From: a virus | IMG/VR virus record: IMGVR_UViG_3300010297_000097 | Coordinates: 1-22,489 of that record | DNA length: 22,489 nucleotides | Direction: 5' to 3' (one strand) | In this document: piece after piece, positions 1-22,489 of the stretch | Position numbering within the stretch: the first letter of the stretch is position 1 | How the letters are laid out: each line of letters begins with the position of its first letter | The notes under the pieces: generated by a model | Database searches by the model: none | What the model saw: only the letters and a program-made list of their open reading frames with translations | Told to the model about the DNA's origin: nothing | Position numbers and translations under genes: made by a program

Positions 1-1
1 T

Positions 2-1057
2 AATAACGCATTTTTACAAACTGCATTTTCAAACTTTGGACAAAACACTGGCGGAACTCAAGTTGCCCCAAGTGCTGACAAAACAGTAAATGATACTGAT
101 ATGAACACTAGTTCTTCTATGAATCAGCAGGCAGGTACTAATGAAAGAAAGTCTGTTACAGGTAGTGTCCAAGAACAAACTAGAACTAGTTCTACTAGCG
201 GCAATGCTACACGGTCTGGAGACATTAGACGAAGAATTGCAGAAATGTTTCATGACAGAATTACTAACCAAGTTACAGATATGGTTACAGCAGAAATGCA
301 AATTCTAGGAGATCCGTTTTTTATTCCACAAGAAATGGGCAATTTTGTTCCAACAAGATCTGGATCATCACCAAATGCAACAGAAGAAGGAACAATGACA
401 TACCAAAATTCGGAAGTATTTTGTGTAGTAAACTTTAAAACACCTTTTGATTATCAAATTGACGGAGCAAGTATGGAATTTCCTAAAACTGTTCCACAAT
501 TTAGCGGATTGTTTAGTGTATGGGCAGTAACAAATAATTTTAGTAGAGGAAAGTTTACGCAGACCCTTAAAATGATAAGACGTAGAGGACAAGACGATCC
601 AGGAACAACTAATAATACTGGTCCTATACAAGAAAATAGTGAAACTTCGTTAGGAGATAATGCCGCAGAAAAAGCACCTGTTACAGGAAACCAAGAAGGG
701 CCACCAGTTGCATCAAATCCGGGTATTGCTGGCGTAGCGACTACACCAAATGCAGGTTACGGAATTGTAGAAGTTCCAGCAGCAGTAGTTGTTCCGAATC
801 CAACTGGAAGAAGATTTGGGTCAATTGATCAAGCAGTTTCAGCAGCAAGAGCTTATCAACAAGCAAACCCAGGATTTACATATGCAGTAGCACAAGGAAC
901 CAGCGGCGGGTTTACCATAAACACTAGATCAGAATCACTTGATGCATTTGGCGGCTCTGGAGCACCTCCTGCACCAGTTGCCGGTGACACAACAAACCAA
1001 TATCAGGCTAGTTCAGTAGCAGCAAGAGCTGCTGCACCGAGAACGCCAGCGTGTTAA
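2..1057 (+). CDS. tail/baseplate hub-like structural protein, C-terminal part (5' end outside window)
   Basis: The frame is open from base 2, so 351 residues are visible and the true start lies to the left. The Met codon at 101 is in frame but has no ribosome binding site, and the reading before it looks like the same low-complexity Ser/Thr/Asn/Gln linker, so I do not take it as the start. Visible residues about 75-195 carry the recognisable part: an ILGDPFFIP segment (about 101) and, near its end, FSRGKFTQTL (180-189). This pairing of a 'GDPFxIP' strand with a closing 'FSxGxFTQTL' strand is what I associate with hub-type tail proteins of marine T4-like phages. That is family memory, not a search result. 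The rest is a Gly/Ala/Pro-rich C-terminal tail with a short structured stretch (about residues 275-320). Its place directly ahead of the spike genes supports a hub or tail-tip role. It could instead be another tail structural protein. Confidence 0.6.
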   Translation, partial: NNAFLQTAFSNFGQNTGGTQVAPSADKTVNDTDMNTSSSMNQQAGTNERKSVTGSVQEQTRTSSTSGNATRSGDIRRRIAEMFHDRITNQVTDMVTAEMQILGDPFFIPQEMGNFVPTRSGSSPNATEEGTMTYQNSEVFCVVNFKTPFDYQIDGASMEFPKTVPQFSGLFSVWAVTNNFSRGKFTQTLKMIRRRGQDDPGTTNNTGPIQENSETSLGDNAAEKAPVTGNQEGPPVASNPGIAGVATTPNAGYGIVEVPAAVVVPNPTGRRFGSIDQAVSAARAYQQANPGFTYAVAQGTSGGFTINTRSESLDAFGGSGAPPAPVAGDTTNQYQASSVAARAAAPRTPAC

Positions 1058-1064
1058 TAAGGAG
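1058..1064 (+). promoter_or_regulatory. ribosome binding site for the 332-aa unknown protein
   Basis: TAAGGAG lies six bases before the ATG at 1071, directly after the stop codon of the preceding gene. It is a near-perfect Shine-Dalgarno and fixes the start of the next gene. Confidence 0.75.
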
Positions 1065-1070
1065 TTATGA

Positions 1071-2069
1071 ATGGCTAATCAACCTTTAGATGCAGGACCT
1101 GAAGATGATGTTAGAAGAGGGTTTAGAAGACCTAGTATAAATTTTGATCCTTTAGCAAAAGTTAGCGAAACACTAAGGGCAATTCCTAGGTATGATAATT
1201 CTAGAGAAGGATTTATTGGCAAAGATAATATATGGCCACAATTAACAGAGGAAGAAATTCAACAAATTCCAGAAGCAGCTCGCAGAGCATTTCTTGAAGC
1301 CAGAAATTTAATACCTCCTGCGGCAGCAATACCTACCGATGTTCCGTTGCCTGAAACAATGCAAGCAGTTGAAGATGCGATTAGCGGAACCGCAGATAGT
1401 ATTAATAGCGTACAAGAAAGTGTTAATGCAGCACTTGCAGCAGCAGGCGGCCAACCAAGAGATAGTTACGGACAAACATTAAACGGCCAAAGAGCTTATC
1501 CTAGCTCAATAACAACTGGTTATAGTGGTCCTATTTCTCCACCTGAATCATTAAACAGAGAAACATTTGGAGGGAGCAGTTCTGTTTATGCATACACACC
1601 TATCGACTTATACGATGATCGTTACGACTGGAACACAGGAATTATTGTTAGAGACGGTATTGCTTCGGGCACGGGAGGAACTATAGGCGGACCTCCAGGC
1701 AGTACAGTCGGATCACCTGGGTTTTCTCCTAATCAATCAGAAGCAAGACCTGCACCTCCTAATGTTACTCCTAATGATACAAGCCAAGGTACATATGATG
1801 ATGCTATTTTAAGACAAGCAAGAGCAGGCGCAGCCGATGGAACAGCATGGACACAACAAGATGCAGAAAATGTTGAAAGATTAAGATCATTTAACGACGA
1901 TCTCGGCGGTGGCAGAGCAAACGCATCACTAACGCCGGCTGAACGTGCATATGCTGTTCATAGGGGTTATATACAACGAACAGTTGATCGAACCGATGAT
2001 GCACGAGCATCTAGAACAACTCCACCAGGTTCAAACAGACAAATACCGCAAAGAGGAAGGGAATTTTAG
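1071..2069 (+). CDS. hypothetical baseplate-cluster protein, probably largely disordered
   Basis: I do not recognise this 332-residue protein. It starts at ATG 1071 behind a strong ribosome binding site and ends with TAG. Residues 1-90 hold a conserved-looking stretch (RRPSINFDPLAK, then an acidic helix around TEEEIQQIPEAARRAFLEA). Residues about 95-125 look helical and Ala/Ser-rich. A YDDRYDWN patch follows near 180, then a Gly/Pro/Ser-rich low-complexity linker. The last 100 residues contain a likely helix (TPAERAYAVHRGYIQR) and a basic, polar tail ending in REF. There is no signal peptide, membrane segment or cysteine cluster. It sits between the hub-like gene and the gp5-like gene with short gaps (13 and 33 bases), so it is probably co-transcribed with them. 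It may be a small hub or spike accessory protein; this is inferred from position only. Confidence 0.7.
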   Translation: MANQPLDAGPEDDVRRGFRRPSINFDPLAKVSETLRAIPRYDNSREGFIGKDNIWPQLTEEEIQQIPEAARRAFLEARNLIPPAAAIPTDVPLPETMQAVEDAISGTADSINSVQESVNAALAAAGGQPRDSYGQTLNGQRAYPSSITTGYSGPISPPESLNRETFGGSSSVYAYTPIDLYDDRYDWNTGIIVRDGIASGTGGTIGGPPGSTVGSPGFSPNQSEARPAPPNVTPNDTSQGTYDDAILRQARAGAADGTAWTQQDAENVERLRSFNDDLGGGRANASLTPAERAYAVHRGYIQRTVDRTDDARASRTTPPGSNRQIPQRGREF

Positions 2070-2092
2070 TTAATCTATAACTATTAATATAT

Positions 2093-2096
2093 AGGA
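2093..2096 (+). promoter_or_regulatory. ribosome binding site for the gp5-like spike gene
   Basis: AGGA lies six bases before the ATG at 2103, in an AT-rich 33-base gap. The gap contains TATTAATATATA just upstream, but this does not match the NATAAATA late box well enough for me to call a promoter. Confidence 0.6.
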
Positions 2097-2102
2097 AAAA
2101 TA

Positions 2103-4586
2103 ATGGCATCGACAACAGGAAATTATACTAGAACTCCTTCAAGGACTACACAATTAAAAGACTCTGGCCCGTATGAAGCCATTGTAATTAACCACCTTGA
2201 CAGAAAATTCATGGGTGGCTTAGAAGTTGAAATTTTAAAATATACTGGTTCTGGTTCTACACCTGAAAGAACAGGTCAGTTAGCAAACGTTCGTTATTTG
2301 ATGCCATTTTATGGTGTTACTCCTAACAAAGGTTTAACAGAAAATGAAGGATTTCAGTATACACAAAAAAGTTACGGAATGTGGATGGTACCACCAGATA
2401 TTGGTACAAGAGTTCTTGTAATATTTGCTGAAGGCGATTTAAACATGGGATATTGGATTGGATGTATCCCAGAAGATTACATGAATTTTATGGTTCCAGG
2501 AGCTGGACAAGCATCAACAGAACGTGTAACAAATCCACCTGTTCCTGGAAAACTTCCAGTTGGCGAATACAATAAAAAAATTGAAACAGGACAGACTGTT
2601 GACCCAACATTATTTAATAAACCTTATAACAAAGATTTTACAAACGTTTTAGAAAACCAAGGGTTATTACAAGATGAAGTAAGAGGAACTACAACATCAA
2701 GTGCTAGACGAGAAGTACCAAGTGCTGTTTTTGGCATTAGTACTCCGGGTTCAAGAGATAGACGTGCAAATGCCCCTAGATATGAAATTGGTGCAAACCC
2801 AGAAAAAATAGATGTACCTTATAACAGACTAGGCGGACATAGTTTTGTTATGGATGACGGTGATTCCAACTTTATAAGAAAAGAACAAGCAGAAAATGGT
2901 CCACCAATTTATGTTAACAAAGAAGCCGGAGAAGCAGGTGGCGACGAAACAATTCCTCAAAATGAATTGCTACGCCTTAGAACTAGAACCGGACATCAAA
3001 TATTACTACATAATTCGGAAGATTTAATCTATATCGGAAATGCTAGAGGAACAGCATGGGTTGAATTAACAAGTGATGGAAAAATTGATATACATGCTCA
3101 AGACAGTATTAGCATAATGACTGAAAATGATTTAAACATTACAGCAGAACGTGATGTTAACATTGAAGCAGGACGTAATATTAATATGAAAGCAACTGCA
3201 CGTTATAGCAAAGGTGCTAAATTTGATGCACGTGGTCTAGAAAGTGGCAGAATGCAATTTGAAACCCAATGGAACTATAATTTAAAAGTTTATGAAGAAG
3301 ATTATAAAATTTGGGTTAAAAGAGACAAGCATGAATATATTCTAAGAGATCATTATATTGATAATGATAGATTTTTCCATTTACAAAGTGGCGAAGATAA
3401 TAGGTTTACAACTGAAGGGTCTACTCATATTAAGAGTGCAAGAGAACACAGAGAAACTGCAACATTTATTCATATGAATGGCCCTGCCGCAGCACCAGCA
3501 GCACCTGCATTAGAAGTTATTCCGTTACCTACAGTAACATTGCCTTATGTTTTTCCAGGTAGCACAATTCCAGTTACATACGAAAGTATACTAACAAGAG
3601 CTCCGCAACACGAACCTTGGCCGCATCATGAAAACATGAATCCATTAGCATATAAAAAGCCTGAAACTGATAGAGAAGCCCCAGGAGGACTTCCTGCATC
3701 TGATATTATTATAACTCCAGATACATTTGCTAAAAACAAAGCATCTAGAGTTTGTAGCGTTTACGTTCAAGGCTCAGGAGGCGGCATAAATTCCGGAAAT
3801 GTTGATAGTCGTGCTGGAGGTTCTGGAACTGGTACAGGACAAGTACCTAGAAGAGACTATAATTCAAATGTACAAATTCCAGAAGATGGAAACTATCGTC
3901 TAGGAACATTGTCAGCAGCATACGAATCAGGAAGAGATGGCCCGCTTGCAATTGGTTGGGACAGCACAGGCGGCTGGAGTTACGGACAATACCAACTTGC
4001 TGCAAATACAGGTGCAATGGGAGAATATATTGGTTGGGCACAATCAAATGCTCCAGCAGTTTATGAAGCACTTACAAGAGCCGGCGGAGACTCTGCTGCA
4101 AGGAATGGCAGTGATACATTTAAGCAAACATGGCAAACTGTTATGACAGACGCTGGCGCTGCTGAATCTCAGCATGAATATATTGCAAGCAAGTATTATG
4201 GCGGCGGCGTAAGATCAATTAGAAATAGAACTGGTGTTGATCTAAGTACAAGATCGCCGATAGTAGGTGATGTTATTTGGAGTACAAGTGTTCAGCATGG
4301 GGCAGGCGGAGCAGCAAAAATATTTGAAAGAGCATTCCAAACACTTGGCACACAAAATCCTAGCGATGCTGCACTTATTGAAGCAGTGTATAATGAAAGA
4401 GGTAGAGATAATGGTAATGCATACTTTGGCAGAAGTACACCAAGTGTAAGAGCAAGCGTAGTTAACAGATTTAGAAATGAAAAAGCAGACGCACTTCGCT
4501 ATCTTGCACAATACACTGAAGCACAGGACCGCCCAGTCCTCGCACAAGGACAAGTAGTGGATGACACCACTCCAACAGTAGGTTAA
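2103..4586 (+). CDS. 5: baseplate central spike gp5-like, with C-terminal lysozyme-like domain
   Basis: This is the cell-puncturing spike at the centre of the contractile-tail baseplate. Residues about 22-135 form the gp5/VgrG-type OB-fold, with the motif VPPDIGTRVLVIFAEGD at 96-112. Residues about 290-370 are a repetitive polar beta-helix (LNITAERDVNIEAGRNINMK), the trimeric needle of this family. A Pro-rich linker with a His cluster (H503, H508, H509 in a HEPWPHHEN context) follows. Residues about 595-815 form a lysozyme-like domain with the YESG glutamate E608 and the SYGQYQL signature at 626-632, as I recall from VgrG-3-type muramidase domains. At 827 residues it is much longer than T4 gp5 (575). 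In T4 the lysozyme domain sits between the OB-fold and the helix; here it comes after the helix. The next gene, gp25, follows by seven bases. The gp5-type identity is firm; the hydrolase activity is inferred. Confidence 0.9.
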   Translation: MASTTGNYTRTPSRTTQLKDSGPYEAIVINHLDRKFMGGLEVEILKYTGSGSTPERTGQLANVRYLMPFYGVTPNKGLTENEGFQYTQKSYGMWMVPPDIGTRVLVIFAEGDLNMGYWIGCIPEDYMNFMVPGAGQASTERVTNPPVPGKLPVGEYNKKIETGQTVDPTLFNKPYNKDFTNVLENQGLLQDEVRGTTTSSARREVPSAVFGISTPGSRDRRANAPRYEIGANPEKIDVPYNRLGGHSFVMDDGDSNFIRKEQAENGPPIYVNKEAGEAGGDETIPQNELLRLRTRTGHQILLHNSEDLIYIGNARGTAWVELTSDGKIDIHAQDSISIMTENDLNITAERDVNIEAGRNINMKATARYSKGAKFDARGLESGRMQFETQWNYNLKVYEEDYKIWVKRDKHEYILRDHYIDNDRFFHLQSGEDNRFTTEGSTHIKSAREHRETATFIHMNGPAAAPAAPALEVIPLPTVTLPYVFPGSTIPVTYESILTRAPQHEPWPHHENMNPLAYKKPETDREAPGGLPASDIIITPDTFAKNKASRVCSVYVQGSGGGINSGNVDSRAGGSGTGTGQVPRRDYNSNVQIPEDGNYRLGTLSAAYESGRDGPLAIGWDSTGGWSYGQYQLAANTGAMGEYIGWAQSNAPAVYEALTRAGGDSAARNGSDTFKQTWQTVMTDAGAAESQHEYIASKYYGGGVRSIRNRTGVDLSTRSPIVGDVIWSTSVQHGAGGAAKIFERAFQTLGTQNPSDAALIEAVYNERGRDNGNAYFGRSTPSVRASVVNRFRNEKADALRYLAQYTEAQDRPVLAQGQVVDDTTPTVG
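3885..4547 (+). other. lysozyme-like (muramidase-type) domain at the C-terminus of gp5
   Basis: This covers residues about 595-815 of the spike protein. The glutamate in AAYESG (E608) is in the place of a catalytic Glu, and GGWSYGQYQL follows 14-24 residues later, a spacing seen in transglycosylase and lysozyme folds (E-S-G, then S-x-G-x-x-Q). A helical remainder with SxQHGAGGAAKIFERA and a YNERGRDNG segment completes it. The substrate would be host peptidoglycan, reached when the tail contracts. The assignment is by motif only. Confidence 0.65.
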
Positions 4587-4593
4587 ATACAGT

Positions 4594-5031
4594 ATGAGCG
4601 AATTAGAAAAACAGTTATATAAAAGGGTAAATGTTCCGGCAAAGCCTAAAACTGAAAGTACAGGCCGTGCTTACAGAGGCTTTTCTACGGTTGCCCAAGA
4701 AACTAACGATTGGTCTTTGTACGACTTTGAATTAGTTAAACAAGATCTTCTAAATCACTTCCATATACGTCAAGGGGAAAAATTAAGTGATCCAACATTT
4801 GGGTGCATTATATGGGATTTATTGTGGGAACCTTTTACAGACGACATACGAACTTCAATAATTAACAACGTAACTTCAATTGTTAATTACGATCCTAGAC
4901 TACAGGCTAGTGAAGTCATTGTAGATACTTTTGAACATGGTATACAAGTACAAGTAACCGTTACTTTTATAAATTACAATATTTCCGAAACACTAAAATT
5001 TAAGTTTGACCAAAATATTGGTTTAAATTAA
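4594..5031 (+). CDS. 25: baseplate wedge protein gp25
   Basis: This small wedge protein of the gp25/GPW family is found in contractile tails and type VI secretion baseplates, where it joins gp6 and gp53 in the wedge core and helps start sheath assembly. The 145 residues compare with 132 in T4. The family core is clear: LSDPTFGCIIWDLLWEPF at residues 64-81, then a helix and NYDPRL at 98-103, in the place of the family's conserved acidic-Pro-Arg motif. After this come the beta strands VIVDTFEHGIQVQVTVTF. An N-terminal extension of about 35 polar residues precedes the domain. The start at 4594 is seven bases after the gp5 stop. There is no strong ribosome binding site, only AGG 11 bases upstream, so translation is probably coupled to gp5. 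In T4, gene 25 lies in a different cluster, away from 5 and 6; here it lies between them. Confidence 0.93.
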   Translation: MSELEKQLYKRVNVPAKPKTESTGRAYRGFSTVAQETNDWSLYDFELVKQDLLNHFHIRQGEKLSDPTFGCIIWDLLWEPFTDDIRTSIINNVTSIVNYDPRLQASEVIVDTFEHGIQVQVTVTFINYNISETLKFKFDQNIGLN

Positions 5032-5050
5032 ATGCTAGGTTAATGCAGCA

Positions 5051-5058
5051 GATAAATA
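5051..5058 (+). promoter_or_regulatory. T4-like late promoter box (GATAAATA)
   Basis: GATAAATA lies in the only gap of note, 23 bases before the gp6 start. T4 late promoters use TATAAATA at -10, read by the gp55 sigma factor, and marine T4-like cyanophages are described as using NATAAATA; this box fits the latter exactly. Transcription would start near 5065 and give a leader of about 16 bases carrying the ribosome binding site. The box could also be chance in AT-rich DNA, but its position is right. Confidence 0.6.
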
Positions 5059-5068
5059 TCATAGTACA

Positions 5069-5075
5069 GAAGGAA
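5069..5075 (+). promoter_or_regulatory. ribosome binding site for gp6
   Basis: GAAGGAA, with core AAGGA at 5070-5074, is spaced six bases from the ATG at 5081. It sets that ATG as the start of gp6 rather than the out-of-frame ATG at 5076. Confidence 0.7.
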
Positions 5076-5080
5076 ATGCC

Positions 5081-8000
5081 ATGTCATCTACAGATAGACA
5101 GTCAAGATTATTAGTAGCAGAGGACTGGAAACGAATTTATCAGTCCTTTCGTAATGTAGATTTTGAAAGTTATGATTTCGACAATTTGCGTCGAACAATG
5201 ATCAACTATCTACGTCAAAATTATCCAGAAGATTTTAACGATTATATTGAATCAAGCGAATTCCTTGCGCTAATTGATATGATTGCCTTTTTAGGCCAAA
5301 ACCTTTCCTTCCGTATTGATCTTAATGCAAGAGAAAATTTCCTTGAAACAGCCGAGCGTAGAGAAAGCATTTTACGTTTGGCACGTATGCTTGCTTATAA
5401 CCCAAGACGTAATCAGTGTGCAAACGGCTTACTAAAAATTACAACAGTTAAATCTACAGAAAACATATACGATTCAAATGGTCTTAATCTAGCAACTACA
5501 ACAGTTAAATGGAATGACCAGACAAACAGTAACTATTTTGAACAATTTATCAAAATATTGAATTCAGCTCTACCTGTACAAAACACTATAGGTAATCCTT
5601 TAAAACAAGCAACTATAGCAGATGTTGTAACACAAAAGTATAGAATAAACGGAACTAATACAAAGCAAGCAATTTATCCTTTTACTAAACGTATCGAAGG
5701 AAAAAGCACACGTTTTGAAGTGGTAAGTGTAGACATACAAAATGATGCATTAGTTGAAGAAGCACCACTTCCAGGTATAAGTCCAGCATTTTTATTTAGA
5801 GATGATGGACAAGGTGCTGCAAGTGCAAATACAGGATTTTTTATGCACTTCCGTCAAGGTAAACTTGAAGAAGGAACCTTTTCAATTACAAATCCAACAC
5901 CCAATCAAGCAGTTACAATTGACTCTGAAAATATTAATGATACAGACGTTTGGTTATATAGTGTTGATAGTGTTGGAATTGAAACAATACCTTGGACAAA
6001 AATAGACAGCGTTGAAGGCAACAATATCATTTATAATAATCTTTTCCAAGGAATTACAAATGTATTTGCTGTTAATACTAGAATAGGAGACAGAATCGGT
6101 CTAGTGTTTAGCGACGGAGTATTTGGATCGTTACCAAGTGGGAATTTCAAAGTCTATTATAGAACTAGTGCTAATAGAGGAATGGTTATTTCACCAACCT
6201 CTATGCAAAGAATTAATATAGATGTTCCTTACCAATCAAGAAACGGAACACTAGAAACCCTTACAATAGGACTTGAATTAAGATACACAGTTGCTAATTC
6301 ATCTCCAAGTGAAACTAATGACGAAATTAAATCAAATGCACCTGCAACCTATTATACACAAAATAGACTTATAACTGGTGAGGACTATAACATAGGGCCA
6401 TTAGCAATAAGTCAAGATATTGTTAAAACAAAAAGTGTAAACAGAATTAGTTCAGGAATAAGTCGTTACTTTGATTTAAAAGATACAAGTGGAAAATATA
6501 GCAATACTGACTTGTTCTCTACAGACGGAGTCATTTACAAAGAAGAATTTGAAGAAAAAACTAAATTTAGTTTTAACACACAAAGTGACATTGAAGGGGT
6601 TATTAATAATACTGTAGAAAGCATTATAACAAGTGCTTACGTAAGAAACTTTTATCTTAATAATTTTCCTCGTACAATTATTAGTGATCTAAACGTTAAA
6701 TGGCAAGAGGCTACTAGCGCAAACAATTATTATACAGGTAATGTAAAAGATATTGATGACGTTTTAGTACAAGTTGGTTCATTTACAGGTAATAGTTTAA
6801 GATATATTGAAGAAGGTGCGCTAGTCAAATTCGTACCTCCTACAGGTTACTATTTTGATTCTAACAATGAATTACAGTTAGGCTCTGCAACTAAAAAAGG
6901 TACAAAGGAATATATTTGGTCTAAAATTGTAAGTGTACAAGATGATGGAACTAATATCGATGATGACGGTTTTGGAGCCATAATTATAACAGATTACATA
7001 CCAACAAATTCAATACTACAAGAAATAGTTCCAAAGTTTAATCGAACAATTAACAATGACTTAAAAGTACAAATTATTGACCAAACTTTTGAATATAATG
7101 ATTTTGCTTTAAGATATAACACCGGAGATAGAGAATGGAGTTTAATCTTAGCAGAAGACATTAATACAACAAATGACTTTGCTGTTGGTAAAACAGGTGA
7201 TACTAGCGGTCAAAATCTTGATGCTAGTTGGTTACTTAGATTTAAAACTGACGGCGATACTTACGAAATAACATATAGAAATTTAAGATTTGTTTTTGAA
7301 AGTGATACAGAAATTAAATTCTTCTTTGATAGTGCTGACAAAGTATATGACACTAAAACAGGAAAAACTTATAGAGATCAAATTAATGTATTGAGTATTA
7401 ATACTCAGCCTGGATTAACAAGTGCGTATAATCGAGATTTTAACTGGACTATCCAAGATGCTTATAGAGACGTAGAAGGCTATGTAGATACTAAAAAAAT
7501 TATTGTCAATTATCTCGACAGCGACGACGATGGTGTTGTTGACGATCCAGAACTTTTCGACAAAATTGTTGATTATGATAATACTTCAGTTGCAAATGAA
7601 GACAAGATTATTTTCCAAGAAAGATATTACACATCAGATAATGTAGAAAACTATAGATACTTTGCAAATGATAATAATACTATTCTTATTGTTAATAACG
7701 AAGCAGCAATTGGTCCTTACAGTTCACGGGAAGAAGGACAAATATTCTATCTTTTAGAAGAAAAAGTTTTTAAAAAATTAAACAAAGCATTGAATAACAC
7801 TTCTTTGGTAATTGATTACAAAGCATACGAAGGTAGATCTAATTTAAAATTCCACTATGCGCATGTTGCAGATAGTAACTATAGAATCGATCCTGCTGTA
7901 AGTAATATTATTGATACTTTTGTTTTAACTAAAAGTTATGATACAAGCCTTAGAAGATGGTTAAAAGCCGACTCAGGACTAAAACCATTGCCGCCAAGCA

Positions 8001-8614
8001 ACGACGAGTTGTACAGAGAATATGGAGCAAAAATTAATAATATTAAATCTATAAGTGATGAAGTAATTTATCATCCAACACGTTATAAAATTCTGTTTGG
8101 AGCAAAGGCAGTGCCAGATTTACAAGTATCATTTAAAATAGTTAAAAATTCTAATCTTGTTGTAAACAATAACGAATTGAAGGCAGATATTATTAGTTCT
8201 ATAGATAGATTTTTTGCACTTGAAAATTGGGACTTTGGAGAAACTTTTTACTTCCAGGAACTAAGTGCATATGTAATTTCGCAACTAAGTCCAAAATTAG
8301 TAAGTTTCTTAATGGTACCAAAGCAAGTATCTCAATCATTTGGTAGTTTGTTCCAAATTAAATCAGAACCCGATGAAATTTTAATTAGTGGCGCAACAGT
8401 CAGCGACATTGAATTCATTGATGAGATTACAGCAGCAGCATTACAAGCATCAGGTGATGTAATACAAACAACTGATGACACAAATTATACTGCAATTCAA
8501 AGTAGTGTAAGTAATAATACAACGTACACATCAAGTTCGACTACTTCAACTACTTCAACTAGCACGTCTAGTACAAGTAGTACGTCATCTAGCAATGGAG
8601 GCTATAGTTACTAA
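5081..8614 (+). CDS. 6: baseplate wedge protein gp6 (enlarged)
   Basis: gp6 forms the dimeric wedge core and the inner ring of the baseplate that holds the hub and switches on sheath contraction. The N-terminal 110 residues are the diagnostic block: AEDWKRIYQSFRNVDFESYD (13-32), NYPEDFNDYIESSEFLALID (47-66) and LNARENFLETAERRESILRLAR (81-102). The C-terminal part resembles the baseplate J/gp6 end (NWDFGETFYFQELSAYVIS, then SPKLVSFLMVPK). At 1177 residues it is nearly twice T4 gp6 (660). The extra length is mainly in the middle, where there is a perfect EF-hand-like loop at residues 813-824 (D813, D815, D817, G818, D821, E824). The protein ends in a run of 22 Ser/Thr residues (1150-1171) followed by NGGYSY. 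It follows gp25 after 49 bases, with its own late-promoter-like box. Its stop codon overlaps the next start (TAATG). Confidence 0.95.
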   Translation: MSSTDRQSRLLVAEDWKRIYQSFRNVDFESYDFDNLRRTMINYLRQNYPEDFNDYIESSEFLALIDMIAFLGQNLSFRIDLNARENFLETAERRESILRLARMLAYNPRRNQCANGLLKITTVKSTENIYDSNGLNLATTTVKWNDQTNSNYFEQFIKILNSALPVQNTIGNPLKQATIADVVTQKYRINGTNTKQAIYPFTKRIEGKSTRFEVVSVDIQNDALVEEAPLPGISPAFLFRDDGQGAASANTGFFMHFRQGKLEEGTFSITNPTPNQAVTIDSENINDTDVWLYSVDSVGIETIPWTKIDSVEGNNIIYNNLFQGITNVFAVNTRIGDRIGLVFSDGVFGSLPSGNFKVYYRTSANRGMVISPTSMQRINIDVPYQSRNGTLETLTIGLELRYTVANSSPSETNDEIKSNAPATYYTQNRLITGEDYNIGPLAISQDIVKTKSVNRISSGISRYFDLKDTSGKYSNTDLFSTDGVIYKEEFEEKTKFSFNTQSDIEGVINNTVESIITSAYVRNFYLNNFPRTIISDLNVKWQEATSANNYYTGNVKDIDDVLVQVGSFTGNSLRYIEEGALVKFVPPTGYYFDSNNELQLGSATKKGTKEYIWSKIVSVQDDGTNIDDDGFGAIIITDYIPTNSILQEIVPKFNRTINNDLKVQIIDQTFEYNDFALRYNTGDREWSLILAEDINTTNDFAVGKTGDTSGQNLDASWLLRFKTDGDTYEITYRNLRFVFESDTEIKFFFDSADKVYDTKTGKTYRDQINVLSINTQPGLTSAYNRDFNWTIQDAYRDVEGYVDTKKIIVNYLDSDDDGVVDDPELFDKIVDYDNTSVANEDKIIFQERYYTSDNVENYRYFANDNNTILIVNNEAAIGPYSSREEGQIFYLLEEKVFKKLNKALNNTSLVIDYKAYEGRSNLKFHYAHVADSNYRIDPAVSNIIDTFVLTKSYDTSLRRWLKADSGLKPLPPSNDELYREYGAKINNIKSISDEVIYHPTRYKILFGAKAVPDLQVSFKIVKNSNLVVNNNELKADIISSIDRFFALENWDFGETFYFQELSAYVISQLSPKLVSFLMVPKQVSQSFGSLFQIKSEPDEILISGATVSDIEFIDEITAAALQASGDVIQTTDDTNYTAIQSSVSNNTTYTSSSTTSTTSTSTSSTSSTSSSNGGYSY
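7517..7552 (+). other. EF-hand-like calcium-binding loop in gp6
   Basis: Twelve residues, DSDDDGVVDDPE, match the Ca2+ loop pattern D-x-D-x-D-G-x-[IV]-D-x-x-E at every ligand position. A LFDKI helix-like stretch follows. Only a single loop is seen, as in dockerin or thrombospondin-type-3-like loops, with no paired hand. Confidence 0.55.
8528..8593 (+). repeat. Ser/Thr-only coding tract at the 3' end of gp6
   Basis: Twenty-two consecutive codons encode only Ser or Thr. Within the tract, the 9-base unit ACTACTTCA is repeated twice plus ACT (8540-8560), while the rest uses mixed AGT, AGC, TCT, TCA, ACG and ACA codons. It therefore looks selected at protein level and not like a simple slippage repeat. 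Confidence 0.8.
8596..8601 (+). promoter_or_regulatory. ribosome binding site for the giant gene, inside gp6
   Basis: TGGAGG within the last codons of gp6 is 12 bases before the ATG at 8614, slightly far for an optimal site. With the TAATG overlap of stop and start it suggests that the giant protein is made by re-initiation after gp6. Confidence 0.5.
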
Positions 8615-11600
8615 TGGCATTCAACGATAACAATGAATCCAACCAAAACGGGAAAGTTACAAGTAGCGATTTCCTGCCAAAGTTTTTTAGAACTAATGCA
8701 AACAAAAAGTTCTTACAAGCAACTTTTGACCAATTAATACAGCCAGGTGAAGCAGAAAAGATTCAAGGATATTTTGGTAGAAAGACTGCAAAAGCATTTG
8801 TGCCTTCTGATAACTATGTTGGCGATGTTTCTGCAGATAGATTAAACTATCAACTTGAACCTGCTGTTGTTGTTCAAGATGAATTTGAAAATACAACATT
8901 TTACAAAGATTATAATGATTATGTAAATCAACTTAAGGTGTTTGGAGCAGACACAAGAGATCATAGTCGCCTAAACAGTCAAGAATTTTATTCATGGAAT
9001 CCAAATATTGACTGGGATAAGTTTGTAAATTTTCGTGAATATTACTGGTTACCTAACGGTCCGCAAACGGTTCCTGTTAGAGGACAAGCCAGAGAAGTTA
9101 AAAGCACATATACAGTAACTCTAGCAGAAGATGATGATAACAAATCATATATCTTCAACGACGGATTAGAAAAAAATCCTACATTACAATTATATAGAGG
9201 ACAAACTTATCGTTTTGAAATTGATGTTCCTGGTGATCCAATAGCATTTTCGATTAGTAGAACTTTTACTCCAGGATCTGCAATATTAGTTGCTGGCAAC
9301 GAAGGAATTAGAGCACCTGGTGTATTTGATGGTACACTATACGATGAAGAAGATGCAAATTATGACTTAGGTGATTTTATTGTTTTGCCTAGTGCAGGTA
9401 GTGTTAGTTTTGAAGAAGACGAAAATGTAAGCACACTATACTCTGATGGAATAACAAAATACGACGAAGATGGAAATCCAATATCTCTTGTATACATAGA
9501 AAAAGGAACAATTGAGTTTTCAATTCCTGAAAATGCTCCTGATAGATTATATTATATTTCTAAAAATGATATTGATACAAGTGGTTATGTTAGAATTGCT
9601 AACATAGAAGAAAACACATTTTTAAATGTTGCTAATGATATTATTGGTAAAAAGACATACACTAGTGCAAATGGTGTAGAATTTACTAATGGTTTAAAAA
9701 TAAGATTCCAAGGCGATGTTGAACCAGAGATATATTCTTCAGGACAATGGTACGTTGAAGGTGTAGGAGAAAAAATTAAATTAGTAAATGAAACTGATTT
9801 AATAATTCCAGCACAATATTCTGAAGACGTTTTTGTTCCTTATGATGATGATAAGTTTGACACGTTACCATTCAGTAACGCAAATAGTTACGCCGGTACA
9901 AAAGATTATATTGTTATAAACCGTGCAAGCACAGACAGAAATCCTTGGAGTCGGTATAATAAATGGTTCCATAAATCTGTAATTGAAAAAAGTGCAGAAT
10001 ACAACAATACAACAAATGACACAAACGAGTCTTTTAGAGCCAAACGTCCAATTATTGAATTTGAAGCAGGACTTAAATTATACAATTATGGTAGTGCTGC
10101 TAAAACAGACATTGATCTAATTGATACTGTAACTGTCGATGCATTTTCTTATGTTGAAGGCCAAATAGGTTATAAAATAGATGGTATCGATCTTGCCGAT
10201 AATATGCGAGTTATTTTTACAGCAGATACTGATAATCTTGTAAACGGAAAAGTCTATATTGTAAAATTTATTCGAATTGGTAATAACAGACAAATTAGTT
10301 TAGTAGAAGCAGAAGACACAACTCCTCAAAGATTAGAAACAGTGCTTGTCACCAAAGGAAGAAAAAATGCTGGTAAAAGTTATTACTACAACGGCGAAGT
10401 TTGGAAACTAGGACAAGAAAAAACTACAACAAACCAAGAGCCGTTTTTTGATGTCTTTGGAATTGATAAGAAAAGTTTTGGTGATACTGATCAATATGCA
10501 GCAAATACGTTTAGAGGAACAAAACTTTTCAGTTATAAAAAAGGAACAGGATCAAATGATTCTGAACTAGGATTTCCACTAAGTTACAGAAATATCAATA
10601 ACAGCGGAGATATTCTTTTTGAATTTAATTTGTTAACAGATTCGTTTAGTTATGAACAAGATACAGATTATTATAAGAAATCTATAAATCCAGGATTCTT
10701 AAAAAAGTATAAGGATTTAACAAACTATTCTTGGGTTAACGGCTACACAAATAATCCAGCAAAAAGTGTACAAAAAGTTTTACGTCAGTACATTGTTACA
10801 GAAGACGCTGATCAACAAACATTCCAAGTTGATGTTTATAACAATGCAGGTACGTTAAGTGATATCGTAATTAATGTTTTTGTTAATAACAAAATTAGAA
10901 AAGATTATACACTTGATAGAACTAACAAAAAATTATACATAGTATTTGATCAAGAACTTGAAGAAAATGATGTTGTTTTAATAAAAACAAAATCTTCTGC
11001 AAAGAAAAACAATAACGGTTGGTACGATTTTCCAATTAATTTAGAAAGAAATCCGGCCAATGCTGATTTTTCAGAATTTACTCTTGGTGAAGTAATAGAT
11101 CATGTTGACACTATGGTTGAAGATCTTAGAGAATTTACTGGAACGTATCCAGGAATTAGTAATTTAAGAGACTTAGGAGACATTGACAGATTTGGTAAAA
11201 GATTTGTTAAGCATAGTGGTCCTATAAATCTTTCAAGTTATCACGTTACAAACAAAGGCTACAATCTTGTAAAAGCTCTAGATCATAGCAGACGAGAATA
11301 TGCAAGATTTAAAAGAAATTTTGTTGATGCATCAACTAAACTAGGTGTCGACACTGAGACTAAACAACATGTAGATGCTATTTTAAAAGATTTAAACAAA
11401 GACAAAGTAAAAACAGAACCTTATTATTTTAGTGATGTTCTTGCTTATCAATCAAGCAATACTATTGTGTACGAAGTTTTTGATGCAAGAGGACGTTATT
11501 ATGCATTATCAGAAGATTTTAATCTTTCAACATTAACAAATAAATCTGTTAATGTTTACCTAAACGGCGAACAATTAGTTTATGGTAGAGATTATGATTT

Positions 11601-14600
11601 TAGCAATCCTGGGTTTGTGTATGTGTTTGCAGACTTTGTCGAAGAAGGTGACACAATAACTGTATACGAATATAATTCAACTGATGGTAGTTATATTCCG
11701 CCGACTCCGACTAAATTAGGACTATATCCAAAATTTGAACCTGAATTAGTTTATGATGACACTTACAGACCAGAGCAAGGCGAGTTTCCGGAAGATGGAA
11801 CTCCTTATAAAATTTACGCACAATCTGAAAAAGGTTTTAGAGGTGAAAACCAAATTGGTTGGTTCTATCCTTTGTATACTGATATAGCATCGGCACAGCA
11901 GAAAGATATAGATGAAGGTGGTACAGGTGTAGCACACAGGCATATGTTCAAAGGATCGAACTTGGTATTGTATATGCCTAACACTGCATTTAATCATGCA
12001 ACTATTGATAGCGCATTATATGATCCTTATCCGTTTGGCGTTCCGATGATTAGAGGCCACGACGGTAGTTATGTTAGATGCTATAATGATTATAGAGATA
12101 AACTTCTTTTAGAATTAGAAAAAAGAATTTTTAATAATATTAAGATAGAGTACGACTCTACTAAATTAGATGTAGACAAATTTGTCGGCGGCGAGTTTAG
12201 AGATAGTGAATTTACTAGAGAAGAAATTAACACAACACTTCTTAGAACTTTCTCTGATTGGCTTACTTTCTTAAACAATGATTATACTGATCATTATTTT
12301 TATTTAAGACAGGATGAATTTACATTTAACTATTCTGCTATGAATTCATTCCAAGGAAATTCTATTCCAGGTTTTTGGAGAGGAATTTTCATGCAACTCT
12401 TTGATACTGATCGTCCGCATACATGTCCGTGGGAAATGCTCGGATTTAGAATCAAACCAAAGTGGTGGAACGAAGTTTATGGTCCAGCACCATATACAGG
12501 TGACAACTTATTAATTTGGGAAGATTTAGAACAAGGTAAAATTGCAGAACCTGGAAATGTAAGGTACGATACTCGTTATGAACGTCCAGGATTGACATCA
12601 AAAATTCCTGTAGATTCTGACGGAAATTTGATTAGTCCGCTACGTTGTAATTTACTTGATAATTTTATACTACGTCCAACCTCAGATAATTTTGCATTTG
12701 GCGATTGGGCACCAGTAGAAAACGCATGGCGCAGAAGTTCTGAATATCCGTTTGCATTACTAACAACGATGGTTCTTAATAAACCTGCAGAAACAATTGG
12801 TTTGGCTTTTGATATTAGCAGAACACAGAAAAACTTTGCTAATCAGTATATCTACGATGCGACAAGTAAAACAATCGAACTAGATCAAATTTTACTTCCT
12901 AACACAGTCGATTCAAATCAGCGTATAATGACAGCAGGCCTTGTAAATTATATTTCAAATTTAATTTCAAGTAATGTGTTAACTGTTTATGAAGATTACA
13001 AAAATGAATTAAAATCTGTAACTAATAGACTAGGGGTAAAAATTGGCGGATTTACTGATAAACAAAAACTAAGTGTTATACTAGACAGCAGAAGTATTGT
13101 TGAAGATCAAAGCCAAGATAGTGTTTTTGTACCACAAGAAAATTATGATGTATTTTTAAACACAAGTTCTCCTACAGATCTAGTAACTTATTCAGGACTT
13201 ATTATTGAAAAATTGGCTAATGGATTTGTTATAAGAGGATATAGTAAATCTAATCCGTACTTTGAGTATTATATTCCTAGTGCAGGAAGTAAAAAAACAA
13301 ACATTACGGTTGGAGGAATATCTGAAGTAACAACACAATGGGAAGAAGAAAAACCTTATATAAAAGGACAAGTTGTTGAAAATAATGGACGCTATTACAG
13401 AGTAAAACAAAGTTTTACATCAGGACAACAATTTGATACAGAAAATCTTGCACTACTAGGATCTCTACCAATTGTTGGCGGCAAGACAGCAGAGTTTAAT
13501 AAAAACTTTGGCAAAACTGTTTATAGAATTCCATACGGACATAGATTTTCTTCAAGTCAAGAAGTAGTTACTTTTATATTAGGTTACGCAGAAAGACTAA
13601 AAGACTTAGGATTTGAATTCAACTATACAGTAGACGGTCGCCAAATTGACGATTGGTCAGATTCTGCAAAAGAATTTTTGTTCTGGACCACCCAAGGTTG
13701 GGCTTCTGGGACTGTTCTTTCAATAAGTGCTTCAGCAAATAGGTTGTACTTTGACAAAGACTATAATGTAGTCGATGATCTATCAGATCCTTTCTATGGA
13801 TATTCTGTATTTGACGAAAACGGTTCGCCGCTTGAAGCAGATACTAGAAGCATTTTAAGAGACCAAAATAGTTTTGGAATAGAAACAATCGGAACAGATC
13901 ACGGTTTATATCATGTTGCACTTCCTACTGTACAAAAAGAGCATGTTGTAATTTTTGATAATAAAACTGTTTTTAACGACATTTTATATCAGCCATCATC
14001 AGGATATAGACAAGAACGCTTAAAAGTTAATGCTTATAGAACATCAGATTGGCAAGGTGGATTTAATGTTCCTGGGTTTGTATTTGATGATGCACGTTAT
14101 TCAACATGGACAGAATACAAAGATTATCAAATTGGCGACTTAGTAAAATATAGACAATATTATTATGTTGCTACTACTAATATCATAGGATCAAATATAT
14201 TTGATAACACTGTTTGGTATAGACTAAGCGAAGAACCAGAGAAGAAATTGTTAACAAACTTTGATTATAGAATTAATCAATTTATGGATTTTTATGATCT
14301 CGACAGTGTCGGGTTTGACGAATCACAACAAGAGTTGGCACAGCACTTAGTCGGATATCAAAAACGTCAATATCTAGCAAATATTATCAATGATGATGTT
14401 AGTCAGTTTAAGTTTTATAATGGATTTATTCAAGACAAAGGAACAGCAAACTCTGTTAAAAAACTTTTTGATTCGTTAGCAGGAAATACAGAAGAAAAGG
14501 TTGAATTGTTTGAAGAATGGGCAGTTCAAGTTGGTAGATATGGTTCTACTGAGAATGAAAAACAAATAGAATATAAGTTAACCGATTCTAAGTTAGAAGA

Positions 14601-17600
14601 GTCTCCGCAGATTTTTGAACTTGCAAATTCTCGTCCGGCAGAATTTGATAAAATTTATAGAATATATCCTTCTGAAGTTTATGATAAACCACAAGGGTAT
14701 GTGCATACTTCTGCATTGCCGGTAAAATCTTCAATAAATGAATATTTAAAAACAGGCGGGTATGTAAACGAAAATGATGTTACTTTTGTAAGTTATGATA
14801 AACAAGAATTACTTGGCGCAGATATAAATCAAGTTGAGTTAGGATCTTATATTTGGTTAGTAGAAACAGGTGCAGACGACTGGACAGTTTACCAAATTAT
14901 TGATACAGACATTAAGGCAACTGACTTTGTAAAAGAAACAGGAGTTTTTACTGATAAGGGAGAACCCTTGTCAGAATTAACACTAGATCAGTGGACAAAT
15001 GCAAGAATTGAAGAGAAAGAATATTTTGGCATATTAAATGCGTTTCGATTTAACATAAGCGGAATATATGAAGTATACGATGCTACACTTAATAAAATAC
15101 AATTTAATTCGGGTGAAGATGCAATTAACTTTGAAGACCAAAACTTTTCACTAGTTAAACTAAGAAAAGTTAGAGTTTCTAATTTAGCAACATTAAATGA
15201 TTTAGTTCAAGAAAAGCAATACGACGGACAAAAGTTTTGGGTAGACAATTACTCTAACGGTGTTTGGAACGTTGTTGAAAATAATCCTGTCTTTTCTCAA
15301 AGACAAGTAATGTCAAATCCAAGCGAGTATGACGGAACTAATCACGAATTTGGAAAAAATATTGCTGTTAGTGCTAATAACAGAGTGCTAGTTGTAGCAT
15401 CACCAAATGACGAAAATGGAAAAATTAATGTTTATGTAAGACCTAGAGAAAATAGCAACTATGTTGTTAAACAACAGATACAATTTGTTGATTCAACACT
15501 ACTTGATGTTAATAATACAAGATTTGGACATAGTGTAGATATATCACCTGACGGTGAATATATTGTTGTTGGTATGCCAAGAGCATCTGGTGTTAAAACA
15601 AGATATAAAGGCGACTTTGATCCAACATTACAGTATACTAAAGGAGATGTTGTAAAATACAGAGAGAGCATCTGGCAAGCTCTAAGAACAATTAATCCAC
15701 AAACCGGAAGCCAATCATTCACAACATTTGACTCTTATCAGTCATTAGTTGCGTTTGAAGATACTGACTCAACAAACAGCGTGTTATTAGTTGCAGGTAA
15801 TCCAGGATTACCTAATAATGTTGTTGACCATCTTTTAGTTAGAGCTCCGCTTGATATGTATCTTGGAACAAAAGCAAGAGATTTTGCTGCTGATACTCCT
15901 GGAGATCAAATTTTCTTAGATTGGAACTTAAGAAGTTATGCTAATCCAACACTAGACGACTATTATCCTTTTGATAACAACCTAACAGGAATTACACCTT
16001 CGTGGCTCGGAAGAACCCAAGGTCACGAAATTATTTTCAAAGTTGACTACATTGTGTATGTTGATACTTTTATAGCATTACCGGCAGTCGGCGAATTTGT
16101 AACAACTAATACAGGCCGCGCCGAAGTTGTTTATGTTGACACTAGCGAAGATAGTGCTGTTATATATGTAAAAGATACAAACGGTGTATTTGATATCTCA
16201 GGTGAATTGTTTATTGATGACGAAGACTTTGTTGGATTATATACTCTGGAATCAACTTATACAACAAGTGAACAAGTTGGCGGCTATTGGTTAATCAAAA
16301 CATATAACAGCGATGATCGTCCAGCAGTTGATTGGGAAAGTGAAATATCTGATGGCGATGGATTTACTTATGATAATATTGAAACTTGGTACGATGCAGG
16401 TAGAGGTTTAGTATACTCGGATGTTTTACTAGCCGAAGGCGGCAGAGATCCAAATGAGTATTACAACATTCAAACAACAGTAAGTGCAATCGGTACATAT
16501 GTCCTTAATAAAAATAGAACAAGTTGGGGAACTCAATTATCTTTCCGCGGAGATCCTACTATTGATGAAAACGATGGACAAGATGGATTTGAAAGATTTT
16601 GTCAATCTAACTATTGGGTACTAAGAGTTGGTAAAGAATTTTCAGATACACTCAACGGCGACGAAACATTTAATCTACAGTTTTATGACTTAGAAAATAG
16701 AGAAGTAGATTACGAAGCCGCTGCACTAACAGATGCTATTGTAAATGCACAACAAACAATAGTAGACATGTGGGACGGGTATATTGATTTTGAACTATCA
16801 AGATTTGATGCTTCAGGTTTCCCCTTCCAACCGCAGCCAAGATGGTATCACGAAGCAGACGGTACATTAAACACAACTGATAGAACCCAAGGCGATGTAA
16901 TTATTGATGTTCAGACAGCAAGCGATGGCGCGGGCGGCCTTGCTATAAGCCCACTGTCTCCAACCAGTGCTGCTGAAGTAATATACTTGCAAAGAGACTT
17001 CAATAAGATTAGAGTCTACGTTAAGATTCTTGAAGAATATAATGGAATAACTTACGGCGGAGATTTTACACAACTTAATAATATTGGTAGATATGAACTA
17101 AGACGTATCGGAAATGAAGATTTAAGAGGCGCAGGAGATGTTGACAGAACGTTTGCTGAAATAGATGATGCTAACAACGATATTGTGGTTGGCACAACTC
17201 AAGTTGGCAAATTACTAGTTTTCCAAGAAGACAGTATTTCAACTTTCAATAATAATATTAGTTGGGAAGATACTGTTGAATTTATTGATGAAGAATATTA
17301 TTTCTTCAATGAAAATACAGAAAGCGGAATTACTAGACCTGCTAACCCTCCATATGGGCTAAACAAAGATTATAAACAAATTTATCATTTGCCTGCAAAT
17401 TCTACAGGTGTTGCTGGTCCAGATCTTTCTGGTGCTATTGCAATTTATAGAAGACGTAAAGAAGGATCTTATGAATTAAAACATACACTAACTAGTTTGT
17501 TTTATGATGAGAATAGACAGTTTGGACACAAAGTAAAATTAGTACAAACTGATCGAGATTATACGTTATTTGTAGGAACTAGAGGTTTAGATGCTCCAGA

Positions 17601-20600
17601 AGAGTTAGGAGATTCAACTGTTGGTAGAAGAGAACATCCAGGCGAGATTGAAATTTTCCGTCATGGAGTTATTCCAACTGATAACTTTGCAGGACAGTAC
17701 CAAGATAGAGCATATGTAGAAGATGAAATTGTAACATATGAAGATCAATATTTCAGAGCAATTAGAGCAGTGCCTGTAGGTATTAATCCTCAATCTCCAG
17801 AATATTGGAATGATATTAGTTGGAAATACGGAAAAGACATCAATTATAGAGGAAACTGGGATAATTCTTACAGTTATGCTGAAGGTTCTATTGTTATTAG
17901 AGAACAAACAAAAATTTGGCTTGATGGATTAAATGGCGAACCACTTGCTGGCCAAAGCATAACATTCACTTCAGTTGATGATTCTACTATTATTGTTAAA
18001 ACAATAAATGCTGTTGACGGCAATGCTGTTATAATTGACGGCAACCATTACGCAGAATTTTTAACATTTGATTGGTCTCCAAAAAGTATTGTTACAATTA
18101 ATGGGTTTGATACTATAACTGCAACTGGAATACAAAACGTTTCAGTTATTAAAAAATTGTATCAAGCTCAAACAAATATTGGAGTAGGAGCAGAGTTTTC
18201 TAATACTGGATGGTCCCAACTAAGCAATAAAATAGACTACCTAGGATATTTGCCAAACTTAACAGGGCAGAGTTTGTACGATGAAGAAGTTTTTGATCCC
18301 GTACAAAATATTATTGATTTTAGTGAAACGTTTGATGTAAGCAACGACAGACAAGTGCTTATAGTCAAAGCCAATCTCAAAGAATCAGATAGTACTACAA
18401 AAACAAGATTAGTAGTATATAGATTAAACGATAACAAGTATCAACTAGACCAAGTAATTTCTGCACCGACAACAATTTTTAAAACTGTAGAAGAAGTCAC
18501 CGATCAAATTGTCATTGACATATCTGATATATTAATATCTAATACTACAAGAGAAGATGACATAATTCTTAGAATAAATGATCAACGTAAAGGATATGTT
18601 GGCGGCAGATGGACCCTAAATAACAACTTAATTACAGTCAATGATGTTGCTAAAAATGATGTAATTGAAATAACTGTTTATAACGAAACAACTGCTTGGG
18701 GCGAACGTGTTAGCCTTAACGACAGTGGCGATAAATTTGCTGTTAGTGCTAAACTTGATGATACTGCTGGAACCGATAAAGGTGTAGTATACATTTACAA
18801 ACAAATTAACGGAAGATTCCAAGTTGACCAAATATTAAGATCTCCACAAAACGAAGTAGCAGAGCAATTTGGTCATGGATTATACTTTGGATCTGATAAC
18901 TTAGTTGTTTCTAGTTTAAACGGAGATCAAATAATTCCAACAACATTTGACGGAACGTCGATAGGAAACACTGAACCTCAAACAACATTTGATAATAAGT
19001 TTACTTCGTTTAGAAATATTAAACTAGATAAAGGTGTAGTATATGTTTACGAAGACTTAGAAAATCAATTAGTGTTCGGCGAAAAATTAATCTATCCTTC
19101 AGTGCAAACAACATTTGGTGAAAATCTGTTTAGTTACGGCAACCATATATATGCTGGCATACCACGTCAAACTAACGAAAAATCTGTAGGACAAGTTATT
19201 GATTTTAGAAAAAATGCTGGTTATACTGCTTGGTCGTCAATCGATCAACAAATATTACCTGTAGATGTTGATAAGATTAGTGGCTTAATGTTATACAACA
19301 AACGTAAAAATGAACTCATTAGCAGACTAGATTATATTGATCCTCTACAAGGAAAAATAGCAGGTGTTGCTGAACAAGAAATTAACTACAAGGCAGGATT
19401 TGACCCAGCAGTATACAATACAGGACTTACAAACGACTTTTTAGTTGATCCTGCAAGATTCTGGGGAAATGAACACGTTGGCGAAATATGGTGGGCAACA
19501 AACACTGCTAGATTTGCTTATCCTTATAAGGGATCAGTTAACTCTCAAAAGAAAGATTGGAATAACTTGATAGCTGGATCTAACATTGATATTTTTGAAT
19601 GGGTAGAAAGTGAATTTGTTCCATCTGGATGGGATGAGCTTGCTGATACAGATGAAGGTTTGAAAAAAGGAATAAGCGGTCAGTCATTATATGGCAATAC
19701 AAGATATACCACTCAATTAGAATACGATAAACTTGCCCAAAATTTCCGTGCAAAATATTATTTCTGGGTGCAAGGCAAAAGAACGAAACCTACAACTCAT
19801 AAGCCTAAAAGAAAACTTAATACTATTGACATTGCAAGATTAATCGAAAATCCTAGATTACAAGGATATAGATATGCTTCGCTTATTTCAAAAAATACAT
19901 TTATTCTTAATAATTGTAATGATTTAATCCAAGGCGATGATGTTGTACTACAAATTAGATACAAAGAAGATGAAACACAAAATATAAACCAGCACAAAGA
20001 ATACCAAATTTTAAGTGAAGGTCTAGAATCAAGTGTTCTGCATCCAACTATTGAAAGAAAGTGGTATGACAGTTTAATTGGGTTTGATTTAAACAACAGA
20101 CCAGTACCTGATATTAATGTTCCGTCAAATAAGAGATACGGAATTCAAAATGTTCCTAGACAAAGCATGTTTCAGAATAGATTTGAAGCATTAAAACAAA
20201 CTATTGAACGAGCTAACATTGTATTAGGCGAACAGTTATTAATTGATACATACGATTTAAGCGAACTTCAAAGAAAAGAGCCTTTGCCTTCAAGCGTTTC
20301 AGGCGAATTTGATCTAAGTATTGCAACATATGATGATTTAAGATTTGTAAGCACTAACAAAATTACACAAGCAGAAATTGAATTAATTATTAGTAATGGA
20401 CGTATTATTAGTACAAACATTATTAATCCAGGACGTGGCTATAAAGTTGCACCTTCATATAACTTAGAAGGTCCTGGATCTGGCGCAATTATTGACTTTG
20501 AAATAAATTCTCTAGGACAAATTACCAATGTTATTATTGGCAATAGCGGCACAGGGTATTTAGAAAATACCAAATTGATAGTACGTCCATTTAGTGTATT

Positions 20601-22489
20601 AGTACAAACAAACGAAACACTATACGGTAAATGGGCAATATACAGTTGGAATGGTACTTCTTGGTTTATTCGAAGCATACAAGATTACGATGTAACTAAT
20701 TATTGGGATTATGTAGACTGGTATGCAGACGGTTATAACCAGTTTACAACAATCAATTACACAGTTCCTGGAACTTACATACTTCCGACAATATCAGATA
20801 GAACTGGAGATATTGTCAAAGTTGAGTCTGTTGGCTCAGGCGGTTGGGTTCTTTTAGAAAAGGTTGCTAATTTTGATACTGAAGATTATACACAAAATTA
20901 TAAAGTTGTAGGTAGACAAAATGGAACTATTCAATTCAAAGAAACTTTGTATAATTACGAAGTAAATCCTGTGGGTTATAGTAACAGAAGTTTCGACAGT
21001 TATTTTTACGACAATAACCCAGTAACTGAATTACGAATTATTTTTGCAGCACTTAGAGATGACTTATTAGTTGGGGATCTAAAATCTGAATACAACGGAT
21101 TGTTCTTTGTAGGTGTTCGCTATGCGATTGCTGAACAAAAGGGTATTGATTGGATATTTAAAACAAGTTTTGTAAAAGCAAAATATAATGTAAGCGAATT
21201 AAGAAATGATGTTACATTTAACAGCGATAATTTAAAAAGTTTTGAAGATTATCTAAAAGAAGTTAAGCCTTACAAAACTAAGATTAGAGAATATGTGGAT
21301 GTGTATAGTAAGGTAGAACCTACTAATACAAGTGTAACAGATTTTGATTTACCACCATATTATAGTTTGGCAGACGGATCTATTATTCCTAATAGATCTG
21401 TTATAACAGATGGAGTTATAGACGACCCAGACGGAGATTTTAATTCTTATCCACGAAAACATTTTATTGAAAATGTTGGATACCAATTAAAAGAAATTCA
21501 AATAAAAGATGGCGGTTCTGGATATACTCTAACACCAAAAATAGAAATTATTGGCGACTGCGAAGAACAAGCAACTGCTGTTGCTTACATCGGATATGGT
21601 AAAATTACTAGTGTTAAAATTACAAATCCAGGTAAAGGGTACTTAACAAGACCAATTGTTGAAATTACCGGATCACAATCAACTGGTAGTACACCTGCTA
21701 GAATGAGTGCTATACTTGGTTATAGTCCAGTTAGAACTCCTCATATTAGAGTTAAGTTTGATAGATATTCCGGCGAAGTTTATATCCAAGAATTACAAGA
21801 AGTACAAACATTTACTGGCAATAATGTTCAAGCAAAATTTGATCTTGAATGGCCTATGGACTTAGATAATAAAAAAGTCAAAGTTTATATAGATGGCAAA
21901 GAAATGTTACGTAGTACATATACTTACGAAAACATTGATAATACTGAGAAAAGTTATTCAAGACAAAATGGTCGAATAACTTTTGCAAAAATTCCTGCCA
22001 CAGGTGCAGCAATTGAAGTTAGATATTATAAGCCAATCGATATGCTTTCAGCACAGGATAGAATTCATCATTTCTATGAGCCGACTGTAGGTATGCTAGG
22101 TAAGAGTTTTTCTCAGTTAATGAAAGGTATCGATTACGGCGGCGTTGAAGTTAAATCATTTGGATTTGAAGGCGCAGCAGGTTGGGATACACAAGGTTGG
22201 TTTACAGATACTTGGGATGTCTTTGATAATACATACGAAGATGAAGTATTTGTTGCAGACGGCAGTACAATTTTCATTCAACTAACACAACCACTAGAAA
22301 ATGGTGTTACTTATAATGTTTATAAAGGAACTTCAGGATCTGTTGATTTAACTAGAATAGATGATCCTAACTATGGGACTGCTCAGCAAGTAAATGAAAA
22401 TGCTATTATGAATAGTTTAGTCGGTGACGGCGTACAAACTATAATCGATCTTGATACATTGGGTGTAAGTTTTGATGATGGCGAAACTA
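8614..22489 (+). CDS. giant multidomain virion structural protein, wedge/gp7 position (3' end outside window)
   Basis: I read the frame through from ATG 8614 to the right edge and found no stop: 4625 full codons, an estimated mass above 500 kDa, with the C-terminus missing. Its place after gp6 is that of T4 gp7 (1032 aa) and the other wedge genes. The first 160 residues (SSDFLPKFFRTNANKKFL, IDWDKFVNFREYYWLPNG) match what I recall of large structural proteins in marine T4-like phages. By eye, in order: a cupredoxin-like domain (about 180-327); NPWSRYNKWFH (about 445); YPLY...HRH...LYMPN (1087-1128); TDRPHTCPWEMLGF (from 1266); carbohydrate-binding-like modules (1576, 1832, 2341, 3029, 3082); an interrupted FG-GAP-like propeller (2246 to about 3530); YIDPLQGKIAG (about 3575); YWDYVDWYADGY (about 4030); G-x-GY repeat pairs (3938-3977, 4299-4338); GMLGKSF...GIDYGGV near the end. 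I see no signal peptide, membrane segment or protease motif. It is probably a peripheral baseplate scaffold or host-contact protein; the precise role is inferred. Confidence 0.92.
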   Translation, partial: MAFNDNNESNQNGKVTSSDFLPKFFRTNANKKFLQATFDQLIQPGEAEKIQGYFGRKTAKAFVPSDNYVGDVSADRLNYQLEPAVVVQDEFENTTFYKDYNDYVNQLKVFGADTRDHSRLNSQEFYSWNPNIDWDKFVNFREYYWLPNGPQTVPVRGQAREVKSTYTVTLAEDDDNKSYIFNDGLEKNPTLQLYRGQTYRFEIDVPGDPIAFSISRTFTPGSAILVAGNEGIRAPGVFDGTLYDEEDANYDLGDFIVLPSAGSVSFEEDENVSTLYSDGITKYDEDGNPISLVYIEKGTIEFSIPENAPDRLYYISKNDIDTSGYVRIANIEENTFLNVANDIIGKKTYTSANGVEFTNGLKIRFQGDVEPEIYSSGQWYVEGVGEKIKLVNETDLIIPAQYSEDVFVPYDDDKFDTLPFSNANSYAGTKDYIVINRASTDRNPWSRYNKWFHKSVIEKSAEYNNTTNDTNESFRAKRPIIEFEAGLKLYNYGSAAKTDIDLIDTVTVDAFSYVEGQIGYKIDGIDLADNMRVIFTADTDNLVNGKVYIVKFIRIGNNRQISLVEAEDTTPQRLETVLVTKGRKNAGKSYYYNGEVWKLGQEKTTTNQEPFFDVFGIDKKSFGDTDQYAANTFRGTKLFSYKKGTGSNDSELGFPLSYRNINNSGDILFEFNLLTDSFSYEQDTDYYKKSINPGFLKKYKDLTNYSWVNGYTNNPAKSVQKVLRQYIVTEDADQQTFQVDVYNNAGTLSDIVINVFVNNKIRKDYTLDRTNKKLYIVFDQELEENDVVLIKTKSSAKKNNNGWYDFPINLERNPANADFSEFTLGEVIDHVDTMVEDLREFTGTYPGISNLRDLGDIDRFGKRFVKHSGPINLSSYHVTNKGYNLVKALDHSRREYARFKRNFVDASTKLGVDTETKQHVDAILKDLNKDKVKTEPYYFSDVLAYQSSNTIVYEVFDARGRYYALSEDFNLSTLTNKSVNVYLNGEQLVYGRDYDFSNPGFVYVFADFVEEGDTITVYEYNSTDGSYIPPTPTKLGLYPKFEPELVYDDTYRPEQGEFPEDGTPYKIYAQSEKGFRGENQIGWFYPLYTDIASAQQKDIDEGGTGVAHRHMFKGSNLVLYMPNTAFNHATIDSALYDPYPFGVPMIRGHDGSYVRCYNDYRDKLLLELEKRIFNNIKIEYDSTKLDVDKFVGGEFRDSEFTREEINTTLLRTFSDWLTFLNNDYTDHYFYLRQDEFTFNYSAMNSFQGNSIPGFWRGIFMQLFDTDRPHTCPWEMLGFRIKPKWWNEVYGPAPYTGDNLLIWEDLEQGKIAEPGNVRYDTRYERPGLTSKIPVDSDGNLISPLRCNLLDNFILRPTSDNFAFGDWAPVENAWRRSSEYPFALLTTMVLNKPAETIGLAFDISRTQKNFANQYIYDATSKTIELDQILLPNTVDSNQRIMTAGLVNYISNLISSNVLTVYEDYKNELKSVTNRLGVKIGGFTDKQKLSVILDSRSIVEDQSQDSVFVPQENYDVFLNTSSPTDLVTYSGLIIEKLANGFVIRGYSKSNPYFEYYIPSAGSKKTNITVGGISEVTTQWEEEKPYIKGQVVENNGRYYRVKQSFTSGQQFDTENLALLGSLPIVGGKTAEFNKNFGKTVYRIPYGHRFSSSQEVVTFILGYAERLKDLGFEFNYTVDGRQIDDWSDSAKEFLFWTTQGWASGTVLSISASANRLYFDKDYNVVDDLSDPFYGYSVFDENGSPLEADTRSILRDQNSFGIETIGTDHGLYHVALPTVQKEHVVIFDNKTVFNDILYQPSSGYRQERLKVNAYRTSDWQGGFNVPGFVFDDARYSTWTEYKDYQIGDLVKYRQYYYVATTNIIGSNIFDNTVWYRLSEEPEKKLLTNFDYRINQFMDFYDLDSVGFDESQQELAQHLVGYQKRQYLANIINDDVSQFKFYNGFIQDKGTANSVKKLFDSLAGNTEEKVELFEEWAVQVGRYGSTENEKQIEYKLTDSKLEESPQIFELANSRPAEFDKIYRIYPSEVYDKPQGYVHTSALPVKSSINEYLKTGGYVNENDVTFVSYDKQELLGADINQVELGSYIWLVETGADDWTVYQIIDTDIKATDFVKETGVFTDKGEPLSELTLDQWTNARIEEKEYFGILNAFRFNISGIYEVYDATLNKIQFNSGEDAINFEDQNFSLVKLRKVRVSNLATLNDLVQEKQYDGQKFWVDNYSNGVWNVVENNPVFSQRQVMSNPSEYDGTNHEFGKNIAVSANNRVLVVASPNDENGKINVYVRPRENSNYVVKQQIQFVDSTLLDVNNTRFGHSVDISPDGEYIVVGMPRASGVKTRYKGDFDPTLQYTKGDVVKYRESIWQALRTINPQTGSQSFTTFDSYQSLVAFEDTDSTNSVLLVAGNPGLPNNVVDHLLVRAPLDMYLGTKARDFAADTPGDQIFLDWNLRSYANPTLDDYYPFDNNLTGITPSWLGRTQGHEIIFKVDYIVYVDTFIALPAVGEFVTTNTGRAEVVYVDTSEDSAVIYVKDTNGVFDISGELFIDDEDFVGLYTLESTYTTSEQVGGYWLIKTYNSDDRPAVDWESEISDGDGFTYDNIETWYDAGRGLVYSDVLLAEGGRDPNEYYNIQTTVSAIGTYVLNKNRTSWGTQLSFRGDPTIDENDGQDGFERFCQSNYWVLRVGKEFSDTLNGDETFNLQFYDLENREVDYEAAALTDAIVNAQQTIVDMWDGYIDFELSRFDASGFPFQPQPRWYHEADGTLNTTDRTQGDVIIDVQTASDGAGGLAISPLSPTSAAEVIYLQRDFNKIRVYVKILEEYNGITYGGDFTQLNNIGRYELRRIGNEDLRGAGDVDRTFAEIDDANNDIVVGTTQVGKLLVFQEDSISTFNNNISWEDTVEFIDEEYYFFNENTESGITRPANPPYGLNKDYKQIYHLPANSTGVAGPDLSGAIAIYRRRKEGSYELKHTLTSLFYDENRQFGHKVKLVQTDRDYTLFVGTRGLDAPEELGDSTVGRREHPGEIEIFRHGVIPTDNFAGQYQDRAYVEDEIVTYEDQYFRAIRAVPVGINPQSPEYWNDISWKYGKDINYRGNWDNSYSYAEGSIVIREQTKIWLDGLNGEPLAGQSITFTSVDDSTIIVKTINAVDGNAVIIDGNHYAEFLTFDWSPKSIVTINGFDTITATGIQNVSVIKKLYQAQTNIGVGAEFSNTGWSQLSNKIDYLGYLPNLTGQSLYDEEVFDPVQNIIDFSETFDVSNDRQVLIVKANLKESDSTTKTRLVVYRLNDNKYQLDQVISAPTTIFKTVEEVTDQIVIDISDILISNTTREDDIILRINDQRKGYVGGRWTLNNNLITVNDVAKNDVIEITVYNETTAWGERVSLNDSGDKFAVSAKLDDTAGTDKGVVYIYKQINGRFQVDQILRSPQNEVAEQFGHGLYFGSDNLVVSSLNGDQIIPTTFDGTSIGNTEPQTTFDNKFTSFRNIKLDKGVVYVYEDLENQLVFGEKLIYPSVQTTFGENLFSYGNHIYAGIPRQTNEKSVGQVIDFRKNAGYTAWSSIDQQILPVDVDKISGLMLYNKRKNELISRLDYIDPLQGKIAGVAEQEINYKAGFDPAVYNTGLTNDFLVDPARFWGNEHVGEIWWATNTARFAYPYKGSVNSQKKDWNNLIAGSNIDIFEWVESEFVPSGWDELADTDEGLKKGISGQSLYGNTRYTTQLEYDKLAQNFRAKYYFWVQGKRTKPTTHKPKRKLNTIDIARLIENPRLQGYRYASLISKNTFILNNCNDLIQGDDVVLQIRYKEDETQNINQHKEYQILSEGLESSVLHPTIERKWYDSLIGFDLNNRPVPDINVPSNKRYGIQNVPRQSMFQNRFEALKQTIERANIVLGEQLLIDTYDLSELQRKEPLPSSVSGEFDLSIATYDDLRFVSTNKITQAEIELIISNGRIISTNIINPGRGYKVAPSYNLEGPGSGAIIDFEINSLGQITNVIIGNSGTGYLENTKLIVRPFSVLVQTNETLYGKWAIYSWNGTSWFIRSIQDYDVTNYWDYVDWYADGYNQFTTINYTVPGTYILPTISDRTGDIVKVESVGSGGWVLLEKVANFDTEDYTQNYKVVGRQNGTIQFKETLYNYEVNPVGYSNRSFDSYFYDNNPVTELRIIFAALRDDLLVGDLKSEYNGLFFVGVRYAIAEQKGIDWIFKTSFVKAKYNVSELRNDVTFNSDNLKSFEDYLKEVKPYKTKIREYVDVYSKVEPTNTSVTDFDLPPYYSLADGSIIPNRSVITDGVIDDPDGDFNSYPRKHFIENVGYQLKEIQIKDGGSGYTLTPKIEIIGDCEEQATAVAYIGYGKITSVKITNPGKGYLTRPIVEITGSQSTGSTPARMSAILGYSPVRTPHIRVKFDRYSGEVYIQELQEVQTFTGNNVQAKFDLEWPMDLDNKKVKVYIDGKEMLRSTYTYENIDNTEKSYSRQNGRITFAKIPATGAAIEVRYYKPIDMLSAQDRIHHFYEPTVGMLGKSFSQLMKGIDYGGVEVKSFGFEGAAGWDTQGWFTDTWDVFDNTYEDEVFVADGSTIFIQLTQPLENGVTYNVYKGTSGSVDLTRIDDPNYGTAQQVNENAIMNSLVGDGVQTIIDLDTLGVSFDDGET
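9151..9594 (+). other. cupredoxin-like domain lacking metal ligands (giant protein)
   Basis: Residues about 180-327. The strand order NPTLQLYRGQTYRFEID, then PGDPIAFS, then GTIEFSIPENAPDRLYYIS and GYVRI resembles the cupredoxin-like modules common in marine phage structural proteins, as I remember them. Those have PGHPF and YYxCxxH ligands; here the His is Asp (D208) and YYISKND has neither Cys nor His. About 85 residues are inserted in the middle. Confidence 0.45.
13339..13437 (+). other. ChtBD3/CBM5-12-like module, copy 1 (giant protein)
   Basis: From residue 1576: WEEEKPYIKGQVVENNGRYY, then RVKQSFTSGQQFD. The order W, Y-x-x-G-x-x-V, YY and a following S/T turn is that of short chitin/cellulose-binding modules. 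The call rests on pattern only. Confidence 0.4.
14107..14226 (+). other. ChtBD3/CBM5-12-like module, copy 2 (giant protein)
   Basis: From residue 1832: WTEYKDYQIGDLVKYRQYYY, then VATTN...FDNTVWYRL. This is the best match of the set to the pattern W...Y-x-x-G-D-x-V-x-Y...YY-x-A...W. Confidence 0.45.
15634..15720 (+). other. ChtBD3/CBM5-12-like module, copy 3, at the start of the first propeller insertion
   Basis: From residue 2341: YTKGDVVKYRESIWQALRTI, then NPQTGSQSF. It directly follows the second propeller blade and shares the NPQ turn with the copy at 17698. Confidence 0.4.
17698..17925 (+). other. ChtBD3/CBM5-12-like modules, copies 4 and 5, at the start of the second propeller insertion
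   Basis: Residues 3029-3071 read YQDRAYVEDEIVTYEDQYFR, then NPQSPEYWNDI. From 3079, YRGNWDNSYSYAEGSIVIRE looks like a further, more divergent copy. They follow the fourth blade just as copy 3 follows the second. Confidence 0.4.
20425..20580 (+). repeat. G-x-GY repeat pair A (giant protein)
   Basis: NPGRGY at residue 3938 and NSGTGY at 3977, 39 residues apart. They are joined by a GPGSGAIIDFEINSLGQITN linker, giving two short beta units. The translation is directly readable; the fold is unknown. Confidence 0.6.
21508..21672 (+). repeat. G-x-GY repeat pair B (giant protein)
   Basis: DGGSGY at residue 4299 and NPGKGY at 4338, again 39 residues apart. TPKIEIIG and RPIVEITG strands follow each one, with a YGKITSVKI linker between them. 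The architecture is the same as pair A, about 360 residues earlier. Confidence 0.6.

What the first reader, a model, noticed from the sequence alone, without database searches (positions are those of the whole stretch)
8614..22489. Single giant structural gene of at least 4625 codons directly after gp6
Reading each codon to the window edge shows no stop over 13.9 kb of AT-rich DNA, so a very large protein is under selection. T4 has several separate wedge genes (7, 8, 9, 10, 11) after gp6, the largest 1032 aa. A giant protein of beta-rich modules here suggests either a fusion of wedge functions or an additional ring or fibre-like structure around the baseplate.
Basis: partly seen in the sequence, partly recalled or inferred. 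Interest (0 to 1): 0.8.

Follow-up and report, generated by a model that had tools for sequence, protein, structure and literature searches.

The report
Giant jumbo-phage baseplate protein after gp6
This is one very long but genuine phage gene, about 5,351 codons, whose product is a tail-baseplate protein of a kind already known from several large phages, and it most likely fills the place of a much smaller building block (gp7) in phage T4.

Summary
One frame is open from ATG 8614 to the window edge (4,625 codons, no stop; chance about 10^-170) and is under strong purifying selection (dN/dS about 0.13-0.15). A 99.3%-identical contig carries the end: the full protein is about 5,351 aa (606 kDa). 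All 38 contigs of relatives checked for full length have one uninterrupted frame of 4,716-5,626 codons.

It is not unprecedented. It belongs to PHROG_10938, the giant virion protein lying directly after gp6 in jumbo myoviruses (Phosso 4,555 aa, Atu_ph07 4,449, PA5oct 3,857, SCTP-2 3,807, RaK2 3,326). Counterparts were found in virions by mass spectrometry (PA5oct, CBB, phAPEC6). T4-like cyanophages also have giant proteins in this slot (P-SSM2 gp7, 5,195 aa).

Best reading: a hugely expanded gp7/Tri2 wedge protein. The order gp25-gp6-giant, and an invariant 'KGT' segment (aa 1884-1990) that is the best-scoring place for both cyanophage-gp7 and P2-gpI profiles (0 of 200 column shuffles reach either score), support this. 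The sequence match is weak and direct T4 gp7 comparison fails, so gp7 homology is likely, not shown. Extra modules (cupredoxin-like, chitin-binding-like, FG-GAP-like, GxGY) lie on both sides, with a variable insert at aa 2100-3540.

The parts
2103..4586 (+). gp5-like baseplate hub / tail lysozyme (827 aa) with VgrG3-like C-terminal domain
   Evidence: phrog_13211 E 1.5e-49; PF21277 E 2.3e-35; PF04717
4594..5031 (+). gp25 baseplate wedge (sheath initiator) protein, 145 aa
   Evidence: phrog_261 E 9e-17; PF04965 E 5e-9
5081..8614 (+). gp6 baseplate wedge protein, 1,177 aa (T4 gp6 is 660 aa)
   Evidence: phrog_10646 E 1.3e-294; phrog_219 E 1e-19
8614..22489 (+). giant virion structural gene, 4,625 of about 5,351 codons; stop lies about 2.2 kb beyond the window in L009, L010 and L011; start overlaps the gp6 stop (TAATG)
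   Evidence: phrog_10938 E 0
8668..9093 (+). conserved N-terminal block, aa 19-160, shared by all jumbo-phage homologues
   Evidence: blastp 30-39% identity to six isolates
9106..9603 (+). beta-sandwich module, aa about 165-330, cupredoxin-like; largely absent from RaK2 and similar phages
   Evidence: AF2 model mean pLDDT 76 but below 50 at aa 218-292; Foldseek PDB best matches are CueO cupredoxins, E 5e-4, TM low; closest BFVD relative named 'YHYH domain-containing'
12028..14649 (+). best-conserved block of the family, aa 1139-2012
   Evidence: blastp E 1e-59 to 1e-109 to the isolates; best PHROG stretch
13336..13428 (+). CBM5/12 (chitin-binding-like) module 1, aa 1575-1605
   Evidence: PF02839 26.0 bits, just below the 26.2 cut-off; profile of A2 picks chitinase A1 ChBD, E 0.15; Foldseek hits chitin-binding domains, prob 0.99-1.0
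14107..14172 (+). CBM5/12-like module 2, aa 1832-1853
   Evidence: second PF02839 stretch counted; motif search
14263..14583 (+). candidate gp7/Tri2 core, aa 1884-1990, invariant FYxGfIxxKGT...EEW motif (KGT at nt 14437-14445)
   Evidence: A3 invariant columns; best window for both P2 gpI and cyanophage gp7 profiles; 0/200 shuffles
14911..19233 (+). lineage-variable insert, aa 2100-3540, with FG-GAP-like repeats (aa 2246, 2304, 2970, 3419, 3501); about 120 aa in RaK2
   Evidence: alignment gaps; PF14312 24.3 bits versus cut-off 23; motif search
19231..21363 (+). two further conserved blocks, aa 3540-3885 and 4026-4250
   Evidence: blastp to the six isolates
20401..20613 (+). GxGY beta-repeat module, copy 1 (aa 3930-4000)
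   Evidence: motif search; profile match to S-PM2 giant, prob 74%
21481..21693 (+). GxGY beta-repeat module, copy 2 (aa 4290-4360)
   Evidence: phrog_701 and phrog_460 matches

Best explanation
The gene encodes a single giant baseplate-wedge protein of a jumbo myovirus, occupying the gp7 (Tri2 / P2 gpI) position. A short core near aa 1884-1990 would form the heterotrimeric wedge element with two gp6 subunits. About 1,880 residues before it and 3,360 after it form beta-rich modules that build the outer baseplate and dock fibres or contact the host surface. Six copies would be expected if it assembles like T4 gp7. Shown: a single intact ORF, selection, family membership, position after gp6, and homologues present in virions. 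Inferred: baseplate location, pairing with gp6, copy number and the roles of the modules.
For: Same family and same place after gp6 in isolated jumbo phages. Counterparts detected in virions: PA5oct gp355 marked ESI-MS/MS; CBB_236, 21 peptides, next to baseplate wedge CBB_237 (PMC5259590); phAPEC6 gp245, 382 kDa, 17 peptides, next to gp244 baseplate wedge (PMC7247149). CBB_236 and gp245 are identified as this protein by position and size, not by sequence. Gene order gp25-gp6-(gp7) is shared with cyanophages, where the next gene is annotated gp7 or wedge initiator and is often giant; gpJ-gpI order in P2-like phages. KGT segment: top-ranked of 41 windows for the cyanophage gp7 profile (E 0.005) and the P2 gpI profile (E 0.0026); 0/200 column shuffles reach either score; cyanophage gp7 versus P2 gpI itself scores only E 0.0049 with the same method. 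No other gp7 was detected in five complete jumbo genomes, while T4, P-SSM2 and S-PM2 controls ring.
Against: Direct comparison with T4 gp7 is not significant (5/200 shuffles as good). HMMER finds no Tail_P2_I, gp7 or PDB relative, although Tail_P2_I also misses T4 and P-SSM2. The P2 and cyanophage profiles share the KGT motif, so they are not independent tests. AF2 gives pLDDT below 50 for most of the core segment. PHROG files the family under 'head and packaging'.
Confidence: 0.72

Rival explanations
1. It is a peripheral baseplate or fibre-like protein (an extra ring, whisker base or adsorption platform) that merely sits in the gp7 gene position; the true Tri2 partner of gp6 is encoded elsewhere and is too divergent to see.
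For: Much of the protein is beta modules of the kind found in fibres and adhesins; whisker or hair-like appendages are reported for relatives CBB and phAPEC6 (PMC5259590; PMC7247149); no significant gp7 match by HMMER.
Against: Strict position after gp6 in distant lineages, the KGT element found by two gp7/gpI profiles, and giant gp7s in cyanophages. Other proteins downstream look like the fibres (Tail Collar domain).
Confidence: 0.2
2. The ORF is a polyprotein or gene fusion that is cleaved, so separate wedge proteins (gp7-, gp8-, gp10-like) act in the virion.
For: One synteny slot could replace several T4 genes; no true gp8 was found in PA5oct, SCTP-2 or RaK2; in cyanophage DSL-LC02 the slot holds two adjacent 'wedge initiator' genes.
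Against: No cleavage site or protease was identified; no lineage examined splits this family; phAPEC6 and CBB proteomes list a single entry, though the listed mass is predicted, not measured.
Confidence: 0.06
3. Assembly or sequencing artefact (a missed stop or chimera).
For: Only the usual caution with metagenome contigs.
Against: Five near-identical contigs agree with it and 38 relatives from separate contigs are open over 4,716-5,626 codons; isolates show the same gene.
Confidence: 0.01

Closest known systems
PHROG_10938: giant virion structural protein of jumbo myoviruses (RaK2 ORF070, PA5oct gp355, Atu_ph07 gp180, Phosso, SCTP-2 gp140, XaC1)
   Same: Directly after gp6; colinear conserved blocks at 24-39% identity; beta-rich; homologues found in virions
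   Different: Longer (about 5,351 versus 3,326-4,555 aa), with a different insert at aa 2100-3540 and an N-terminal cupredoxin-like module largely missing from RaK2
T4-like cyanophage giant gp7 (P-SSM2 gp7 5,195 aa; S-CAM9 3,884; S-PM2 p084 3,048)
   Same: gp25-gp6-giant gene order, size, shared GxGY beta modules, KGT element
   Different: No overall sequence similarity; the KGT element is near the N-terminus (about aa 190-230) rather than near aa 1942; a separate gp8 follows
T4 gp7 (1,032 aa)
   Same: Gene position after gp6; core flanked by added domains
   Different: No significant sequence match; one fifth of the size
P2 gpI / Tail_P2_I (Tri2)
   Same: Directly after the gp6 homologue gpJ; KGT...EW motif
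   Different: 176 aa in P2; none of the added modules

Membership tests
PHROG_10938 giant virion protein | profile match over the conserved blocks | tested here: met
   E 0, 1,058 bits, six stretches
PHROG_10938 giant virion protein | encoded directly after gp6 | tested here: met
   TAATG overlap with gp6; same in six isolates (the preceding SCTP-2 gene is unannotated)
PHROG_10938 giant virion protein | present in the virion | not testable with these tools
   shown only for relatives (PMC5259590; PMC7247149)
gp7 / Tri2 wedge protein | gene directly downstream of gp6 | tested here: met
gp7 / Tri2 wedge protein | KGT core motif alignable to cyanophage gp7 and P2 gpI | tested here: inconclusive
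   best of 41 windows, 0/200 shuffles, but E 0.0015-0.005 and HH probability under 20%
gp7 / Tri2 wedge protein | significant match to T4 gp7 or Pfam Tail_P2_I | tested here: not met
   Tail_P2_I also misses T4 itself, so weakly informative
gp7 / Tri2 wedge protein | heterotrimer with two gp6 subunits | not testable with these tools
   needs cryo-EM or co-folding of the complex

The most novel reading that the evidence does not exclude
In this jumbo-phage lineage one 606-kDa chain replaces several T4 wedge proteins (gp7 plus gp8 and perhaps outer parts), so that six copies (about 3.6 MDa) form most of the outer baseplate, with carbohydrate-binding and propeller-like modules built into the wedge itself and swapped between lineages at a central insertion site.
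Probability: 0.25. Interest if true: 0.55.

Novelty: new member of a known kind. Interest (0 to 1): 0.33.

Why it matters
It shows that a giant gp7-slot protein is the rule, not an oddity, across a large group of jumbo phages as well as in T4-like cyanophages, and it points to a short candidate core (aa 1884-1990) by which the 'missing gp7' of jumbo phages could be tested. If right, the expansions flanking a small conserved core explain how these phages enlarge and diversify their baseplates.

Tried and rejected
Direct HHalign of all giant segments against T4 gp7: nothing significant. N-terminal block (aa 1-220) as the gp7 core: no match to either gp7 profile. Sequence search of the PDB with the whole protein and with three profiles: nothing usable. 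Pfam Tail_P2_I in the window and in jumbo phages: no match, but it also misses T4 and P-SSM2, so uninformative. Foldseek of the aa 1095-2110 model: no hit below E 0.05 and only chitin-binding domains credible. gp8 profile hits in the Phosso and Atu_ph07 giants fall on positions about 190-280 only, the shared GxGY-type beta module, so not read as gp8. phrog_2885 was too long to send. Literature searches found no paper that discusses this protein by function.

Full report
OBSERVATION. The ORF is real. From ATG 8614 one frame is open for 4,625 codons to the window edge. Given the base composition a stop is expected every 12 codons, so an open run this long has log10 P of about -170; the other five frames contain 232-649 stops. 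The start overlaps the stop of gp6 (TAATG), which suggests coupled translation.

END OF THE GENE. The record itself stops at 22,489 bases. Three near-identical IMG/VR contigs (99.3-99.9% identity) run on and end the frame at the same place, 726 residues past the window edge. The full product is about 5,351 aa, 606 kDa, pI 4.6 (N-terminal part from the window, C-terminal part from L011). In 38 further contigs of relatives the frame is 4,716-5,626 codons with no stop inside. dN is 0.23-0.24 and dS 1.5-1.9 against relatives, uniformly along the gene. The gene is therefore intact and selected.

SURROUNDINGS. Upstream are gp5-like hub/lysozyme (2103-4586), gp25 (4594-5031) and gp6 (5081-8614), all by profile match. 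Downstream, read from L011/L033/L034, are a conserved protein of about 220 aa (phrog_11259), then three fibre-like proteins (one with a Tail Collar domain), then radical-SAM and other metabolic genes. No gp8-gp11-like genes were recognised there.

FAMILY. The protein matches PHROG_10938 and, by tblastn, 57 phage records. In six isolates examined the homologue lies directly after gp6 or in the equivalent place: Phosso 4,555 aa, Atu_ph07 4,449, PA5oct 3,857, SCTP-2 3,807, RaK2 3,326, XaC1 3,332. Conserved blocks are colinear: aa 19-160, 335-1069, 1139-2012, 3540-3885, 4026-4250. PA5oct gp355 is annotated as found by ESI-MS/MS. In CBB the protein next to the wedge protein is CBB_236 with 21 peptides at 7.72% coverage (PMC5259590), and in phAPEC6 gp245, 381.88 kDa, 17 peptides, follows gp244 'baseplate wedge' (PMC7247149); these two are identified here by position and size only. 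Hence homologues are virion proteins.

CYANOPHAGE PARALLEL. T4-like cyanophages also place a giant protein after gp25-gp6: P-SSM2 gp7 5,195 aa, S-CAM9 3,884 aa, S-PM2 3,048 aa, while S-CRM01 has 1,454 aa and Pelagibacter phage Mosig 874 aa. Their N-terminal profile matches T4 gp7 727-826 (HH probability 90%), so those are gp7. The giant of this window has no overall similarity to them but shares a GxGY beta module.

IS IT GP7? Synteny says so: the gene after gp6 is gp7 in T4 and gpI after gpJ in P2-like phages. In sequence, aa 1884-1990 holds the motif FYxGfIxxKGT...EEW, with Y, G, I, K, G, E invariant from RaK2 to the window. Scanning the whole protein in 41 windows, this region is the best match both for a cyanophage gp7 profile (E 0.005) and for a P2 gpI profile (E 0.0026), in both cases KGT on KGT. 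None of 200 column-shuffled versions reaches either score; for T4 gp7 5 of 200 do, in a different register. The same method gives cyanophage gp7 versus P2 gpI only E 0.0049, so weak scores are expected at this distance. The two profiles share the motif and so are not independent. I regard gp7/Tri2 homology of this short core as likely (about 0.7), not proven.

MODULES. AlphaFold2 of aa 1-1100 (pLDDT 76) shows beta domains; aa 165-370 resemble cupredoxins, and the closest viral models are annotated 'YHYH domain-containing' or Atu_ph07 structural protein. aa 1575-1605 and 1832-1853 resemble CBM5/12 chitin-binding domains (just below the Pfam cut-off). FG-GAP-like repeats are scattered over aa 2246-3515 (Pfam 24.3 bits versus cut-off 23), inside a region of about 1,450 aa that is replaced by about 120 aa in RaK2. 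These suggest surface-binding or docking roles; that is inference.

MECHANISM (inferred). Two gp6 chains and the KGT core form the wedge; long N- and C-terminal arms of beta modules build the outer baseplate and carry fibres or bind host surface glycans. Rivals are a peripheral fibre/ring protein with gp7 encoded elsewhere (0.2), a cleaved polyprotein (0.06) and an artefact (0.01).

NOVELTY. A new and rather long member of a known kind. The surprise relative to T4 disappears once jumbo phages and cyanophages are considered; what is new here is the complete length, the conservation across 38 contigs and a candidate wedge core.

Noticed in passing
L006:8609-17899 (Salicola phage SCTP-2): The gene just before the giant is itself 3,096 codons long, in the place where other phages have a gp6 of about 1,200 aa; possibly a second expanded wedge protein.
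   Followed up: no
L150:11974-23820 (cyanophage DSL-LC02): The gp7 slot holds two adjacent genes (2,514 and 1,432 aa), both annotated 'baseplate wedge initiator': a natural split of a giant gp7.
   Followed up: no
window 2103-4586: The gp5-like hub protein ends in a VgrG3-like C-terminal domain (PF21277, E 2e-35).
   Followed up: partly
L034:178-13153 (same virus species, downstream contig): Metabolic genes near the tail cluster: aminotransferase, radical-SAM proteins, Nol-like carbamoyltransferase (E 4e-111), taurine dioxygenase-like.
   Followed up: partly
window 5081-8614: gp6 is 1,177 aa, nearly twice T4 gp6, so expansion is not limited to the giant protein.
   Followed up: no
window 1071-2069: 332-aa ORF without any PHROG or Pfam match, between a virion structural protein and gp5.
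   Followed up: no

Follow-up and report, generated by a model that had tools for sequence, protein, structure and literature searches.

The integrin-type seven-bladed propeller is defined by seven blades in one closed ring, an FG pair in strand 1 together with a Cage/GAP proline in every blade, and DxDxDG Ca-binding loops in blades 4/5-7 (PMC3192720). The alpha-I integrins (alphaM, alphaL and alphaX) have mostly four strands per blade, an aromatic-G pair in strand 1 of most blades and an N-terminal strand that closes the ring, and their propeller carries an extra domain that adjoins blade 2. In phages the same propeller fold is found in gp054 of cyanophage S-TIM5, a stand-alone FG-GAP virion protein of 407 aa, and in a protein of Atu_ph07, but a search of the literature returned no relevant description of FG-GAP in phage baseplates or virions. 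At the baseplate, T4 gp7 (1032 aa) is encoded directly after gp6, and the giant virion protein of PA5oct, RaK2 and their relatives occupies the same place.

The window, that is the whole stretch of 22,489 nucleotides analysed here (IMG/VR record IMGVR_UViG_3300010297_000097), encodes such a giant protein, P0001, whose orthologues reach about 4.3-5.6 thousand aa and which matches phrog_10938, virion structural protein, with E 0 (Table 1). By gene order it lies directly 3' of the gp6-like gene, i.e. in the T4 gp7 position, and relatives of gp5, gp25 and gp6 stand just upstream, in agreement with the baseplate setting proposed in the first-pass annotation; the location is supported by this gene order and by the relatives, among which virion presence is noted (ESI-MS/MS) only for that of PA5oct. 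T4 gp7 used as a single sequence gave no profile match to residues 1-2209 of the giant (P 0.17), though a remote homology is possible, and T4 gp10 gave no convincing match to its N-terminal half. The source phages are uncultured, mostly marine and probably very large; the phage collection yielded no isolate of the group, and the Photo_RC family, a sign of a cyanobacterial host, was found in none of 12 records.

Table 1. Features of the baseplate genes and of the propeller region of P0001
Feature	Residues of P0001	Window positions	Strand	Basis or remark
gp5-type hub protein, VgrG3-like C-terminal domain		2103-4586	+	T6SS_VgrG3-like_C E 2.3e-35; phrog_13211 E 1.5e-49
gp25-type wedge protein		4594-5031	+	Pfam GPW_gp25 E 5.2e-9
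gp6-type baseplate wedge protein		5081-8614	+	phrog_10646 E 1.3e-294
Giant wedge-position protein P0001		8614-22488	+	4625 aa; ORF open at window end, 3' end cut
N-terminal closing strand, predicted outer strand of blade 7	2229-2234	15298-15315	+	DSSP of model
Blade 1	2246-2298	15349-15507	+	
Blade 2, strands 1-2	2299-2322	15508-15579	+	
Insert 1, strand 2-3 loop of blade 2	2323-2939	15580-17430	+	
CBM5/12-like module, first part, head of insert 1	2331-2381	15604-15756	+	Pfam CBM_5_12; module HMM; contiguous in L197
T4 gp7 domain-V-like fold in insert 1	2476-2549	16039-16260	+	VIA; weak sequence support
Second repeat of insert-1 unit	about 2708-2820	16735-17073	+	internal profile match P 4.1e-5; HMM dV2
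CBM5/12-like split module, C-terminal end	about 2908-2927	17335-17394	+	L197 alignment
Blade 2, strands 3-4	2940-2964	17431-17505	+	
Blade 3, strands 1-3	2968-3018	17515-17667	+	
Insert 2, after strand 3 of blade 3	3019-3232	17668-18309	+	
Extra insertion, ~80 residues, within second module of insert 2	3099-3179	17908-18150	+	
Blade 4	3233-3284	18310-18465	+	
Extra insertion, ~70 residues, between blades 4 and 5	about 3285-3354	18466-18675	+	
Blade 5	3355-3412	18676-18849	+	
Blade 6, long strand 2-3 loop	3413-3496	18850-19101	+	
Blade 7	3497-3545	19102-19248	+	

Within P0001 a complete, closed seven-bladed propeller of FG-GAP/integrin type is well supported by structure prediction. The segment comprises about 1330 aa in the window, and the model is that of its contiguous orthologue L003 (63% identical), for which AF2 returned a pLDDT of 86.3 and a pTM of 0.68, the placement of propeller relative to inserts being uncertain. 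This model aligned to integrin alphaM (7usl_A, VIA-align) with Z 32.1 and rmsd 3.4 over 356 residues. Running through model residues 16-1170, opposite integrin residues from 1 onwards, the alignment spans the two inserts and takes in the N-terminal strand. This strand is predicted to complete blade 7 and so to close the ring, like its counterpart in integrin alpha subunits. The best Foldseek match of the model was 5e6s_A (E 2.5e-8), and strand 4 of blade 3 was not clear in it. The closed fold expected from the first reading of the sequence is thus upheld by the integrin alignment and by an uninterrupted homologue, L229.

The seven FG-GAP-like blades start at residues 2246, 2304, 2970, 3236, 3362, 3419 and 3501. 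Their number and type had been recognized correctly, as had all starts except the fourth at 3236 (FSETFDVSNDRQVLIVK), which was overlooked and where F is present in 53/53 relatives, followed by S, A or T and never by G. A start proposed at residue 2914 proved false: it is 'YGLNKDYKQIYH', which belongs to insert 1 and precedes strand 3 of blade 2 by 26 residues. The window exceeds the curated cut-off of the Pfam family FG-GAP_2 (PF14312; 24.3 vs 23 bits), and the propeller region alone reached 30.5 bits (E 4.3e-7); the family also matched 13/13 relatives at E up to 0.1, the best being L003 (7.6e-11, 42.5 bits). Blade profiles matched one another with P down to 5e-11, blade-blade scores exceeded blade-control scores (Mann-Whitney P 9e-9), and blades 3, 6 and 7 matched some other blades weakly. 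An aromatic residue followed by G is found in six of the seven window blades, the exception being blade 4 with FS, and in the relatives FS predominates in blade 1 and WA in blade 5. The Cage/GAP proline is not in every blade, being evident by eye in window blades 1, 2 and 7 only.

The phage propeller shares with the alpha-I integrins the seven mostly four-stranded blades, the aromatic-G in strand 1 of most of them, the N-terminal closing strand and an additional domain adjoining blade 2, but it differs in having no Ca-binding loops, the D.[DN].[DN]G pattern being absent from the whole of P0001. Moreover, the integrin insert is an alpha/beta vWA domain between blades 2 and 3, whereas the phage insert is all-beta and lies inside blade 2, and the phage propeller has a second insert after strand 3 of blade 3. 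With Pfam FG-GAP_2 proteins it shares a family score over the cut-off in the window, L003, L197 and L229, but the phage version has split blades and is part of a giant wedge protein. The S-TIM5 and Atu_ph07 proteins likewise differ in being separate genes not set into a wedge protein, and the similarity is weak (31% over 105 residues, E 9e-3), the S-TIM matches being obtained with the L197 sequence as query. The window sequence of the propeller matched no annotated phage record at 1e-5, and no propeller relative was found by sequence among solved structures at E up to 1.

Both long insertions described by the first-pass annotation exist, but their sizes and positions had to be revised. Insert 1, thought to be some 550 aa after blade 2, measures about 617 residues. 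It interrupts blade 2 in the loop from strand 2 to strand 3: re-joined across it, this blade aligns over nearly its whole length with blades 4 and 5 (P 1.3e-8 and 5.1e-11). Insert 2, previously given as about 330 aa after blade 4, is about 214 residues long and comes after the third strand of blade 3; the ~80-residue insertion within it is missing from the relatives aligned. AF2 predicts a compact fold for insert 1 (pLDDT 88.7, pTM 0.82), mostly strand with short helices only, and this fold as a whole had no Foldseek match at E 0.001.

Blades 2 and 3 bear CBM5/12-like modules in their connecting loops, about five CBM-like copies being present in the window protein. Insert 2 consists of two such modules by module HMMs (residues 3025-3070 and 3078-3206) and of one or two in relatives. 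CBM_5_12 matched 13/13 members (E up to 0.1; best 6.4e-10) and was over the cut-off in L003, while the window's own copies score below it. In insert 1 a part resembling domain V of T4 gp7 aligned to 5hx2_A 766-843 (VIA Z 7.1, 69 residues, rmsd 2.3, 23% identity), a weak match as unrelated models often reach Z 7-8; about the same residues gave a weak Pfam match (E 0.095), a weak hhalign match (P 0.027) and an HMM match of E 9.5e-4 at Z=1 with 5.5 bits. In the lineage of the window the blade-2 module is itself interrupted by an all-beta unit of ~540 residues, which is duplicated and contains the domain-V-like part, so that the architecture is nested from wedge protein to propeller, blade 2, CBM-like module and inner unit.

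In place of an insert-deleted form, natural relatives without the inserts were compared at the sequence level, the relatives numbering at least 566. At this site L229 has a seven-blade propeller free of interruptions (L229:7338-8816, 493 aa), with FG-GAP_2 over the cut-off, that aligns end to end with the blades of the window family (P 1.2e-17, 415 columns). In the clade around L197 (L197:8843-10645, 601 aa) each insert of the propeller holds a single CBM5/12-like module, and FG-GAP_2 reaches 61.8 bits. The giant proteins of PA5oct, RaK2 and their relatives have colinear flanks, but no propeller was found in them; in PA5oct the alignment is contiguous across the joined flanks and the site is apparently empty, and in Phosso and SCTP-2 other sequence occupies it. 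A hidden propeller was looked for in the equivalent region of PA5oct, SCTP-2, Phosso, Vibrio 2.275 and RaK2, where neither a Pfam family nor a blade HMM gave a match. L229 falls outside all others in the tree. Support for the backbone around the L197 clade is low (0.48, 0.69), and a secondary loss there is possible. A wheel-shaped mounting platform thus seems to have been built up stepwise, the ring being bare, with small additions or absent in relatives.

We consider that the closed FG-GAP_2 propeller in this gp7-position wedge protein serves as a rigid peripheral platform mounting the inserted modules, with a probability of roughly 60%. On each wedge it would hold these modules outward, by analogy with the alpha-I domain carried by the integrin propeller; a display platform is plausible, and outward protrusion is consistent with the place of the inserts in inter-strand loops. 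Its main task may be to hold the wedge or fibre proteins next to it, with contact to host-surface glycans as a possible second role. Insert 1 is compact, has a mean pairwise identity of 56%, similar to the blades, and was found in almost every relative that could be assessed; these features speak for a structural role.

The inserts might instead be the host-contacting part, as suggested in the first-pass annotation, in an adsorption device whose CBM5/12-like modules bind cell-surface glycans. The CBM_5_12 matches in all members, the multiple copies in the window protein, the variation in module number and the position of the propeller in the least conserved region of the giant (pairwise identity 0.36-0.46 vs 0.52-0.64) speak for it, but we hold it to be rather unlikely, as insert 1 is almost universally retained and not hypervariable, unlike the usual fast-evolving receptor-binding tip, and a relative has separate downstream genes of fibre-like type, one of them with a tail-collar motif. 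In the relative L004 the proteins encoded downstream include ones of 220, 684 and 634 aa. Chitin-binding CBM5 modules usually have a tryptophan pair, which on inspection appears to be absent from the three modules of the propeller (IWQALRT, YFRAIRA, LYQAQTN). Propeller and inserts could also be a folded spacer captured at a permissive site and providing bulk or reach only, as the empty site in PA5oct, the other sequence in Phosso and SCTP-2 and the many lineage-specific insertions would allow; this is improbable, for the seven blades and the insert 1 core are conserved in relatives down to ~27-32% identity with many invariant residues. Equally doubtful is an integrin-like adhesion head, evolved stepwise in phages independently of animals, that would grip or sense the host surface and signal the wedge for tail contraction; its order of steps would be no propeller, a bare propeller, CBM-like modules in the loops and a module split by a wedge-derived unit. 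A fold other than a propeller, with the FG motifs in loops of several distinct beta-sandwich domains, might be suggested by the partly weak sequence matches of blades 3, 6 and 7 to other blades, but is highly improbable in view of the integrin match (Z 32 over 356 residues), the uninterrupted relative and the FG-GAP_2 score over the cut-off.

The large protein family concerned is annotated only as 'virion structural protein', and part of it can now be given a fold. Under the platform reading the phage protein would join the alpha-I integrins, as an independent case, in using a beta-propeller to mount inserted domains. One protein site gives a natural series (empty, bare propeller, small modules, nested large unit), which supplies natural forms with and without inserts and makes the growth of a giant baseplate protein by nested domain insertion directly testable.

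The giant open frame P0001 of this IMG/VR virus fragment (22,489 bases), which follows a run of hub and wedge genes, encodes an FG-GAP-type propeller split by two long inserts. The first-pass annotation had described seven FG-GAP-like blades; the seven are real but are numbered differently, the blade placed at residue 2914 being a 'YG' within insert 1, and the true blade four, at 3236, having FS instead of FG with the F invariant in 53 relatives. With 24.3 bits the window passes the cut-off of the Pfam profile FG-GAP_2 (30.5 bits when the propeller region was searched), which also matches 13/13 members of the first family alignment with a top score of 42.5 bits. Single-blade profiles gave much stronger matches between blades than to controls, for which nine stretches of the insert were used (Mann-Whitney P 9e-9).

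Positions of the hub and wedge genes and of the propeller features of P0001
Feature	Window position (nt)	P0001 residues
gp5-type hub protein, VgrG3-like C-terminal domain	2103-4586	
gp25-type wedge protein	4594-5031	
gp6-type wedge protein	5081-8614	
Single giant open frame, P0001 (4625 aa)	8614 to window end	
Motif starts of blades 1 to 7		2246, 2304, 2970, 3236, 3362, 3419, 3501
Insert 1		2323-2939
Insert 2		3019-3232
CBM5/12-like copy upstream of propeller	13336-13428	1575-1605
CBM5/12-like copy upstream of propeller	14107-14232	1832-1873

Structure prediction supported the proposed FG-GAP/integrin-type fold. In place of the window segment, the contiguous 1187-residue stretch of its 63% identical orthologue L003 was modelled with a 53-sequence alignment (pLDDT 86.3, pTM 0.68). 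VIA-align matched this model to integrin alphaM (7usl_A) with Z 32.1 and rmsd 3.4 over 356 residues, all 50 rows listed were integrin alpha chains, and the top match by Foldseek was also an integrin (E 2.5e-8). As the aligned range of the model was 16-1170, both inserts were bridged and the N-terminal strand closing the ring on blade 7 was included. The top VIA-align rows were alpha-I integrins, whose propeller takes up a vWA domain between blades 2 and 3 (PMC3192720); this domain is mounted on a platform of propeller and beta I-like domain (PMC10518620). The phage insertion occupies a neighbouring site, the 2-3 loop of blade 2, and insert 1 is not a vWA domain since it is mostly strand; folded from the window sequence, it is compact (pLDDT 88.7, pTM 0.82). 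In the published geometry of the integrin propeller, the 1-2 and 3-4 loops hold the Ca sites and the FG-GAP/Cage motifs are at the other end, and by this geometry the loop bearing insert 1 would lie on the same propeller face as the integrin insertion.

The long insertions, at first assigned to positions after blades 2 and 4, do exist but sit elsewhere. Insert 1 interrupts blade 2 between its second and third strands: once re-joined over the insert, blade 2 aligned at near full length to blade 4 (P 1.3e-8) and, over 53 columns, to blade 5 (P 5.1e-11). Insert 2 is located after strand 3 of blade 3. Two relatives lacking the first of the two modules of insert 2 (L022 and L197) have a possible strand-4 sequence directly after strand 3, so module one probably sits in the 3-4 loop of blade 3 and module two in the link to blade 4, judging from the alignments. 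Two further stretches of the window protein are mostly absent from the aligned relatives: about 70 residues linking blades 4 and 5, and about 80 within the last module of insert 2. In the relatives L012 and L013 an additional CBM5/12-like module occupies the blade 1-2 link, a third insertion point.

Of the 156 relatives whose length allowed a judgement, 154 had both inserts. In L229 the corresponding site of the protein holds a seven-blade propeller without interruption, contained in 493 residues, with its aromatic-G or GW sites at positions 35, 99, 166, 228, 280, 337 and 421. Its FG-GAP_2 score is 26.2 against a cut-off of 23, and no CBM-like module was found inside it. The blade columns of the window family, with insert columns omitted, match this propeller along its whole length (P 1.2e-17 over 415 columns); L229 is a natural counterpart, at the sequence level, of the insert-free form that the first-pass annotation had proposed to model. 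The L197 clade (about 27 contigs, 50-100% identical to L197, which scores 61.8 bits with FG-GAP_2) keeps the propeller, with a single CBM5/12-like module in blade 2 and another after blade 3. In the window lineage, more than 500 residues separate the start (2331-2381) and end (about 2908-2927) of the blade-2 CBM-like module.

Insert 1 bears an internal duplication (P 4.1e-5), and on a second look its best PDB match was domain V of T4 gp7 (5hx2_A 766-843; 69 residues, rmsd 2.3, 23% identity), at a Z of 7.1 that is not strong. The corresponding residues also gave a weak match to Pfam Gp7_5th (E 0.095), an HMM hit on gp7 781-801 and a weak hhalign match to gp7; the overall profile comparison of P0001 residues 1-2209 with T4 gp7 was negative. 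The matches to domain V suggest that P0001 may be a greatly expanded wedge protein of gp7 type, and its place behind gp6 agrees with this. T4 gp7 (L110, P0007) itself has an Asp-box-like motif, SNDKGQTWKAV, at about 213-223, within a region (about 90-640) that no Pfam family matches; this hints that a propeller of another kind, the BNR type, may precede its helical domain.

The propeller region with the preceding 180 residues is the least conserved part of P0001 (pairwise identity 0.36-0.46 against 0.52-0.64), as expected for a peripheral part. Insert 1 is conserved like the blades (0.56 against 0.46-0.60) and nearly always present, which favours a structural platform over a fast-evolving receptor-binding tip. 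The propeller with its inserts would hold neighbouring wedge or fibre parts, a reading to which we assign a probability of about 0.6. That the main function is direct contact with the host appears less likely; the CBM5/12-like modules could allow them to touch glycans, but no tryptophan pair of the kind expected in chitin binders is apparent in them, and a fast-evolving receptor-binding tip would not usually share the conservation of insert 1. With the two further copies upstream of the propeller, P0001 holds about five CBM5/12-like copies.

Orthologues of P0001 are about 4.3-5.6 thousand residues long. The contig of L001 (52.8 kb) is 99% identical to the window over the query region and those of other relatives reach 335 and 358 kb, so the phages carrying them are probably jumbo phages. 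The 335 kb contig L112 (PBPT01000016.1), binned in a Neomarinimicrobiota MAG, has the propeller gene and is thus probably a mis-binned jumbo phage. The 357,559-base contig L007 gave no match to Phage_sheath_1 (PF04984) at E 0.001 despite its baseplate wedge genes, and its sheath may be divergent. PHROG lists phrog_10938 as 'head and packaging', yet the member in the window comes after the gp6 wedge gene and the family is probably a baseplate one.

Among phages with colinear giant proteins, both flanks in PA5oct align contiguously over the propeller site, an apparent empty site, and no propeller was found in RaK2, Vibrio 2.275, SCTP-2 and Phosso, though their flanks are colinear. Other sequence fills the site in Phosso (L025, 1683-3200), where parts match the C-terminal region of the window protein, and in SCTP-2 (L026, 1962-2385), where it looks LamG-like by eye. 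The propeller site may be a hot spot for insertions. In the flank tree L229 falls outside every other propeller-bearing sequence; an order of gain and loss of propeller and inserts is suggested but not proved, since the backbone near the L197 clade is weak (0.48, 0.69).

Seven-blade FG-GAP propellers are already known, including a stand-alone virion protein of a cyanophage (S-TIM5), and alpha-I integrins likewise bear an inserted domain on a propeller. A literature search, which reached little of the subscription literature, turned up no description of FG-GAP propellers within baseplate proteins of phages, and the split, nested propeller in a giant wedge protein appears to be a new form of a known fold.
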